Below, one piece after another: positions 1 to 64,000 of a stretch of DNA of 64,000 bases. The position numbers and the translations under genes are program-made. The notes under the pieces were generated by a model that worked only from the letters and a program-made list of their open reading frames with translations, was not told where the DNA came from and made no database searches. The number at the start of each line of letters is the position of its first letter. Position 1 is the first letter of the stretch. This stretch comes from Stenotrophomonas maltophilia (lineage in GTDB: Bacteria; Pseudomonadota; Gammaproteobacteria; Xanthomonadales; Xanthomonadaceae): the NCBI RefSeq assembly GCF_006970445.1, contig NZ_CP033877.1, positions 3,108,750 through 3,172,749 on the forward strand, given 5' to 3'.

Positions 1-1757
1 TCACCCAGGAAGCCGATGGTGTTCTTGGCCGGATCGTAGAAATCGACGACGCCGGTGAAGAACGTATGCGCCTGGCCCTTGATGGCATCGTGCGCGTGGT
101 TGCCGGCCCAGTCGGTGCCGTACAGCATCGGACCGATGCTGAAGAAACCGATGGCGATCGACGGGATGGCCAGCAGGATCAGCGGCAGGGTCACCACCCA
201 CGGGGTTTCGTGCGGCTCATGCGGACCGTGGCCATGGCCGTGGTCATCGTGATGCGCATCGCCGTGGTGGGCGTCGGCGGCGTGGTGATCGTCATGGCCG
301 TGACCATGATCGTCATGATGCGCGTCGCGGAAACGCTCCTTGCCGTGGAAGGTCAGGAACAGCAGGCGGAAGCTGTAGAAGCTGGTGACGATCACGCCCC
401 CCAGCACCGCCCAGTAGCCATAGGTGGCCACCCAGTTGTTGGACAGGTGCGCGTGCAGCTCGGCGGCCTCGATGATGGTGTCCTTCGAGTAGAAGCCGGA
501 GAAGAACGGCGTACCGACCAGTGCCAGGGTACCGATCCACATGGTGATGAAGGTGATCGGCATGTACTTGCGCAGGCCGCCCATCTTGCGCATGTCCTGC
601 TCGTGGTGCATCGCGATGATGACCGAGCCGGCACCCAGGAACAGCAGCGCCTTGAAGAAGGCGTGGGTCATCAGGTGGAACACGGCGGCCGAGTAGGCCG
701 ACACGCCCAGGGCGACGGTCATGTAGCCCAGCTGCGACAGCGTCGAGTACGCAACGACGCGCTTGATGTCGTTCTGCACGATGCCGATCAGGCCGGTGAA
801 GAACGCGGTGGTGGCACCGATGAACAGCACGAAGTTCAGCGCGGTCTGCGACAGCTCGAACAGCGGCGACATGCGGGTGACCATGAAGATACCCGCGGTC
901 ACCATCGTCGCGGCGTGGATCAGTGCCGAGATCGGGGTCGGGCCTTCCATCGAGTCCGGCAGCCACACGTGCAGCGGGACCTGGGCCGACTTGCCCATGG
1001 CACCGATGAACAGGCAGATGCAGATGACGGTGGCGATCGACCAGATCACCGGCTCGTTCAGCAGCTGCATGCCCAGGATCGTGCCGTCCCAGATCTGCAG
1101 CTGGGCACGCGGGTCAGCCAGCATGCCGGCCTGAGAGAACACCTGCGAGTAGTCCAGGGTGCCGAACACCCACAGCACGCCGGCGATGCCCAGCAGGAAG
1201 CCGAAGTCACCGACGCGATTGACCAGGAACGCCTTCATGTTGGCGAAGATCGCGGTCGGGCGCTTGAACCAGAAGCCGATCAGCAGGTACGACACCAGGC
1301 CCACCGCTTCCCAGCCGAAGAACAGCTGCAGGAAGTTGTTGCTCATCACCAGGGTGAGCATCGAGAAGGTGAACAGCGAGATGTAGCTGAAGAACCGCTG
1401 GTAGCCCGGATCGTCCTGCATGTAGCCGATCGTGTAGATGTGGACCAGCAGCGACACGAAGGTCACCACCACCATCATCATCGCGGTCAGCTTGTCGACC
1501 ATGAAGCCGACATGCGCGGAGTACTGGCCAACTTCGAAGAACGTGTAGATGTTCTGGTTGAACGGCTGTGCGCCACCCCAGATCAGCTGGTAGAGCGTGT
1601 ACATCGACAGGCCGCAGGCAACCGCGACGCCGAGGATGGTGATGGTCTGCGCGCCGAAGCGCTTGACCTGGCGACCGAACAGGCCGGCGATGATGCTGCC
1701 GAACAGCGGTGCAAGCACCACTGCGATCAACAGACTCTTGGAGAGAGTGATTTCCAT
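1..1757 (-). CDS. nuoL: NADH-quinone oxidoreductase subunit L (3' end outside window)
   Basis: Large proton-pumping antiporter-like membrane subunit of respiratory complex I. The ATG at 1757 follows nuoK by 7 bp, and 585 codons are read before the window edge; the family is usually 610-720 residues, so the C-terminal helices and the long lateral helix lie outside. The visible part is a series of hydrophobic helices. A 40-residue loop at about 478-517 (bases 207-326) carries 16 histidines and 9 aspartates, a hydrophilic insertion just before the helix that starts PWVVTLPLILL. His-rich loops occur in NuoL of some proteobacteria, but the length here is notable. It is the last visible gene of the nuo operon; nuoM and nuoN are expected beyond the edge. 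Identity is very secure. Confidence 0.97.
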   Translation of the reverse strand, partial: MEITLSKSLLIAVVLAPLFGSIIAGLFGRQVKRFGAQTITILGVAVACGLSMYTLYQLIWGGAQPFNQNIYTFFEVGQYSAHVGFMVDKLTAMMMVVVTFVSLLVHIYTIGYMQDDPGYQRFFSYISLFTFSMLTLVMSNNFLQLFFGWEAVGLVSYLLIGFWFKRPTAIFANMKAFLVNRVGDFGFLLGIAGVLWVFGTLDYSQVFSQAGMLADPRAQLQIWDGTILGMQLLNEPVIWSIATVICICLFIGAMGKSAQVPLHVWLPDSMEGPTPISALIHAATMVTAGIFMVTRMSPLFELSQTALNFVLFIGATTAFFTGLIGIVQNDIKRVVAYSTLSQLGYMTVALGVSAYSAAVFHLMTHAFFKALLFLGAGSVIIAMHHEQDMRKMGGLRKYMPITFITMWIGTLALVGTPFFSGFYSKDTIIEAAELHAHLSNNWVATYGYWAVLGGVIVTSFYSFRLLFLTFHGKERFRDAHHDDHGHGHDDHHAADAHHGDAHHDDHGHGHGPHEPHETPWVVTLPLILLAIPSIAIGFFSIGPMLYGTDWAGNHAHDAIKGQAHTFFTGVVDFYDPAKNTIGFLG

Positions 1758-1764
1758 CTGTGGA

Positions 1765-2070
1765 TCAGCCCTTCAACGAATCGACTTCGCCGACATTGAT
1801 CGTGCGGCGGGTGCGGAACAGGGTCACCAGGATCGCCAGGCCGATGGCGGCTTCCGCGGCGGCGACGGTCAGGATGAAGAACACGAACAGCTGGCCGGAC
1901 GGATCGCCCAGCTGACGCGAGAAGCCGACGAAGTTGATGTTCACCGACAGCAGCATCAGTTCGATCGACATCAGCAGGACGATGACGTTCTTCCGGTTGA
2001 GGAAGATGCCGGCCAGGCTGATGGCGAACAGCACCGCGCCGAGCGCAAGCATGTGGCCAAGGGTAATCAC
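1765..2070 (-). CDS. nuoK: NADH-quinone oxidoreductase subunit K
   Basis: Small three-helix membrane subunit of complex I, 101 residues, which is the family length. It begins [11 protein letters not shown] on a GTG at 2070, and that GTG overlaps the nuoJ TGA as GTGA, implying translational coupling. A much longer frame is open upstream, but it lies inside nuoJ and has no family similarity. The conserved membrane glutamates of the NuoK antiporter path are visible in MSIELMLL (Glu36-37 region) and in AAAEAAIGL (about 73). The C-terminal tail reaches within 7 bp of the nuoL start. Confidence 0.97.
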
Positions 2071-2723
2071 GGCTGGGTCTCCTCGCCGGCGGCCGGCTTG
2101 CTGTTGCTGTGCACGACCGGTGCCTCGGCGCCCATCTTGACCATGCGCAGGCGCTGGCCGGCCTTGACCATGGTCTGCTCGCCCGGGTTCTGGCTCTTCA
2201 CGCCGGTACGGCGACGCAGGGTCAGCATCACGGCGGCAACCACGGCCACGGTCAGGATGACGGCGGCAAACTCGAACGGCAGCAGGTACTCGGTGAACAG
2301 CGTGCGCGCCAGCCAGGTGACGTTGGAGCTGTCGGCAGCGACCGCGGCGGCGTTGTCGGCCGGGAACGGGGTCACCGCCCTGCCCTTCACGCCGATCAGG
2401 ATCAGCATCTGCACCAGCATGGCCACGGCAACGATCAGGCCGACCGGCAGGTAGCGCACCCAACCCTCACGCATCTTGGTGGGGTCGATGTCCAGCATCA
2501 TCACCACGAACAGGAACAGCACCATCACCGCGCCGACGTAGACCAGCACCAGCGCCACGCCGAGGAATTCGGCGCCCACCAGCAGCCACACGCAGGCGAT
2601 GGAGAAGAAGGTCAGCACCAGGCAGAGCACGGCGTGAACCGGGTTGCGCACGCTGATCACCGCACCGGCCGAAACCGTTGCCGCGATGGCGAACACCCAG
2701 AAAGCGATATTTACCCAATCCAT
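2067..2723 (-). CDS. nuoJ: NADH-quinone oxidoreductase subunit J
   Basis: Five-helix membrane subunit of complex I that links the quinone-site module to the pumping modules. It has 218 residues. The conserved third-helix segment with its pi-bulge, [17 protein letters not shown], is at about residues 59-75, followed by a basic loop and two more helices. The C-terminal 40 residues are polar, a common xanthomonad extension. The ATG at 2723 sits 9 bp after nuoI, and the gene ends in a GTGA overlap with nuoK. Confidence 0.97.
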
Positions 2724-2732
2724 CTCTCGACC

Positions 2733-3221
2733 TCAGCGGTAAGCGGCATCGGCGGCGCGACGCTCGGCGATCTCGGATTCGAGACGGTCGCCCAGGGCCA
2801 GCAGCTGCGGCTTGGTAACGATGTTTTCGCCACGATTCTCGAAGTGGTACTCGAGGATGTGGGTTTCGACGATCGAGTCCACCGGGCAGCTTTCTTCACA
2901 GAAGCCGCAGAAGATGCACTTGAACAGGTCGATGTCGTAGCGAGTGGTACGGCGGGTGCCGTCTTCGCGCTTGGCCGAGTCGATGGTGATGGCCAGTGCC
3001 GGGCACACCGCTTCGCACAGCTTGCAGGCGATGCAGCGCTCTTCACCGTTGGGGTAACGGCGCAGGGCGTGCAGGCCACGGAAACGCGGCGACTGCGGGA
3101 ACTTCTCCATCGGGTACATCATCGTGTACTTGGGCTTGAAGCTGTACTTCAGCGTCAGCCAGAGACCGGCCAGCAGTTCGAGCAGCAGCAGGCTCTTGAA
3201 GTAATGGGTAATCCTGTTCAT
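2733..3221 (-). CDS. nuoI: NADH-quinone oxidoreductase subunit I (2 x 4Fe-4S)
   Basis: Peripheral-arm subunit of complex I that carries clusters N6a and N6b and passes electrons to NuoB. Counting from the ATG at 3221 (162 residues), two ferredoxin motifs are present: [12 protein letters not shown] (Cys63, 66, 69, 73) and [12 protein letters not shown] (Cys102, 105, 108, 112). The N-terminal amphipathic segment [16 protein letters not shown] anchors it to the membrane part. A GTG lies one codon upstream (3224). The ATG is preferred because a GGGCG-type ribosome site lies 9 nt ahead of it. The gap to nuoH is 4 bp. Confidence 0.97.
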
Positions 3222-3225
3222 CACT

Positions 3226-4320
3226 TTAGACGCCCTTTTGAATCACGCCGAAGAACACCATGACGGCGGTAACCGCGATCCACAGAATGGCCAGCGGGAT
3301 GAAGACCTTCCAGCCCAGGCGCATGATCTGGTCGTAGCGGAAGCGCGGGAAGCTGGCACGGAACCAGATGTAGGCACTGGCGAAGAAGAACACCTTGACG
3401 AACAGCCACGGTGCACCGCCCTTCCAGATCCAGTCGACCAGCGGCGAGATGTCGCCCGGGTTGACCCAGCCCTGGATCGGGCTCAGCCAGCCGCCGAGGA
3501 AGAAGATCGAGATCAGGAAGCTGATCAGGATCATGTTCGCGTATTCGGCCAGGAAGAACAGGGCGAACGCACCGCCGGAGTACTCGACCATGTGGCCGGC
3601 GACGATTTCCGATTCGCCTTCCACCACGTCGAACGGCGCGCGGTTGGTTTCAGCCACGCCCGACACCCAGTAGATGACGAACAACGGGAACAGCGGCAGC
3701 AGGAACCAGTCGAAGAAACCGGAATTACCGGCCTGCGCCATCACGATGTTGCTCAGGTTCAGGCTGCCCGACGCGATCATCACGCCGACCAGGGCGAAGC
3801 CCATCGCGATTTCGTAGCTGATCATCTGCGCCGAGGCGCGCATGGCACCCAGGAACGCGTACTTCGAGTTCGACGCCCAACCGGCCAGGATGATGCCGTA
3901 GATGCCCAGCGAGGTCATCGCCAGCAGGTACAGCAGGCCGGCGTTGGCGTTGGACAGCACGATCTGCGAATCGAAGGGCACCACCGACCAGGCCGCGAAG
4001 GCCGGCGCCAGGGTGATCAGCGGTGCCAGCAGGTAGATCGCCTTGTTGGCGCTGCTCGGCTGGACCACTTCCTTGAACAGCAGCTTGAAGACGTCGGCGA
4101 AGGCCTGGAAGATGCCCATGCCCACGTACATCGGGCCGTGGCGGACGTGCATCCAGCCGATCAGCTTGCGTTCCCAGACCACGTAGAAGGCCACCGAGAC
4201 GATCACCGGAACGGTGATCACCAGGATCTTCAGGATGATCCAGATCAGCGCGCCGATGTCACCGAGGCCAAGCAGCCACTGGTGCAGCGGGTCGACCGCG
4301 TTCAACAGCAATTCGTTCAT
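3226..4320 (-). CDS. nuoH: NADH-quinone oxidoreductase subunit H
   Basis: Membrane subunit of complex I that forms most of the quinone tunnel at the junction of the two arms. It has 364 residues and eight or nine predicted helices. Family signatures include [18 protein letters not shown] near residue 60 and the acidic quinone-site loop [16 protein letters not shown] near 235. The ATG at 4320 overlaps the nuoG stop (ATGA), and the length is normal for the family. Nothing looks truncated. Confidence 0.98.
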
Positions 4321-6551
4321 GCAGCCACCACCGTTACGCGAGCGGCACCCAGCGGCGCGGTCGCGCCGTGGCCCGATTCAATCCAGACCGAACCCGCAGC
4401 GACGCGGGCGTCGACCACCACCGGCAGGGTGGCCTTGCCGGCATCGGTGCCGACCTTGGCCATCTGCCCTTCCTGCAGCTGCAGGCGAGCGGCATCTTCA
4501 GCGTTCAGCACGATGCGCGGGGCGTTGTTGAGCGGATGCGACTGCAGCGCCGGGGCGCGACGGACCACCGCATCGGTGCGGTAGATCGCGGCGGTCGAAG
4601 CCACTTCCAGGCCTTCGCCGGCAACGCCCGGCTGCGCCGAAGCGGCAACGGTGACCGACACCGCGGCCAGGCTGGCACGCAGGCCGGCCAGGTCGGTGAA
4701 GTCGAAACCGGCCAGCGCCATGTCGCCGCCCAGTGCGCGCAGCACGCGCCAGCCTTCACGGGCCTCGCCCGGCAGCTTGCCGCCGGCACGGGCCGACTGC
4801 TCGCGACCATCGAGGTTGGTCAGGGTGGCGTCGATTTCCGGCAGCGCGCCGATCGGCAGGATCACGTCGGCAACGTCGCGGGTGGAGACGCAGGCGAACT
4901 GGCTGAAGGCCACCACCTGGGCGCCGACCAGCGCCTTGCGCGCGGCAGGTGCATCGGCGAAGTCCAGGCCCGGCTCAAGGCCGTACACCACGTAGGCCTG
5001 GCGCGGCTGCGCCAGCATCGCGGCGACGTCCTTGCCGGCCGGTAGCACGCCGGCGCGGGTCAGGCCAACGGCGTTGGCGCCCTGCGGGATGCGGCACAGC
5101 TTGGCACCGGTGGCGGCGGCGAACTCACGCGCAGCGGCGCGGATGGCGGCAGCCTGCGGGTGGTTTTCGGCGATGCCACCGACGATCAGCACGGTGTTGT
5201 TGCCGCCCTGCACTGCCGAACGCAGCTCGGCGTTGGCCAGCGCGTCGACGAACTTCGACGGTGCGACGATCTGCTTGCCGGCAATGCTGAAGGCGAAGTC
5301 GAAGTCCACCGGGTTGACGACGTGGATCTTCGCGCCGTTGGTGGTCTGCGCCTTGCGCAGGCGGGCGTGCAGCAGCGGCAGTTCGTGGCGGATGTTGCTG
5401 CCCAGAACGACGATGCGGTCGGCGCCTTCGATCTCGGCCAGCGGCAGGCCGAACACTTCGGCGGTTGCGGCGTCGGAGAAATCGCGGTTGTTGATGCGGT
5501 GATCGATGTTGCTCGAGCCCAGGCCCTTGGCCAGGCGGGCCAGCAGCGCGCCTTCCTCGTTCGAGGTGGACGGATGCACCAGCACGCCCAGGTTGTCGCC
5601 CTGGTTCGCCTTGAGGATCTCGGCGGCCGCGGCCAGGCCTTCGGCCCAGCTCACTTCCTTCCACTCGCCATTGACCTTGCGCAGCGGCTTGACCGCACGG
5701 TCTTCGCTGTACAGGCCCTGGTGCGAGTAGCGGTCACGATCGGACAGCCAGCACTCGTTCACCGCTTCGTTGTCGCGCGGCACGGTGCGCAGCACTTCGC
5801 CGCGACGCACGTGCAGGAACAGGTTCGAACCCATCGCGTCGTGGTAGCCCAGCGATTCGCGCGCGGTCAGTTCCCACGGGCGGGCGCGGAACTGGAACAC
5901 CTTGTTGGTCAGCGCGCCGACCGGGCAGACGTCGACGACGTTGCCGGACAGCTCGGTGGTCAGCGGCTTGCCGTCGAAGGTACCGATCTGCAGGTTCTCA
6001 CCGCGGTACATGCCACCCAGCTCGTAGGTACCGGCAACGTCGGCGGTGAAGCGGACGCAGCGGGTGCACTGGATGCAACGGGTCATCTCGGTGGCGACCA
6101 GCGGGCCCATGTCCTCGTCCGGCACCACGCGCTTGCGCTCGTTGAAGCGGCTGACCGAACGGCCATAGCCCAGCGACACGTCCTGCAGCTCGCACTCGCC
6201 GCCCTGATCGCAGATCGGGCAGTCCAGCGGGTGGTTGATGAGCAGGAACTCCATCACCGAGCGCTGGAACTTCAGTGCCTTCTCGCTTCGGGTGGCGACC
6301 TTCATGCCATCCATCACCGGGGTGGCGCAGGCCGGCGCCGGCTTCGGCGACTTCTCCACGTCAACCAGGCACATGCGGCAGTTGGCGGCGATCGGCAGCT
6401 TCTCGTGGTAGCAGAAGCGCGGAATCGAAATGCCGGCCTTGTCGGCCGCCTGGATGATCATCGAGCCCTTGGGCACGACCAGCGACTTGCCATCGATCTC
6501 GATGGTGACGTGATCGGGTGGGACGCTCGGATTTACGGGTTGCGCGCTCAT
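4317..6551 (-). CDS. nuoG: NADH-quinone oxidoreductase subunit G
   Basis: Largest peripheral-arm subunit of complex I (744 residues), which holds several Fe-S clusters of the electron wire. The N-terminal ferredoxin domain has 2Fe-2S ligands Cys47, 58, 61 and 75. The His-Cys 4Fe-4S set is His107, Cys111, 114 and 120. The next 4Fe-4S set is Cys159, 162, 165 and 209. The rest is a molybdopterin-oxidoreductase-like fold without an obvious active cofactor site. The extra N7 motif of E. coli NuoG is not evident. The gene overlaps both neighbours by 4 bp (ATGA at each end). Confidence 0.98.
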
Positions 6552-7888
6552 GCGGCGGCTGCCTCCACCTTCTTGCCGTCAACCATCGAATGACCGTTGA
6601 CGATGTAGTACTCGAACTCGTCCCAGAACTGGCGCAGGAAGCCCTGGATGGGCCATGCAGCCGCTTCGCCGAACGCACAGATGGTGTGGCCTTCGATCTG
6701 GCCGGCCACCGCCTTCAGCTGGTGCAGGTCTTCCATCGTGGCCTTGCCGGCGACGATGCGCTCCAGCACGCGGTGCATCCAGCCGGTACCTTCACGGCAC
6801 GGGGTGCACTGGCCGCAGGATTCCTTGTGGAAGAACTGGCTGATGCGGCAGGCGAACTTGACGCAGCAGACGCTGTCGTCGAGCACCACGATCGCACCCG
6901 AACCCAGGCCGGAGCCCAGCGCACGGATGGTGTCGTAGTCCATCGGCAGATCCTTCAGCTCGGCCGCGGTCAGCACCGGCATCGACACGCCGCCCGGGAT
7001 CGCGCCCTTCAGGGTGCGGCCCGGACGCAGGCCACCGGCCATTTCCAGCAGGTCGTGGAATTTGGTGCCGAGCGGCACTTCGAAGTTGCCGCCGTTCTGC
7101 ACGCAGCCGGACACCGAGAAGCACTTCGGACCGCCATTGGCGGTCAGGCTCAGGCCCTTGAACCACTCCGGACCGTTGCGGATGATCGCCGGCACCGAAC
7201 CGTAGGTTTCGGTGTTGTTGATCGTCGACGGCTTGCCGTACAGGCCGAAGTTGGCCGGGAACGGCGGCTTGTAGCGCGGCTGGCCCTTCTTGCCTTCCAG
7301 CGATTCCATCAGCGCGGTTTCTTCGCCGCAGATGTACGCGCCGGCGCCCAGCGCGCCGTAGATGTCGATGTCCACGCCCGAGCCCATCACGTTCTTGCCC
7401 AGCCAGCCGTTTGCATAGGCGTCGGCCAGGGCCTGCTCGAAGTGCTCGAACGGCTCGTGGTGGAACTCACCGCGCAGGTAGTTGTAACCCACGGTCGAAC
7501 CGGTGGCGTAGCAGGCGATCGCCATGCCTTCCACCACCGAATGCGGGTTGTAGCGCAGGATGTCGCGGTCCTTGCAGGTGCCCGGCTCGGATTCGTCCGA
7601 GTTGCAGAGGATGTACTTCTGCATGTTGCCCTTGGGCATGAAGGACCACTTCAGGCCGGTCGGGAAGCCTGCGCCACCGCGGCCGCGCAGGCCCGAGGCC
7701 TTGACCATCTCGATGACCTGCTCCGGCGGGATCTTCTCTTCGAGGATCTTGCGCAGGGCGGCGTAGCCACCGGTCTTCAGGTAGCTTTCGTACGACCACG
7801 GGGTGTCGTAATGCAGGGTGGTGTAGACCACCTGGTGCGGCAGCGGCGCGGGGCCGACCGGACCCTTGGATTCGTGGTGATGTGCCAT
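6548..7888 (-). CDS. nuoF: NADH-quinone oxidoreductase subunit F
   Basis: NADH-binding flavoprotein of complex I (446 residues), which oxidises NADH with FMN and passes electrons to cluster N3. The glycine-rich nucleotide segment [13 protein letters not shown] is at 69-81. The FMN/NADH motif [14 protein letters not shown] is at 95-108. The N3 4Fe-4S ligands are in [11 protein letters not shown] (Cys358, 361, 364) plus Cys404. The ATG at 7888 lies 4 bp after nuoE, and the stop overlaps the nuoG ATG. Length and motifs are intact. Confidence 0.98.
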
Positions 7889-7892
7889 GCCC

Positions 7893-8420
7893 TTACTCCA
7901 GCCCGTCCAGCAGCTCGTCGACCTTTTCCAGGGTCAGACGCTCATGGTAGTGACCGTTGATGACCATCATCGGCGCGCCACCGCAGCCGGCCAGGCACTC
8001 TTCCTCGCGCTTGAGGTAGACGCGGCCGTCCGGGGTCGATTCACCGTGCTTGATGCCCAGCTTCTTCTCGCAATGGCGGACGATGTCCTCGGCGCCATTG
8101 AGCCAGCAGCTGATGTTGGTGCAGATGGCCACGTTGTTGCGGCCCACCTTCTCAGTCTCGAACATCGAGTAGAAGCTGGCGACCTCGTAGGCCCACACCG
8201 GCGGCAGGTCGAGGTACTTGGCCACGCCGGCGATCAGTTCGTCGGTCAGCCAGCCCTCGTTCTGCTCCTGGGCCGCATGCAGGCCCTGCAGCACGGCAGA
8301 GCGCTTGCGGTCCGGCGGGAACTTGGACAGCCAGTGATCGATGTGAGCGCGGGTCTTGTCGCTCAGCACCACCATCGGGTCGACGTCGCGCGCCGCCTCG
8401 AAATTACCTGTCGCCTTCAT
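7893..8420 (-). CDS. nuoE: NADH-quinone oxidoreductase subunit E
   Basis: 24-kDa thioredoxin-fold subunit of complex I (175 residues), with the off-path 2Fe-2S cluster N1a. The ligands Cys100, Cys105, Cys142 and Cys146 are all present (motifs CTNISC and CLAGCGGAP). The start at 8420 has a GAGGTCGG ribosome site upstream. It is separated from nuoD by an unusual 97-bp gap, whereas most other junctions in the operon overlap or nearly so. Confidence 0.98.
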
Positions 8421-8517
8421 CGGCCGACCTCAGCGAAATGCATAACGTGAAATTCCAGAAACTGCGGCGCCGGCTTGCGCCGGCTGCCTGCAGCGGGCGT
8501 TGGCGTGGCGGACGGCA
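8421..8517 (-). other. nuoD-nuoE intercistronic gap with small hairpin
   Basis: A 97-bp non-coding gap inside an otherwise compact operon. It contains GCCGGC-TTGC-GCCGGC at 8469-8484, a 6-bp stem; on the transcribed strand the loop reads GCAA. No T-run follows, so it does not look like a terminator. It may be an mRNA processing or stability element, or only a decayed repeat. Confidence 0.4.
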
Positions 8518-9825
8518 TTACCGGTCAACCTCGCCGAACACCAGGTCGTAGGTACCGATCATCGCCACCACGTCGGCCAGCATGTGGCCGCGCACGATCG
8601 AATCGATCGAGGACAGGTGGGCGAAGCCCGGTGCGCGCAGGTGCACGCGGAAGGGCTTGTTGGCGCCATCGGAGACCAGGTAGCAGCCGAACTCGCCCTT
8701 GGGCGCTTCCACTGCCGCGTAGGTTTCGCCGGCCGGCACGCAATAGCCTTCGCTGAACAGCTTGAAGTGGTGGATCAGCGCTTCCATGTCGTCCTTCATG
8801 TCCTCGCGCTTGGGCGGAGCGACCTTGAAGTTCTTGACCATGACCGGGCCGGGGTTGGCCTTCAGCCACGCCACGCACTGCTTGATGATGCGGTTGGACT
8901 CGCGCATTTCGGCAACGCGGACCAGGTAGCGGTCGTAGCAGTCGCCTTCCTTGCCCAGCGGGATGTCGAAATCGACGGCATCGTACTTGGCGTACGGGCG
9001 CTTCTTGCGCAGGTCCCAGGCGATGCCCGAACCGCGCAGCATCACGCCGGTCATTCCCCACTGGTGGGCCAGTTCCGGAGTGACCACGCCGATGCCGACG
9101 GTACGCTGCTTCCAGATACGGTTGTCGGTCAGCAGGGTTTCGTATTCGTCGATGCGCTTGGGGAACTCGACGGTGAAGTTCTCCAGGAAGTCCAGCAGCG
9201 AGCCTTCGCGCGAAGCATTGAGCTGCTTCAGCGCCTTGCCCTTGTGCCAGCGCGATTCCTTGTACTTCGGCATGTGGTCCGGCAGGTCGCGGTAGACACC
9301 GCCCGGACGGTAGTACGCCGCGTGCATGCGCGCGCCGGAGACCGCTTCGTAGCAGTCCATCAGCTCTTCGCGCTCGCGGAAGGCGTACAGCATCACCGCC
9401 ATCGCACCCAGGTCGAGCGCGTTCGAACCCAGCCACATCAGGTGGTTGAGGATGCGGGTGATTTCGTCGTACATGGTGCGAATGTACTGCGCACGCTCCG
9501 GCGCCTCGATGCCCATCAGGGTCTCGATCGCGCGCACGTAGGCGTGCTCGTTGCACATCATCGACACGTAATCCAGGCGATCCATGTAGCCGATCGACTG
9601 GTTGAACGGCTTGGACTCGGCCAGCTTTTCGGTACCACGGTGCAGCAGACCCACGTGCGGGTCGGCGCGCATGATGGTTTCGCCGTCCATTTCCAGGATC
9701 AGGCGCAGCACACCGTGAGCGGCCGGATGCTGCGGGCCGAAGTTCATGGTGTAGTTGCGGATTTCCTGCCGGCTCTCGGCGGCGTTGCTGGCGAATGCTT
9801 CGCCGGCCTGGTGTACGTGGCTCAC
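8518..9825 (-). CDS. nuoD: NADH-quinone oxidoreductase subunit D
   Basis: 49-kDa subunit of complex I (435 residues), related to the large subunit of NiFe hydrogenases. With NuoB it forms the quinone-reduction site. The signature [12 protein letters not shown] near residue 30 contains the quinone-site histidine loop. The C-terminal region ends in the usual FGEVDR. The start is a GTG at 9825 that overlaps the nuoC TGA (GTGA), so it is probably coupled to nuoC. NuoC and NuoD are separate proteins here, unlike the fused NuoCD of E. coli. Confidence 0.98.
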
Positions 9826-10571
9826 TTCACTGCCTCCTGCGCGCGCTCACCTTCTGCGGTCTGCAGACGGGCGTCGTCGCGGATCACGCGCGGCACGCCG
9901 ACGCGCGGCTCCACCGAGGTGACCGGTTCGTAGATCACGCGCTTCTTCTCTTCGTCGTAGCGGACTTCGACATTGCCGATCAGCGGGAAGTCCTTGCGGA
10001 ACGGATGGCCGACGAAACCGTAGTCGGTCAGGATCCGGCGCAGGTCCGGGTGGCCTTCGAAGATCACGCCGTACAGGTCGAACGCTTCGCGCTCGAACCA
10101 GTTCAGGCCCGGCCAGATATTGGTCAGCGAGGACACCACCGGCAGCGCTTCGTCAGGGGCGAAGCAGCGCAGGTGCATCATCAGGTTGTGCTGGTACGAA
10201 CGCAGCTGGGCGACCACGGCGAAGCGCTGGGTCGGCATGTGCTGCGGGCGGGCACCGTCGGCACCGTTTTCCTCGGTGGGGAACTCGCCCCACGCGAAGC
10301 GGCCCTGGGCCTTGCCTTCGACGCCACGGCTGAAGCCCTGCGAGGACACGTCAGCGGTGTCCCATTCGTCGGAGCCATAACCGAGGTAGTCGACGCCGCA
10401 GAGATCCACGGCCTGTTCGAAACCAAACTCGTCACGCAGCGCCAGGGCGGTGGCGTGCCACTCGGCGGCAGGCACTTCCAGCGTCACTTCGCCGCGGGGT
10501 TCGACCACGATGACCTTCGCACCTGCGAAACGTGCGGAGAGTCGGTCGATGAAGGATGCTTGCTCTGCCAT
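9822..10571 (-). CDS. nuoC: NADH-quinone oxidoreductase subunit C
   Basis: 30-kDa peripheral-arm subunit of complex I (249 residues). The diagnostic family motif is present as [18 protein letters not shown] near 160. The C-terminal segment [19 protein letters not shown] matches the usual NuoC end that contacts NuoD. The ATG at 10571 lies 33 bp after nuoB. The middle contains a low-complexity stretch rich in Gly and Glu (about 85-105), a lineage-typical insertion. Confidence 0.97.
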
Positions 10572-10604
10572 GGGGGCTTGGCGCGCTCTTGTCAGGTGAA
10601 GGGG

Positions 10605-11159
10605 TCAGCGGGCGATGGTCTGTGTACGCCAGATCTTCTTCTGCAGCTGCAGGATCCCGTACACCAGCGCCTCGGCGGTCGGCGGGCAGCCCGGGACGTA
10701 GACGTCCACCGGCACCACGCGATCACAGCCGCGCACGACAGAATAGGAGTAGTGGTAATAGCCACCGCCGTTGGCGCAGCTACCCATCGAGATGACCCAC
10801 TTCGGGTCCGGCATCTGGTCGTAGACCTTGCGCAGCGCCGGGGCCATCTTGTTGACCAGGGTACCGGCCACGATCATCACGTCGGACTGACGCGGCGACG
10901 GGCGGAACACCACGCCGTAGCGGTCAAGGTCCAGGCGCGCGGCGCCGGCGTGCATCATCTCGACCGCGCAGCAGGCGAGACCGAAGGTCATCGGCCACAT
11001 CGAGCCGGTGCGCGCCCAGTTCAGCAGTGCGTCGACGCTGGTGGTGACGAAGCCCTTTTCCAGCAGCGGGTTGTCGCCTTCCGGCCGCAGGATGTCATCA
11101 ACCCGGCCTTCCGGCGACGGGTTGTTCATGAGGCCATCGAGAGTCTGAATCACTCCCAT
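10605..11159 (-). CDS. nuoB: NADH-quinone oxidoreductase subunit B
   Basis: Subunit that carries cluster N2, the last Fe-S cluster before quinone. Counting from the ATG at 11159 it has 184 residues, the family length. The ligands are the tandem Cys63-Cys64 ([11 protein letters not shown]), Cys128 (GSCANGGG) and Cys158 (VPGCPPTAE). A longer open frame runs upstream, but that part lies in nuoA and is not NuoB-like. The start overlaps the nuoA end by 10 bp. Confidence 0.98.
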
Positions 11160-11506
11160 TCCAGCGCTCCCTTCTTCCAGACGTAAATGAAACCGAGGAA
11201 CAGCATGCCGACGAACAGGCCCATGGTGACCAGCGAACGGGCGCCCAGTTCCATGAAGACCTGGGTCCACGGCACGATGAAGATGATTTCCAGGTCGAAG
11301 ACGATGAACTGGATCGCGATCAGGTAGTAGCGCACGTCGAACTTCATGCGCGCGTCTTCGAAGGCCTCGAAGCCGCACTCGTACGGCGACAGCTTTTCCA
11401 GATCGGGGCGGCGGGGACCGAGGAATCGACCAACCAGCATCAGCGTAATGCCGATACCGGTGGCAACGATCAGAAACAGCAGAGACGGCAAATATTCGGC
11501 CAGCAC
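11150..11506 (-). CDS. nuoA: NADH-quinone oxidoreductase subunit A
   Basis: Three-helix membrane subunit of complex I and first gene of the nuo operon. The start chosen is a GTG at 11506 giving 118 residues that begin [14 protein letters not shown], with a purine-rich AAGAGAGAA site just ahead. The frame stays open for 53 more codons into the neighbouring tRNA gene, which rules out a longer start. The conserved loop [12 protein letters not shown], important for quinone binding, is at about 43-54. No clear terminator lies between the tRNA-Leu gene and nuoA, so read-through from secG is possible. Confidence 0.96.
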
Positions 11507-11617
11507 AGCGATTCTCTCTTGCCTCTGCCGCTGCGCCTGCAGGCGCTTTGGCATGGGGGAGTGGACGGGAATCTGCCTGACGCCTTGCGCGCCAGACGAA
11601 CCCGCTTTACTTACAAA

Positions 11618-11702
11618 TGGTGCCCAAGAGGGGACTCGAACCCCTACGACTTGCGTCGCTACCACCTCAAGGTAGTGCGTCTACCAATTCCGCCACCTGG
11701 GC
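11618..11702 (-). tRNA. leuU: tRNA-Leu, anticodon GAG
   Basis: Read on the minus strand it folds as a class II tRNA of 85 nt with an encoded CCA end at 11618-11620. The acceptor stem pairs GCCCAGG with CTTGGGC, the discriminator base is A, and the T-arm contains GGTTCGAGTCC. The anticodon loop is CTTGAGG, giving GAG, which reads CUC/CUU leucine codons. It lies directly behind secG, an arrangement also known from E. coli (secG-leuU). Here it is followed by nuoA. Confidence 0.97.
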
Positions 11703-11753
11703 AAACGATCACATCAGACTATCTTCCCGATGCGCCGCGTATTGTAACCGGCT

Positions 11754-12191
11754 TCAGTCTTTCTGGGAGCCTTCCGAAGGCTTTTCTTCACCAGAAACCG
11801 AAGATTCCGCCTTAGCCGGCACATTCGCGGCCGGAACCGGGGCTGCCGGGACCGCATCGGCCTTCGGAACGGCCGGCAGTTCGCCCGCCGGAGCCGCCGG
11901 AGCGGTCGCCGCCGGGGCGGACATCAGGCCCAGATCCTGGTCGGCCGCCGGACGGGTGCCGTGACCGGCATACCAGGCCATGAAGAGGCTGATGCCAAAG
12001 AACACGACAGCCAGCCACTTGGTCGACTTGGACAGGAAGTTCGAGGCGCCGCGCGCACCGAACACCGTGCCCGAGGCACCGGCACCAAAGCCCGAACCCG
12101 CCGCCGCACCCGAGCCACGCTGCATCAGGATCAGCGCGATCATGGCCACAGCGACCAGCACGTAAACGACATTGAGGATCAACATCAGCAT
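11754..12191 (-). CDS. secG: Protein translocase subunit SecG
   Basis: Small inner-membrane partner of SecYE that assists protein export. It has 145 residues from the ATG at 12191, chosen because a GAGGGCGG ribosome site sits about 6 nt upstream; another ATG lies two codons later. Two helices are clear: about 3-24 and 59-76. Between them is the SecG signature LMQRGSGAAAGSGFGAG. The tail after about residue 85 is a long Ala/Pro-rich cytoplasmic extension, common in xanthomonads and longer than the 110-residue E. coli protein. It lies 31 bp downstream of tpiA. Confidence 0.95.
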   Translation of the reverse strand: MLMLILNVVYVLVAVAMIALILMQRGSGAAAGSGFGAGASGTVFGARGASNFLSKSTKWLAVVFFGISLFMAWYAGHGTRPAADQDLGLMSAPAATAPAAPAGELPAVPKADAVPAAPVPAANVPAKAESSVSGEEKPSEGSQKD

Positions 12192-12222
12192 TGGAAACCG
12201 CCCTCGGACAATACTTCTAGGA

Positions 12223-12978
12223 TTAGTTCGCGGCCGCCGCCCGTGCGATGGCCAGGAAGTCCGCGGCCACCAGGGAGGCGCCGCCGACCAGCCCACCATC
12301 GACATCCGGCTGCGCGAACAGTTCCCCGGCATTGTCGGGTTTCACGCTACCGCCGTAAACAATGGGCAGTGAATCAGCGATTCTAGCATCGATACGCGCG
12401 ACTTCGCCACGGATGAACGCGTGCACCTGCTGTGCCTGTTCCTTGCTGGCGGTACGACCGGTGCCGATGGCCCAGACCGGCTCGTAGGCGACCACGGCCT
12501 TGGCGAAACCGGCCGCGCCGACCAGCTCCAGCACCGGCGCCAGCTGGCTGGCGATGACCGTTTCGGTCTGCCCAGCCTCACGCTGCTCCAGCGTCTCGCC
12601 CACGCACAGCACTGGCACCAGGCCAGCATGCTGGGCGGCGGCGAACTTGCGCGCGACCAGCTCGCTGCTTTCATGGTGGTACTGGCGACGCTCGGAGTGG
12701 CCGACCAGGCCATAGCGGGCCCCGACCTCGACCAGCATGGCCGCGCAGACCTCGCCGGTATAGGCGCCCTTCTCGTTGCTGCTCACGTCCTGCGCACCAA
12801 AGGCCAGGCCGGTCGCGCCGAAGTCCTCGACCAGCTCGCCCAGGTACGGCAGCGGCGGCAGGATCACCACGTCCACCCCCTCCAGCGGCAGCCCGGCGGC
12901 CACCTGCCCCAGCAGTTCATTGGCGAATTGACGGCTGCCATGCAGCTTCCAGTTTCCGGCGACGATCTTGCGGCGCAT
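12223..12978 (-). CDS. tpiA: Triosephosphate isomerase
   Basis: Interconverts dihydroxyacetone phosphate and glyceraldehyde 3-phosphate in glycolysis. It has 251 residues, the normal TIM-barrel length. All active-site residues are visible: Lys11 (GNWKLHG), His94 (LVGHSERR) and Glu166 (AYEPVWAIGTG, with the mobile loop following). The phosphate-binding end YGGSVKPDNA is intact. The start at 12978 has an AGGAG-type ribosome site (CACACAGGAGCC). The tpiA-secG-tRNA order is widely conserved. A LacI-type palindrome lies 66 bp upstream (13044-13057). Confidence 0.98.
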   Translation of the reverse strand: MRRKIVAGNWKLHGSRQFANELLGQVAAGLPLEGVDVVILPPLPYLGELVEDFGATGLAFGAQDVSSNEKGAYTGEVCAAMLVEVGARYGLVGHSERRQYHHESSELVARKFAAAQHAGLVPVLCVGETLEQREAGQTETVIASQLAPVLELVGAAGFAKAVVAYEPVWAIGTGRTASKEQAQQVHAFIRGEVARIDARIADSLPIVYGGSVKPDNAGELFAQPDVDGGLVGGASLVAADFLAIARAAAAN

Positions 12979-13043
12979 GAGCGGGTGGCTCCTGTGTGAA
13001 GTCAGCCGGTCATGATACCCGCTACGGCAAAAATCCGTTTCCG

Positions 13044-13057
13044 TGTAAGCGGTTACA
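13044..13057. promoter_or_regulatory. LacI-family-like operator palindrome upstream of tpiA
   Basis: TGTAAGCGGTTACA has 5-bp perfect arms (TGTAA/TTACA) around a central CG, the layout typical of LacI/GalR-family operators. It lies 66-79 bp upstream of the tpiA start. No cognate regulator is in the window, and which sugar signal would act is unknown. Confidence 0.35.
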
Positions 13058-13308
13058 TGGATTTTCAGCCAATGGCGCAGCCCCTCGTGGCGGGCCGGCT
13101 GGGTTGGGTGGGTCGCGGAGAGCCCGGTTGGATTTGGGGCTTGACCGGGCGGGCGGGACTGCGCAGGGGGCGCTGCAAGTCCCCCTCCGGGGCCCGGCCC
13201 AGCCGCTGGCGGCTGTGCCGGACCGCGGAGCGGGGTTTACGGCGTGTCCTGCCAACCCACACCGCCCCGCCCAATCAGCAGAAACCCAGAGCCGCTTCGG
13301 CTTTGGAC

Positions 13309-13332
13309 TTGCCGGCCAGCGGCCGGCACTAC
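13309..13332 (-). repeat. GTAG-headed REP (SMAG-type) monomer
   Basis: Read on the minus strand it starts GTAG and continues TGCCGGCC-GCT-GGCCGGCA, a strong hairpin. Its sequence matches the two arms of the dimer at 39557-39629. This is the layout of the S. maltophilia SMAG repeats, palindromes thought to be moved by REP-associated tyrosine transposases. No transposase is nearby. Confidence 0.8.
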
Positions 13333-13359
13333 CGCGGGTGCAGGGCGCAGCCCTGCAAA

Positions 13360-13395
13360 GAAAAAGGCCGCCTTTCGGCGGCCTCACTTTTCTTT
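13360..13395 (-). terminator. Rho-independent terminator of the oxygenase gene
   Basis: GGCCGCC (13366-13372), loop TTTC, GGCGGCC (13377-13383). On the minus strand the hairpin is followed by TTTTTCTTT. The gene's stop codon lies at its right edge. An A/T-rich stretch on the other flank would allow weak bidirectional use. Confidence 0.85.
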
Positions 13396-14329
13396 ACTTC
13401 AGCTTGATCTCGCGCAGGCGTTCCTCGAGGAAGCCGTGGGCGGTGATCGCCTCCGGGTACCGGCTCGGGTTCTCCGGGGTGATGCACGAAGGCAGCACGT
13501 CGATCAGGAAGTCCGGGTTCGGGTGCAGGAAGAACGGCACCGAGTAGCGCGGCTGGCGTGCCAGGTCACCCGGGGGGTTGACCACGCGATGGATGGTCGA
13601 CGGATACACGTGGTTGGTCAGGCGCTGCAGCATGTCGCCGATGTTGACCACGATGGTGTCCGCGTCCGAGGTGAACGGCACCCATTCGCCCTCGTGCGAC
13701 TGCACTTCCAGGCCCGCGGCACTGGCGCCGACCAGCAGGGTGATGAAGTTGATGTCGCCGTGGGCACCGGCACGCACGTTCGGAATGTCGTCGGTGGTGA
13801 TCGGCGGGTAGTGGATCGGGCGCAGGATCGAATTGCCGAAGTTGGTCTTGTCGGCGAAGAAGTTCTCCGGCAGGCCGATGTGCAGGGCCAGCGCCGACAG
13901 CACGCGCGAACCCAGGTTGTCCAGCGCCTGGTACAGGCCGTAACCGCGCTCGCGGAAGCCCTCGACCTCGGTCGGCCACAGGTTCGGCGCCATCACGTCA
14001 CGGTACTTGGAGTCGTCGGCGATCTCGCGGCCGATGTGCCAGAACTCCTTCAGGTCGAAGTGCTTGGAGCCCTTGGCAGTCTCCACGCCGAAGGGGGTGT
14101 AGCCGCGGGCGCCGCCGCTGCCGGCCACGTGGTACTTGCGCTTGACCTCTTCCGGCAGGGCGAAGAAGGCCTTGAAGGCATCGTAGGCCGCGTCGATGTC
14201 GGCCTGCGGGATGCCGTGGTTGCGGATGCCCGCGAATCCCCATTGGCGATAGGCCGCGCCCAGCTCGGCCACGAAGGCCTCGCGGTCGCTGTCGAAACGG
14301 GTGATATCGAGGGTGGGGATCTGGCTCAC
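13394..14329 (-). CDS. Isopenicillin-N-synthase-like 2-oxoglutarate/Fe(II) oxygenase
   Basis: Cupin-fold mononuclear iron enzyme of the 2OG-Fe(II) oxygenase family, 311 residues. The N-terminal DIOX_N domain (about 4-120) includes the typical YRQWGFAGIRNHGI. The C-terminal catalytic domain has the iron ligands His190-x-Asp192 (GAHGDINFITLL) and His247 (STIHRVVNP), and the 2-oxoglutarate-binding Arg261-x-Ser263 (RYSVPFF). The chemistry is thus well supported but the substrate is not; members range from ethylene-forming and gibberellin-type enzymes to uncharacterised bacterial ones. It stands alone, divergent from the sulfatase-like gene, with its own terminator. Annotating it as isopenicillin N synthase itself would overreach. 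Confidence 0.9.
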   Translation of the reverse strand: MSQIPTLDITRFDSDREAFVAELGAAYRQWGFAGIRNHGIPQADIDAAYDAFKAFFALPEEVKRKYHVAGSGGARGYTPFGVETAKGSKHFDLKEFWHIGREIADDSKYRDVMAPNLWPTEVEGFRERGYGLYQALDNLGSRVLSALALHIGLPENFFADKTNFGNSILRPIHYPPITTDDIPNVRAGAHGDINFITLLVGASAAGLEVQSHEGEWVPFTSDADTIVVNIGDMLQRLTNHVYPSTIHRVVNPPGDLARQPRYSVPFFLHPNPDFLIDVLPSCITPENPSRYPEAITAHGFLEERLREIKLK

Positions 14330-14525
14330 AGCGGTTCCTGGCTTGTCGTTGGGTCTGAGGGGGCCAGCGCATTTATGGCCCGCATGAACATTGTGACAGA
14401 TCGCCCGGGGGACGCCACTCGATACGAAGAAACAAACCGATACAATGCGCGACCCGCGCGCGGCGTAACGCTTCCGTCACGTTCGGCCCCTCCCCTTTCC
14501 CCGCGTTCCCTGAATCCGCCTCGAC
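14330..14525. promoter_or_regulatory. Divergent promoter region of oxygenase and YejM-like genes
   Basis: A 196-bp divergent gap. A -10-like TACAAT at 14441-14446 faces the plus-strand gene; the hexamer 17 bp ahead of it is a poor -35. No terminator or repeat is seen. The upstream part is A/T-richer than the surroundings, consistent with promoters, but exact sites cannot be fixed by eye. Confidence 0.35.
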
Positions 14526-16403
14526 ATGCCCGCAGCCGCCCCTGCCACCCCCGACAATGAAGGTTCCGCCCGGCGCTGGCGCCGGCTGGCCTGGTGGTCG
14601 CTGTTCGTCGCTGGCAATGCGGCCCTGGCTGCGGCGATCGCCCTGGGCAACGTGCCGCTGCGTGACAATCCGGGCGGCAGCGCGGGCCTGGCCTACCTGG
14701 CGATCGCCCTGCCCGGGCACCTGCTCGCCTTCGGCGCGCTGGCCGGTCTGCTGCCGCTGCTGCTGGGTCTGTGGCCGCGCAGTGCGCGTACGTTGAGCAT
14801 CAGTGCCGTACTGCTGCAGGGCCTGTGGCTGTGCCTGCTGCTGGTCGACGCCAAGGTCTTCACCCTGTACCGCTTCCACCTCAACGCCATGGTCGTGAAC
14901 ATGGTGTTCGGCGGCGCCCTGCAGGACCAGGTCGCCCTGTCCTGGAAGACCTGGCTGCAGGTCGCGCTGCTGGTCGCTGCGGTCTTCACCGCCGAAGGCC
15001 TACTGGCTTGGGCGTGCTGGAAACTGCTGCCGGCCGCGCCGCGCCGGCGACGGGTACTGCAGGCCTGGGCAGTGGTCGCGCTGCTGATGGGCGGCGGGCA
15101 GGTCGCCACGGCCTACTACGACGCCCGCGGCGACCGCGATGTGATCGCGCAGTGGAACTACCTGCCGTGGGCGCAACCGATCACCGCCAAGAGCTTCATG
15201 CGGCGCCTGGGCGTGGTCAGCCAACAGCAGGCCGGCCTGCCCGACCCGCGCCATGCGCAGCTGCTGTACCCGCTGAACCCGTTGCGCTGCCAGAGCCCGC
15301 ATCGCCCCAATGTGCTGATGGTGGTGCTGGAATCGCTGCGCCAGGACGTGCTGACACCGCAGCTGATGCCCAACACGTCGGCGCTGGCGCAGGACGCGCG
15401 CGTGTTCGATCACCACTTCAGCACCGGCAATGCCACCCGCTACGGCCTGTTCGGGCTGCTGTACGGCCTACCCGGGGGCTACTGGCCAAGCATGCTCGAC
15501 GAGCAGCGGGGCTCGCAGCTGTTCCAGGTGCTGGGCCAGCAGGGCTACGACCTGCACCTGTACGGCAGTGCGCCGTTGTACAGCCCGGAATTCGATCGCA
15601 CGGTGTTCGCCGATGTGCGCGACCAGCTGCACCAGGGGCCATCGGCCCTGAAGTCCGACGGCCGCGACCGCGCGATCATCAGCGCATTGCAGCAGGACAT
15701 CCGCGCCAGCCAGGCCGCGCAGCGCCCGTGGTTCGGCTTCGTGTTCCTCGATTCCACCCACGCGCCCTACCACATGCCCGACGGTTACCCGCCGGTGGCG
15801 ACGCCGATGGCTGCGGACATCGACTTCCTCAAATTCGGCCCGGAGCATGACCCGACGCCGGAACTCAATCGCTACCGCACCGCCGTGCACTACGCCGACA
15901 GCCTGATCGGCTCGCTGCTGGACGACCTGCGCGCCCAGGGCCTGGCCGAGGACACCATCGTGCTGGTCACCGGTGACCATGCCGAAGAGTTCAACGATCT
16001 CAAGCTGAACTATTGGGGCCACAACGGCAACTTCTCCGACTACCAGCTGCAGGTCCCGTTCGTGCTGCATTGGCCGGGCAAGGCCGCTGGTCACGACACA
16101 CGCACCAGCTCGCACGAAGACTGGGTGCCGACACTGATGCGCCACGCGCTGGGTTGCGAGAACGCACTGACCGATTACAGCACCGGCCAGGACCTGCTGG
16201 CCGAGCCGCAGGGCACGCGTGCGCTGGTGGTCGAAAGCTGGTCGCAGCGCGCGGTGCGCCATGGCAATGCCATCTACGTGTTCGACAAGTTCGGCAACGC
16301 CACCGCTCTGGACCTGCGCTACCGGCCGCTGCCACAGCAGGCGCCCGATGCGGCCGCCGTACGCACTGCATGGGAAGCGCTGACCCGCTTCCGCAACCGC
16401 TGA
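14526..16403 (+). CDS. YejM/PbgA-like membrane protein with sulfatase-fold domain
   Basis: Inner-membrane protein of 625 residues: five hydrophobic helices within about 20-195, then a periplasmic alkaline-phosphatase/sulfatase-fold domain (about 255-600). It aligns by eye with E. coli YejM (PbgA/LapC), the LPS-level sensor that controls LpxC turnover. Shared features are YRFHLN in the membrane part and SGN-T-x-GLFGL-YG in the periplasmic part. Unlike E. coli YejM as I recall it, metal-site residues of active LtaS/EptA-type enzymes look intact here: Glu269 (VVLESLRQD), candidate nucleophile Thr304 (STGNATRYG), and Asp484-His485 (VTGDHAEEF), with WGHNG after. It may therefore be an active hydrolase or transferase rather than a pure sensor. 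No clear ribosome site precedes the start. It is first in a cluster with a glycosyltransferase and a deacetylase. Confidence 0.85.
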   Translation: MPAAAPATPDNEGSARRWRRLAWWSLFVAGNAALAAAIALGNVPLRDNPGGSAGLAYLAIALPGHLLAFGALAGLLPLLLGLWPRSARTLSISAVLLQGLWLCLLLVDAKVFTLYRFHLNAMVVNMVFGGALQDQVALSWKTWLQVALLVAAVFTAEGLLAWACWKLLPAAPRRRRVLQAWAVVALLMGGGQVATAYYDARGDRDVIAQWNYLPWAQPITAKSFMRRLGVVSQQQAGLPDPRHAQLLYPLNPLRCQSPHRPNVLMVVLESLRQDVLTPQLMPNTSALAQDARVFDHHFSTGNATRYGLFGLLYGLPGGYWPSMLDEQRGSQLFQVLGQQGYDLHLYGSAPLYSPEFDRTVFADVRDQLHQGPSALKSDGRDRAIISALQQDIRASQAAQRPWFGFVFLDSTHAPYHMPDGYPPVATPMAADIDFLKFGPEHDPTPELNRYRTAVHYADSLIGSLLDDLRAQGLAEDTIVLVTGDHAEEFNDLKLNYWGHNGNFSDYQLQVPFVLHWPGKAAGHDTRTSSHEDWVPTLMRHALGCENALTDYSTGQDLLAEPQGTRALVVESWSQRAVRHGNAIYVFDKFGNATALDLRYRPLPQQAPDAAAVRTAWEALTRFRNR

Positions 16404-16423
16404 CCCTCAAGGATCGATCCTGC

Positions 16424-17569
16424 ATGAACCGTCCGCTGCGCATCCTGCACACCGAAGCCGCCAAGGGAATGGGTGGGCAGGAGATCTACATCTTCCGCCA
16501 CATGCAGGTGATGCGCGCGCGTGGCCACGAGGTGGCGCTGTTGTGCCAGCCCGAAGCGCGACTGGCCCAGCTGGCACGCGATGATGGTTTCACCGTGCAC
16601 ACCCTGCGCATGGGCGGCCTGCTGCGCCTGCTGCGCGGCATCTGGTCGGTCTCGCGCCTGGTGCGCCGCGAACGCTATGACGTGGTCAACACCACCAGCC
16701 GCCGTGACGCGCTGATCGCTGCCGCCGGCGCACGCCTGGGCGGCACGCCGCTGGTGGTGCGCTCGCGCCACCTGATGAGCCCGGTCAACTCGCTGCTGAC
16801 CTATACCGGCCTGCCGCACCGGGTGCTGACCGTCAGCAGCTTCGTCAAGCAGCTGCTGGCCGAGCGCGGCATTCCGGCCGAACACATCGGTATCGTGCCG
16901 CCCATCGCGGTCCCGCCGCGCTGGAGCGAGATCCGCAAGGACGATCCCTGGCAATGCCTGCAGGAGGTACGCGCGGACGTGCGCGCCGAGCTCGGCTTCG
17001 GCGAACAGGACATCGTGGTCGGTTGCGTGGCGGTGCTGCGCGAACCCAAGGGCCATGCCGACCTGCTGCAGGCGATGGTGCCGCTGTGCAAGACGCACCC
17101 GAACCTGCACCTGGTGGTGGTCGGCGATGGCCAGCCGGTCATGGATCGGCTGCAGGCGCTGCGCGACGAGCACGGGCTGCAGCAGCAGGTCCACCTGCTC
17201 GGCTATCGTGATGGCGCATGCCGGCTGATGGCCGGCTTCGACGTCTTCGCGCTGGCTTCGCACAAGGAAGCGGCCGGTACCGTCTTCCTGGAGGCCGCCT
17301 ATGTCGGGGTGCCGATCGTGGCCACGCGCGTAGGTGGCGTGCCGGAGATGGTGGTCGATGGCAGCAATGCGATCCTCACCCGGCTGGGCGACAATGCAGC
17401 CCTGACAGGCGCCCTGCGCCTGCTGGTGGACGATCCGGAACGGCGGCGGCAGATGGGCCGCGCCGGCTGGGACTGGATGCGCAGCGCGCACCGGTTCACT
17501 CCCGACGGCCACGGTGAGACCACCGAACACTATTACCACCAGTGGCTGAAGGAGCTGGGACATGGCTGA
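16424..17569 (+). CDS. GT4-family glycosyltransferase
   Basis: Cytoplasmic GT-B-fold glycosyltransferase of 381 residues. The start is the ATG at 16424, with AAGGA about 9 nt upstream and 20 bp after the previous gene; the frame is open further up but inside the YejM-like gene. The N-terminal domain has the donor/acceptor Gly loop KGMGGQEIYIFRHM. The C-terminal Rossmann domain has the GT4 signature: VLREPKGHADLLQAM, VVVGDGQP, and the Glu-rich nucleotide-sugar motif SHKEAAGTVFLEAA followed by GVPIVATRVGGVPEMV. Sugar and acceptor are unknown. The neighbours point to LPS or surface polysaccharide assembly. It overlaps the deacetylase start by 8 bp. Confidence 0.92.
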   Translation: MNRPLRILHTEAAKGMGGQEIYIFRHMQVMRARGHEVALLCQPEARLAQLARDDGFTVHTLRMGGLLRLLRGIWSVSRLVRRERYDVVNTTSRRDALIAAAGARLGGTPLVVRSRHLMSPVNSLLTYTGLPHRVLTVSSFVKQLLAERGIPAEHIGIVPPIAVPPRWSEIRKDDPWQCLQEVRADVRAELGFGEQDIVVGCVAVLREPKGHADLLQAMVPLCKTHPNLHLVVVGDGQPVMDRLQALRDEHGLQQQVHLLGYRDGACRLMAGFDVFALASHKEAAGTVFLEAAYVGVPIVATRVGGVPEMVVDGSNAILTRLGDNAALTGALRLLVDDPERRRQMGRAGWDWMRSAHRFTPDGHGETTEHYYHQWLKELGHG

Positions 17570-18419
17570 TGCCCGAACCGTACCGGTGCTGATGCACCAC
17601 CACGTCAGTCCGTCGCCGGGCATGATCACCGTGTCGCCGGAGAATTTCGAGAGCCAGATCGCATGGTTGGCCGGCAACGGCTGGACCTCGCTGACACTGG
17701 ACCAGTACGCCGGCTTCCTGGCCGGCAAGCCGGTGCCGCGCAAGTCGATCGTGATCACCTTCGACGATGGCTACCTGGACAACTGGGTGTATGCGCACCC
17801 GATCCTGCAGAAGTACGGCATGCACGCTGTGGTGTTCGTGGTCACCGGCTGGATGGGCGAAGGCCCGGAGCGGCCCCACGCGGGGCTCGCCGGGGCAACG
17901 TTGCCTGCCACGCCGGATCATCGCGGCTGCGAAGCGGCGATCTACGAGCAGAACCGCAGCGACGACGTGATGATGCGCTGGAGCGAAGCGCGCGCAGCCA
18001 TCGCCGCCGGCACCTTCGAAGTGCATTGCCACACCCATACCCACACCCGTTGGCTGCGCCGCGACGACCTGGACCGCGCACAGCGCCGTGCCGGCCTGAG
18101 CCACGACCTGGCAGTCTCACGCGAAGTCCTGCGGGACAAGCTCGGCGAGGTGTCCGATACGCTGTGCTGGCCGTATGGCGATTTCGACCAGGACCACATC
18201 GAGGTGGCACGCGAGCACGGCTTCCGCTACCTGCATACCACCCACCCGTTCGGCCGCAACGTGGTGGGCGGCGATCCGGAACGCATCTACCGCTTCGCGA
18301 TCCGCAACCGCCCGGCGAGCTGGTTGCGCAAGCGCATCGCCCAGAGCTACACCCCCCTGATCGCGCCACTGTTCAATGGCTTCAAGGCGCGCCAGAAGAA
18401 GATGGTGCCGGGGCCGTGA
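17562..18419 (+). CDS. Polysaccharide deacetylase (NodB-homology, CE4)
   Basis: 285-residue protein of the NodB-homology fold, which removes N- or O-acetyl groups from glycans. The metal and catalytic motifs are visible: motif 1 VITFDDGYLDN (about 65-75), motif 2 HCHTHTHTRW (the H-x(3)-H metal histidines), and the later barrel motif CWPYGDFDQDH. There is no signal peptide, and the N-terminus VPVLMHHHVS is that of short cytoplasmic or lipid-linked-sugar deacetylases. An insertion of about 40 residues follows motif 1. With the upstream GT4 enzyme it may modify a lipid-linked sugar intermediate. Substrate unknown. Confidence 0.9.
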   Translation: MADARTVPVLMHHHVSPSPGMITVSPENFESQIAWLAGNGWTSLTLDQYAGFLAGKPVPRKSIVITFDDGYLDNWVYAHPILQKYGMHAVVFVVTGWMGEGPERPHAGLAGATLPATPDHRGCEAAIYEQNRSDDVMMRWSEARAAIAAGTFEVHCHTHTHTRWLRRDDLDRAQRRAGLSHDLAVSREVLRDKLGEVSDTLCWPYGDFDQDHIEVAREHGFRYLHTTHPFGRNVVGGDPERIYRFAIRNRPASWLRKRIAQSYTPLIAPLFNGFKARQKKMVPGP

Positions 18420-18428
18420 ACCCGACAA

Positions 18429-18455
18429 CCTCCCCGCCCATGGGGGCGTGGGAGG
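18429..18455. terminator. Stem-loop between convergent genes
   Basis: An imperfect GC hairpin (CCTCCC-GCCC pairing with GGGGC-GGGAGG) sits in the 48-bp gap between the deacetylase and the RcnB-like gene. No T-run follows on either strand, so termination is only suggested by position. Confidence 0.4.
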
Positions 18456-18467
18456 CCTGCGACGGTG

Positions 18468-18950
18468 TCAGAAGAATCGCCCGTACACGACCTGCACGAT
18501 CTCACCGTTGCCGGTATTGATCAGCAGCGCGTCCGGCCCATAGCGCACCCATTCAAAGCCCATCGGTGGCATGTCCAGGCCGAACAGCCAGAAGTCGTTG
18601 AGGATGTAGTCGCCAACCCAGTAGGGGCGCGGCAGGATCTGGCCGTAGTGCCAGCGCTGGTAGGCGTAGCCGACGGGCGGATGGTACGGGCCGATGCGGA
18701 AGGCGTGGTCGGCACGGAAATTGTGCCGGTACTCTTCACGGAACACGGGGCGCGCATTCCCCAGTTCGCGCGGACGCTCCATACGCGGATAGCCCCACGG
18801 CGCACGCATGGGCTCCTCGCGTGGGACGGTCATATGCGGCCCGCCTTCGGGGCGACGTTCGGCAGCGGCAATGGAAACGCCACCCAGCAACGGCAGCACC
18901 AGCAGCGCACCTGCCAGCAGGCAGCGGCTGTAGCGCAATGAGGTATTCAT
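18468..18950 (-). CDS. RcnB-family periplasmic protein
   Basis: 160-residue exported protein. The ATG at 18950 gives a typical signal peptide (basic MNTSLRYSR, hydrophobic core LLAGALLVLPLLGG, AAA cleavage near 27); a longer upstream frame lacks one. The mature part is rich in Arg, Pro, Tyr and Trp. It ends with the RcnB-type hairpin: GYAYQRW, then VGDYILNDFWLFGL, then LLINTGNGEIVQVVYG. E. coli RcnB helps control nickel/cobalt levels, but most members of this fold (DUF1236-like/RcnB) are uncharacterised and no metal exporter is adjacent, so a metal role is not established. Confidence 0.8.
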   Translation of the reverse strand: MNTSLRYSRCLLAGALLVLPLLGGVSIAAAERRPEGGPHMTVPREEPMRAPWGYPRMERPRELGNARPVFREEYRHNFRADHAFRIGPYHPPVGYAYQRWHYGQILPRPYWVGDYILNDFWLFGLDMPPMGFEWVRYGPDALLINTGNGEIVQVVYGRFF

Positions 18951-19209
18951 GGTCGTGGTCCTTGCAACGAAAGAAGAAGGATGGAGCGCGATCCGCTCCG
19001 ACCGGGTCCCTGCCTGCGCGGACGCTGCATGACTGCAAGGGATCCTGATCCCGGGAATACGCCGGGCATCGTTCACGACGCGTCACAAAGTGCACAGCCG
19101 CAGCTGAACATGATCGCGGGTCGCGATCGATTCATACAGTGCCGCTGTAAAGCGACATGGCCGCGGAAGCGGCCATGTCGAGAAGTGCCAGGTTTTACCG
19201 CCGCCTGCC
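18951..19209. other. Intergenic region with two strong stem-loops behind glmM
   Basis: 259 bp without a gene. A perfect 12-bp stem with GGAA loop lies at 19153-19180 (CGACATGGCCGC arms). Another 10-bp stem, CCGCCGCCTG, at 19198-19220 spans the glmM stop codon. On the glmM transcript the first is followed by CTTTACA, a poor T-run, so termination or 3'-end protection is possible but unproven. The left part should carry the RcnB-like promoter. Confidence 0.5.
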
Positions 19210-20570
19210 TCAGGCGGCGGCTTCACGTACCGCCGCGGACAGGCGGTCCAGCGTGTCCTGCATCAGCGTTGCATCATCAGCCTCGACCGTGACCCGCACC
19301 ACCGGCTCGGTACCGGACGGGCGCAGGAACGCACGGCCACGGCCGGCCACCGACTGCTGTGCGACGGCCAGCGCGGCCTGCACGCTGTCGGCCTGCACCG
19401 TGGCCTTGGCCGAGACATTGCCCAACCGCACGTTGACCGTCTTCTGCGGCACCCGCACCAGTCCTTTCAGCGCCTGGCGCAGGGTCTGCCCGCTGTTGCG
19501 CAACGCCACCAGCACCTGCAGGGCACTGACGATACCGTCGCCGGTGGTCGCCCGATCCAGGCACAGCAGGTGGCCGGAGGCTTCACCGCCGAGCACGCCA
19601 CCACCCTCGATCAGCGCCTGGTGCACGTAGCGATCACCGACGTTGCTGCGCACGAACGGGATCTGCAGATCGGCGAAGGCCTTCTCCACGCCGTAGTTGC
19701 TCATCAGCGTGCCGACCACCGGGCCACGCAGGCGGCCTTCGGCCTGCCATGCACGGGCCAGGATATACAGCAGGTCATCGCCGTCGACCGGGTTGCCCTG
19801 GTCGTCGGCCATCAGCACGCGGTCGCCATCACCGTCGAAGGCGATGCCGAGATCCGCGCGGGTTTCGCGGACCTTGGCGGCGAGGTTGTCGATATGGGTG
19901 GAGCCCACGCCGGCGTTGATGTTGACGCCGTTGGGCTCGGCACCAATGCCGATCACCTCGGCACCCAGCTCGCGGAACAGCAGCGGTGCGATCTGGTAGG
20001 TGGCGCCGTGCGCGCAGTCCAGCACCAGGCGCACGCCACGCAGGTCGAACGCGCGTGGCACGCTGGCCTTGCAGAACTCGATGTAGCGGCCGACCGCTTC
20101 GCGAGCACGCGACGCCTTGCCCAGCTTTTCCGATTCGGCGGTGGTGAACGGAACGTCCAGCGCCGCTTCCAGGGCCAGCTCGGTGGCATCGTCGAGCTTC
20201 TCGCCCTGGGCGGAGAAGAACTTGATGCCGTTGTCGTAGTGCGGGTTGTGCGAGGCGCTGATGACGATGCCGGCATCCACACCGAGCGTACGGGTCAGGA
20301 ACGCCACCGCCGGGGTCGGCATCGGCCCCAGCAGCTGCACGTCGGCACCGGCGGCGACCAGGCCGGCTTCCAGTGCCGCTTCGAACATGTAACCGGAAAT
20401 GCGGGTGTCCTTGCCGATCACCACGATCGGCCGGCGCCCGTCCTGGCCGCGCTGGGCGACCAGGACACGGCCCAGGGCGTTGCCCAGGCGCAGCACGAAG
20501 TCGGCCGAGATCACGCCCTGGCCGACCCGCCCACGGATGCCATCAGTACCGAAGTACTTGCGGCCTCCCA

Positions 20571-20571
<1 letters not shown>
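19210..20571 (-). CDS. glmM: Phosphoglucosamine mutase
   Basis: Converts glucosamine 6-phosphate to glucosamine 1-phosphate on the route to UDP-GlcNAc for peptidoglycan and LPS. It has 453 residues. The phosphoserine loop is [10 protein letters not shown], with the catalytic Ser107. The metal loop is DGDGDR ([12 protein letters not shown]) and the phosphate loop is [11 protein letters not shown] near the C-terminus. The start is set by the ribosome site: GGAGGT lies 6 nt before the ATG at 20571, while the TTG one codon earlier is only 3 nt away. Its ATG shares one base with the accD stop (TGATG), so the two are coupled. Confidence 0.97.
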
Positions 20572-21446
<875 letters not shown>

Positions 21447-21585
21447 GCGGGAGGACACTTCCGTTCAGGGCGGCCCAGGGGCCGCAAAGGCGGACAGTCT
21501 AGCTCCGCTTTCCCTGCCCGTGCACCCCCTTGCCGGCCACGGGGCAGCCGGAAAAAACCATGCTGGGACGTACGTTTAGGTGCTG

Positions 21586-21659
21586 GGAGTGCCGGCCACT
21601 GGCCGGCAGCCCCTGTGCGCAGGCGGGTACGGAGGATGCCGGCCAGCGGCCAGCACCAC
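21586..21659. repeat. Degenerate inverted pair of REP (SMAG-like) hairpins
   Basis: Two hairpin units, TGCCGGCC-ACT-GGCCGGCA and TGCCGGCCAGCGGCC, face each other across about 30 bp in the 215-bp accD-trpA gap. The GTAG heads are eroded (GGAG and a CACCAC end), so this looks like an old copy of the dimer at 39557-39629. It could act as a weak transcript-end barrier for trpA read-through. Confidence 0.65.
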
Positions 21660-21661
21660 CG

Positions 21662-22471
21662 TTACGCGTCCAGCGCCTGCCGCAGCGGGGCGAGGAAGGC
21701 CCGGGCGCGCTGCGCGGCCTCTTCCGTCGAGCCCGCTTCGGCCAGCGCCGCCACCAGCGCGCTGCCCACCACCACGCCGTCGGCCTGGCGGGCCATGGCT
21801 GCGGCACTGTCAGCATCCTTGATGCCGAAGCCCGCCACCACCGGCACCGACGCACGCGCGCGCAAGGCCTGCAGGCGGGCACTGGCGGCATCGCTGTCCA
21901 GGCGCTCGGACGCGCCGGTGACACCGGCAAAGCTGACGTAATAGAGATACCCACGGGCCAGCGCCAGCAGCTTGTCGGCACGCGCCTCGCTGGTGGTCGG
22001 CGACGCCAGCAGGACCAGCGCAAGGCCGGCCGCGTCGAACGCCTGCAGCGCTTCGCCGGCTTCTTCCGGCGGCAGGTCGACCAGCAGCACGCCGTCCACG
22101 CCGGCGTCGACGGCGGCCCTGGCGAAGGCCGCGTAGCCATGGATCTCCACCGGGTTGAGGTAGCCCATCAGCACCACCGGGGTCTGCGCATCGCGCTCGC
22201 GGAACTGCGCCACGGCCTGCAGGACGTAGCGGCTGCCCGCACCGCGTGCCAGCGCGCGCTCGGAGCTGCGCTGGATGGTCGGGCCATCGGCCATCGGGTC
22301 GGAGAACGGCACGCCCAGTTCGATCACGTCGGCACCGGCATCGACCAGTGCGTGCATGACCGGCACGGTGGCCTCCAGCGAGGGATCACCGGCGGTAATG
22401 AAGGGAATCAGCGCTTTGCGCTGCTGTTCGCGCAGACGCTGGAAACAGGCATCGAGTCGGGATACGGACAT
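21662..22471 (-). CDS. trpA: Tryptophan synthase alpha chain
   Basis: Cleaves indole-3-glycerol phosphate and feeds indole to TrpB through the inter-subunit tunnel. It has 269 residues from the ATG at 22471, chosen over an in-frame TTG six codons upstream because AAGGA lies 10 nt before the ATG. The catalytic acids Glu51 (VIELGVPFSD) and Asp62 (MADGP) are present, as are the phosphate-binding Gly loops (VAGFGIKD, GVVVGSA). It starts right after the stop of an unknown lipoprotein gene, which separates it from trpB. Confidence 0.97.
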   Translation of the reverse strand: MSVSRLDACFQRLREQQRKALIPFITAGDPSLEATVPVMHALVDAGADVIELGVPFSDPMADGPTIQRSSERALARGAGSRYVLQAVAQFRERDAQTPVVLMGYLNPVEIHGYAAFARAAVDAGVDGVLLVDLPPEEAGEALQAFDAAGLALVLLASPTTSEARADKLLALARGYLYYVSFAGVTGASERLDSDAASARLQALRARASVPVVAGFGIKDADSAAAMARQADGVVVGSALVAALAEAGSTEEAAQRARAFLAPLRQALDA

Positions 22472-22472
22472 T

Positions 22473-23153
22473 TCAGGCACATCCTTCAATCAGTTCAATC
22501 GCATCACTGGTTCCCCAGTACATCCGGGTGACCTTCCCTTCAAACAGTTCCAGGCGGATGCCCAGGTCCGAACCCGGGTCCTGCCAAGTGAGGTACTCGC
22601 CCTGGTCACCGTCGTAGGCATGCGGGCTGGATACCGGCGGCTTCGGAAACTGGGCCATGGCCTGGGCGCGGGTCATGCCGACACGCAGGCCGAACGGACC
22701 GGGCTGTTCAACCGGCAGCTCAGGGTCGTCGCCCGGCTTCAGATCGAAACGGACCACGCGGTCGTCGTCGGTCATCATCGACACGCCTGGCGGCAGCCCC
22801 CTGCCGTCGTAGTACTCGCAGTCGCCTTCGAAGAACTCTTTCGCGCCCTGCGCCTTCCAGGGGCCCAGTGACTTCAGGTCACCCATATGCTGGCCAACCA
22901 GCACGTCACCGGCGTGGTCCAGCGCCACCGACGCCACCGCCGGCGCGTCATCGCTGTTCGTGCCCTCTTCGGAGGGCGGATCGACAATCGGCGCACGCGC
23001 CATCGGGTCGAGGTCATCGTTGGCGGCCGCCTGCTGTGCCGGCTGCGTGGTGGCCTTGGCAGCCGGTGCCAGCACCGGCGGCTCCGGCGGCTGGCACGCG
23101 GCCAACCCCAGCGCCAGCAGCAGCACGCCACTGTTGCGCAACAGCGCGCTCAC
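22473..23153 (-). CDS. Uncharacterised lipoprotein embedded between trpB and trpA
   Basis: Predicted lipoprotein of 226 residues. The GTG start at 23153 overlaps the trpB TGA as GTGA, and the gene ends 1 bp before the trpA start, so it is co-translated with both. A signal peptide ([16 protein letters not shown]) and a lipobox LAAC with Cys20 are clear. A disordered Pro/Ala/Asp-rich linker (about 25-80) follows. The remaining 140 residues form a compact acidic domain with motifs [18 protein letters not shown] and [15 protein letters not shown]; the latter resembles the short repeat of SmpA/BamE-like proteins. No known function is recognised. A role in tryptophan synthesis is unlikely for an envelope lipoprotein, so its position may only reflect expression level. 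Confidence 0.85.
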
Positions 23154-24367
23154 AGCACCAGCCCTTCGCGCGCGGCAATGGTATGCACGTCCTTGTCGCC
23201 ACGGCCGGACAGGTTGCACAGCACGATCTGGTCACGCGGACGCTCACGCGCCAGCTTGATCGCCTGCGCCAGTGCGTGGCTGGACTCCAGTGCCGGCAGG
23301 ATGCCCTCGGTATGCGCCAGCAGGTGGAAGGCCTGCAGCGCTTCTTCATCGGTGATGCCGAGGTAGCGCGCACGGCCGGTATCGGCCAGGAATGCATGCT
23401 CCGGACCGACGCCCGGATAGTCCAGGCCGGCCGACACCGAATGGGTCTCGATGATCTGGCCGTCGTCGTCGCACAGTACATAGGTGCGGTTGCCATGCAG
23501 CACGCCCGGGCGACCGGCAGCGATCGATGCGGCGTGGCGCCCGGTGCTGATGCCGTCACCGGCGGCTTCAGCGCCGACGATCTCGACCTGGCGGTCGTTG
23601 AGGAAGGCATGGAACAGGCCGATGGCGTTGCTGCCGCCGCCCACGCAGGCGGTGATCGCATCGGGCAGGCGGCCATACTCGGCCAGCATCTGCTCGCGTG
23701 CTTCGCGGCCGACGATGGCGTTGAAGTCGCGCACCATGCGCGGATAGGGATCCGGGCCGGCGACCGTACCGATGATGTAGAAGGTGTCCTGCACATTGGT
23801 CACCCAATCGCGCATCGCTTCGTTGAGCGCGTCCTTCAGGGTGGCCGAGCCGGAGGTGACCGGCACCACCGTCGCGCCGAGCAGCTTCATGCGGTAGACG
23901 TTGATCTTCTGCCGCTCGATGTCGGTGGCGCCCATGTACACCACGCATTCCAGGCCCAACCGCGCGGCAACCGTGGCACTGGCCACGCCGTGCTGGCCGG
24001 CACCGGTCTCGGCGATGATGCGCTTCTTGCCCATCCGCGCCGCCAGCAGCGCCTGGCCGATGGTGTTGTTGATCTTGTGCGCGCCGGTGTGGTTCAGGTC
24101 TTCGCGCTTGAGCAGGATCTGCGCACCGCCGACATGGTCGCTCAGCCGCTGGGCGTGGTAGATCGGGCTCGGCCGGCCCACGTAATGGGCCAGGTCGCGG
24201 TCGTAGGCGGCCTGGAATGCCGGGTCCTGGCGGGCCTGGTCATAGGCCTGGGCCAGTTCCTGCAGCGGGCCGACCAGGGTTTCGGCAACGAAGCTGCCGC
24301 CGTAGCGGCCGAAATGGCCCTGGGCATCCGGGAAGGCGTGGTAGTCGGCAATGGGGGAGGCAGACAT
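23150..24367 (-). CDS. trpB: Tryptophan synthase beta chain
   Basis: PLP enzyme that condenses indole and serine to tryptophan. It has 405 residues, the normal length. The PLP lysine is Lys98 (HTGAHKINN). The Gly-rich phosphate cup is GGGSNAIG. The catalytic Glu lies in AETGAGQHG. The C-terminal SGRGDKD is intact. The ATG at 24367 has only a weak ribosome site. It is first in trpB-lipoprotein-trpA, divergent from a LysR gene, as with TrpI-controlled trpBA in pseudomonads. Confidence 0.98.
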
Positions 24368-24398
24368 GGAAGCGACCGCTGGTTCGGGACAGGTGGAT

Positions 24399-24449
24399 AC
24401 TCTAGCGCACGGGTCGTGACCGGAAAATGGATATTATCTGGCGCATATC
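24399..24449 (-). promoter_or_regulatory. Predicted trpB promoter with LysR-type operator
   Basis: On the minus strand TTTTCC (24422-24427) and TAGAGT (24399-24404) are spaced by 17 bp, a weak sigma-70 pair. Directly upstream lies GATAT-N10-ATATC at 24430-24449, a LysR-type palindrome (T-N11-A core), centred about 50 bp before the expected start. That position suits activation of trpB and self-repression of the divergent LysR gene. By analogy with TrpI the inducer would be indoleglycerol phosphate; this is inference. Confidence 0.5.
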
Positions 24450-24464
24450 GTCAGGAAATCTCAC

Positions 24465-25352
24465 ATGAGCCGTTCCCTGCTGCCCCCCCTCAATGCGCTG
24501 CGCGCGTTCGAGGCCACCGCCCGTCTCGGCGGAGTTGGCCGCGCCGCACAGGACCTGCATGTCACCCACGGCGCGGTCAGCCGGCAGTTGAAGCTGCTGG
24601 AAGACCATCTCGGCCTGGCGCTGTTCCAGCGTGCCGGTCGCGGCCTGCGCCTGACCGCTGCGGGCACGCGCCTGCAGGCAGCGTGCAGCGAGGCCTTCAG
24701 CGGCATCGAAGACTGCGTGCGCGAACTGCGGCGGCCGGCGGCGGCCCCGGCGCTGGTACTGGGCTGCAGCGGCAGCGTGCTGGCGCGCTGGATGATCCCG
24801 CGCCTGCCTGCGCTGCAGGCCGCCCTGCCCGGTGTGCGCCTGCAGTGGTCGGCGCTGGATGGCAGCTTCACCGAGGCGCAGTCAGCGCTGGATGCGGTCC
24901 TGCTGCTGGCGCAGGGGCCGTGGCCCCGAGGCTGGCAGGTGCGTGAGCTGGCACCGGAACGGGTCGGCGTGGTGGTGGCACCCTCGCATCCGGCCGCGCA
25001 GCGACTGCGGCATGTACCACCCTCGGCGCTGCTGCAGGAGACGCTGCTGCACACCAGCTCACGGCCACAGGCGTGGCCGGCGTGGGCGCAGGCGCATGAT
25101 CTGGACACCTCGAAGCTGCAGCTGGGCACCGCCTTCGAGCATCTGTACTACCTTCTGGAGGCGGCCGTGGCCGGGCTGGGTCCGGCGATCGCGCCCGAGC
25201 CGCTGGTGGCCGAGGACCTGGCCGCGGGCCGGTTGGTCGCACCCTGGGGATTTGCTGCCACCGGTGGCTTCTGGGTGCTGGCGCGACCGGATGGTCTGGC
25301 CGATGCGCGCGTGGATGCGCTGGCCGACTGGCTGGGCCAGCAACTCCGTTGA
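24465..25352 (+). CDS. LysR-family regulator, probable TrpI-type activator of trpBA
   Basis: 295-residue LysR regulator. The N-terminal winged helix-turn-helix spans about 6-66 (LNALRAFEATARLGGVGRAA, then HVTHGAVSRQLKLLEDHLG), followed by a linker and an effector domain (about 90-290). The opening PPLNALRAFEAxAR and the position divergent from trpB are those of TrpI/GcvA-group activators. The ribosome site AGGA is 8 nt ahead of the ATG at 24465. The gene ends 8 bp before a long palindrome that should terminate it. The symbol trpI is not assigned because binding specificity cannot be read from sequence. Confidence 0.85.
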   Translation: MSRSLLPPLNALRAFEATARLGGVGRAAQDLHVTHGAVSRQLKLLEDHLGLALFQRAGRGLRLTAAGTRLQAACSEAFSGIEDCVRELRRPAAAPALVLGCSGSVLARWMIPRLPALQAALPGVRLQWSALDGSFTEAQSALDAVLLLAQGPWPRGWQVRELAPERVGVVVAPSHPAAQRLRHVPPSALLQETLLHTSSRPQAWPAWAQAHDLDTSKLQLGTAFEHLYYLLEAAVAGLGPAIAPEPLVAEDLAAGRLVAPWGFAATGGFWVLARPDGLADARVDALADWLGQQLR

Positions 25353-25359
25353 CAACGAG

Positions 25360-25422
25360 AAAGGGGACGGAGGGAATCAAGTCGTATGTGGCGTATACGA
25401 CTTAATCCCCTCCGTCCCCTTT
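25360..25422. repeat. Long palindrome, diverged copy (28-bp arms), acting as bidirectional terminator
   Basis: Arms at 25360-25387 and 25395-25422 pair at 26 of 28 positions around a 7-nt loop. The core GGGGACGGAGGG...AAGTCG is the same as in the perfect copy at 45444-45509. The GC-rich stem is flanked by A and T runs on both sides, the form of a bidirectional rho-independent terminator. It lies between the convergent LysR and TelA genes and marks one edge of the flotillin cassette. It is unrelated to the SMAG hairpins. Confidence 0.85.
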
Positions 25423-25431
25423 TTCTTTATT

Positions 25432-26541
25432 TCAGGGTGCGGTGGGGGCGGCCAGCCGCTGCTGCAGGTCTTCGCGCAGGCGCGACAGTTCCACTTCCGC
25501 CTGCTGCCGCTGCTGCATGCCTTCGCGATGGATGCTGCGCACTTCCTCGACCGTGGCGATCAGCTGGTCGTGCACATGGCGCAGGGTGGCCACGTCGATC
25601 ACCCCACGCTGGTTGCTGCGGGCGGTATCCACCGAAGCCTGGCGCAGCAGGTCGGCATTGCGGCGCATCAGCTCGTTGGTGGCATCATCGATGGCCGTGG
25701 ACAGTTCGACCGCCGCCTTCTGTTCGCCCAGCGAGAGCTGGATGGCGAACTGGCGCTTCCACGACGGAATGGTGATGTCGCGGACGGTGTTGAACTTCTC
25801 GATCAGCTGCAGCGCGTTGGCCTGGATCAGGCGGATCATCGGCAGCGACTGGTCGGCGGCGTGCTGCATCAGCTGCAGGTCGGACACGCGCTTTTCGATC
25901 AACCGGATCGCGTTGTCGATCTCGCCCTGGCGGATGCGCTGCTGCGGATCCTCACTGCCCTGCCCGGCCAGCTGTTCGGCCTGCAGTTCGCCCAGCCGCT
26001 GCTTGCCCGCAGCCGCATACAGGCCGAGCGCATGGCGTTCTTCGCGGACGATGTCGTGCATGCGGTCGAATTCGCCCACGCGCTTGGCCATCAGGGCCTG
26101 CTGCACACCGACGTCGCCCAGCAACTGCTCGATCTGCGCGTTGGTGTCGCTGAACTTCTGCACCAGCTCGCCCTTGGATACGCGCAGGCGGTCGATCAAG
26201 CCACCGATCACAGGCACCTTCGATCGCTGTGCGAAGCCGTCCAGCTTCAGGCTGCGTGCGATGCGCACGACTTCGCCCAGCTTCTCGCCACTGGCATCGA
26301 GGTCGCGATTGCGCACCTGGTCCAGCAACTGGCTGGAAAACGCTGCGGTGCGCGTGGCCGCTTCGCGACCGAAGACCTGCAGGTTGCCCGGGCGCAGATC
26401 TTCCAGCTCCAGACGGATCTCGGCGATGCGCGGCAGATCCTCGCGGACCAGTCCCAGCGCCTGCAGTGCGCCTTCATCGAGCGCAGCGGCGATGGTCGTG
26501 CCGGGCACGAGGGCACCGGGGGTCTGGCTGTCCTGGGTCAT
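25432..26541 (-). CDS. TelA-family (toxic anion resistance) protein
   Basis: 369-residue mostly helical protein of the TelA/KlaA family (PF05816), whose members are linked to tellurite, colicin and cell-envelope stress resistance without a defined biochemistry. The start is the ATG at 26541, with AAGGAG 8 nt upstream. Family segments seen include VPVIGGLIDRLRVSKGEL, with its long coiled-coil continuation, and ITIPSWKRQFAIQLSLGEQ, near residues 240-300. No membrane helix or signal peptide, so cytoplasmic. It closes the five-gene cassette, 44 bp after an unknown gene, and ends at the palindrome at 25360-25422. Confidence 0.9.
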   Translation of the reverse strand: MTQDSQTPGALVPGTTIAAALDEGALQALGLVREDLPRIAEIRLELEDLRPGNLQVFGREAATRTAAFSSQLLDQVRNRDLDASGEKLGEVVRIARSLKLDGFAQRSKVPVIGGLIDRLRVSKGELVQKFSDTNAQIEQLLGDVGVQQALMAKRVGEFDRMHDIVREERHALGLYAAAGKQRLGELQAEQLAGQGSEDPQQRIRQGEIDNAIRLIEKRVSDLQLMQHAADQSLPMIRLIQANALQLIEKFNTVRDITIPSWKRQFAIQLSLGEQKAAVELSTAIDDATNELMRRNADLLRQASVDTARSNQRGVIDVATLRHVHDQLIATVEEVRSIHREGMQQRQQAEVELSRLREDLQQRLAAPTAP

Positions 26542-26585
26542 CGGGCAGTCTCCTTGCAGTTGGGTAAGCGGCAGCGGCGGCCGGC

Positions 26586-27293
26586 TCAAGGCAGTCTAGC
26601 CTGAGCCGCGGCCACCTCGTCATCGATCTGTGCATGCAACGTGGCGACCTTGCCGGCCAGCGCAGCGCCCGCAGCGGCCTGGCCTGCCAGTGCAGCCTGC
26701 CGCCAGGCCGGCAGCAGGACGTCATGGATGCGCGCGAAGCGATGCAGCAGCATGCTGTCCTGGTCCTGCAGCAGCTGCCATTGGCCGGCTTCCAGACGGC
26801 GCAGCGAGGCCAGCCGGCGAAGATGGTCCAGCCGTTGCGACAGCGCGGCCTGGCCGGCGATATCCAGCGGTGGCAGCGGCGACGCCGCCAGCTCGGCCCA
26901 GGCCTCCAGTGCCGTGGCTGCCTCTGAATGCTCGATGATGGCCCTGGCCCGCAGCTGCATGTGCTGCTGCAGGTGCTGGGCCTGCTCGCGCGCCTGCAGG
27001 GCCAGCACGCCCAGCTGCGACTGCAGCGCCCGCCCTTCTGCCTCGCGAGCGACATCGCGCCCCAGCAATCGGCCCCACCAACTTTCCTGCTGCCGGATCT
27101 GCGCCGGGTTGGCGGCCTGCAGGGCCAGCGCGATGCGTGCCAGCGCGGAGACCAGGCCCTCGCCCGCACCCGGCGGCACGGTTGTTTCGCGCCGTGCCAG
27201 CGCCTCCAGCAACGGCGCACCATAGTCGGCCAGCACGGCGACATCGACCGTGTCCGGCAACCTCGGTGACGGCAGTGGCGCCTGCGTGGTCAC
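26586..27293 (-). CDS. Uncharacterised helical protein of the flotillin/AAA/TelA cassette
   Basis: 235 residues, not recognised. It is almost entirely alpha-helical in appearance, very rich in Ala, Leu, Gln and Arg, with heptad-like stretches (about 95-125 and 160-200) suggesting coiled coils. No signal peptide, membrane helix or catalytic motif. One short conserved-looking segment, QESWWGRLLGRDV, lies at about 69-81; a WWGRLLG element of this kind is common near the start of TelA-partner proteins, but I cannot name the family. The GTG start overlaps the TGA of the ATPase gene (GTGA), implying translational coupling and probably a shared complex. Confidence 0.75.
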   Translation of the reverse strand: MTTQAPLPSPRLPDTVDVAVLADYGAPLLEALARRETTVPPGAGEGLVSALARIALALQAANPAQIRQQESWWGRLLGRDVAREAEGRALQSQLGVLALQAREQAQHLQQHMQLRARAIIEHSEAATALEAWAELAASPLPPLDIAGQAALSQRLDHLRRLASLRRLEAGQWQLLQDQDSMLLHRFARIHDVLLPAWRQAALAGQAAAGAALAGKVATLHAQIDDEVAAAQARLP

Positions 27294-30200
27294 GGCAGCG
27301 GCGGCGGCTTCGGCGTGGATGACGGAGTGGCATCACCGTCTTCCGGCGGCAGTGACTCGCCGTAGAAGTGGCGCATCAGGGCCTCATCCAGTGCCCGCTC
27401 CTCCGGCGTCGCGGCACGGCGCACGCGCGCACGCTGCGCCACCACGGCACCCGGTGCGCCACGCTCGACCTGCTGCCGCGCCCAGCCGGCGAACGCGGCC
27501 AGGGTCTGCGACACCTGTACCTGCTGCGCCTGCGACGCCGCCAGCAGTTCCACCAGCGGCGCCAGGCCCGCCTGCAGGTCGTCGGCCAGGACCGTGGCCG
27601 GCACGCTGGGGGCTGCCGCGGCCGGCACCGGCACCGGCGCGGCGGCGGGACGTGTTTCGGAAAGGCGATGCAAGGCCTCCAGCAACGCCGGCCACGGCGC
27701 CGGGTCCGCAACGGCGATCGCTTCCGGTGCCGGCGGTGGCAGCTGCAGGGCGGTGGCGATATCGGCCAACTGCGCAACCACGCGCCCGCCGACATCGCCG
27801 TCGTCGGCACCCATGGCCTTGTTGCGCAGGAAGTCGCGCTTGATCTGTGCCCAGCGCTGAGCCTGCGTGTCATCCAGTACGCCGCGCAGTTCGGCCAGCT
27901 TCAACAGGTTCTCTTCGGCGCCGGTGGTCAGCAGCTGTGCCTCGCCCAGGTAGTGGTCGGAGATCAGCTGCTGCAGCTCGTCCTCGTTCATCACCGGCGA
28001 GATCTTCTCGGCCAGCTTGTTCATGTTGCGGTAGCTGCCCTGCAGGCGGAACGGCGGCTCGGTGCGGTAGCGGTCGTCCTGTGCGGCACTGGCGATGTAC
28101 TGCTGATTGACCCGGTAGACCACGTCGCGCACGCGCAGCATGCGCTGCAGGGTGGCGGTGATCTCGTTGATCTCCGCGCTGCTGTAGGCGTGGCTGAGCC
28201 CGTTGGTCGAGACCTCCTTGCCCATCGCGCGGTCGACCAGCACGTACAGGTCAGCCATGTCGCGCGTGGCCAGCGGCGCCAGCACCGGATTGGAGGTCAG
28301 GCTGTTCTCGATGTAGCTGAGGGTGAAGGCTGCCTCCATGCCACCGAGCACATCACCGAGGTTGTAGATGTCAGCACGGTTGGCCAGCATGTCCGGGATC
28401 TTGAACACCTCGCCGGACTCGGTATACGGGTTGCCGGCCATCACCACGCAGAACTTCTTGCCGCGCATGTCGTACGTACGGGTGCGACCGCGCCACACGC
28501 CCTCGATACGACGGGTGCCATCGCACAGCGAGATGAACTTCTGCAGGAACTCGGGATGGGTGTGCTGGATGTCATCCACATACAGCATGGTGTTGTTGCC
28601 CATCTCCAGCGCCAGATTGAGCTTCTCCAGCTCCTGCCGCGAGGTCGCGTCCGGTGCCTGGGCCGGGTCCAGCGAGCGCACCTCATGCCCCAGCGCCGGG
28701 CCGTTGATCTTCATGAAGACCAGGCCCAGGCGGTGCGCCACGTATTCCATCAACGTGGTCTTGCCGTAGCCCGGGGGCGAAATCATCATCAGCAGGCCCA
28801 TCAGGTCGCTGCGCTTGTTCTCGCCGACCGTGCCCATCTGCTTGGCCAGGTTGTCACCGATCACGCCCAGGTAGACATCGTTGATCAGCTTGTTGCGCAC
28901 GAACGAGGACAGCGGCCGCGCCTTGAACTCGGAAAGCCGCAGGGTCTCGCGCTCGCGCCCGATGATGCCCTGGCGCAGCGCCTGGTAGGCATGGAACGCC
29001 GGCACGAAATGGCGCAGGTGCTGCTTCAGGCGTGCCAGGAAGTCATCCAGCGACACCACCAGCGTGCCATTGCTGATGCGCGCGTGCTCGCCCAGCAGGC
29101 CGCCGACCTCCGACTGCAATGCGGCGTCGCTGGCGCGGCTGCGCAGCTGCCGCTGCACCAGCAGCAACGCCGCGGCTTCATCGACATAACCGGCATGCGT
29201 GGCATGCGCCGGCATCCGCGCCAGCGCACGCAGCCACTGCCCGGCCAGCGCCCAGCGCGCGGCCAGCGGGTCCTGGCTACGCTGCAGCGCGCGTTCGACC
29301 GCCTCGCGCTGCCCGGCCTGTTCCAGCTGCTGCGCCAGTGCCTCCAGCAACGCCACCGCGTGGCGGCTGCTGCTGAACACCGGATCGCCCGCCGCCAGTT
29401 CTTCGCCCAGATAGGCGGCCGCGGCCTCCGCGGCATCGGCATCGAACGGCAACGCGTGGGACTGCGCATACGCCAGCAGCGCCTCGGCCATTTCCGCACG
29501 CAATGCCAGGCGCCCTTCGTCGGACCCCAGCAGGCGTGCCAGCGCCTCGGCGCCCACCTGCCGCGCCGACCATTGCGCCACCGCCTCGCGGCGCTGCTCC
29601 CCTGCCCAGAACAGCAGCGCCAGCGCACGCACCCGTGGTGCATGGCGCAGGCTGCCCGCGGCCTGCTGCAAGGGCAGCAACGCACGCAGGATCAGCGCGG
29701 CATCATGGTCATGGATGCCACGCTCGTAGCCTTCGCGGTAGCGCGGCGCGGCGAACGCACGCACGCGCTGGTCCAGCGCATCGGGATTGGCAACGTCCTG
29801 CTGCAGCATGGCCAGATCGAGGCCGTCGCGTCCCTCCTGCGCAGCCATCAGCAGGCTGCCGGCCAGGTACTCGCCGCGATACAGCGTGGGAGATTCGGAG
29901 TCCAGCGTGACCGGCCAGAACGGCTTCAGCGCATCCAGCTCCGGATCGTGCAGGGTCTCCAGGAAGTCGGTGCCGGTCAGATGGATGGCCAGCGTATCGC
30001 CACGCGGCAACAGGGTCAGGTCCAGTGCCTGGGTGTTGACGCTGAAGCGATGGCGCGGCCCCAGCCGCACCACGTTGCCGCCGGCTTCGTACAGGTCACT
30101 GCGGTCGCGCAGCTGGCGCACCGCCTGGTCACGCACGCCCTTCAGCCGCGCCTCGATGTCGTCGGCCTTGACGTTGTCGTGCAGCGTGCGCAGGCGCTCG

Positions 30201-32683
30201 GCCAGCTCACGCAGCTTGAGGATCAGCGGATCGCCGGCGAAGAAGGCGTTGAGTTCATCGGCGGTGGCGAAGCGCTCGGTGCGCTTGGCCAGGCCGTCGA
30301 GGATGCGGTTGGCCGCGTCCAGGACCGAACGCGCCTTGCGCTGGCGGTCATCCAGCAATGCCTGCTTGTGCGTTTCGAAGGCTTCCACCAGCTCTTCGCG
30401 CTTGCTCAGGATGTCGCCGAGGAACTGCTCGTGCTCGCCGAACTGGCTCTCCAGTTCCTCCAGCTGCACCAGCAGGCGCGACAGCTGCTCGTCGGCGCGT
30501 TCGGGATCGGTGGCCAGGGCCAGCGCGCTGGTGATCGACTGCGAGAACAGCGCGAACTGTGCGGCGAACTGCGCCACGGCCTCGGCCGAACCGAGCGACC
30601 TGCGGCGCTGATCAGCGCGCGCACGGGCCTGGTTGAGGCGGCCGTACAGCACCGAAATGGACTCGACCACGCGGGTGCGCGCAGTGGCATCGTCCACCTT
30701 CAGGCCGGCCATCAGCTCGGACAGCATGTCCAGGTCGGCCGCCATCCCGCGCAGCCCCTCCAGCTGCTCATCCAGCAGGCGTGCACTCTGCGCCTGCTGG
30801 GCCGCTTCATCCAACGCCTGCAGGCGCGTGGTCAGCGGCACCAGCGCGGCATCACCGGCGAGGAACTCACCCGTGGCGGCGCCGACATGGTCCTGCGCCT
30901 CCATCAGTTCGGCCGTCATCGTCTCGATGCGCGCGGTGTCGATGTAGCGCAGCTCGCGGATGGTCAGCAGCCGCCCACGCAATGCGGTGATCGCATTGAG
31001 CGCCTCGACGAAGGCCTGCACCTCGTTCCAGTTCTGCGGCTGCAGCCGGCCCAGCAGCGCCTTGTGCGCGGCCTCTGCTTCGACCATCGCCTGCGCCGAC
31101 TGCTGGCGGATCGACTGCACCTTCTCGTATTCGTCCAGCACCGATTCGCCGGTGGCGCTGATCTGCCGCAGCAGGGCCTCGGCGCCATCGCAGGCCTCGT
31201 CGCCCAGCCAGTGGTGTGCATCGAACAGGCGCCGGGTATCGGCCACCAGTCGCTGATAGCGCTGTACCGACACGTCCTGGCCTTCAATCTCGCGCGCCAG
31301 GTTGAACAGGTTGGAGATACCGCGCACCAGCTCGGCGTTGCCGATGCGGCCCATGAAGGTGTTGCCGGGCGGTCGGCTGGCGGCAAACTCGTCACTGCTG
31401 AACGGCGTCTGCCAGACCTGCATCGGATGGATGCGGGTCGGTTCGCTGCCCTCGGCATGGAACAGCACCATGCGCCCGTCCTGCATCAGGGCGTAGCCAT
31501 GGCCGAACACCGGGTTCTGCAGCACGCGCTGGATGGTGTTGTAGACGAACAGTGCCGAGCGCCCACCTTCGCGCTCGTAGAAGATGTACAGCACATCCTC
31601 GCCGTTCGGCGAACGGATGCTGCGCTTGAACTGCATGCCGGCCATCGAGGCGTCGAACGCCTTGTGCTCGCCGCCCTGCAGGTAATAGCCGCCCGGGAAG
31701 ATCACGCCGTGGTCTTCGGGCAGCTGCACGCAGGCCTGTACGATCGCATCGTTGCGCACGATGGCGCCGGTCAGCGTGTTGTAGATCAGGCCACGCCACT
31801 CCGTCTCGCGGTACGGCAGCACCTTCAGCAGCACCAGCGAACCGACCCGGGCGAATTCGAACTGGGCGTCGTCCAGCGACTGCGTGCTGTCCTCGACCGG
31901 CTCGCTGTAGATGCCCTGCCCGGTCTCGGTATTGTTCTCGACCTTGATGGTGAGGTCGCCGCCGGTGGTCTCCACGAACAAGGTATCGAGGATGTTCAGG
32001 TGTGAATGGCGGCCATTGACCGCCAGGTCGCGGGTCGCCTTGGTCCATTCGAAGTCGAACGGCGGCGGCAGGGCAATATCGCGCTCACCGCGCGCATCCA
32101 GGTAGGTCAGTTCGCCATCGCGCGACAGCGCCCAGCGGAACACGCGCACGTCGCTGCTGCGCTCGCCGATCTGGAACGAGGCCAGCAGCTTGTCACCCAC
32201 CACGATCAGCTGCAGCAGGCGTGCGTGCTTGTAGTAGGCGTACAGCTCATTGAAGTCGTGCACGAAGCCGGGCTGGTCGAGGAAGCTGCCCTTCAGCTCG
32301 AGCGCGGCCACGTCGTAGCCGTCGTTGCCCTGCACCAGCCGGTACAGGCCGAACACGTCCTCGATGCGGGTCTGGGTTTTCAGCCCGATGAACACGTTGT
32401 AGCCGAACAGCAGGCGGTGCGGCCCGACCTGCACGATGTCACGGCCGACGCAGTTGTTCTCGCTGCGGATGCGGAAACGCCCGGCCACTTCCAGGCGGCT
32501 GTCGCCGAACTCGGCCAGGCGCTGGCGGTTGAGCGTCTCGGCCAGGCCCTGCAGGCGCTGGCCCTGCTCGGCCAGGCGGCGGCGCAGGACTTCGTAGGCG
32601 CCGCCCTGGGCAACGGCCTGGTCGACGGTATTGCCGCCGGCCTCCGGTGCGGTGGATTCGGCGGACGGATGGGTATCAGACAT
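27290..32683 (-). CDS. Giant AAA ATPase with DUF3686-type N-terminal region
   Basis: 1797-residue cytoplasmic protein. The first 430 residues match my memory of the 'ATPase involved in DNA repair' domain (DUF3686; RIRSENNCVGRD, NVFIGLKTQTRIEDVF). A long helical and coiled-coil middle follows (about 440-900), then an Ala-rich helical part. The AAA+ module has Walker A PPGYGKTT (Lys1308), Walker B MLYVDDIQ (Asp1370-Asp1371) and a sensor-like VVMAGNPYTES. The C-terminal 150 residues are Ala/Pro-rich and disordered. The 'DNA repair' name is historical; with a flotillin and TelA alongside, a role in membrane or envelope stress is more likely. Ribosome site GGAAG is 9 nt before the ATG at 32683. 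No frameshift is seen. Confidence 0.88.
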   Translation of the reverse strand: MSDTHPSAESTAPEAGGNTVDQAVAQGGAYEVLRRRLAEQGQRLQGLAETLNRQRLAEFGDSRLEVAGRFRIRSENNCVGRDIVQVGPHRLLFGYNVFIGLKTQTRIEDVFGLYRLVQGNDGYDVAALELKGSFLDQPGFVHDFNELYAYYKHARLLQLIVVGDKLLASFQIGERSSDVRVFRWALSRDGELTYLDARGERDIALPPPFDFEWTKATRDLAVNGRHSHLNILDTLFVETTGGDLTIKVENNTETGQGIYSEPVEDSTQSLDDAQFEFARVGSLVLLKVLPYRETEWRGLIYNTLTGAIVRNDAIVQACVQLPEDHGVIFPGGYYLQGGEHKAFDASMAGMQFKRSIRSPNGEDVLYIFYEREGGRSALFVYNTIQRVLQNPVFGHGYALMQDGRMVLFHAEGSEPTRIHPMQVWQTPFSSDEFAASRPPGNTFMGRIGNAELVRGISNLFNLAREIEGQDVSVQRYQRLVADTRRLFDAHHWLGDEACDGAEALLRQISATGESVLDEYEKVQSIRQQSAQAMVEAEAAHKALLGRLQPQNWNEVQAFVEALNAITALRGRLLTIRELRYIDTARIETMTAELMEAQDHVGAATGEFLAGDAALVPLTTRLQALDEAAQQAQSARLLDEQLEGLRGMAADLDMLSELMAGLKVDDATARTRVVESISVLYGRLNQARARADQRRRSLGSAEAVAQFAAQFALFSQSITSALALATDPERADEQLSRLLVQLEELESQFGEHEQFLGDILSKREELVEAFETHKQALLDDRQRKARSVLDAANRILDGLAKRTERFATADELNAFFAGDPLILKLRELAERLRTLHDNVKADDIEARLKGVRDQAVRQLRDRSDLYEAGGNVVRLGPRHRFSVNTQALDLTLLPRGDTLAIHLTGTDFLETLHDPELDALKPFWPVTLDSESPTLYRGEYLAGSLLMAAQEGRDGLDLAMLQQDVANPDALDQRVRAFAAPRYREGYERGIHDHDAALILRALLPLQQAAGSLRHAPRVRALALLFWAGEQRREAVAQWSARQVGAEALARLLGSDEGRLALRAEMAEALLAYAQSHALPFDADAAEAAAAYLGEELAAGDPVFSSSRHAVALLEALAQQLEQAGQREAVERALQRSQDPLAARWALAGQWLRALARMPAHATHAGYVDEAAALLLVQRQLRSRASDAALQSEVGGLLGEHARISNGTLVVSLDDFLARLKQHLRHFVPAFHAYQALRQGIIGRERETLRLSEFKARPLSSFVRNKLINDVYLGVIGDNLAKQMGTVGENKRSDLMGLLMMISPPGYGKTTLMEYVAHRLGLVFMKINGPALGHEVRSLDPAQAPDATSRQELEKLNLALEMGNNTMLYVDDIQHTHPEFLQKFISLCDGTRRIEGVWRGRTRTYDMRGKKFCVVMAGNPYTESGEVFKIPDMLANRADIYNLGDVLGGMEAAFTLSYIENSLTSNPVLAPLATRDMADLYVLVDRAMGKEVSTNGLSHAYSSAEINEITATLQRMLRVRDVVYRVNQQYIASAAQDDRYRTEPPFRLQGSYRNMNKLAEKISPVMNEDELQQLISDHYLGEAQLLTTGAEENLLKLAELRGVLDDTQAQRWAQIKRDFLRNKAMGADDGDVGGRVVAQLADIATALQLPPPAPEAIAVADPAPWPALLEALHRLSETRPAAAPVPVPAAAAPSVPATVLADDLQAGLAPLVELLAASQAQQVQVSQTLAAFAGWARQQVERGAPGAVVAQRARVRRAATPEERALDEALMRHFYGESLPPEDGDATPSSTPKPPPLP

Positions 32684-32710
32684 CAGCAGGCTTCCGGCTC
32701 ACGGGCGGAC

Positions 32711-32762
32711 GGCCGCGGTTGCGGCCGGCGCGGGCGGGCGATGGCCGCAGCAGCCATCGCCC
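32711..32762 (-). other. Tandem intercistronic stem-loops between flotillin and ATPase genes
   Basis: Two hairpins lie in the 85-bp gap. One is GGCCGC-GGTT-GCGGCC at 32711-32726. The other has perfect 10-bp arms GGGCGATGGC/GCCATCGCCC at 32736-32762 with a 7-nt loop, only 6 bp after the flotillin stop. No T-run follows, so partial attenuation or mRNA 3'-end protection is likelier than full termination. Confidence 0.6.
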
Positions 32763-32768
32763 GATGCA

Positions 32769-34787
32769 TCAACGGGCGCTGTCGACCACGGTGGCCGACA
32801 CGGTCGGCACCGCTTCGGCATCCTCGGCGATCTGGCGCGGTGCCGGTTCGGCCACGGCCACGCCCAGGTAGCGCTGCATCAGCTCCTGCACGATCGGGCT
32901 CTTGCCGGCAAAGCCTTCGATCGACTTGCCCAGCGACACCGCCTTGACCAGGTTCTCGAACATGCCGCCGTCGCCACCGACCAGGTCGATGTCGGCGTTG
33001 CGCAGCGCGCTGGCGATGACATTGGCGTTCTCGCGCGAGACTTCCTTGCCGGCTTCGATCGAGGCAAGCGCCTGCTTCAGGCTGTTGTCCAGCATCATGC
33101 GGAACTCTTCGTGGCCACGTGCCTGGTCGCTCAGCGAGGCGATGGCTTCGAACTTGCGCACCAGGCCCTCGGCCTCGGCCAGCAGCTTCTTCTGCACCAC
33201 GCCGGCTTCGGCGTTGCCCAGCGACTCGGTGGCGGTGGCACGGGCCAGGCCCATCTTCTCCTCACCCTGCGCCTGCGCCTGCAGGGTCTCGGCCAGCACG
33301 CGGGCTTCGTTGCTGCCCTGCTTCAGGCTGGCTTCGGCCTTGGCTTCGATCACGCGCGCTTCGGCGATGCCAACCTTCTCGATGGCCAGCGCCGAGGCTT
33401 CACGCACCTGCGCCTCGGCCAGGCCAGGAGCGGCCTGTTCGGCACGGTAGGCGTCGGCCAGCAGGCGCTTGGCTTCGGCCTGCTTGCCGGCCGCTTCGTG
33501 CTCGGCCTGGGCCAGCGTGGTCAGTTCCACCGCACGATGCTTGGAGGCGGTTTCGCGCGCCTGCGCTTCCTTCACTTCGCGCACCAGCGATTCCTGCGCC
33601 TTGGCTTCGGCTTCCAGGATCAGCACCTGCTTCTGGCGGTCGGCCTCGGAGACCTCGCGCACTTCCTTGATGCGCTCTTCTTCCTGCGCCACGGTCTTGT
33701 CGATGGAGATGCGTTCGCGGGTGATGTTGGCCACGTCCATCTTGCCCTGCTCGACCACCTTGTCGCGCTCCACGCCCTGCAGCTGCACTTCACGGTCAGT
33801 GGTGACCTGCTCCAGCTGGCGTGCGCGCTCCACGCGCTCGGCTTCGATGGCCACGGCACGCTGGCGGTTCTGCTCGGCCACTTCCACTTCGCGCAGGCGG
33901 TTCTGGTCGCGGATCTCGATCAGCTGCTGCGCTTCGATGCGGGCATTCTCGGACAGCTGGCGCTGTTCTTCCTGCACCTTGGCGGTCTCGGCCTCCTCGC
34001 GCGCGCGGATGGTCTCGATCTCGCGCTTCTGGCGTGCTTCGGCTTCGGCCTGCTGGCGTTCCAGCGCCAGCAGCGCTTCACGCGCTTCCACGTTCTTCTT
34101 GGTGATGGCGAGCTTCTCGTTCTGCTCCAGCTCGTTGGTCACCACGTTCTGCGCGGCGGTCAGCTCGGTGATCTTGCGGATGCCCTGGGCGTCGAGGATG
34201 TTGAACTGGTCCAGCAGCGACTTTGGGGTCTGCTCCAGGTAATCGATCGCCACGTCTTCCAGCACATAACCGTTGAGATCGTTGCCGATCACCGCGATGA
34301 TCTCGTCGCGGAATTCCTGGCGCTTCTCGAACAGTTCGGTGAAGTCGAACTTCTTGCCGACCGTCTTCAGCGCTTCGGAGAACTTGGCGTTGAACAGCTC
34401 ATCGACGGCATGCTTGTCCGATGCACGGTCGGCACCGATGGCCTTGGCCACGCGCAGCACGTCGGCCTGGGTCTCGTTCACCCGCAGGTAGAAGGCCACG
34501 GCGATGTCGGCACGCATGTTGTCGCGGCAGATCAGGCCTTCCTTGCCGCGGCGGTCGATCTGCAGGGTGATCAGGCTGATCCGCATCAGCTCGGCGCGGT
34601 ACAGCACCGGGATGATCAGCGCACCGGTGAAGTGCACCTTGGGCGTGGAGCTCATGTCGTTGACGATCAGGGCCACGCCCTGGTCGACCTTGCGGTAGAA
34701 GGCCTTGAACAGGCCGGCCACGCCCAGCAGCAGGACGAGCAGGCCGCCGGCGACGGCCAGGATCGGTAAGAGGGACGCCAACGTCAT
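32769..34787 (-). CDS. Flotillin / SPFH-domain membrane protein (YqiK-like)
   Basis: 672-residue flotillin. One N-terminal membrane helix (about 5-28, LLPILAVAGGLLVLLLGVAGL) is followed by the SPFH/band-7 domain (about 30-210, including RDNMRADIAVAFYLRV). A very long Ala/Glu-rich coiled coil follows (about 215-560, with AEAEARQKREIETIRAREEA), then a short tail. Flotillins scaffold ordered membrane microdomains by homo-oligomerisation. The ATG at 34787 overlaps the stop of the small NfeD-like gene (ATGA), the yqiJ-yqiK arrangement of E. coli, in which the partner anchors the flotillin. Confidence 0.93.
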   Translation of the reverse strand: MTLASLLPILAVAGGLLVLLLGVAGLFKAFYRKVDQGVALIVNDMSSTPKVHFTGALIIPVLYRAELMRISLITLQIDRRGKEGLICRDNMRADIAVAFYLRVNETQADVLRVAKAIGADRASDKHAVDELFNAKFSEALKTVGKKFDFTELFEKRQEFRDEIIAVIGNDLNGYVLEDVAIDYLEQTPKSLLDQFNILDAQGIRKITELTAAQNVVTNELEQNEKLAITKKNVEAREALLALERQQAEAEARQKREIETIRAREEAETAKVQEEQRQLSENARIEAQQLIEIRDQNRLREVEVAEQNRQRAVAIEAERVERARQLEQVTTDREVQLQGVERDKVVEQGKMDVANITRERISIDKTVAQEEERIKEVREVSEADRQKQVLILEAEAKAQESLVREVKEAQARETASKHRAVELTTLAQAEHEAAGKQAEAKRLLADAYRAEQAAPGLAEAQVREASALAIEKVGIAEARVIEAKAEASLKQGSNEARVLAETLQAQAQGEEKMGLARATATESLGNAEAGVVQKKLLAEAEGLVRKFEAIASLSDQARGHEEFRMMLDNSLKQALASIEAGKEVSRENANVIASALRNADIDLVGGDGGMFENLVKAVSLGKSIEGFAGKSPIVQELMQRYLGVAVAEPAPRQIAEDAEAVPTVSATVVDSAR

Positions 34788-35458
34788 TGATGATTCTCCT
34801 TGTTGCCCGGAAGCAGGTTGTCCTGGAAATCGAGGGCGATCGCATCAGCGCGGACCACCCGGTAATAGTGTTGCTCTGCCATGTGCTCGACCAGCACGAT
34901 GCGCTCGCCACGCTGCAGTTCGATGTCGCTGCGGATCTGCAGCACCAGCCCGGCGCCGCCATCATCGACAGTGGCATGACCACTGCGTGCGTCCACCTTC
35001 GGCGATGCGACCACGCCGATCCGGCCCAGCAGCGATGCCTGCGGCACCGGACGCAGGCGCAGCAGGAAGCGCCGGACCGGGCGCAGGATCAGCGCGGTGA
35101 TGGGTACCGCAGGCAGCGGTGCCAGTACCGCCACGAGCGTACCCAGGCCCCAGCGCAGCAGGTCCGGCAGCGGCAGCAGTACGAACAGATGGATGAAATA
35201 GGTGATGAGCCAGCCGAACAGGCCCAGCAGGGTGACCACCACCATGATCGGGACGCCGCCCAGGCCCCAGCGCGCCAGCATGGCCGACAGGCCACTGAGG
35301 TCGGTCCCCGCCTCGAGCGCGCCATCGGCGCCGAGATCGCCGAAACCGTCATCGACCAGGCCGAACGCGGCAACCGCCCAATACATCACCGACACCATCA
35401 GCAGAATGCTGTACGGCAGCGTCGGGTAACCGAGTACGACGGTGAGAAACTCCTGCAT
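34784..35458 (-). CDS. YqiJ/NfeD-like membrane protein with OB-fold tail
   Basis: 224-residue partner of the flotillin. The start is the ATG at 35458 (ribosome site GGAAGG 6 nt ahead); the longer open frame upstream has no membrane signature. Three hydrophobic helices are at about 10-35, 65-95 and 97-125. A C-terminal domain of about 65 residues (LLGRIGVVASPKVDARSG to YRVVRADA) has the small beta-barrel pattern of NfeD/YqiJ soluble domains. Such proteins assist or localise flotillins. It is the first gene of the five-gene cassette. Confidence 0.88.
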   Translation of the reverse strand: MQEFLTVVLGYPTLPYSILLMVSVMYWAVAAFGLVDDGFGDLGADGALEAGTDLSGLSAMLARWGLGGVPIMVVVTLLGLFGWLITYFIHLFVLLPLPDLLRWGLGTLVAVLAPLPAVPITALILRPVRRFLLRLRPVPQASLLGRIGVVASPKVDARSGHATVDDGGAGLVLQIRSDIELQRGERIVLVEHMAEQHYYRVVRADAIALDFQDNLLPGNKENHQ

Positions 35459-35626
35459 CGCTTGCCTTCCTGGGCTATGGGCGGCGGCCGCCCGTTCGGG
35501 GCGCGCCGAGCGCGTCCCGTCGATCCCCGCGCCAGCTCTCATGGCAGGCGCGCTTGGGACCATCCTATGTGAAGAATGCGTGCAGGCTCAAATCGGGGTG
35601 CTGATCAGAGTAAATAGTGACGCGAA
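35459..35626. promoter_or_regulatory. Region between trpF and the flotillin cassette
   Basis: 168 bp holding the presumed promoter of the five-gene cassette. On the minus strand TTGAGC and ATAGGA with a 17-bp spacer (around 35570-35600) are a weak sigma-70 candidate about 110 bp before the first start codon. No clear sigma-E or sigma-54 site is seen by eye. trpF transcription has no evident T-run terminator before this gap. Confidence 0.3.
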
Positions 35627-36283
35627 TCACTCGAGAACCGTGCAATCGGCGCGGCGCACTTCCTCGACGAAGGTACGCATCTTGTAGCCGTCCTTGATGC
35701 CCGGCTCCAGTTCGATGCCGCTGGAGACATCCACGCCCCACGGCAGGGTGGCCAGCACCGCGTCGTAGACGTTTTCCGGGTTCAGGCCACCGGCCAGCAG
35801 GAACGGGCGATGCAGGCCGGTCGGGATCCGGCCCCAGTCGAAGGCCACGCCGGTGCCGCCACCGCCGCCCGGCGCATGGCTGTCGAACAGGAAGCCAGCG
35901 GCGCTGGGATAGCGCAGCTGCAGGGTGCGGGCGTTGATCTCTTCACGCCCGCCCATCGCGATCGCCTTCAGGTACGGCATGTTGAAGCTGCGGCAGAAGC
36001 TCTCGTCTTCCTCGCCGTGGAACTGCAGCAGGGTCGGTCGCACCGTGCGCAGCACCTCGCGCACCTCTTCCTTGCTGTTGTTGCGGAACAGCGCCACCAC
36101 GTCGACCATGGGTGCGATCGCCTGGCGCATCGCGCGTGCCTCGGCCGGGGCGACCCGGCGGCTGCTTTCACGGGCGAAGATGAAACCCACCGCGTCCACA
36201 CCCAGTTCACCGGCCAGGCGGACGTCGCCGGCCCGGGTCATGCCACAGAACTTGATGCGCGTGCGGTAGTAGGAGCGGCTCAT
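35627..36283 (-). CDS. trpF: Phosphoribosylanthranilate isomerase
   Basis: Third step of tryptophan synthesis from anthranilate. It has 218 residues from the ATG at 36283. The TIM-barrel motifs are [10 protein letters not shown] with the general base Cys13, [23 protein letters not shown], and the acid loop GVDVSSGIE near the end. The ATG overlaps the truA stop (ATGA); upstream codons in frame lie in truA. truA-trpF pairs are common in proteobacteria. Here trpB and trpA are 11 kb further on, beyond the flotillin cassette. Confidence 0.96.
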
Positions 36284-37050
36284 AGCGTGACCTCGGCGGG
36301 CAGATGCCAGTTGTCGGGGTACAGGGGCCCAAGGAACACCAGGCCCTGCGGCGGTGCGGTGGGACCGGCTACGGTGCGATCGCGCCCGGCCAGCAGTTCG
36401 GCGATCCATTCCACCGGTTTTTCGCCGCTGCCCACCAGGATCAGCGATCCGACGATATTGCGGACCATGTGATGAAGGAATGCATTGCCCTGCACGGCGA
36501 CCTCGATCACCTCGCCCTGGCGGCTGACCTGCAGCGACTGCAGTTCACGCCGTGCATGCAGCGCCTGGCACTGCACCGAGCGGAACGCACTGAAGTCGTT
36601 CTCGCCGAGCAGGGCCTGGCCGGCGGCATGCATCAGGGTCTCGTCCAGCGCCCGGCGCTCCCAGCTGAGGGTCTGCCGCTGCAGCGCCGGCCGCACTTCG
36701 CGGTTGAGCAGGCGGTAGCGGTAGCGGCGCGCACGCGCCGAGAAGCGGGCGTGGAAATCGTCGGCCACTGGTACGCACCAGCGCACTGCGATCGAGCGCG
36801 GCAGGCGGGTGGTGGTGCCCAGCATCCAGGCGCGCGGATCTCGCACCACGTCGGTGTCGAAATGCACGACCTGGCACTGGCCGTGCACGCCAGCATCGGT
36901 GCGGCCGGCACAGACCACCTGCAGCGGCGTATCGGCCACCGACGACAGGGCCTGCTCAAGGCTGGCCTGCACGCTGGGGCCACCCTCGCCCAGGTTCTGC
37001 CAGCCCCTGAAATCGCTGCCGTCGTACTCGACGCCAAGCGCGTAACGCAT
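36280..37050 (-). CDS. truA: tRNA pseudouridine synthase A
   Basis: Makes pseudouridine at positions 38-40 in the anticodon stem of many tRNAs. It has 256 residues. The catalytic Asp52 is in [10 protein letters not shown]. Further family motifs are [16 protein letters not shown] (about 103-118), FRSVQCQA and [11 protein letters not shown]. Length is typical, and the gene overlaps trpF by 4 bp. Confidence 0.97.
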
Positions 37051-37082
37051 GTGCTACCTCGATGTTGCGGGAGGGGCGGCGC

Positions 37083-37445
37083 TCAGGCCGGATCGCGTTC
37101 GGACCAGACCGCCAGTTCGTTGCCACCGGGCTCGACGAACTGGAAACGGCTACCGCCGGGGAAGGAAAACACCGGCCGCACGATCTCGCCGCCGGCGTCG
37201 CGCACCGCCGCCTCGATCGGCGCCAGCTGGTCAGCGTACAGCACCAGCAGCGGTGCACCGGCATCGCTGGCACGCTGTGGCTGGCCACGGAAGAAGCCCC
37301 CCTGCAGGCGACCGTCGTCGAACGCGGTGTAGTCGCTGCCGTAGTCGACGAACGACCAGCCGAACGCCTTCTCGAAGAAGGCGCGGCTGGCCGCGGGATC
37401 CGTGGAGGCGAATTCAACGTAGTCGATGCGGCGCTCGCGGCTCAT
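37083..37445 (-). CDS. VOC-family (glyoxalase/bleomycin-resistance fold) protein
   Basis: 120-residue vicinal-oxygen-chelate fold protein. Strands and helices follow the pattern RIDYVEFASTD, AFFEKAFGWSF, then FVEPGGNELAVWSE at the end, a one-module member of the type named VOC/GLOD. The start is the ATG at 37445 (AAGGAC about 9 nt ahead); a GTG ten codons upstream overlaps the fimV stop and is the alternative. Metal ligands are incomplete by eye, so enzyme activity is uncertain. It lies in the fimV-truA interval and has no visible link to either. Confidence 0.85.
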   Translation of the reverse strand: MSRERRIDYVEFASTDPAASRAFFEKAFGWSFVDYGSDYTAFDDGRLQGGFFRGQPQRASDAGAPLLVLYADQLAPIEAAVRDAGGEIVRPVFSFPGGSRFQFVEPGGNELAVWSERDPA

Positions 37446-37471
37446 GGCGGGGTCCTTGTCGGCGGGGTCGG

Positions 37472-39499
37472 TCACGGCAGGCGGGCCAGCAGTTCGCGGG
37501 CCTGGGCCTGGCAGTGCAGGTCGCCGCCCTCGGCCACTTCCTGCAACAACGTACGTGCGGTCTGGGCATCGCCCAGGTCGAGGTAGGCGATGGCCAGTTC
37601 CAGGCGCTCCTGCCCGGCGCGCGGCGCCCAGCCGGCATCGCTGGCCGGTGCCGCGGTGCCTTCTTCATGCGCGGCCTCGGCCAGCGCGTCGTGCGGCACC
37701 GCGCTTGAATCCCCGCTGTCATGGTGTTCGGCCGGCAGGTCGAACACGCCGCGGAACTGCGGCTGCTGTTCGGCGTGCAGTGCGTAGTCAGGCACTGCCA
37801 CCTCGTCAGGCGTCGCCTGCGCGACCGGCTCATCCTGCACGGCAGCGGACGGCGCGGGATCGTCCTGCGTGGCCACCGGCTCGTCCCAGCGTGGCAGGTC
37901 GGTCACGGCCTCGGGCAGCTCCACCACTTCATCATCGCGCAGCGTCTGCGCCTGCCAGTCAGCCTGGGCGGCGACGTCGGCGACCGGTTCGGCAACCACA
38001 TCATCCCGCACTTCGGTTTCGGTCGCCCAGGCCGGCATCGCCGGCTCCTGGCGCCCCCCCTCGGGTACTACCGACGACCACGAGGACTGCTCGGCCAGCG
38101 TATCCAGCGCCGCGCCCGCCGGTACCGCAGCGGCCAGGCCGGCGGCATCGCCTTCTTCGCGCAGCGGCGGCAGCGGCGACGGCTTGCGACGACGCAGCAG
38201 CCAGGCGGCACCGGCCGCCAGCAGCAGCACCGGCAGCCCCAGCCAGTACCACGGCGTTGCCGCATCGCGGGCATCCGGTGCCTGCGCCAGGCGCTGCTGC
38301 GCGGCGGCCAGGTCGTTGTCCTTCATCGCGATCAGCGACTGCTGCTGTTCCTTGAGTTTTTCCAGGTCGGCCACGCGCTGCTTCAGCTCGCCGATCTCGG
38401 CATCGCGGGTCGCGATGTCCTCGCGTGCCTGGCGCAGTTGTTCGTTGCCCAGCATGTCACCCTCGCTGCCGGCTCCGGTGCCGGTGGTTGTGCCCGCGTG
38501 CGCGGCGTCGGAGGCCAGCGCAGGAGCGATTTCAAGTCGTGCCCCATTGGCCGCAGCCGGGGAAGAAGCGTTCGTGGTTGCCGCCTTGGCGACCGGGGCG
38601 ACGGTGCCCGCCGGTTGCGGCACGGTGCGCGCCTGCCGCCACTGTGCAGCGTGTTCACGCACCAGCGCTGCGGCCTCGGCGGCATCGACCGCCGCCAGTG
38701 CATCGCTGCCGGGCATGCGCAGTACGGCCCCCTGCTTGAGCAGGTTGACGTTGCCCCGGATGAACGCCTCCGGGTTGGCCCGCAGCAGCGCAATCATTGC
38801 GCGGTCTCGGCTGACCTGGTTGCCGCGGGCCACCGCGCTGGCGATCTGCGACAGGGTCTGCCCACGCTGGACGGTGACGCTGCCATCGGCTGCCGGCGTG
38901 GCAGCGGGTGCAGCCACTGCACGAGGACGTGCCTGAGCGGGTGCCGGCGCTGCCACGGTGGACGGTGCAGGCGCGCTTGCGCTCTCCGCAGCGGCGGGTG
39001 CCGGCGCAGCGTCACGGACGATGGTGTTGGAGAGGGTGCCCGCCGGTGCGACGATTTCCGGCTCGGCCACCGCCAGTGCGCTGGAGGGCGCGTCGACCAG
39101 TGCCGAGTACTCGCGCACCAGGCGGCCCTGACCCCAGTCGGCCTCGATCAGGAAGCTCAGCGACGGGGTCTCGACCGGCGTCTGCGAGGTCACCCGCACT
39201 ACCGCCCTGCCCTGCGCATTGCGGGTCAGTTCGAACTGCAGCTCGCTGACCAGCCCAGTCGGCCGCTGCAGGCCCACGCGCTCGAAGGTGACCGGTGAAG
39301 CCAGCGCGACGCGCAGGTTCTCCAGCTCGGACGGATCGGCCGAGACCACCGGGATTTCGGCCAGCAGGGGCTGGCCCGGCTTGGACAGGACACGGATGTC
39401 ACCCAAGCCCAGCGCAAGCGCCGAACTGCTGGCCAGGGCCAGCAGCGCGGTGGAAAGATAGAGGAGCGGGCGCTTTGCGCCCCTGGCCCGTTTATTCAT
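37472..39499 (-). CDS. fimV: FimV/HubP-family polar landmark protein
   Basis: 675-residue envelope protein needed in related bacteria for type IV pili, twitching and polar organisation. From the ATG at 39499 it has a signal peptide (MNKRARGAKR then LLYLSTALLALASSSALA), the FimV N-terminal domain (GLGDIRVLSKPGQPLLAEI), and a LysM peptidoglycan-binding motif near 207-265 (VTVQRGQTLSQIASAV). A coiled coil (about 370-410), a single membrane helix (WYWLGLPVLLLAAGAAWLL), an acidic cytoplasmic region and a C-terminal TPR-like FimV motif (LELAIAYLDLGDAQTARTLL) follow. No ribosome site precedes the start, and a -10 box ends only 7 nt upstream, so a leaderless mRNA is possible. Confidence 0.95.
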   Translation of the reverse strand: MNKRARGAKRPLLYLSTALLALASSSALALGLGDIRVLSKPGQPLLAEIPVVSADPSELENLRVALASPVTFERVGLQRPTGLVSELQFELTRNAQGRAVVRVTSQTPVETPSLSFLIEADWGQGRLVREYSALVDAPSSALAVAEPEIVAPAGTLSNTIVRDAAPAPAAAESASAPAPSTVAAPAPAQARPRAVAAPAATPAADGSVTVQRGQTLSQIASAVARGNQVSRDRAMIALLRANPEAFIRGNVNLLKQGAVLRMPGSDALAAVDAAEAAALVREHAAQWRQARTVPQPAGTVAPVAKAATTNASSPAAANGARLEIAPALASDAAHAGTTTGTGAGSEGDMLGNEQLRQAREDIATRDAEIGELKQRVADLEKLKEQQQSLIAMKDNDLAAAQQRLAQAPDARDAATPWYWLGLPVLLLAAGAAWLLRRRKPSPLPPLREEGDAAGLAAAVPAGAALDTLAEQSSWSSVVPEGGRQEPAMPAWATETEVRDDVVAEPVADVAAQADWQAQTLRDDEVVELPEAVTDLPRWDEPVATQDDPAPSAAVQDEPVAQATPDEVAVPDYALHAEQQPQFRGVFDLPAEHHDSGDSSAVPHDALAEAAHEEGTAAPASDAGWAPRAGQERLELAIAYLDLGDAQTARTLLQEVAEGGDLHCQAQARELLARLP

Positions 39500-39506
39500 G
39501 GGCGAC

Positions 39507-39536
39507 ACTATAAAGCGTGCGGACCGGGGTCCGCAC
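39507..39536 (-). promoter_or_regulatory. fimV -10 box with overlapping 20-bp palindrome
   Basis: On the minus strand TATAGT (39507-39512) ends 7 nt before the fimV ATG. A palindrome with 9-bp arms GTGCGGACC/GGTCCGCAC lies at 39517-39536, where the -35 would be. The same hairpin is followed by GCTTTATA, so it could also end asd transcripts. Operator and terminator readings cannot be separated by eye. Confidence 0.5.
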
Positions 39537-39556
39537 CCACCGGAAAGACCCTTGAG

Positions 39557-39629
39557 GTAGTGCCGGCCGCTGGCCGGCATGCACTCCGGCGCATGGATCA
39601 CGGCAATGCCGGCCAGCGGCCGGCACTAC
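39557..39629. repeat. SMAG-type REP dimer (inverted pair)
   Basis: Two GTAG-headed units of about 24 bp in opposite orientation: GTAGTGCCGGCCGCTGGCC... at 39557 and its reverse complement ending CTAC at 39629, with about 25 bp between. Each is a strong hairpin, and the two can also pair with each other. This is the classical dimeric form of the S. maltophilia SMAG repeat. It sits in the asd-fimV gap. Confidence 0.88.
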
Positions 39630-39649
39630 CGGTGAGGCAACCGCTGTGA

Positions 39650-40678
39650 TCAACGCTGCTCGGCGGCAACCAGCTCGGCCAGCTGCACGGCATTCAGGGC
39701 AGCGCCCTTGCGTACGTTGTCCGACACGATCCACAGGTTCAGGCCGCGCGGGTGCGACAGATCCTCGCGGATGCGGCCGACGTACACCGCGTCGGTGCCC
39801 GAGGCGTGGGTGACCGGGGTCGGGTAACCACCGGCCTCGTGGCGATCCACCACTTCGATGCCCGGCGACTGCTCCAGCAGCGCGCGCGCTTCGGCGACCG
39901 TGACCTTGTCGCGGGTCTCGATCGCCACCGACTCGGAGTGGCCGTAGAACACCGGCACGCGCACTGCGGTCGGGTTCACCAGGATGCTGTCGTCGCCGAG
40001 GATCTTGCGGGTCTCCCAGATCAGCTTCATCTCTTCCTTGGTGAAGCCGTTGTCCTGGAAGTCATCGATGTGCGGGATCAGGTTGAAGGCGATCTGCACC
40101 GGGAAGCGCTGCGGATCGATCTCCTGGAAGCTCAGCAGCTGGCCGGTCTGCTTGCCCAGTTCCTCGGTGGCCGAACGACCACCGCCGGACACCGACTGGT
40201 AGGTGGAGACGTTGATGCGCTTGATGCCGTACTTGCGGTGCAGCGGCGCCAGCGCCACCAGCATCTGCATGGTTGAGCAGTTCGGGTTGGCGATGATGCC
40301 GCGCGGACGGTTGACGACCTGTTCCGGGTTGACCTCGGACACCACCAGCGGCACGTCATCGTCGTAACGGAAGGCCGAGGAGTTGTCGATCACCACCGCA
40401 CCGGCGGCGGCGAACTTCGGCGCGTATTCCTTGGACACGCTGCCGCCAGCCGAGAACAGCGCGATCTCGACACCGCTCGGATCGAAGGTGGCCAGGTCCT
40501 GGACCTTGACCTTCTGGCCGTTGAACTCGATCTCGCCGCCGGCCGAACGCTCGGAGGCCAGGACGCTCAGGGTGCCGACCGGGAAGTCACGCTCGGCAAG
40601 GATCGACAACATGGTCTCGCCGACCGCACCGGTGGCACCGACGACGGCGACGTGGAAACTGCGCTGTGCATTGCTCAT
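39650..40678 (-). CDS. asd: Aspartate-semialdehyde dehydrogenase
   Basis: Makes aspartate semialdehyde for lysine/diaminopimelate, threonine and methionine. It has 342 residues from the ATG at 40678; upstream codons in frame are not family-like. The NADP loop is GATGAVGETML (14-24). The catalytic Cys134 is in NPNCSTMQM. Family segments RINVSTYQSVSGGGR and FNLIPHIDDF are present, and a histidine suitable for catalysis lies in VFYGHSES. The asd-fimV-truA order matches pseudomonads and xanthomonads. Confidence 0.97.
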   Translation of the reverse strand: MSNAQRSFHVAVVGATGAVGETMLSILAERDFPVGTLSVLASERSAGGEIEFNGQKVKVQDLATFDPSGVEIALFSAGGSVSKEYAPKFAAAGAVVIDNSSAFRYDDDVPLVVSEVNPEQVVNRPRGIIANPNCSTMQMLVALAPLHRKYGIKRINVSTYQSVSGGGRSATEELGKQTGQLLSFQEIDPQRFPVQIAFNLIPHIDDFQDNGFTKEEMKLIWETRKILGDDSILVNPTAVRVPVFYGHSESVAIETRDKVTVAEARALLEQSPGIEVVDRHEAGGYPTPVTHASGTDAVYVGRIREDLSHPRGLNLWIVSDNVRKGAALNAVQLAELVAAEQR

Positions 40679-40770
40679 GGGGGAAACTCTCACGAAAACG
40701 GGGATGGGGAAAAAACACGCACGACAGCTGGGTTCGGGGAACCTCCTCAAGCGGGGCGCGCAGAGGTTCC

Positions 40771-41808
40771 CTATCGTTTCCCGGTTTTTTTGCCCAGAGT
40801 CACGCGCGCGGCCATCGCCGCGTCAGCGTTGATCGCGCTCGGCATGCGCGACGGGCCGCCGTCCAGGCCGAGCCCGGCAACCAGATTATCCACGGCCAGC
40901 TGTACCATCGCCGTGCGCGTGGCCAGCGAGGCGCTGCCGATATGCGGAGTGAGCACCACGTTGCGCAGTGCCAGCAGCTCCGGGCGCACCTTCGGCTCGC
41001 CCTCGTACACATCCAGGCCGGCGGCCGCCAGGCGGCCGTTGGCCAGTGCATCGGCCAGCGCGATCTCATCGACCAGGCCACCGCGGGCGATGTTCACCAG
41101 CGTTGCCGACGGCTTCATCTTCGCCAGCGCGGCGGCATCGATCAGATGATGCGAGGCCGGCGTGTACGGCAGCACCAGCAGCAGGTGGTCGGACTGTGCC
41201 AGCAGCGTATCCAGGTCCACATAGGTGGCGCCCACTTCCGCTTCGGTCGCGGCCGGCAGCTGCGAACGGTTGTGGTACAGCACCTTCATGCCGAAACCGT
41301 GCGCGCCGCGGCGGGCGATGCCCTGGCCGATGCGGCCCATGCCGAGGATGCCCAGCGTGCTGCCATGGATGTCGGCGCCGAGCATGGTCTGGAACGACCA
41401 CTGCTGCCACTGGCCTTCGCGCAGCCAGCGCTCGGATTCGGTGATCCGGCGCGCAGTCGCCATCAACAGGGCGAAACCGAGATCGGCGGTGGTTTCGGTC
41501 AGGACGTCCGGCGTGTTGCTGGCCAGGATGCCGGCTGCGCTGAGCGCATCGACGTCCAGGTTGTTGTAGCCGACGCCGACATTGGCGATCACCTGCAGCT
41601 GCGTGGCATCGGCCACCTGGGCCGCACCGATGCGCTCATTGAGGGTGATGATCGCGCCGTCGGCGCTGGCCAGCTGTTCGGCGATCTGGTCCAGCGACCA
41701 GGCGGTGACGGTGTCGGTGCTGCGCAGCTGCACGCGATCGCGCAGCGGCGCGATGGCCGCGTCGATCAGCGGCTGGCTCACCCACACGGTCGGCCGCGTG
41801 TCAGCCAT
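40771..41808 (-). CDS. D-isomer-specific 2-hydroxyacid dehydrogenase
   Basis: 345-residue NAD(P)H-dependent 2-ketoacid reductase of the glyoxylate/hydroxypyruvate reductase group. The Rossmann motif [16 protein letters not shown] lies near 155-170. The catalytic triad is Arg ([11 protein letters not shown]), Glu (DVYEGEPKV) and His ([10 protein letters not shown]). The start at 41808 lies inside the last codons of aroC (8-bp overlap). Substrate is probably glyoxylate, hydroxypyruvate or 2-ketogluconate, but this cannot be told apart by sequence alone. A 9-bp inverted repeat (GGGAACCTC) with a 17-nt loop spans its stop (40737-40771). Confidence 0.92.
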
Positions 41809-42904
41809 CGATCTGCCCGGGAATGCGCGGGGTGATCGTGCCGACATCGCCACACTGCGCGCGATGGCGCAGCGCCTGGTCCATCAGCACCATCGCCACC
41901 ATCGCCTCGGCGATCGGGGTGGCGCGGATGCCGACGCAGGGATCGTGGCGACCGGTGGTGACCACCTCCACCACGTTGCCGGCGGTATCCAGCGACGGAC
42001 CCGGCAGGCGCAGGCTTGAGGTCGGCTTCAGGGCAATCGACGCGACCACCGGCTGGCCGGTGGAAATACCACCGAGGATGCCACCGGCATGGTTGCTGGC
42101 GAAGCCCTGCGGGGTCAGCAGGTCGCGGTGTTCGGTGCCCTTCTGCGCAGCGCTGGCGAAGCCGTCGCCGATCTCCACGCCCTTCACCGCGTTGATGCTC
42201 ATCAGCGCGGCGGCCAGTTCGCCGTCGAGCTTGCCGTAGATCGGCTCGCCCCAGCCCGGCGGTACGTTGTCGGCGACCACATCCACGCATGCACCGACCG
42301 AATCTCCGGACTTGCGCAGCGCATCCATGTACGCCTCCAGCTCGGGCACCTGTGCCGCGTGCGGCCAGAAGAACGGGTTGTCTTCCACCGCCGACCAGTC
42401 GAAACCGGCCGGGGTGATGTCACCCAGCTGCGACAGGTAGCCACGCACGGTGACGCCAAAGCGCTCGGCCAGCCACTTCTTGGCGACCACGCCGGCGGCC
42501 ACGCGCATGGTGGTCTCGCGTGCCGAGGAACGGCCGCCACCGCGCGGGTCGCGGATGCCGTACTTGTGCCAGTAACTGTAATCGGCGTGGCCCGGGCGGA
42601 ACTGCTGGCCGATGTTGGCGTAATCCTTGCTGCGCTGGTCGGTGTTGCGGATCAGCAGCGCGATCGGGGTGCCAGTGGTCAGGCCCTCGTATACGCCCGA
42701 CAGGATCTCGACCTCATCAGCCTCGCGCCGCGCCGAGGTGTGCCGGCTCTTGCCGGTGGCGCGGCGCTGCAGGTCATGGGCGAATTCGGCGGCGTCCAGC
42801 GCCAGCCCCGGCGGGCAGCCATCGATCACGCAGCCGATGGCCGGCCCGTGCGACTCGCCGAACGTGGTGACGGTGAACAGCTTGCCGAACGAATTGGAGC
42901 TCAC
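41801..42904 (-). CDS. aroC: Chorismate synthase
   Basis: Last shikimate-pathway step, EPSP to chorismate, using reduced FMN. It has 367 residues. The start is a GTG at 42904 that overlaps the prmB TGA (GTGA) and gives [19 protein letters not shown], the family N-terminus. Further signatures are [34 protein letters not shown] and [13 protein letters not shown], all flavin or phosphate contacts. prmB-aroC is a conserved pair. It supplies chorismate to the trp genes seen elsewhere in the window. Confidence 0.97.
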
Positions 42905-43830
42905 GGGCGCTGCGCCGCCAGTTCGGTGATGCGCGCACTGTGGGCGATCAGCTCGCGGCATTCGACCGCGAAGATGCCCATCTGGCCGACCTTGAACTCG
43001 ATCCAGGCGAAATCGACTTCCGGCAGCAGCTTGACCAGATGCTGCTCGGATTCGCCCACTTCACAGATCAGCAGACCGTCTTCGCTCAGGTGCAGCGGCG
43101 CATCACGCAGGATCTTCAGCACCAGGTCCAGGCCATCGTCACCGGCACGCAGACCCATTTCCGGCTCGTAGGAGTACTCCTGCGGCAGGGCATCGGTCTC
43201 GTCGTTGGTGACGTACGGCGGATTGGTGACGATCAGGTCGTAGTGGCGGCCGGACAGGCCGTTGAACAGGTCCGACTTGATCAGGTTGACGTTGTACGCC
43301 TGCAGCCGCTCCCGGTTTTCTTCAGCCAGCGACAGCGCGTCGTCGCTCAGGTCGACGCCGTCCACCTGCCAGTTGGGGTAGTAGTGGCCCATGGCGATGG
43401 CGATGCAGCCCGAACCGGTGCACAGATCCAGGGCACGGTACACATCGCGACCCGCCAGCCACGGCTCGAAGCCGCACTCGATCAGCTCGGCGATCGGCGA
43501 GCGCGGCACCAGGGCGCGCTTGTCGCTCTTGAAGCTCAAACCTGCAAACCAGGCTTCACCGGTCAGGTAGGCGGCCGGGATGCGTTCGTCGATACGGCGC
43601 TGGAACAGCTCCAGCACGCGCAGCTTCTCGGCCTGCAGCAGGCGCGCCTGGCCGTAGGCCGGGCCGAGGTCGTGCGGCAGGTGAAGGCTGTGCAGCACCA
43701 GCTGGGTGGCCTCGTCCAGCGCATTGTCGTAGCTGTGCCCGAAGGTCAGCCCGGCTTCGTTGAAACGGCTGGTGCCGTAGCGGATCAGATCGATGATCGT
43801 GTGGAGTTCGGCGGCCGTTTCAGCGGTCAT
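42901..43830 (-). CDS. prmB: Ribosomal protein uL3 N5-glutamine methyltransferase
   Basis: SAM-dependent methyltransferase of the HemK family that methylates a glutamine of ribosomal protein L3. It has 309 residues from the ATG at 43830. The SAM loop is [13 protein letters not shown] (135-147). The catalytic NPPY motif is at 203-206 ([12 protein letters not shown]). The N-terminal helical domain is present. The length and the neighbouring aroC favour PrmB over PrmC. A perfect TATAAT lies 29-34 bp upstream of the start. Confidence 0.95.
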
Positions 43831-43858
43831 GGCGGTACTGCGGGCAAAGTGGCCCCCG

Positions 43859-43864
43859 ATTATA
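43859..43864 (-). promoter_or_regulatory. -10 box for prmB-aroC operon
   Basis: Minus-strand TATAAT, 29-34 bp upstream of the prmB ATG. No good -35 is found 16-18 bp further up. The facing plus-strand gene has TATGAT at 43921-43926, 27 bp before its ATG, a plausible -10 for the SCO1 gene, so the 122-bp gap carries two divergent promoters. Confidence 0.5.
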
Positions 43865-43952
43865 GGGGCTGGCGCCGGCGGCGGCATCCGTTGCGGCGGA
43901 AACGATCGGGCGGCAGCCGTTATGATGGAGCCCATTTCGCGCGGGAGCCCCC

Positions 43953-44603
43953 ATGTTCAATCGCAACGCCGGCATCATCCTGCTGATCGCCCTGGCGGCG
44001 GGGCTCGGCCTGCTGGCCGCCCAGCAGGTGTTCGCGCCGAAGCCGCCGGCCAACGCCCCGGCCACCGAAGCGATCACCCTGTACCCGCAGCCGCGTGAAC
44101 TGCCCGACTTCAACCTGGCCCAGTCCGACGGCACCCGCCTGATCCCGGGCGAACTGAAGGGCCACTGGACCCTGGTGTTCCTGGGCTTCACCTTCTGCCC
44201 GGACGTCTGCCCGACCACCCTGGCCGAGCTGGCCGGCGCGCAGAACCAGTGGGAGGCCCTGCCCGATGGCCTGCGCCCGCGCGTGCTGTTCATCTCGGTC
44301 GACCCGGATCGCGACAGCGCTACCCGCCTCGGCGAGTACGTGCACGGTTTCCACAAGGACACCCTGGCCGCCAACGCCGATATCCCCTCGCTGGAGCGCT
44401 TCGCCACCTCGCTGGGCTTCGTGTTCCAGAAAGTGCCGGGCAAGCATTTCGACGAGAACCCCGAGGATTACACCGTCGAGCATTCGGCCAGCCTGGCCGT
44501 GCTCGACCCGCAGGGCCGCCTTGCCGGCCTGGTGCGCCCCCCGTTCAATGCGCCGGCGATCGCCCGCGACCTGCAGAAGCTGACCGAGAAAACCGCCCCA
44601 TGA
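43953..44603 (+). CDS. SCO1/SenC-type copper chaperone
   Basis: 216-residue membrane-anchored thioredoxin-fold protein that delivers copper to cytochrome c oxidase CuA or acts in thiol redox. An N-terminal helix (about 8-27) anchors it in the inner membrane, facing the periplasm. The copper ligands are Cys82 and Cys86 (FCPDVCP) and His177 (DYTVEHSAS). The stop overlaps the psd ATG (ATGA). No oxidase genes are nearby. Confidence 0.94.
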
Positions 44604-45442
44604 GCCTCACCACCGCCCTGACGTACGCCCTGCCCCATCGCCTGCTGTCCTCGATGGCGCGCTCGTTGGCGTACTCGGACGATCCGCGCGTGTCGCGCTG
44701 GCTGATCGACACCGTCACCCGCAAGTTCAACGTCAACCTGGACGAAGCGGCCAACCCGGACCCGCGCAGCTATGCGACCTTCAACCAGTTCTTCACCCGC
44801 GCGCTGAAGCCGGGCGCGCGCGTGGCCGATGCCGATCCGCGCAGCCTGGTGATGCCGGCCGACGGCCGCATCAGCCAGCTCGGCAGGATCGAGGCCGGCC
44901 GCATCTTCCAGGCCAAGGGCCAGTCGTTCACCGCCGCCGAACTGCTGGGCAGTGACGAGGATGCCAAGCCGTACAACGACGGCCTGTACGCCACCGTGTA
45001 CCTGTCCCCGCGCGACTACCACCGCGTGCACATGCCGTGGACCGGCACCCTGCGTGAAACCGTGCACGTGCCAGGGCGCCTGTTCAGTGTCGGCCCGGCG
45101 GCCGTCAACGGCGTACCGCGCCTGTTCGCACGCAACGAGCGCCTGGTCTGCCACTTCGACACCAGCTTCGGCCCGATGGTCAGCGTGATGGTCGGTGCAC
45201 TGCTGGTGTCCGGCGTGGAAACCGTGTGGAGCGGCGAGGAGATTCCGGCCTATGGTGATCGCATCACCCGCAAGGACTACCGCGGCCAGGGCATCAAGCT
45301 GGAGCGCTTTGCCGAGATGGCACGGTTCAACTACGGCTCGACCGTGATCGTGCTGCTGCCGCCCGGCGTGGCCGAATTCGCCCCGCAACTGGGCGCCGAA
45401 AGCCCGGTGCAGCTGGGCCAGGCCCTGGCGAAACTGCGCTGA
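44600..45442 (+). CDS. psd: Phosphatidylserine decarboxylase proenzyme
   Basis: Makes phosphatidylethanolamine from phosphatidylserine at the inner membrane. It has 280 residues. The self-cleavage site, normally LGST, reads YGST here ([10 protein letters not shown]), with Ser247 the predicted pyruvoyl precursor. The other catalytic residues are Asp88 (PADGRI) and His144 (YHRVHMPW). The ATG overlaps the SCO1 stop, and the frame in the upstream gene is not family-like. A perfect 66-bp palindrome begins 2 bp after its stop. Confidence 0.96.
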
Positions 45443-45443
45443 C

Positions 45444-45509
45444 AAAAAGGGGACGGAGGGGATTAAGTCGTTTATGCATAAACGACTTAATCCCCTCCGT
45501 CCCCTTTTT
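45444..45509. repeat. Perfect 66-bp palindrome between convergent psd and rraB
   Basis: The whole 66 bp is its own reverse complement (33-bp arms, no mismatch, centre TTTATGCATAAA). The outside is AAAAAGGGGACGG... mirrored by CCGTCCCCTTTTT. Each transcript, psd from the left and rraB from the right, would end in a GC stem followed by five T residues, so it is an efficient bidirectional terminator. It shares its core with 25360-25422, which shows a repeat family. Confidence 0.95.
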
Positions 45510-45513
45510 GGCG

Positions 45514-45861
45514 TTACTGCAGGGCCGGGGCGGGGCCGACGTCCATGCCGTCGTAGTCTTCCACGCCGCGCTCCGCGGCCAGCGCCGCGAATTCCTGGTT
45601 GCGGCGGTCCAGCGAGGCTTCGTCGTGGGTCTCCACGCGCTCCACGTGCAGTACGTGGAACGAGGCATCGCCCTCTTCCGGCTCCTGCTCGAACAGCTCC
45701 ACGAAGGTGTAGCCCTGCCCCTGCAGGTGGTCCGCCAGTGCCTGCAGCGGTTCTGCACTGGAGTGGACGAAGAAATACCCCCACAGCAACGGGCCGTTGA
45801 TGTCCCAGTCGGTGTTTTCGCGGAGGTTGGCGAACAGGTTGCGGGTGGCTTCGAGGTCCAT
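45514..45861 (-). CDS. RraB-family ribonuclease E regulator
   Basis: 115-residue acidic protein of the RraB family (PF06877). E. coli RraB binds RNase E and alters RNA decay. The ATG at 45861 starts DLEATRNLFANLREN; the central part has HLQGQGYTFVELFEQE; the end FAALAAERGVEDYDGMDVG matches the family's conserved YDGWG-type motif. It ends next to the long palindrome. Family membership is fairly clear; activity on RNase E in this lineage is untested as far as I know. Confidence 0.8.
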   Translation of the reverse strand: MDLEATRNLFANLRENTDWDINGPLLWGYFFVHSSAEPLQALADHLQGQGYTFVELFEQEPEEGDASFHVLHVERVETHDEASLDRRNQEFAALAAERGVEDYDGMDVGPAPALQ

Positions 45862-45884
45862 GCGGATTCCAGTGGTCGTGGGGA

Positions 45885-47495
45885 TTACTTGTCGCAGCCC
45901 TGCAGCTTCAGCGTCTGGCCGTGGCGCAGGCTGTAGGCCGGGGCCTTCAGACCGTTGGCGCGGGCCAGGGTCGGCACGTCGCACTGGAACTTCGCCGCGA
46001 TGGCGCCCAGGGTCTCGCCCTTGCCTACCTTGTGGCTGCGTACCGGCTTCGGCCGGGCCGCCGGTGCCGGGCGCGGCGTCGCCACTGCAGCCACCGGCGC
46101 GGTCGGCACGCTGGTGGATGCGGCCGCGTCGGCCACCGGCACCACACCGCCCACCGCCACGCTGCCGGTATAGCTGGCCGCGGTCGGGCGCTTGATCGCC
46201 GCATTCAGATCGGCGGTGATCAGGGTGCGGGCCAGGTCGGCACGCGGGCCACTGACACAGTTGCGCTGATACAGGCCGGCGATGCGGGTGGTAGCGTTGA
46301 TCAGTGTGCCGGCCGGAATCCAGCCATCGGCTTCATAGCGCGGGTTGAGGTTGCGCAGCGCACGCATGTAGCCATCGCGCGTACCGTGGCTGCCCAGGCA
46401 GATGGTCAGTTCGTAGATGGTGGTGGACTTGGCCAGGCGCAGCGTGGCCGGCTGGGCGCTGATCTTCGGGAACTCCACGCCGTACTGCTGCGGGTGCAGG
46501 AAGATCCAGGCAGCAGCGATCACCATCGGGACATAGTCCTTGGTCTCGCCCGGGAACTGGTTGTAGACGCTGTCGGTCCAGAAGCTCTGGCCAGCGCTCT
46601 GCTTGAACACGCGCGCGGCACGGCCTTCGCCACCGTTGTAGGCGGCCACCGACATTTCCACGTTGTTGTTCAGTTCGCGCAGGCGCTCGTTGAGATAGCT
46701 GGCGCTGGCTTCAGCGGCACTGCGCGCGTCGAAACGGGTATCGAAGCCGGTGCCGTCCGGGCCGAGGCCGAAGCGGCGGCCGGTGGCCGGCATGAACTGC
46801 ATCAGGCCGGCGGCGCCGGCGCGCGAGGACGCATGCACGCGACCGTTGGACTCCTTGGCCATGATGCCGAACAGCAATGCCTCGGGCAGGCCACGCTTCT
46901 CCCACTCCGGCCACATCACCGCGCGCAGGTTCTGGTAATTCTCGTAGCTGGTCAGCAGCGCCGGGCGCATGTCGGTCAGCCAGCGGCGGATGCCCGCCTG
47001 CACTGCCGGGTTGTATTCGACCATGCTGTCGAAGGCGTGCCGCTTGTCGTTCAGCAGCGCGGCAGCGCGCGCGGCTTCGGGCACGTCGGCGGTGAGCGGG
47101 CCGATGTGGTCGGGGTCGGCTTCCAGGCGGTCACCGCCCTCATCGGCCACGTCATCGCTGGCGGCCGCATCGGCGTCGTGCTTGAGCAGGCGCTTGTAGC
47201 TGGCCAGCAGGGTGCCCATCTGGCAGCCCTTTTGCTTCACGCAGTCGTTGAGGACATCCTCCATGTCCTCCAGCGCGGCATCGGCCTCGTTGCTGCCCTT
47301 GGGATCGGCATTGGAGACCAGCAGCAGGGCATCGCTGTAGCGCTTCTCGGCGGCGGTCATGCGCTGTTGCAGCGCATCCACCTTCACCTTGTCCCGGGCC
47401 GAAACCCGCTGCGCATGGGCGTCGGGCGCCAGGGAAACCAGGCCGGCCAGGGCCAGCAGCGGCCAACCACGGGAAATCAGGACAGGAACGGGCAT
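45885..47495 (-). CDS. LysM-containing lytic transglycosylase (MltD-like)
   Basis: 536-residue exported murein hydrolase. From the ATG at 47495 a signal peptide (LISRGWPLLALAGLVSLAPDAHA) precedes a helical region. The SLT domain (about 200-330) has catalytic Glu215 (GIMAKESNGRVH), then AGAAGLMQFMPATG and MSVAAYNGGEGRA, the family's conserved blocks. A second helical part, an Ala/Pro/Val linker and a C-terminal LysM (about 487-533, SHKVGKGETLGAIAAKF) follow. It resembles family 1 transglycosylases such as MltD, though with one LysM and no lipobox. Confidence 0.92.
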   Translation of the reverse strand: MPVPVLISRGWPLLALAGLVSLAPDAHAQRVSARDKVKVDALQQRMTAAEKRYSDALLLVSNADPKGSNEADAALEDMEDVLNDCVKQKGCQMGTLLASYKRLLKHDADAAASDDVADEGGDRLEADPDHIGPLTADVPEAARAAALLNDKRHAFDSMVEYNPAVQAGIRRWLTDMRPALLTSYENYQNLRAVMWPEWEKRGLPEALLFGIMAKESNGRVHASSRAGAAGLMQFMPATGRRFGLGPDGTGFDTRFDARSAAEASASYLNERLRELNNNVEMSVAAYNGGEGRAARVFKQSAGQSFWTDSVYNQFPGETKDYVPMVIAAAWIFLHPQQYGVEFPKISAQPATLRLAKSTTIYELTICLGSHGTRDGYMRALRNLNPRYEADGWIPAGTLINATTRIAGLYQRNCVSGPRADLARTLITADLNAAIKRPTAASYTGSVAVGGVVPVADAAASTSVPTAPVAAVATPRPAPAARPKPVRSHKVGKGETLGAIAAKFQCDVPTLARANGLKAPAYSLRHGQTLKLQGCDK

Positions 47496-47617
47496 TGATG
47501 GCACTGTGTGCGAAACAGGCAGGCAGAGTAGCGGCGCCGCCAAGGTCCGGGCAAGCCGACCTTCGGACCGTCACTGCCGGCGGTTAACATTGGGCTATTC
47601 ATCACAAGGGCTGGACC
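47496..47617. promoter_or_regulatory. Divergent promoter gap of transglycosylase and HerA-like genes
   Basis: 122 bp between divergent genes. An A/T-rich patch TTAACATTGGGCTATTCATC at 47583-47602 is the likely plus-strand promoter. AAGG at 47607-47610 is the ribosome site of the HerA-like gene. No operator repeat is seen. Confidence 0.35.
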
Positions 47618-49123
47618 ATGGATCCGATTCTGCTCGGCAAAGGCATTACCGACGATATTGCCGTCACCCTGCTGCCGAAACTCGGCAACCGCCACGGCCT
47701 GGTGGCCGGCGCCACCGGTACCGGCAAGACCGTGACCCTGATGACCCTGGCCGAGGGCTTCTCGCGACTGGGCGTGCCGGTGTTCCTGGCCGATGTGAAG
47801 GGCGATGTCTCCGGCCTGGCCGTACCCGGCACAGGCGCAGAGAACCTGCTCCAGCGTGCCGCCGAGATCGGCGTGGCCGACTATGCGCCGGCCGCCAGCC
47901 CCACCATCTTCTGGGACCTCTACGGCAAGCTGGGCCACCCGGTGCGCACCACTGTCAGTGAAATGGGCCCCACCCTGCTGTCGCGCATCCTCGAATTGAA
48001 CGATACCCAGGCCGGGGTGCTCGACATCGTATTCAAGCTGGCCGACGACCGCGGCCTGCTGCTGCTGGACATGGACGACCTGCGCGCCCTGCTCGGCCTG
48101 GTTGCCGACGAGCGCAAGGACATCTCCACCGAGTACGGCCTGGTCAGTGCGCAGTCGATCGCCGCGATCCAGCGTTCGGTGCTGCGCCTGGCGCAGGACG
48201 GTGGCGAGAATTTCTTCGGCGAACCGGCGCTTGAGCTGGCCGACATCATGCGGGTCAACCACGACGGCCGCGGCGTGATCGGCATCCTCGCCGCCGACCA
48301 GCTGGTACTCAAGCCCAAGCTGTACTCCACCTTCCTGCTGTGGCTGCTGTCGGAGCTGTTCGAGCAGCTGCCGGAAGTGGGTGACCTGGACAAGCCGAAG
48401 CTGGTCTTCATCTTCGACGAGGCGCACCTGCTGTTCGACGATGCACCGCCGTCGCTGGTGCAGCGCATCGAACAGGTGGTGCGCCTGATCCGTTCCAAGG
48501 GCGTGGGCGTGTACTTCTGCTCGCAGTTCCCCGACGACGTGCCGGGCAACATCCTCGGCCAGCTCGGCAACCGCGTGCAGCACGCACTGCGCGCGTTCAC
48601 CCCACGCGACCAGAAGGCGGTGAAGACCGCGGCCGAGACCTTCGTGCCGAACCCGAAACTGGACGTGGCCAAGGTACTGAGCCAGCTTGGCACCGGTGAG
48701 GCACTGGTCTCCACGCTGCAGGACAAGGGCATTCCAATGCCGGTGCAGCAGACCCTGATCGCGCCGCCGCGCTGCAGGATGGGGCCGATCACCGAGGCCG
48801 AGCGTGCACAGGTGCGTGCCGGCAGCCCAGTCGGCAGCCGCTACGACACCGCGATCAACCGCGAATCGGCCGCCGAACTGCTGGCCCAGCGTGCACAGAA
48901 GACCGTCGAGCAGGCGCAGGCGCCGGCCGCGCGCAGCCGCGAGCAGGACGAAGCGCAGGACGGTGGTTTCGGCCAGGCGATCAAGGATGCGATTTTCGGC
49001 ACCAAGCGCCGCCAGGGCATGATCGAAACCATGGCCAAGCAGACCACGCGCACCGTCGGCACCAAGCTGGGCAACCAGATCGTGCGCGGTATCCTCGGTG
49101 GCATCTTCGGCGGCAAGCGTTGA
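47618..49123 (+). CDS. HerA/YjgR-like ATPase (DUF853)
   Basis: 501-residue P-loop ATPase of the HerA-FtsK superfamily, closest by eye to E. coli YjgR. Walker A is GATGTGKTVTL (Lys37), Walker B is LVFIFDEAHLLF, and a HerA-type arginine-rich segment FCSQFPDDVPGN follows. The C-terminal 100 residues are a charged coiled region ending in a Gly-rich [14 protein letters not shown] tail. HerA proteins pump or unwind DNA with NurA; YjgR-type members have no known role, and no nuclease gene is adjacent. The stop overlaps the TTG start of the next gene (TTGA). Confidence 0.9.
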   Translation: MDPILLGKGITDDIAVTLLPKLGNRHGLVAGATGTGKTVTLMTLAEGFSRLGVPVFLADVKGDVSGLAVPGTGAENLLQRAAEIGVADYAPAASPTIFWDLYGKLGHPVRTTVSEMGPTLLSRILELNDTQAGVLDIVFKLADDRGLLLLDMDDLRALLGLVADERKDISTEYGLVSAQSIAAIQRSVLRLAQDGGENFFGEPALELADIMRVNHDGRGVIGILAADQLVLKPKLYSTFLLWLLSELFEQLPEVGDLDKPKLVFIFDEAHLLFDDAPPSLVQRIEQVVRLIRSKGVGVYFCSQFPDDVPGNILGQLGNRVQHALRAFTPRDQKAVKTAAETFVPNPKLDVAKVLSQLGTGEALVSTLQDKGIPMPVQQTLIAPPRCRMGPITEAERAQVRAGSPVGSRYDTAINRESAAELLAQRAQKTVEQAQAPAARSREQDEAQDGGFGQAIKDAIFGTKRRQGMIETMAKQTTRTVGTKLGNQIVRGILGGIFGGKR

Positions 49124-49614
49124 GCCGCCGCGGCGTCCTCATTGCTGCAGGCGCAGGAATGCTGGTGGCATTGCTGACGGTGGGCTGCAGGCAGGAGCAA
49201 GCGCCTGCTGAGAGCAGTAGCGCCGCCGCAGCGGCGGACAATGCTCCCGCCGTCGTAAGCGGCGGGCAGGCAACCATGGAACTCGACGAAGCGAGTCAGG
49301 GCGAGCCTGCGCCTGCCTACGTGCCAGTCGGCAGCAAGGATCTGGTCGGTACATTCGTCGTTGGCGGCGTCGAAACCCGTACCCTTGAACTCAAACCCGG
49401 CGGCCGCTACACACTGAAGGGCGGCGTGGTCTGGGACCTTGTCAAGAGCAGGTGGTCCCTGGAAGCCGGCGGCACGCACCTGCGCCTGCACCACGATCAC
49501 CGGCAAACGGAAGATCTGTTGTTTGGCGTGGAATCAGCCGATGTGCTGGTCCTGCTCAACGCCGATGGCAGCCCAACCCACATGCGCAGCACCCTGGATA
49601 GAGTCAAGAAGTGA
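49120..49614 (+). CDS. Uncharacterised lipoprotein between HerA-like gene and greB
   Basis: 164 residues. The start is a TTG at 49120 overlapping the previous TGA; it is preferred over an internal ATG because it supplies the basic MSRRG of a signal peptide, then [13 protein letters not shown] with lipobox Cys23. An Ala/Ser/Glu linker follows, then a small all-beta-looking domain with [19 protein letters not shown] and [16 protein letters not shown]. No family recognised. The gene ends in a GTGA overlap with greB, so three genes are coupled. Confidence 0.8.
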
Positions 49615-50117
49615 GCCGTTGGCGTCCCCCTGCAGAGAAAAGCACCGCCCTGATCACCGCCTCCGGGCATGCGCGACTGAAGGCCGAACTGGATGAGCTA
49701 TGGCGCGTGCGCCGCCCGGAAGTGGTGAAGGCGCTGGCCGCCGCTGCCGCAGAGGGCGACCGTTCCGAGAACGCCGAGTACACCTACCGCAAGAAGCAAC
49801 TGGGCGAGATCGACCGCCGCGTGCGCTACCTGACCAAGCGGCTGGAATCGCTGCGCGTGGTCGATACCACGCCAACCGATCCGCTGGCGGTGTTCTTCGG
49901 CGCATGGGTGGAACTGGAGAACGTGGACAGCGGCGACACCAGCCGCTATCGCATTGTCGGGCCGGATGAGACCGATGCTGGACTGGGCTGGATAAGCATC
50001 GATTCCCCCCTGGCGCGCGCGCTGCTGAAGAAGCGGCTGGACGATGAGTTTTCGGTAGAGCTGCCCGGCGGACAGTTCACCTTTGCGGTGATCGGGGTGG
50101 AGTACGAGCCTGTGTAG
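49611..50117 (+). CDS. greB: Transcription elongation factor GreB
   Basis: 168-residue factor that enters the RNA polymerase secondary channel and triggers cleavage of backtracked RNA. The N-terminal coiled coil (about 15-85) has the family pattern [18 protein letters not shown] and [19 protein letters not shown], with its acidic tip. The C-terminal FKBP-like domain has [13 protein letters not shown] and ends [11 protein letters not shown]. Length and the IDSPLARAL form favour GreB over GreA. The start is GTG, overlapping the lipoprotein stop. Confidence 0.95.
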
Positions 50118-50140
50118 CGTCGAGCATGGCTCGACGTTAC
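50114..50140. repeat. Short GTAG hairpin (second REP subtype) between convergent genes
   Basis: GTAG followed by CGTCGAGC-ATG-GCTCGACG and GTTAC: a perfect 8-bp stem. The stem differs from the TGCCGGCC type, so it appears to be another SMAG-like subfamily. It overlaps the greB stop codon (UGUGUAG) and lies between convergent greB and DUF3025 genes, where it may slow transcription. Confidence 0.7.
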
Positions 50141-50970
50141 GGAACCAGCAACGGCGGCGGGTACGCGCGTCCTGCACGCAGCGGGCGGAAATAATCGGCA
50201 TTGCGATAGAAGGCGGGATCCTGCACGCCATGCCAGCCGGGAATACCGGCCAATGGCAGGGGCCGCAGCTGCAGCGGATCGGTCACTGCCCTGCCCTCGG
50301 CAATGGCAGCGGTCACCGCGTCGACACAGGCGGCATCGGCATCGCCCTGTACCACCAGGCACTTGCCGACCAGCAATCGCCCCGGCAACAGCGCCTGTTC
50401 CATCAGCGCATGCCCGAATACCACAGCGATGGCGATGTCACCGCTCTGCCACCGCGTCGGCTCGAACAATGCAGGCCAGTCATGCCCATCCCATGCGTGC
50501 AGCAATGTGTCATCACGCATACGCACGATCACGCCGGTTTCGTCGAACTGGGTCAAGGCGGCCTGCGCGCGGTTGCGCTGGCCGGGTGGCATGGCCTCGA
50601 TATGCCTGCATTGTTGCGCGTTCAGTGCACGCTTCAGCTGCGGATGGGAGGCCCACACCAGTGCGTTGAACAGGTCGTGCCAGTTGTCGGCACGCGTGGC
50701 GATGCGCCCCTGCGCGATACGCGCCTCGTAATGCAGGCCGTCGGCCAGCAGCGCGGCATCCTGCTCCACCAGCTGCCAACCCGGCAAGGACAGGCATGCG
50801 TCAAGTGCCGCGATGGGTGGCCAGCGGGTGCCAACCAGAAGATCACCGAAATCCTGCAGCCCGGCAAACACCGGGTGCCCGAACACCTGAGGATCGACCG
50901 CCGCACGCGGCGGCGGCACGAAGCGGCGGACGCCGCTGCCGTCACCGGCGGCGGTCGTCGTTGCGGTCAC
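50137..50970 (-). CDS. DUF3025-family protein
   Basis: 277-residue cytoplasmic protein of unknown function. DUF3025-like features are [21 protein letters not shown] (here read in parts: NALVWASHP near 103-111), [17 protein letters not shown], and [15 protein letters not shown]. No signal peptide, membrane helix or known catalytic site; several conserved His and Asp residues could bind a metal. The GTG start overlaps the rimO TGA (GTGA), so it is made with the methylthiotransferase. Confidence 0.78.
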
Positions 50971-52328
50971 AGCATCTTGAGGTCGAATGCCGGACGGGTA
51001 GCGGCGGGCAGCGCGTCACCATACAGGTCGTGCTCGTCGCTCTCGGTGATCTCCACGTCAACGAATTCGCCCACGCGCAGCGGAACCTGGTCGGCATTCT
51101 GGATGTGCACCAGGCCGTCGATCTCCGGGGCATCGGCCTTGGAGCGGGCCACGGCGATGTCGCCTTCGATGGCGTCGACCAGGCACTGCTGCACGGTGCC
51201 GATCTTGGCCTCCAGGCGCGCGGCGGAGATCTGTGCCTGCTTCTCCATGAAGCGGGCCAGACGCTCCTGCTTTACTTCCTCCGGCACAGCATCGGGCAGA
51301 TCGTTGGCGGTCGCCCCCTCAACCGGCGAATAGGCGAATGCGCCCACGCGATCCAGCTGCGCTTCGTCGAGGAACGACAGCAGTTCTTCGAACTCGGACT
51401 CGGTCTCGCCCGGGAAGCCGACGATGAAGGTCGAACGCACGGTGATGTCCGGCGCGATACGGCGCCAGTTCTGCACGCGCTCAAGGGTCTTCTCGACCGC
51501 GCCGGGGCGCTTCATCAAACGCAGGATGCGCGGGCTCGCATGCTGGAAGGGGATGTCCAGGTACGGCAGGATGCGGTTCTCGGCCATCAGCGGCACCACT
51601 TCGTCCACGTGCGGATACGGGTAGACGTAGTGCATGCGCACCCACGCATCCAGCTCGGACAGTCCTTCGCACAGCGCCTTCAAACGGGTCTGGTAGGCCT
51701 TGTCGCGCCACATCTTCTCGGCGTACTTCACGTCCACGCCGTAGGCCGAGGTGTCCTGCGAAACCACCAGCAGTTCACGCACGCCACCACGCACCAGGCG
51801 CTCGGCTTCACGCAACACCTCGTCAACCGGGCGCGAGACCAGCTTGCCGCGCATCGACGGAATGATGCAGAAGCTGCACTTGTGGTTGCAGCCTTCGGAA
51901 ATCTTCAGGTAGGCGTAATGGCGCGGGGTCAGCTTGATGCCGTAGTCGGGCACCAGGTCCACGAACGGATCGTGCTTGGGCGGCAGTGCTTCATGCACCG
52001 CTTCCATCACGCTCTGGTAATCCTGCGGGCCGGATACCGCCAGCACGTTGGGGTACGCCTCGCGGATCTGCTCCGGGCGCTTGCCCAGGCAACCGGTGAC
52101 GATCACCTTGCCGTTCTGGTTCATCGCCTCGCCAATGGCATCCAGCGACTCAGTCACCGCCGAATCGATGAATCCACAGGTGTTGACCACCACCACGTCG
52201 GCCGAATCGTAGGACGGGACGATGTCGTAGCCTTCCGAGCGGAGCTGGGTGAGGATGCGCTCGGAATCGACGAGGGCCTTCGGGCAGCCAAGGCTGACGA
52301 AGCCGACTTTGGGGTTCAGCTGGGACAT
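50967..52328 (-). CDS. rimO: Ribosomal protein uS12 methylthiotransferase
   Basis: Radical-SAM enzyme that adds a methylthio group to an aspartate of ribosomal protein S12. It has 453 residues from the ATG at 52328. The N-terminal UPF0004 cluster ligands are Cys15, 51 and 80. The radical-SAM motif CNHKCSFC gives Cys147, 151 and 154. The C-terminal TRAM domain ends in [10 protein letters not shown]. The opening [18 protein letters not shown] separates RimO from MiaB. A TATACT -10 box lies about 80 bp upstream. Confidence 0.97.
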
Positions 52329-52475
52329 GGAATCGCGGGACTCTGGGGGCCTGGGCCCCTGCCGGCATGGCAGGGGTTCCTGGGGGCCGGGGGCCTGAAA
52401 GGGCGCCAGTATACCGGGGTTCGGGCCAGGGCCCTGAATCACCGCTCCCGCCTGCGGCCCCTGGCCTGTGAAGGG
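52329..52475. promoter_or_regulatory. rimO promoter/leader and junction with the phage region
   Basis: 147 bp. The minus-strand -10 box TATACT is at 52408-52413, giving a leader of about 73 nt. The leader holds a hairpin CCCCTGCC-GGCAT-GGCAGGGG at 52356-52376. Nearer the phage genes is an 8-bp inverted repeat GGCCAGGG...CCCTGGCC at 52424-52466 with a 27-nt loop. No integrase or tRNA attachment core is seen, and no T-run terminator ends the phage operon. Confidence 0.5.
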
Positions 52476-53039
52476 TCAGTACCCGGTCACGTCCAGCACC
52501 ACCGCAACCAGGTCGCGGAAGTCCGGCCGACCCGGCTGCGGCGTCTCGAACATCATCGACCAGTCACTCCAGATGCCATCGATGAAACCCAGCTTCAGGT
52601 GACTGCTGTCACCGGAGATCACACCGGCACGGCGTGTCATCCAGCGGGCCTGCCATCCACCGTGCAGGCGCTGGTTTTCGATCAGCTCCTGCCAGGGCGC
52701 TACCAGGAACGCGACCGCATACTTTCGACCGGCGGGTACCGGAATGATCCGATAGATCCAATCGTAGGAGTTCGTGTACTCGATCAGCTCGACCACACGC
52801 GCGTACTTGAAGCCGGACCAGAACGCACATTGCCCGGCGCCATTGAATACCTGCAGGCCCGCACGGGCGTCTGCGGGAATCACACGATCATCGGCAAAGT
52901 GGTAGCTGCGATCATGACTGTTCGCGACCAGATGGACCTGCGGCCACCTGGGCTCGTAATCCACCAGCCGCAGGCACGAAAAATCATCGCTGATCTGGAT
53001 GCCATTGCCATCGTCGAGGGTTGTTTCGAAGTACGCCAT
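52476..53039 (-). CDS. Phage protein of unknown function, last gene of the tail region
   Basis: 187 residues, start ATG at 53039 sharing one base with the previous stop (TGATG). It has no signal peptide or membrane helix and is rich in Trp, Tyr and Asp. It opens AYFETTLDDGNGIQISDD and contains HLVANSHDRSYHF and WSGFKYARVVELIEY. It looks like a compact beta-rich domain, as in tail-fibre accessory proteins, but no family is recognised. Position at the end of the tail genes, next to rimO, is the only other clue. Confidence 0.7.
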   Translation of the reverse strand: MAYFETTLDDGNGIQISDDFSCLRLVDYEPRWPQVHLVANSHDRSYHFADDRVIPADARAGLQVFNGAGQCAFWSGFKYARVVELIEYTNSYDWIYRIIPVPAGRKYAVAFLVAPWQELIENQRLHGGWQARWMTRRAGVISGDSSHLKLGFIDGIWSDWSMMFETPQPGRPDFRDLVAVVLDVTGY

Positions 53040-53308
53040 CACCAGGCCACAAGATAAAGATAGGCGCCGTCGCCGGCGGACCAGGAAACCCGGTTGCCAC
53101 TGATCGTGACAACCCGCCTGGAGCTTGAGCTTCCGGTGAACCCACCGGCGTTGATGAAGGCACGTATCGTGCCCTGGGCGCTGGCGTTGACTTCGATCTG
53201 CCCTGGCCCCGCGCCGATGGGAATGACCTGCAACGTGCGGAAAACGCGAGTAGCCAGGTCTATTTCCGGTTGACCGGCAGCGTCCCATGTCTGCAATCCC
53301 GCGGGCAT
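53039..53308 (-). CDS. Small phage protein (tail-fibre-associated type)
   Basis: 89 residues starting MPAGLQTWDAAGQPEIDL, a form often seen in small proteins next to tail-tip genes of xanthomonad and pseudomonad prophages ('M-P-x-G-L-Q-x-W-D'). A strong AAGGAG ribosome site lies 9 nt upstream. The rest, with SRRVVTISGNRVSW and GDGAYLYLVAW, suggests a small beta-sandwich. Function unknown; likely a fibre-tip or decoration subunit. Confidence 0.75.
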   Translation of the reverse strand: MPAGLQTWDAAGQPEIDLATRVFRTLQVIPIGAGPGQIEVNASAQGTIRAFINAGGFTGSSSSRRVVTISGNRVSWSAGDGAYLYLVAW

Positions 53309-53392
53309 TTTTCTTTCTCCTTGAAAACACGGGGCCGCAGGCAGCCCTCTGAAACGGGCGGCGGTATCCCGTCGCCTGACAACCGCCCGGTA

Positions 53393-53608
53393 TCAGCCAG
53401 CAGCTGATTCAATGGGCAGCGCTTCTTCCACCTCGATCGCCTCGAACCGGTACAACGCGCCAAACTTCAAGGCGTAAGCATCCAGCGGCGATACCGGGAT
53501 CACCATCTGCGGAAGAAGGTTGTCGCCTTCCGGCCGGAAATGCAGATTGACCACCCCCGACTGCTCCACAGCGCGGGTCAGCAGGACGAGACGTGCGTTG
53601 AACTTCAT
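53393..53608 (-). CDS. Small phage protein behind the tail-tip terminator
   Basis: 71 residues, ATG at 53608 with GGAG 8 nt ahead, immediately after the T-run of the terminator at 53620-53650. It opens KFNARLVLLTRAVEQSGVV and has YALKFGALYRFEAIEVEEA. No known domain. The close coupling of terminator and ribosome site suggests it is expressed under anti-termination or from a promoter not seen by eye. Confidence 0.65.
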   Translation of the reverse strand: MKFNARLVLLTRAVEQSGVVNLHFRPEGDNLLPQMVIPVSPLDAYALKFGALYRFEAIEVEEALPIESAAG

Positions 53609-53619
53609 GTTGGATCTCC

Positions 53620-53650
53620 AAAAAAAATGGGCCGCATCCACCGGCGGCCC
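53620..53650 (-). terminator. Strong rho-independent terminator after the tail-tip gene
   Basis: On the minus strand: GGGCCGC, 8-nt loop, GCGGCCC, then A and eight T residues. It lies 48 bp after the stop of the 2758-residue tail-tip gene and separates it from three small downstream genes. The signal is textbook quality. Confidence 0.92.
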
Positions 53651-53697
53651 GAACGGTTTTCATGCAAGGCACCCACCGCGACGGGCAGGCGCGCGGT

Positions 53698-56600
53698 TCA
53701 CCACACGCCCATGCGCACACGCAGGCGTCCGGCTTCGTCATAGACCCGCCAGTTGCCATCGCTGTACTCGGTGCGGCGCCCGCCACCGGGCGCACTGACA
53801 CTGAACGCATCGGCCACCACATCGAAACGCGAGACCTGGCCACTGGACGCCAGCTGCACGCCGCCTACCCGGCCGTCGGCACGAACGTTCACCGACCATT
53901 GCGCGGAAGACTCGGTGCCTCCGGCCGACCAGGTGGGGGGGGCGGTTGCCGACGCATCCACCTGGCTCAGCATTGGGCGGAACATCCAGAAGTACGGCGT
54001 GTCTCCACCGGTACCGATCACGATCACGCGGAAGCGAGCGAAGGACGCTGTGGTGGGCGCTTTGGTGATCAGGAACGTCCGCGTCAAGCGGTCGAGCGTG
54101 ATCGGCGTTCCGGTATCGCTCCTCACGCCAGGGCTGTGCACCAGCCCCAGATGGTTGCCGGCCGCATCGAAGAACGTCATCTCCAGCTTGGCTTCCACGC
54201 GATGAGTGTTGATCCAGGCGGACGCGCAATAGGTCTTGCCGCCCTCGATGGCGATGTCGTACTCGGTTCCCCACCACGCCATTTCGCCTGCCGCGACGAC
54301 GCCGGGTGTCACCGCGCCCAGTCCGAATATCCCCTTCGGATGCCAGCTGTCATTGCCGGTGGGGTTGCCCAGCTCGGACCAGCGGGCGTTCGGGTTGCTT
54401 CCCCACCCCCACCCCGAGCGCTGCCAGAAGGGGAACGTGGTGTTCATCAGCAGGTTGCCGCCGGCGCCGAGATTCTTGACCTGCGCCTGCATGCTGGTCA
54501 CCACGGCAGCGTCCGCCTTGCCGCCCAGTGAGGCCTGCACGCCGTCGACCCGACCAGACAGTGCGGTCAGCTGCGTACCCTGCTGGCTGACCTGGCTCTT
54601 CAGCTGCGAGAAACCGCTGGCCGAGACGTCGCCCACCTGGGTCTTGAGCTGGGTCAGGTCACGCGCCGTGGTGTCCAGCTTGCTGCCCTGCTGGCCTACC
54701 GAGGTGCTCAGCCCACTGATGGCCGAGGCATTGGCATCGTTGGCCACCTGGTCGGTGATGTCGTAGACCTGGACGCTGTCCACCCGCACCTGGCCGTTGT
54801 CGGGGTGAGCATAGATGTTCAAACGCCAGGCATCGATGCCGCTGTTGAAGGCATCGAAGTCGAACGATCGGGTCTCGAACGCCTCTACTGCGAACACCGC
54901 ACGCAGATCCTGGTAGGACTGCTGGCCGGCCGCATTCTTGCGATAGATCCGCACCAGCAGATTGTTGGCACCGCCAGCACCGCAGGCGCGGACGATCACC
55001 CGCAGGCGGCGCGCGCCGTTGATCGGCACCCATTTGCCACCGTTGGCCTGCAGGGTCGGATTCACGTTCGTGTAGCGGTTGAGCAGCACACCTGGGCGTC
55101 CATCACCGTTGACCGTGCTCCACACCGCGCCATTGGCCGCCGCCGATGCCGTCCAGCCACCCAGCCCTTCGGCGAAGTCGGGATTGGGCAGCAGGCCGCT
55201 GCCGGTGTTGAGTACGCCCTTCAGCCCACTCGACAGATCGGTGATCTGCTGTGCCTGCGCATCGACCTTCGTCCCCTGCTGATCGACCTTGGTGGTCAGC
55301 GCGGTCACTGCAGTGGCCGTGGCGGCGGCGCTCTGCTGCGCGGCGTAGGCGTCGGTGACATCGATCATGCGGATGTCGTCCACCTGCACGCGCACGCCCA
55401 CTTCGCGCGCACCGCTTCCTCCCGGGATGCTGACCAGCATCCGCCACTTCGCCGCAGACGCGGCGGTATTCATGTAGCCGCTGACCTTGGTCCAGCCATC
55501 CTTGCGCAGGGAGGCCAGTGCGTAAGCCTGCAAGGGCCACGAATTCTCCGCGTTGGCTTCGTTCGTGGTCTGCCAGCCCACCCGGATCGAGCCACCGGTC
55601 GGCTGGATGCTGTCCGGATGCAGGCGCGCGTAGTACTCCACATAGATGCGGCGATTGCCGGTGATGGGGGTCCACTGCCCGAAGTACATGTCCGCATTGG
55701 TGTTCGGGCTGGTGTTGGCCGCGACATTCACATCCAGGCCGCGCTCGCCGGTCCGGCGTGCATCGGCGCGGGCGGTGTAGATCGTGCCCGCCGCACTACC
55801 CAGCAGCTGGCCGTCCTGGAACGTTTCGAACGCACCCAGCGGGAACAGGCTGTCGCTGCCATTGAGGACCGATTGCACGTCCGACTGCAGCTTGACCACA
55901 CTGGACGCACTACTGGTGACACGATCGCCAAGCTGCACCACGTCGCTGCGCAGGTTGGCGATGGCCGTCGCGTTGCCGGCGATGTCCTGCGCATCGGTGA
56001 TGTCATAGAGCTCGACCCGGTCGAACAGCACCTTGCCGCCCGCGTTGGTCAGATGCACCTGCGGCATGATCTCGTTGCGATCCTGCGCGGCAGACCATTC
56101 GGCCGTGTAGGTTTTCCAGGCTGCATCGGACAGGTTCAGCGTCACGTCGGCATGGCTTTCGCCCCCTCCGCTGGTCCGCACGCGCAGCCGGCAGACCAGG
56201 GTGGCCGTCGCATTGTCGAAGGCGCGGGCGATCATCACCAGGCGGTACCGCCGCGACCTGCCGGCAACCACCGGCAACCACCGCGCATCATTGGCCGTGA
56301 TGAAGGGGTTCTGTCCGGCCTGGGGACCATGCGTCATCAACAGTGCGTCACCACTCTGGCCCGATGCCTTCACCCACTCCACGGTGTTGGCCGACACGGT
56401 GCGGGTCAACGTCCACCAGGCGGCACTGCCAGCGAAGGAGCTGTTGCGCAGCACGTTGTCGCTGCTGGTCACCGAGGTCTCCACCCGCGCGGCCAGGCTG
56501 GTCAGGCTGTCGGCCGCGGACACCAGGTCGGTACCGAGCTTGCTGACGTCGGTGCGCAGCCCGGTCAACGCTTCCGCATTGCTCCGCGCCGTACGATCGA

Positions 56601-59600
56601 GCATCGACGAATCCTGCGATCCGGTCGGCACGCCATTGAGCACGGTGACGGTCATTTCCACCCACATGCCGGTACGGCCGGTCTCCGGCAAGGGCGACAG
56701 GATCTGCCTGCCACCGCCGGCACCGCTCCTGCGCCGCCCGATCATCACCAGCATCCGCGACCCCGACAGGGCCGCCAGGTTCTCCTGTGACAGGCCCGCA
56801 TCCAGCAGGCGGGTGCGCAGGCCGCCGGTGTCAGCGTTGCTGGCGCTGCTGATCGCCCCGACTGCGTCGGACGTATAGGCAATGAAGTACTGGTTGTCCT
56901 TCAGTGTCTGGTCGTACCAGGTGTTGAAACGGGCCGACTCGCTCTGCAGGTTGCCATGGGTATCGAACACCGCCGTATCGGTGATGCTGTTGTCCGCATT
57001 GATGATGCCGACCCGTAGCCCCCGGTTGGCGCCCATGCCCGGCACGATACTGCCATTGGCGCGGTATACACCCGATGCGCGGGGGCCACCTGTGGGCCAG
57101 GCGAGGATGTGTGCGTTGGCGATGATGTTGTAGGCCACCATGTTGCCAATGCCCGAGGCCAGCCGCGTGACGTTCTCGGCGGCACTGGCCAGCTTGCCAT
57201 CGATCTGTTCCACCTTGGTCGACAGGCCGCTGACCGCCGTAGCGTTCGCGTCGACATCGGTTACATCCTCCACCCACAGATCGTCCAGCCACAACGTGCC
57301 GGCCGTGCCATTGCGATTGATCGTGACCTTGATGCCCTGCACCGTGCCCGTGGGCGGCAACGTCACGAAGGTCTCGGTCTTGACCCAGTCGGCCGATTTC
57401 GGGAACGACTGCGTGGCGCCACCCATCAGGTTGCCGTTGTGGTCGGCGACGCGCAGCTTGGTGTTGTCGGCGGTGCCGTCGAAGTCTTCGCTGGTCCGCG
57501 TCCAGCACGACACTCGATAGCGACGGCCGGCGGTCAGGGTGATGACGCGCCCCTCATTGACCGCGGCGCTGACCACCGTACTGCTTCCCCCCGCGTAGGG
57601 CTCCGCCTTCCAGCAAAGGCTGTTGCCGCGCCCCTCGCGCACCACCGACGCTGCGGTGGTGTTGAAGAACGTCCAGCCGGTGCCAGCGCCCAGGTTGAAG
57701 TCGCCATTGAGCGCGAGGTTGCTGCCTGCGCCCATCACCGCTTCCATGCGACTCTTCAGTTGCACCAGGTCCTGGCTGCTGCTGGTAACCCTGCCATCGA
57801 GCTGCCCGACTTCGGTCTTCAATGCATTGAAGGCGCTGGATCCGATCTTGTCCCCCATCGTGGCATCGAGGCTGTCCACGCGCCGCCCCAGTGCCGTGTC
57901 AGCGGTCACCATCGCCTGCTGCAGGCTGCTGACACTGGCACTGGTGGCCAGCGCGCCGGTGCCTGCCGGCATGCGTGCCTGGAGTGCCTGGATCGACTGC
58001 GCGTTGACCTGGTCGCCACTCAGCCGCGCGGTCTTCTCGGCCGCAATCAGGCCCTGGCTGACCCCCGCCAGGTCACCGCCCTCGTAGCTGCCGCGCATCT
58101 GCACGGCCAGCGACTCGCGCCGGCCCGCTTCGCTGCTGTCTGCCGCGACGCGTGCAGTGGCTTCGTCCTGCAGCATGGCCACCGACGCACCCGGCGTCGG
58201 GCGACCGATCGCCACCCAGTCCAGCAGGAAGTAGTGGGCGTCGGTCTGCGCCTTGGACAGGTCCAGGCGGATCTGGTCGACGACGGTACCGTTCCACGGA
58301 ATGTTGTCCACATCCAGCGTCGCGATGCCGTTGCTGTCATAGCTTGGCTCCGCGAACTGCACCATGCGTGCGTTGTCCCACGACTGGCCGGGACCGTTCC
58401 ACAGCAGGCGCCCGTCCCAGGCAGGACTGCCCACCTTGCGGATGCGCAGCTTGACGAAGCGATGCGCCGCGCCTTGGACATCCTGGCCGCGCGGGCTCGT
58501 CACGAAGGCATCGCTGGCATGGTTGGCCGGGCGCAGCCAGCCCTCCACCAGCGTTGGACTGCCACCGTTTGCCCCCCACCCTTCGACGCTGCTGTCGAAG
58601 TACCAGATGCGCTTGCTGTCGAACTGCACGCCACTGCCCGCCGACAGCTGGCTTACCATGCGGGTGAGGTTCTCCACATCCGACCGGCGTTCGCTGGTTT
58701 CGCGGGTCACCGCCGTGGTCAGCTCGGTGCGGGTATTCAGATCACCGGCGGCGCGGTCCAGCACTTCGCGTGCAAGGCCATCGGTGCTGGCCTTGAGCGC
58801 CAGGGCCTGCTGGTCCAGCCGTTCGGCCTGGCCGGCAAGCCGTTGGGCGCTGGCGGTGATCTGATCCTGCAGGCGCAGCGATTCGCTGCGCAGCGCCTCG
58901 GCGGCACGGGTGGCGGCGGCCAGGTCGCTGTCAATGCGGGCGTTGATTTCCTTGCCCAGGTCCTGCTTGACCGATTCGACCACACCGCCGATTCCCTCCA
59001 GCGTCTGCCCGGTGTTGCGCCCCAGCGCGCGCCGCAGGTAGCGGGCACCGACGGACAGCACGCCGGCGGTATTGCGACTGCGGCAGGCAAACGTCCAGCT
59101 GCCCGCCTCTGGCAGTACGGCTTCGATTGCGGAGGTGAAGAAGCCACCGGCATCGCCCAGCGGGGTCATATGCTCCCACAACGGGTTGTCGATGCTGCCG
59201 GCGGTATAGCGGATCTCCACGCCGGCGAAATCAGCCGACTGCACGGTGTCGCTGGAGAAGCCCCACACATAGCGGCGCACGCCACCGCTGAGCTCTTCGA
59301 TGTCGAACAGATCGACCAGGACCGGCGGCGCATCAGCACCCAGCGTGGTGTACTGGGTGGACACGGCAACGCCGGCACGGCCATCGGGGCTGTACGGACG
59401 AACGACCACCGGATAGGTGCCCGCTCCGGGAATCGCCCAGCTCGCCGACCGCGTGGTGGTGCGTGCCACTTCCTCCAGCGCAGCATTGCCGTCTGGATCG
59501 GACAGGACCCGCGTTTCGCCGGCCGGGCCACTGATATCGAAGCTGGCCTGCAGTTCGGTGTGCATGCTGCCACCGCGGCTGACCTGGCGCTCGACCACCT

Positions 59601-61974
59601 TCAGATTGCTGGCCACCGGCCGGGTCTGCAGCGAGGATTCGTTCGACGGCGGCACATATTGGCCGGTCCGCACGTAGTGCCAGAACTCGGGCCCCTCCTG
59701 CACCACCTCCACTGCGGCGCCCTTCAGGTCACCTTCCGGGCGGATGCCGGTCACGCGCACGCGGGTACCCGGCGTCTGCTTGAAGTCGTAGATCCAGATC
59801 GTGTCGTGTGCGGGATTGCCGTCGTTGTGGCCCGGCAGCGGTGCATCTGCCGGCCACGGATCGGCCAGCACCAGCCTGTCACTCGGCTCAGCGCCCGGAA
59901 CCACGCGCAGTACGCGGTAGACACGTTCGCCTGGAATACGCAGGCCGATGAACGCACTGCCCAGCGAAGGTGCCGGAACCGTCTCGTCCAGTTGCAGCGT
60001 GGCAATGCCTGCAGCGTCGACGGCGGCACCGATCAGGCGGCCACCGAAGCCCCACTGGGTCAGGTCGTGCTGCAACGCCAGCACCGACAACCGCGAGTAG
60101 GCCAGGTGCTCGATGTCGGTGCTGTAGCTGATCGACTTGTACTGATAGACGCTCTGCGCCAGATGCCAACGCGCCAGCATCGCGGCATGGGCTTCGGAGC
60201 TGACGCCCTCACCGGTGATCTTGGCCGGATTGAGCATCACCTCCACGCCCGGCGCCGGCACGCGCAGCGTCGCCGCCTTCCAGGTTCGGCGGTCCAGGTA
60301 GCTGTACTCGATGCCATCGGCAGCGTTGGCCAGGGTGTAGTCCACCTGGAACTGGCCCTTCTTGATCGTGGCCATGTTGACCACGCCGGAAAGGGGCTGC
60401 TCGTCGGCCGCCCAGGCCACGCCGAGCCGGCCCTTGGCCCAGGTCACCTGGCCGAAGCCGGCCAGCGCGATGGCGTCGAGCACGGCCTGGTGGCTGCGCA
60501 CCTCGGTCAGCCAGTAGTCGTAGCCCAGCGCGTTGTCCGCGCAGTGCAGCATGAAGGCTTTCAGGCTTTCAATGTCGATGCGGCGGTCGGCCATGCCCAG
60601 GCCGGCGATGCGCTTGCCGTTCTCATCATGGATGCCACGCGCGTAGGCCAGGATCTGCGCGCCCGGGTTGCTGGTTTCCTCGGTCACCCAGCCGGCCGCT
60701 TCGCCCTTCCACACCGGAATCGGTCGCGCATGGGCCACACAACGGATCTCATCCGGGGTGCCGTTGAGTTGACCGGACGCCTTCATCTGCAGGCCGATGG
60801 CAGGAATGCCGGCATGGCTGGCATCGTCGCGCTGCACGCTGACCAGCGTGGTCCAGGTGAAATTCGCCTGCGCGCCACTGCCATCGGTGTTCTGCCCGGC
60901 CACGCGCACGCGCACGTCGTACTGGCCCAGTTCCACGTCGCGGCCGTAGCTCACGCGTCGCGCCTTCTGCGTGCGTCCCACTACGCTGTAATTGCCGAAC
61001 AACTGCCAGGCATCGGAGCCGACCGGCCGGTACTGGATCTGGATCTGCTCGCGGTTGTCCTTGTCCTTGCCCTTGGACGTGGTATCCCACAGCCGGAACT
61101 CGATGTTCACCTGCAGGCGCAGAGTGTCAGCGGAGCTGGTGCGTTCCACCCACGGGCTGGCCATGTGCTTGGCATCGCTACCGGTATCGAGCAGCTGTGC
61201 ACCTTCAATCACATCGGCGTTGCTGTACAGCGGAATCGCTTCGTCGGGCATCTGCGGGAAGCCGCGGAACCAGGTGCGCACGCCCTCGTAGCTGGACAGC
61301 GCCGAATCACCGTTCTGCAGGGCCTCTACCCGGCCAACGTTGATGCCCGGGCTGAGGGTCAGGCCGACGTACTGCTCATCGCCCTCGAACCAGGTATAGG
61401 GGCGGCTGATCAGGTCCGGAGCGAGGCGAGTGGAACCGAACAGCAGGCCCAGCGGCTCATAGGCGCGCACACGGTTGCGCGGCGCTGCCAGGGAATACGC
61501 AGTGTCGGCGACACCGCCACCACCGGGCTTGGGTGGCTTCGGCGTGAGAACCTTGTTGATCAGCACGCTGCCGGCCACGTAGACCGCGGATGCAGCCAGC
61601 GTACCGTACGTGCCTGCGATGGCGCCTGCGCCCCAGGCGGAACCGGCCACCAGCGTGCCGATGCCGAAGGTGAAATAGGTCAGCGCGATCATCGCCACCA
61701 GCGGAATCACTGCCTTGCCCACCACGCTGCGCACTTCGATCAGCTGGCCATGGCGCGGTCGTACCTGCATCCACTGCTCGCGCGGCACCTCCAGCCCGTC
61801 CACACAGACCTGCCATGCGCGGCCATCGAGCCCGTCTACATGGCGCATGAGGAACGCGTACAGGCTTTCACCCGGGCGCAGGTCGACCGGCACGTTGCGC
61901 TGGCCATCCAGCAGCACTGGGTGCGGGGTGATGATGAGGCGGCCGTCGACCGCCGGTTGTGGTGTCAATTCCAT
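53698..61974 (-). CDS. Giant tail-tip / host-specificity protein (gpI-gpJ-like fusion)
   Basis: 2758-residue central tail-tip protein. Residues 1-85 resemble a small ubiquitin-like tail-assembly domain. Hydrophobic, Gly/Ala-rich helices follow (about 88-140), as in lambda gpI, and then the gpJ-like hub (about 170-1000, FGSTRLAPDLISRPY, GVNVAT-type repeats, fibronectin-like strands). Seven distal modules start near residues 1115, 1419, 1612, 1840, 2042, 2260 and 2507. Most open with an N-x(3)-N-x-x-F pattern (NLALNGDF, NVLRNSSF, NLLMNTTF), look like carbohydrate-binding beta-sandwiches and are joined by short coiled coils. The C-terminus ends in the gpJ-type VSAPGGGRRTEYSDGNW. It determines host range in such phages. 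It overlaps the NlpC gene by 10 bp. Confidence 0.9.
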   Translation of the reverse strand: MELTPQPAVDGRLIITPHPVLLDGQRNVPVDLRPGESLYAFLMRHVDGLDGRAWQVCVDGLEVPREQWMQVRPRHGQLIEVRSVVGKAVIPLVAMIALTYFTFGIGTLVAGSAWGAGAIAGTYGTLAASAVYVAGSVLINKVLTPKPPKPGGGGVADTAYSLAAPRNRVRAYEPLGLLFGSTRLAPDLISRPYTWFEGDEQYVGLTLSPGINVGRVEALQNGDSALSSYEGVRTWFRGFPQMPDEAIPLYSNADVIEGAQLLDTGSDAKHMASPWVERTSSADTLRLQVNIEFRLWDTTSKGKDKDNREQIQIQYRPVGSDAWQLFGNYSVVGRTQKARRVSYGRDVELGQYDVRVRVAGQNTDGSGAQANFTWTTLVSVQRDDASHAGIPAIGLQMKASGQLNGTPDEIRCVAHARPIPVWKGEAAGWVTEETSNPGAQILAYARGIHDENGKRIAGLGMADRRIDIESLKAFMLHCADNALGYDYWLTEVRSHQAVLDAIALAGFGQVTWAKGRLGVAWAADEQPLSGVVNMATIKKGQFQVDYTLANAADGIEYSYLDRRTWKAATLRVPAPGVEVMLNPAKITGEGVSSEAHAAMLARWHLAQSVYQYKSISYSTDIEHLAYSRLSVLALQHDLTQWGFGGRLIGAAVDAAGIATLQLDETVPAPSLGSAFIGLRIPGERVYRVLRVVPGAEPSDRLVLADPWPADAPLPGHNDGNPAHDTIWIYDFKQTPGTRVRVTGIRPEGDLKGAAVEVVQEGPEFWHYVRTGQYVPPSNESSLQTRPVASNLKVVERQVSRGGSMHTELQASFDISGPAGETRVLSDPDGNAALEEVARTTTRSASWAIPGAGTYPVVVRPYSPDGRAGVAVSTQYTTLGADAPPVLVDLFDIEELSGGVRRYVWGFSSDTVQSADFAGVEIRYTAGSIDNPLWEHMTPLGDAGGFFTSAIEAVLPEAGSWTFACRSRNTAGVLSVGARYLRRALGRNTGQTLEGIGGVVESVKQDLGKEINARIDSDLAAATRAAEALRSESLRLQDQITASAQRLAGQAERLDQQALALKASTDGLAREVLDRAAGDLNTRTELTTAVTRETSERRSDVENLTRMVSQLSAGSGVQFDSKRIWYFDSSVEGWGANGGSPTLVEGWLRPANHASDAFVTSPRGQDVQGAAHRFVKLRIRKVGSPAWDGRLLWNGPGQSWDNARMVQFAEPSYDSNGIATLDVDNIPWNGTVVDQIRLDLSKAQTDAHYFLLDWVAIGRPTPGASVAMLQDEATARVAADSSEAGRRESLAVQMRGSYEGGDLAGVSQGLIAAEKTARLSGDQVNAQSIQALQARMPAGTGALATSASVSSLQQAMVTADTALGRRVDSLDATMGDKIGSSAFNALKTEVGQLDGRVTSSSQDLVQLKSRMEAVMGAGSNLALNGDFNLGAGTGWTFFNTTAASVVREGRGNSLCWKAEPYAGGSSTVVSAAVNEGRVITLTAGRRYRVSCWTRTSEDFDGTADNTKLRVADHNGNLMGGATQSFPKSADWVKTETFVTLPPTGTVQGIKVTINRNGTAGTLWLDDLWVEDVTDVDANATAVSGLSTKVEQIDGKLASAAENVTRLASGIGNMVAYNIIANAHILAWPTGGPRASGVYRANGSIVPGMGANRGLRVGIINADNSITDTAVFDTHGNLQSESARFNTWYDQTLKDNQYFIAYTSDAVGAISSASNADTGGLRTRLLDAGLSQENLAALSGSRMLVMIGRRRSGAGGGRQILSPLPETGRTGMWVEMTVTVLNGVPTGSQDSSMLDRTARSNAEALTGLRTDVSKLGTDLVSAADSLTSLAARVETSVTSSDNVLRNSSFAGSAAWWTLTRTVSANTVEWVKASGQSGDALLMTHGPQAGQNPFITANDARWLPVVAGRSRRYRLVMIARAFDNATATLVCRLRVRTSGGGESHADVTLNLSDAAWKTYTAEWSAAQDRNEIMPQVHLTNAGGKVLFDRVELYDITDAQDIAGNATAIANLRSDVVQLGDRVTSSASSVVKLQSDVQSVLNGSDSLFPLGAFETFQDGQLLGSAAGTIYTARADARRTGERGLDVNVAANTSPNTNADMYFGQWTPITGNRRIYVEYYARLHPDSIQPTGGSIRVGWQTTNEANAENSWPLQAYALASLRKDGWTKVSGYMNTAASAAKWRMLVSIPGGSGAREVGVRVQVDDIRMIDVTDAYAAQQSAAATATAVTALTTKVDQQGTKVDAQAQQITDLSSGLKGVLNTGSGLLPNPDFAEGLGGWTASAAANGAVWSTVNGDGRPGVLLNRYTNVNPTLQANGGKWVPINGARRLRVIVRACGAGGANNLLVRIYRKNAAGQQSYQDLRAVFAVEAFETRSFDFDAFNSGIDAWRLNIYAHPDNGQVRVDSVQVYDITDQVANDANASAISGLSTSVGQQGSKLDTTARDLTQLKTQVGDVSASGFSQLKSQVSQQGTQLTALSGRVDGVQASLGGKADAAVVTSMQAQVKNLGAGGNLLMNTTFPFWQRSGWGWGSNPNARWSELGNPTGNDSWHPKGIFGLGAVTPGVVAAGEMAWWGTEYDIAIEGGKTYCASAWINTHRVEAKLEMTFFDAAGNHLGLVHSPGVRSDTGTPITLDRLTRTFLITKAPTTASFARFRVIVIGTGGDTPYFWMFRPMLSQVDASATAPPTWSAGGTESSAQWSVNVRADGRVGGVQLASSGQVSRFDVVADAFSVSAPGGGRRTEYSDGNWRVYDEAGRLRVRMGVW

Positions 61975-62360
61975 GCGTAGTATCCCTCGATCCTCAGCCC
62001 AAATCCGGGCAGGTCACGAACGCGGTGCAGCACGCTGCAGCCGTTCGTTTCGTTGCTGTGCAAGACCCAGCCCTCATGGGCCAGGAAAAAGAAAACCCCG
62101 GCGTGGCCGGGGTTGTGTTGTCCGCGTTCGATCATCAGTACCAGGTCGCCGTCCTGTGGAGGGCCCTCGCGAGGTACCGCCTGTGCACGCGACAATGCGC
62201 CCAGCTCGGCCGAGCCGCGCCGCCCGCGCGGCCGGCGTCCGGGCAGTGCCACTTCACGGGCGAACAGCGCTCGCTGCACCTGCATCACCAGATCGGCGCA
62301 GTCGTACGCCGCTTCGTCATAGGGGATGCCCACCCATCGCTCGACGTCGACCAGGCGCAT
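61965..62360 (-). CDS. NlpC/P60-family tail assembly protein (lambda gpK position)
   Basis: 131-residue cysteine peptidase-fold protein. The NlpC/P60 triad is visible: Cys21 (YDCADLVMQV), His86 (NPGHAGVFF) and a third polar residue near His101. In lambda the equivalent gpK joins the tail tip and may cut peptidoglycan during infection. The ATG at 62360 shares a base with the preceding stop (TGATG). A longer upstream frame is inside the next gene. Confidence 0.9.
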   Translation of the reverse strand: MRLVDVERWVGIPYDEAAYDCADLVMQVQRALFAREVALPGRRPRGRRGSAELGALSRAQAVPREGPPQDGDLVLMIERGQHNPGHAGVFFFLAHEGWVLHSNETNGCSVLHRVRDLPGFGLRIEGYYAWN

Positions 62361-62821
62361 CAGAAGATTCCCGGCAACGTGAACGGATTGGCATGCAGCA
62401 GCACGGCCTGCTGGCGCATCAGGAAATCGACACCACACTGGGCACTGACCGTGCGCGTGTTGACCGACACCTGGGTCATCGGCAGGTCGTACTCGGCCTC
62501 GATGGCATCCGGATCGGCGCGATCGGTCAGCATCAACCGTGCGGTCACCATCTCTCCGGGGGCCAGCCCTTCCAGGTCCTCGGTGAGTGCGCGGCCGATG
62601 TTGTCGATCACCAGCTGCGCGCGCGGTGCCTGTCCACTGACATCGTCGGGAAGCTGGAAGCCGAACGGCGCGGCAATGAACTCCCTGCCGTTGCTGGTCC
62701 AGTTGACGTTGTCGTTGACGATCCGCAGCACCTCCGGCATCGACGGTGCCGACACCTCCAGCAGCATCAGCGGTCCATGGGTGTCGGCCAGGCGCTGGCG
62801 GCGCTCGTGGAAGGAACTCAT
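62360..62821 (-). CDS. DUF1833-family minor tail protein (lambda gpL position)
   Basis: 153 residues from the ATG at 62821. It matches my recollection of DUF1833: VLRIVNDNVNWTSNGREFIA, PFGFQLPDDVSGQAPRAQL, and a final ANPFTLPGIF. These proteins occupy the slot of the lambda minor tail protein L, between the M-like protein and the NlpC protein. No Fe-S cysteines of true gpL are visible. It overlaps its neighbours at both ends. Confidence 0.8.
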   Translation of the reverse strand: MSSFHERRQRLADTHGPLMLLEVSAPSMPEVLRIVNDNVNWTSNGREFIAAPFGFQLPDDVSGQAPRAQLVIDNIGRALTEDLEGLAPGEMVTARLMLTDRADPDAIEAEYDLPMTQVSVNTRTVSAQCGVDFLMRQQAVLLHANPFTLPGIF

Positions 62822-63171
62822 CGCATGTACTCCAGTACAAGATCGCGCTTGGAGAAGCGGAACCGGGTGTTCAGTGGCACCAGGCGGCCGATGCCCTGCG
62901 GGAAGCGGGCGCTGATCGGCTGCCCGGTCCGCGGGTGCTCCATCGTGAACCAGCCGACGCGACCGACATCGTGCAGGTACCACTCTTCGAATGCCTCGGC
63001 ATCAGCCGCGGTGCGGAACTGCACCGAGGCGTACACGTTCTTCATCACCCGGCTGTTGAGCGCGCGCATCTTGCTGGGGCCGCGCTCCATCTCGGTCCGC
63101 TCTTCCGAGGCAACGATCTCCTCGCCGTAATCCGCAAAGCGGATTTCTGCATACTCTGGCCAACTGCTCAT
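62818..63171 (-). CDS. Minor tail protein (lambda gpM position)
   Basis: 117 residues from the ATG at 63171, with GGAGG about 7 nt upstream; an ATG six codons earlier is less well placed. It contains [34 protein letters not shown] and [15 protein letters not shown], the pattern of phage minor tail proteins that sit between tape measure and tail tip. It overlaps the tape measure stop (ATGA). Confidence 0.8.
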
Positions 63172-64000
63172 CCCACTGCCTCCGTCCATCCGTATCGGGC
63201 CCGTCCAATGGCGCCCAGCTCACCACCGTTGAGGCTGTCGCCCACGATGTCGATCACCAGTCGCCGCACTTCGCTGCCATCGGGCATGCGCTGCCGCTCT
63301 TCCCGGGTACTGACCCGGCTTTCGCCGTAGTTGTTGATTTCCACATTCATCCCACCCTCGCCGGCGTGGGCGATCGGCACCTGCACATAGCCCCCGCTGT
63401 CACCACCAGACAGGCCATTGCCGGTTCGCAGCGAAGCGCGCAGGGCAAAGAATGCCGATGGGCCGCCGAGCGCGGCCATGTCTTCCTGGCTGAGCACGCC
63501 CTCGCCTTTGTGGACGATGCCGGCCGGCTCGTACTTGCCCCCCGGGCCGGTGTAGCCGCCGATGGAAAAGCCGGTGATCTTCGGCCCGAACATCTGCCCG
63601 ATCGAACTGATCAGCCCACTGACCATCTGTTTGGCTGCCACGCGCGCCAGATCGGCGATGATCGAGTCGGCGAGGTCGGAGAAGGACAGCTTTCCGGTCT
63701 GGGCAAACTTGACCAGACTGTCTTCCAACCCGCCCAGTGCATTGCTGAAGACGCCGTGGCTCAAGTCGGCGGCATTGGCTGCGGCATCGGCATAGTCCTC
63801 GAACGCCCGCATCGCGCCGTTCTTCCAATCGGACTGGTATGCCTTCTTGTTTTCCTGGAACTCGGCCTCGCGTTGCAGTGACTGTTCATGGAATGCATCG
63901 AGCTCGGCCAGCTGGGCCCTGTAGCGCTCCGACTCGATGACCTTGCCGTCTTCACCACGTGACTCGTCGTCCAGCGCACGCTTTCGATTGTCCCGGTCCT
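63168..64000 (-). CDS. Tail tape measure protein, C-terminal part (5' end outside window)
   Basis: The frame is open from the right window edge to the stop at 63168 (277 codons visible). The first visible 60 residues are a charged coiled coil ([18 protein letters not shown]). The segment [19 protein letters not shown] and [18 protein letters not shown] is the lambda-type tape measure C-terminal domain, followed by a Gly-rich [20 protein letters not shown] hinge and a tail [16 protein letters not shown]. Tape measure proteins set tail length and enter the cell with the DNA. Confidence 0.92.

Follow-up and report, generated by a model that had tools for sequence, protein, structure and literature searches.

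Operons that combine a CesT/Tir(DUF2170)-PspA pair with band-7/flotillin, YqiJ/YuaF and beta-propeller AAA+ genes have been described in silico by Ravi et al. 2024 (PMC11237479). In the relevant passages of that paper, the core of YqiJ-type, flotillin-type and giant AAA+ genes often stands beside DUF2170-PspA, abbreviated operons with only these three genes are also named, and membrane-complex assembly is proposed for the PspA-linked form. The Pseudomonas aeruginosa operon bacABCDEF is described in the cited sections as holding DUF2170, PspA, NfeD-type and flotillin genes in the order also found in relatives (PMC10948618, PMC2587700, PMC13086221). According to two of these sources, the genes are co-transcribed as one operon by RT-PCR, a sigma-54 promoter has been proposed, and mutants in bacA and bacB (pa3731) have biofilm phenotypes (PMC10948618, PMC2587700). 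Judging from the gene order in other Pseudomonas loci, bacE would be the DUF3686 ATPase and bacF a PLD-type gene; the DUF2170 protein of locus L059 reaches 225 bits against the NCBIfam BacA model, under its 300-bit cut-off. An NfeD-type and flotillin pair is also found in E. coli as yqiJ-yqiK (SPFH2-NfeD2; PMC2636767, in the part concerned with this pair).

The window analyzed here, a stretch of 64,000 nucleotides from Stenotrophomonas maltophilia, contains a cassette of five minus-strand genes (25432-35458) encoding NfeD/YqiJ-like, SPFH/flotillin, ATPase, P235 and TelA proteins (Table 1). This cassette is the Stenotrophomonas version of a known, little-studied bacterial membrane operon, with two TelA-type proteins and without PspA, a membrane-protecting protein that is part of the operon in many relatives and that the genus seems to lack. 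It shares the flotillin-type and giant AAA+ genes, and probably the YqiJ-type gene, with the operons of Ravi et al. but, unlike the PspA-linked operons as presented there, lacks PspA and DUF2170 and has TelA and P235 added downstream (PMC11237479). An earlier note on this DNA had proposed an undescribed system, which is not supported, since the core and its PspA-linked form are already in that paper. Its main text has 0 occurrences of TelA, tellur-, toxic anion, Xantho- and Stenotroph-. The matches listed in our literature searches gave TelA no flotillin-AAA+ partner, and DUF3686 was not found by name in the literature searched. New are the addition of TelA and P235, the probable kinship of these two proteins, the co-occurrence of TelA with the ATPase, the absence of a Pfam-detectable PspA and the pattern at the trpF site.

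Table 1. Features of the cassette and its flanks (positions in the window)
Feature	Position	Strand	Remark
trpB	23150..24367	-	Pfam PALP
LysR-type regulator gene on the downstream side, divergent from trpB	24465..25352	+	Pfam
Terminator-like copy of a dispersed palindrome, between the convergent genes telA and lysR	25363..25419	.	uninterrupted hairpin
TelA family protein, about 369 aa	25432..26541	-	ORF opens at TTG 26589
P235, 235-aa helical protein	26586..27293	-	helices predicted
ATPase, 1797 aa, DUF3686-DUF7902-AAA+	27290..32683	-	
AAA+ core (AAA_5, dynein-related type)	28409..28792	-	Pfam AAA_5 3.7e-7
Walker B-like MLYVDDIQ	28565-28588	-	in ATPase AAA+ core
Walker A-like SPPGYGKT	28757-28780	-	in ATPase AAA+ core
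DUF7902 region (PF25472)	30596..30847	-	Pfam E 7.3e-24
DUF3686 region (PF12458)	31211..32554	-	Pfam E 2.6e-194
Hairpin of 13 pairs in the flotillin-ATPase gap	32735..32763	-	z -2.5 for 96-nt stretch
SPFH/flotillin-type protein, 672 aa	32769..34787	-	two of five orthologues over Band_7 cut-off
YqiJ/NfeD-like membrane protein, 224 aa	34784..35458	-	ATG 35458; ORF opens at 35563
Promoter-like element TTGAGC-18-TAGGAT, ahead of yqiJ	35562..35591	-	conserved
trpF, upstream flank	35627..36283	-	Pfam PRAI

The five genes run in one direction at the lengths given in the earlier note, and its flanks (trpF, trpB and the LysR gene) were confirmed by Pfam, as was truA. Its description of overlapping genes stands for two junctions, yqiJ-flotillin and ATPase-P235; an 85 bp gap lies between the flotillin and ATPase genes, and TelA probably starts not at the overlapping TTG 26589 but at ATG 26541, which follows AAGGAGA, sits 44 bp past the P235 stop and agrees with the 369 aa of TelA relatives. 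The proposed yqiJ start is backed by AGGAAGG upstream. The promoter-like element could be aligned in the window and five Stenotrophomonas loci, out of 15 loci taken, in 10 of which the yqiJ start was not located. It occurs once in the window, with 0 sites expected from shuffles; a generic sigma-70 scan did not pick it up, and it is therefore a promoter candidate only. The long palindrome noted at the trpB side is real, though it is one of many genome copies (112 half-site matches genome-wide versus 0 for the reversed control pattern) and looks like a dispersed bidirectional terminator rather than a mark of insertion.

The window contains the giant DUF3686-type ATPase of the abbreviated operons, and we infer that DUF3686 corresponds to the beta-propeller in the part of Ravi et al. 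2024 describing these proteins. The AAA+ core also carries a sensor-1-like GNPYTESG, and its motifs are nearly invariant among 11 aligned proteins. The neighboring flotillin gene of the window has no Pfam match at E 0.1 and a sub-threshold match to NCBIfam FloT (E 0.0018); its assignment comes through the orthologues of L178 and L192, which exceed the Band_7 cut-off (2 of the 5 scanned; L157, L048 and L136 gave no match), and through its linkage to the ATPase. YqiJ of the window likewise has no Pfam match at E 0.1, and among five orthologues scanned one (L136) matches YqiJ_N, at 18.4 bits, below the cut-off of 23.

The last gene, the sole TelA match in its own genome, is a clear member of the TelA/YaaN toxic-anion-resistance family (PF05816, 237.5 bits versus a cut-off of 30). 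TelA proteins have been linked to tellurite, bacteriocins and cell-wall drugs. The structure model of TelA is of only moderate quality (pLDDT 69.8), the folds that it matches are helical bundles of a generic kind, and comparison with PspA profiles revealed no similarity (hhalign E 0.58). P235 itself has only sub-threshold Pfam matches (best DUF697, 2.7e-4) and none to PF05816. In hhalign comparisons, it resembles TelA with E-values of 7.5e-5 to 1e-3, versus 0.095 or worse for controls, and 9 of its 34 homologues match Pfam TelA, the best at 26.5 bits. This is under the gathering score of 30, so P235 is classed as TelA-like and not as TelA. It probably represents a TelA paralogue of miniature size that evolves fast, its mean pairwise identity over 16 loci being 48.5% versus 80.6% for TelA. 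A P235 homologue (P0226) carries the name S. rhizophila.

We surveyed the neighborhoods of 120 ATPase loci, out of at least 574 DUF3686 loci. The flotillin gene lies upstream on the same strand in 113; the other seven are contig ends, so that the linkage is 113/113 where upstream sequence is present. The reading as one conserved module is supported. YqiJ was detected in 101/120 loci, and all three core genes in 40/40 of the first 40 searched by tblastn. PspA is linked to the ATPase in 56/120 loci, upstream of yqiJ, and TelA in 30/120, downstream of the ATPase and in one branch only. The co-occurrence test set by the earlier note thus comes out in two parts: ATPase and flotillin are together everywhere sampled, whereas TelA with P235 is an addition to the core that is particular to one lineage, found almost only in Lysobacteraceae. 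Within the genus, the link between TelA and the ATPase is tight, with TelA in 55/56 ATPase-positive and 0/35 ATPase-negative genomes (Fisher p 2e-24 for 91 genomes, phylogeny ignored). Across the family sample, TelA exceeds the cut-off in 18 genomes, all of which are among the 44 with DUF3686; the two genes are adjacent in 14 and apart in four. The ATPase itself is patchy (56/91 genus, 44/198 family and 8/398 phylum genomes) and was found in none of 14 control genomes, among them E. coli, whose yqiJ-yqiK pair differs from the cassette in this respect.

At Pfam sensitivity, PspA is absent from the window operon, from its own genome and from all 91 genus genomes (9/14 controls were positive). 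DUF2170 was found neither in its own genome, the only genome searched, nor at the 15 Stenotrophomonas loci. Among the 30 TelA-positive loci, nine also have DUF2170 and PspA, 20, including all 15 from Stenotrophomonas, have neither, and L145 is too short to judge. The nine loci imply that PspA and TelA are not exclusive. Genomes that lack the ATPase have no Pfam-detectable PspA either, and its loss is therefore independent of having TelA. Many loci, e.g., actinobacterial and planctomycetal ones, have the core without either of the two proteins, and a helical client encoded alongside the core is thus not obligatory.

The cassette was said to interrupt the trp region, and it does sit between otherwise adjacent trpF and lysR: the two adjoin in 30/32 cassette-free loci, most cassette-free genomes having trpF next to lysR-trpB, and trpF adjoins the cassette in 54/54 genomes where this could be checked. 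On a gene tree, no fewer than 11 gains or losses are required at this one site.

The reading that we prefer, with a confidence somewhat short of an even chance, is that of a bac-type flotillin/AAA+ accessory operon for envelope maintenance, in which the TelA pair, instead of PspA-DUF2170, supplies the ATPase with its helical client. The flotillin and the NfeD-type protein would form a membrane platform, at which the giant AAA+ protein may spend ATP on remodelling an assembled helical protein. PspA would be this client in many relatives among the proteobacteria, DUF2170 (BacA/CesT-Tir-like) acting as its chaperone or regulator; in Stenotrophomonas, TelA would fill this role, P235 serving as a partner or regulator, and the trigger may be envelope stress. 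A role in membrane stress is likely. Against the preferred reading speak the nine loci with both PspA and TelA, the different places of the two genes relative to the core, the lack of profile similarity between the two proteins, the moderate TelA model with its generic folds, and the loci that have the core alone. More doubtfully, TelA and its miniature relative may in Stenotrophomonas be a functional counterpart of PspA unrelated to it in sequence, i.e., a membrane-associated helical assembly dismantled by the flotillin-anchored ATPase in an ESCRT-III/Vps4-like manner.

Alternatively, TelA and P235 might be an add-on effector of the platform, with a substrate of their own, making the cell resistant to cationic peptides, bacteriocins or toxic anions rather than standing in for PspA. 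The nine loci where the DUF2170-PspA pair stands beside TelA, and the fast evolution of P235, point that way, as does a Listeria TelA mutant, for which PMC12791056 cites a report of higher susceptibility to nisin and tellurite. Replacement of the pair is favored over this doubtful alternative, at least in the genus, because 20/29 judgeable TelA-positive loci lack DUF2170-PspA and no PspA is found by Pfam in the 91 genus genomes. A module for defence against phages or other bacteria, kept at a variable position of the chromosome, would explain the patchiness and the repeated gains or losses at one site, which in four cassette-free genomes holds an NlpC/P60 and peptidoglycan-binding protein with a small neighbor. 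It is nonetheless improbable: PADLOC finds nothing beyond one weak match (LmuB, E 0.0043), the cassette diverges along with its flanks (ATPase versus flank distances, r 0.978 over 16 loci) and has the GC content of its surroundings (67.5% versus 66.7% in the window), and the P. aeruginosa relative is known, in the sections cited above, for biofilm phenotypes. That the protein is a DNA-repair ATPase whose gene simply adjoins membrane genes, as its database name 'DNA repair ATPase' and a weakly RuvB-like AAA core might suggest, is very improbable given its linkage to flotillin and PspA; the RuvB similarity spans just about 45 residues around the P-loop.

If the replacement reading is true, the TelA family would gain an ATPase partner and a mechanism. 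A genus in which TelA stands or falls with one ATPase-flotillin operon, and in which PspA is undetectable, makes the question of TelA function directly testable, and the answer would also indicate by what means the same need may be met where the phage-shock protein is missing.

In the Stenotrophomonas maltophilia window, the cassette is transcribed from the - strand in the order YqiJ/NfeD-like membrane protein, SPFH/flotillin-type protein, 1797-aa ATPase, P235 (a 235-aa helical protein) and TelA, the last assigned by Pfam. The ATPase comprises, by Pfam, DUF3686, DUF7902 and an AAA_5 core; its P-loop is intact and, together with Walker-B-like and sensor-like motifs, nearly invariant among 11 proteins. 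The window flotillin has no Pfam match (FloT is sub-threshold) and owes its identity to orthologues, 2 of 5 scanned passing the Band_7 cut-off and 3 having no match; the YqiJ identity is weaker. A 13-pair hairpin parts the flotillin and ATPase genes, and a palindrome of the 112-half-site family marks the operon end against the convergent lysR gene.

Coordinates of features in the window and in fetched loci (L numbers)
Feature	Location	Strand	Remarks
Candidate promoter	window 35562-35591		conserved in window and five relatives
Dispersed palindrome, terminator-like	window 25363-25419 and about 55 other genome places		GGGGACGGAGGGRATYAAGTCG half-sites, 112 genome matches
2758-aa open reading frame	window 53698-61974	-	
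Second P235-like gene	L062:3081-3908	+	upstream of DUF2170
NlpC/P60 and peptidoglycan-binding gene with neighbour	L087:5147-7741		
Same	L088:3431-6079		
Same	L090:5245-7854		
Same	L091:3438-6104		
Rhomboid-domain gene	L133:15327-15905		Zooshikella; directly 3' of DUF3686 ATPase
Same	L151:14898-15467		Limnobaculum; same position
Same	L157:14890-15465		Providencia; same position
PLD-type gene behind ATPase	L124:15156-15869		N-terminus weakly matches Effector-associated domain 1 (E 0.00088, sub-cut-off)

The flotillin-YqiJ-AAA+ core is widespread and already known (Ravi et al. 2024, PMC11237479), so that the earlier note's proposal of the cassette as the best candidate for an undescribed system is not supported. 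In 120 loci (40 first loci and the best 80 of at least 574 named ones, at least two contigs entering twice), scanned up to 8 kb from the ATPase with profiles derived from this family, flotillin lies upstream of the ATPase on the same strand in 113, with a median gap between open frames of 74 bases and a maximum of 3.3 kb; in the other seven (L122, L143, L165, L169, L170, L186 and L189) the ATPase match begins less than 500 bases from a contig end. YqiJ was found in 101 loci, and the profile scan placed DUF2170 in 59 (PspA missing only from L051, L119, L120 and L121 among these), PspA in 56, a PLD-type gene in 28, TelA in 30 and P235 in 21. The proposed neighborhood survey upholds the pairing of flotillin with the ATPase but finds TelA in a minority. 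The rhomboid-domain gene is possibly another lineage-specific add-on.

According to PMC10948618 and PMC2587700, the co-transcribed bacABCDEF genes of P. aeruginosa start with DUF2170 and PspA-like genes, and biofilm and rhamnolipid are affected in bacA and pa3731 (bacB) mutants; an NfeD homologue and then an SPFH gene follow (PMC13086221). The window operon agrees with the abbreviated flotillin-YqiJ-AAA+ class; for the YqiJ part, the evidence is a sub-threshold match in 1 of 5 orthologues. It may work like the bac/PspA-linked class, yet is not assigned to it because it lacks PspA and DUF2170, the latter not found in the source genome. The suggestion, made by Ravi et al. 2024 (PMC11237479), that PspA encoded elsewhere may serve abbreviated operons cannot hold in this genus at Pfam sensitivity, since PF04012 matches none of 91 genomes; the same profile matches 9 of 14 control genomes. 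Of the 30 TelA-positive loci, 9 combine DUF2170, PspA, core and TelA (Lysobacter xinjiangensis plus eight of the first 40), DUF2170 and PspA are both missing from 20, and the sequence of L145 is too short to tell.

Relative to the known core, TelA is a new part. Among the first 40 loci, 24 have TelA and P235 downstream of the ATPase; tblastn identified TelA in all of these and P235 in 22, and manual reading added P235 in L060 and L062. A nearby downstream gene in 12 TelA-less loci is not TelA by Pfam. Among the best 80 of at least 574 named loci, TelA occurs in six: two labelled Stenotrophomonas and one each of Xanthomonas chitinilytica, Luteimonas deserti, Lysobacter xinjiangensis and a Pseudomonadota MAG. 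TelA tracks the ATPase: the genomes of the genus and of a family sample in which TelA exceeds the cut-off all fall within the DUF3686 set. DUF3686 is present in 56 of 91 genus genomes, 55 of which also have an above-cut-off TelA, the remaining one being 83% complete and in about 350 contigs (G423); no TelA match occurs in the 35 ATPase-negative genomes. Of the 198 genomes sampled from the family, 44 have DUF3686, and these include all 18 with TelA above cut-off (14 adjacent, 4 with TelA elsewhere); G669 has a sub-cut-off TelA match and lacks DUF3686.

P235 is probably a small TelA. Its last ~75 residues align with the TelA core by hhalign with alignment-dependent E values of 7.5e-5 to 1e-3 (probability 62% to 21%), against 0.17 to 0.65 for reversed TelA, PspA, flotillin and ATPase coiled-coil controls; 60 column-shuffled TelA profiles reach no lower than 0.095. 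TelA is the commonest Pfam match among 34 P235 homologues (9 at E up to 1, best 4.1e-6, under the gathering score; next Glyoxalase_6, 7); the window copy has none, its best being DUF697 (2.7e-4, sub-threshold). The AlphaFold2 models predict TelA's helix order in shortened form: several short helices, then 44, 62 and 23 residues in P235 (pLDDT 90.0), and short helices, then 80, 113 and 48 in TelA (69.8). The common stretch reads DVLLPAWRQ in P235 versus DITIPSWKRQ in TelA. P235 is the fastest-evolving cassette gene (mean pairwise identity over 16 loci 48.5%; YqiJ 62.3, ATPase 79.5, TelA 80.6, flotillin 89.7).

Comparison of the trpF-trpB interval supports the cassette's position between trpF and lysR, which are neighbours in most cassette-free loci. 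Of 56 ATPase-positive genomes in the genus, 54 carry trpF beside the cassette within one contig (it is on a separate contig in G423 and was not found in G425), and the lysR-trpB side is present in all of 16 loci inspected, the window and 15 fetched ones. Of 35 cassette-free loci, 32 were fetched, the other three having no trpF match; trpF is followed by lysR in 30, at a spacing of at most about 720 bp in 25, 1.2 kb in one and 2.8-3.0 kb in four, and L106 and L107 have no lysR or trpB nearby. Encoded in the four long intervals are a 618-aa protein, which combines NlpC/P60 with peptidoglycan-binding domains, and a neighbour of 229-253 aa (the 229-aa form without Pfam match); the pair may represent a secreted effector acting on the cell wall and the protein that confers immunity to it. 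Pieces of the larger gene are present in L086, L092 and L093, the last also with a copy of the 229-aa one. The TelA of Stenotrophomonas cyclobalanopsidis (P0360) is predicted to extend further at its C-terminus, and over 158 positions the extra piece shares 46% identity with this 229-aa protein. A tree built from truA and trpF for 86 of the 91 genus genomes (G423, G425 and three lacking trpF left out) implies 15 changes for the cassette, of which well-supported branches force at least 11; shuffled labels need 26. Distances between the ATPases go in step with those of the flanking genes (r 0.978, 16 loci). One early arrival at the trp site, then repeated loss, would be the simplest history; exchange through the flanks may also have played a part.

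A literature search, with most subscription papers outside its scope, named DUF3686 nowhere, nowhere brought flotillin, TelA and an AAA ATPase together, never paired "toxic anion resistance protein" with Stenotrophomonas and gave no TelA-flotillin-AAA+ link among the matches listed. We tentatively propose, as a possible reading, that the flotillin-NfeD pair would anchor the system, that the AAA+ protein would remodel a helical client, and that in this genus the client may be the TelA pair; TelA acting as an independent effector is a somewhat less likely alternative.
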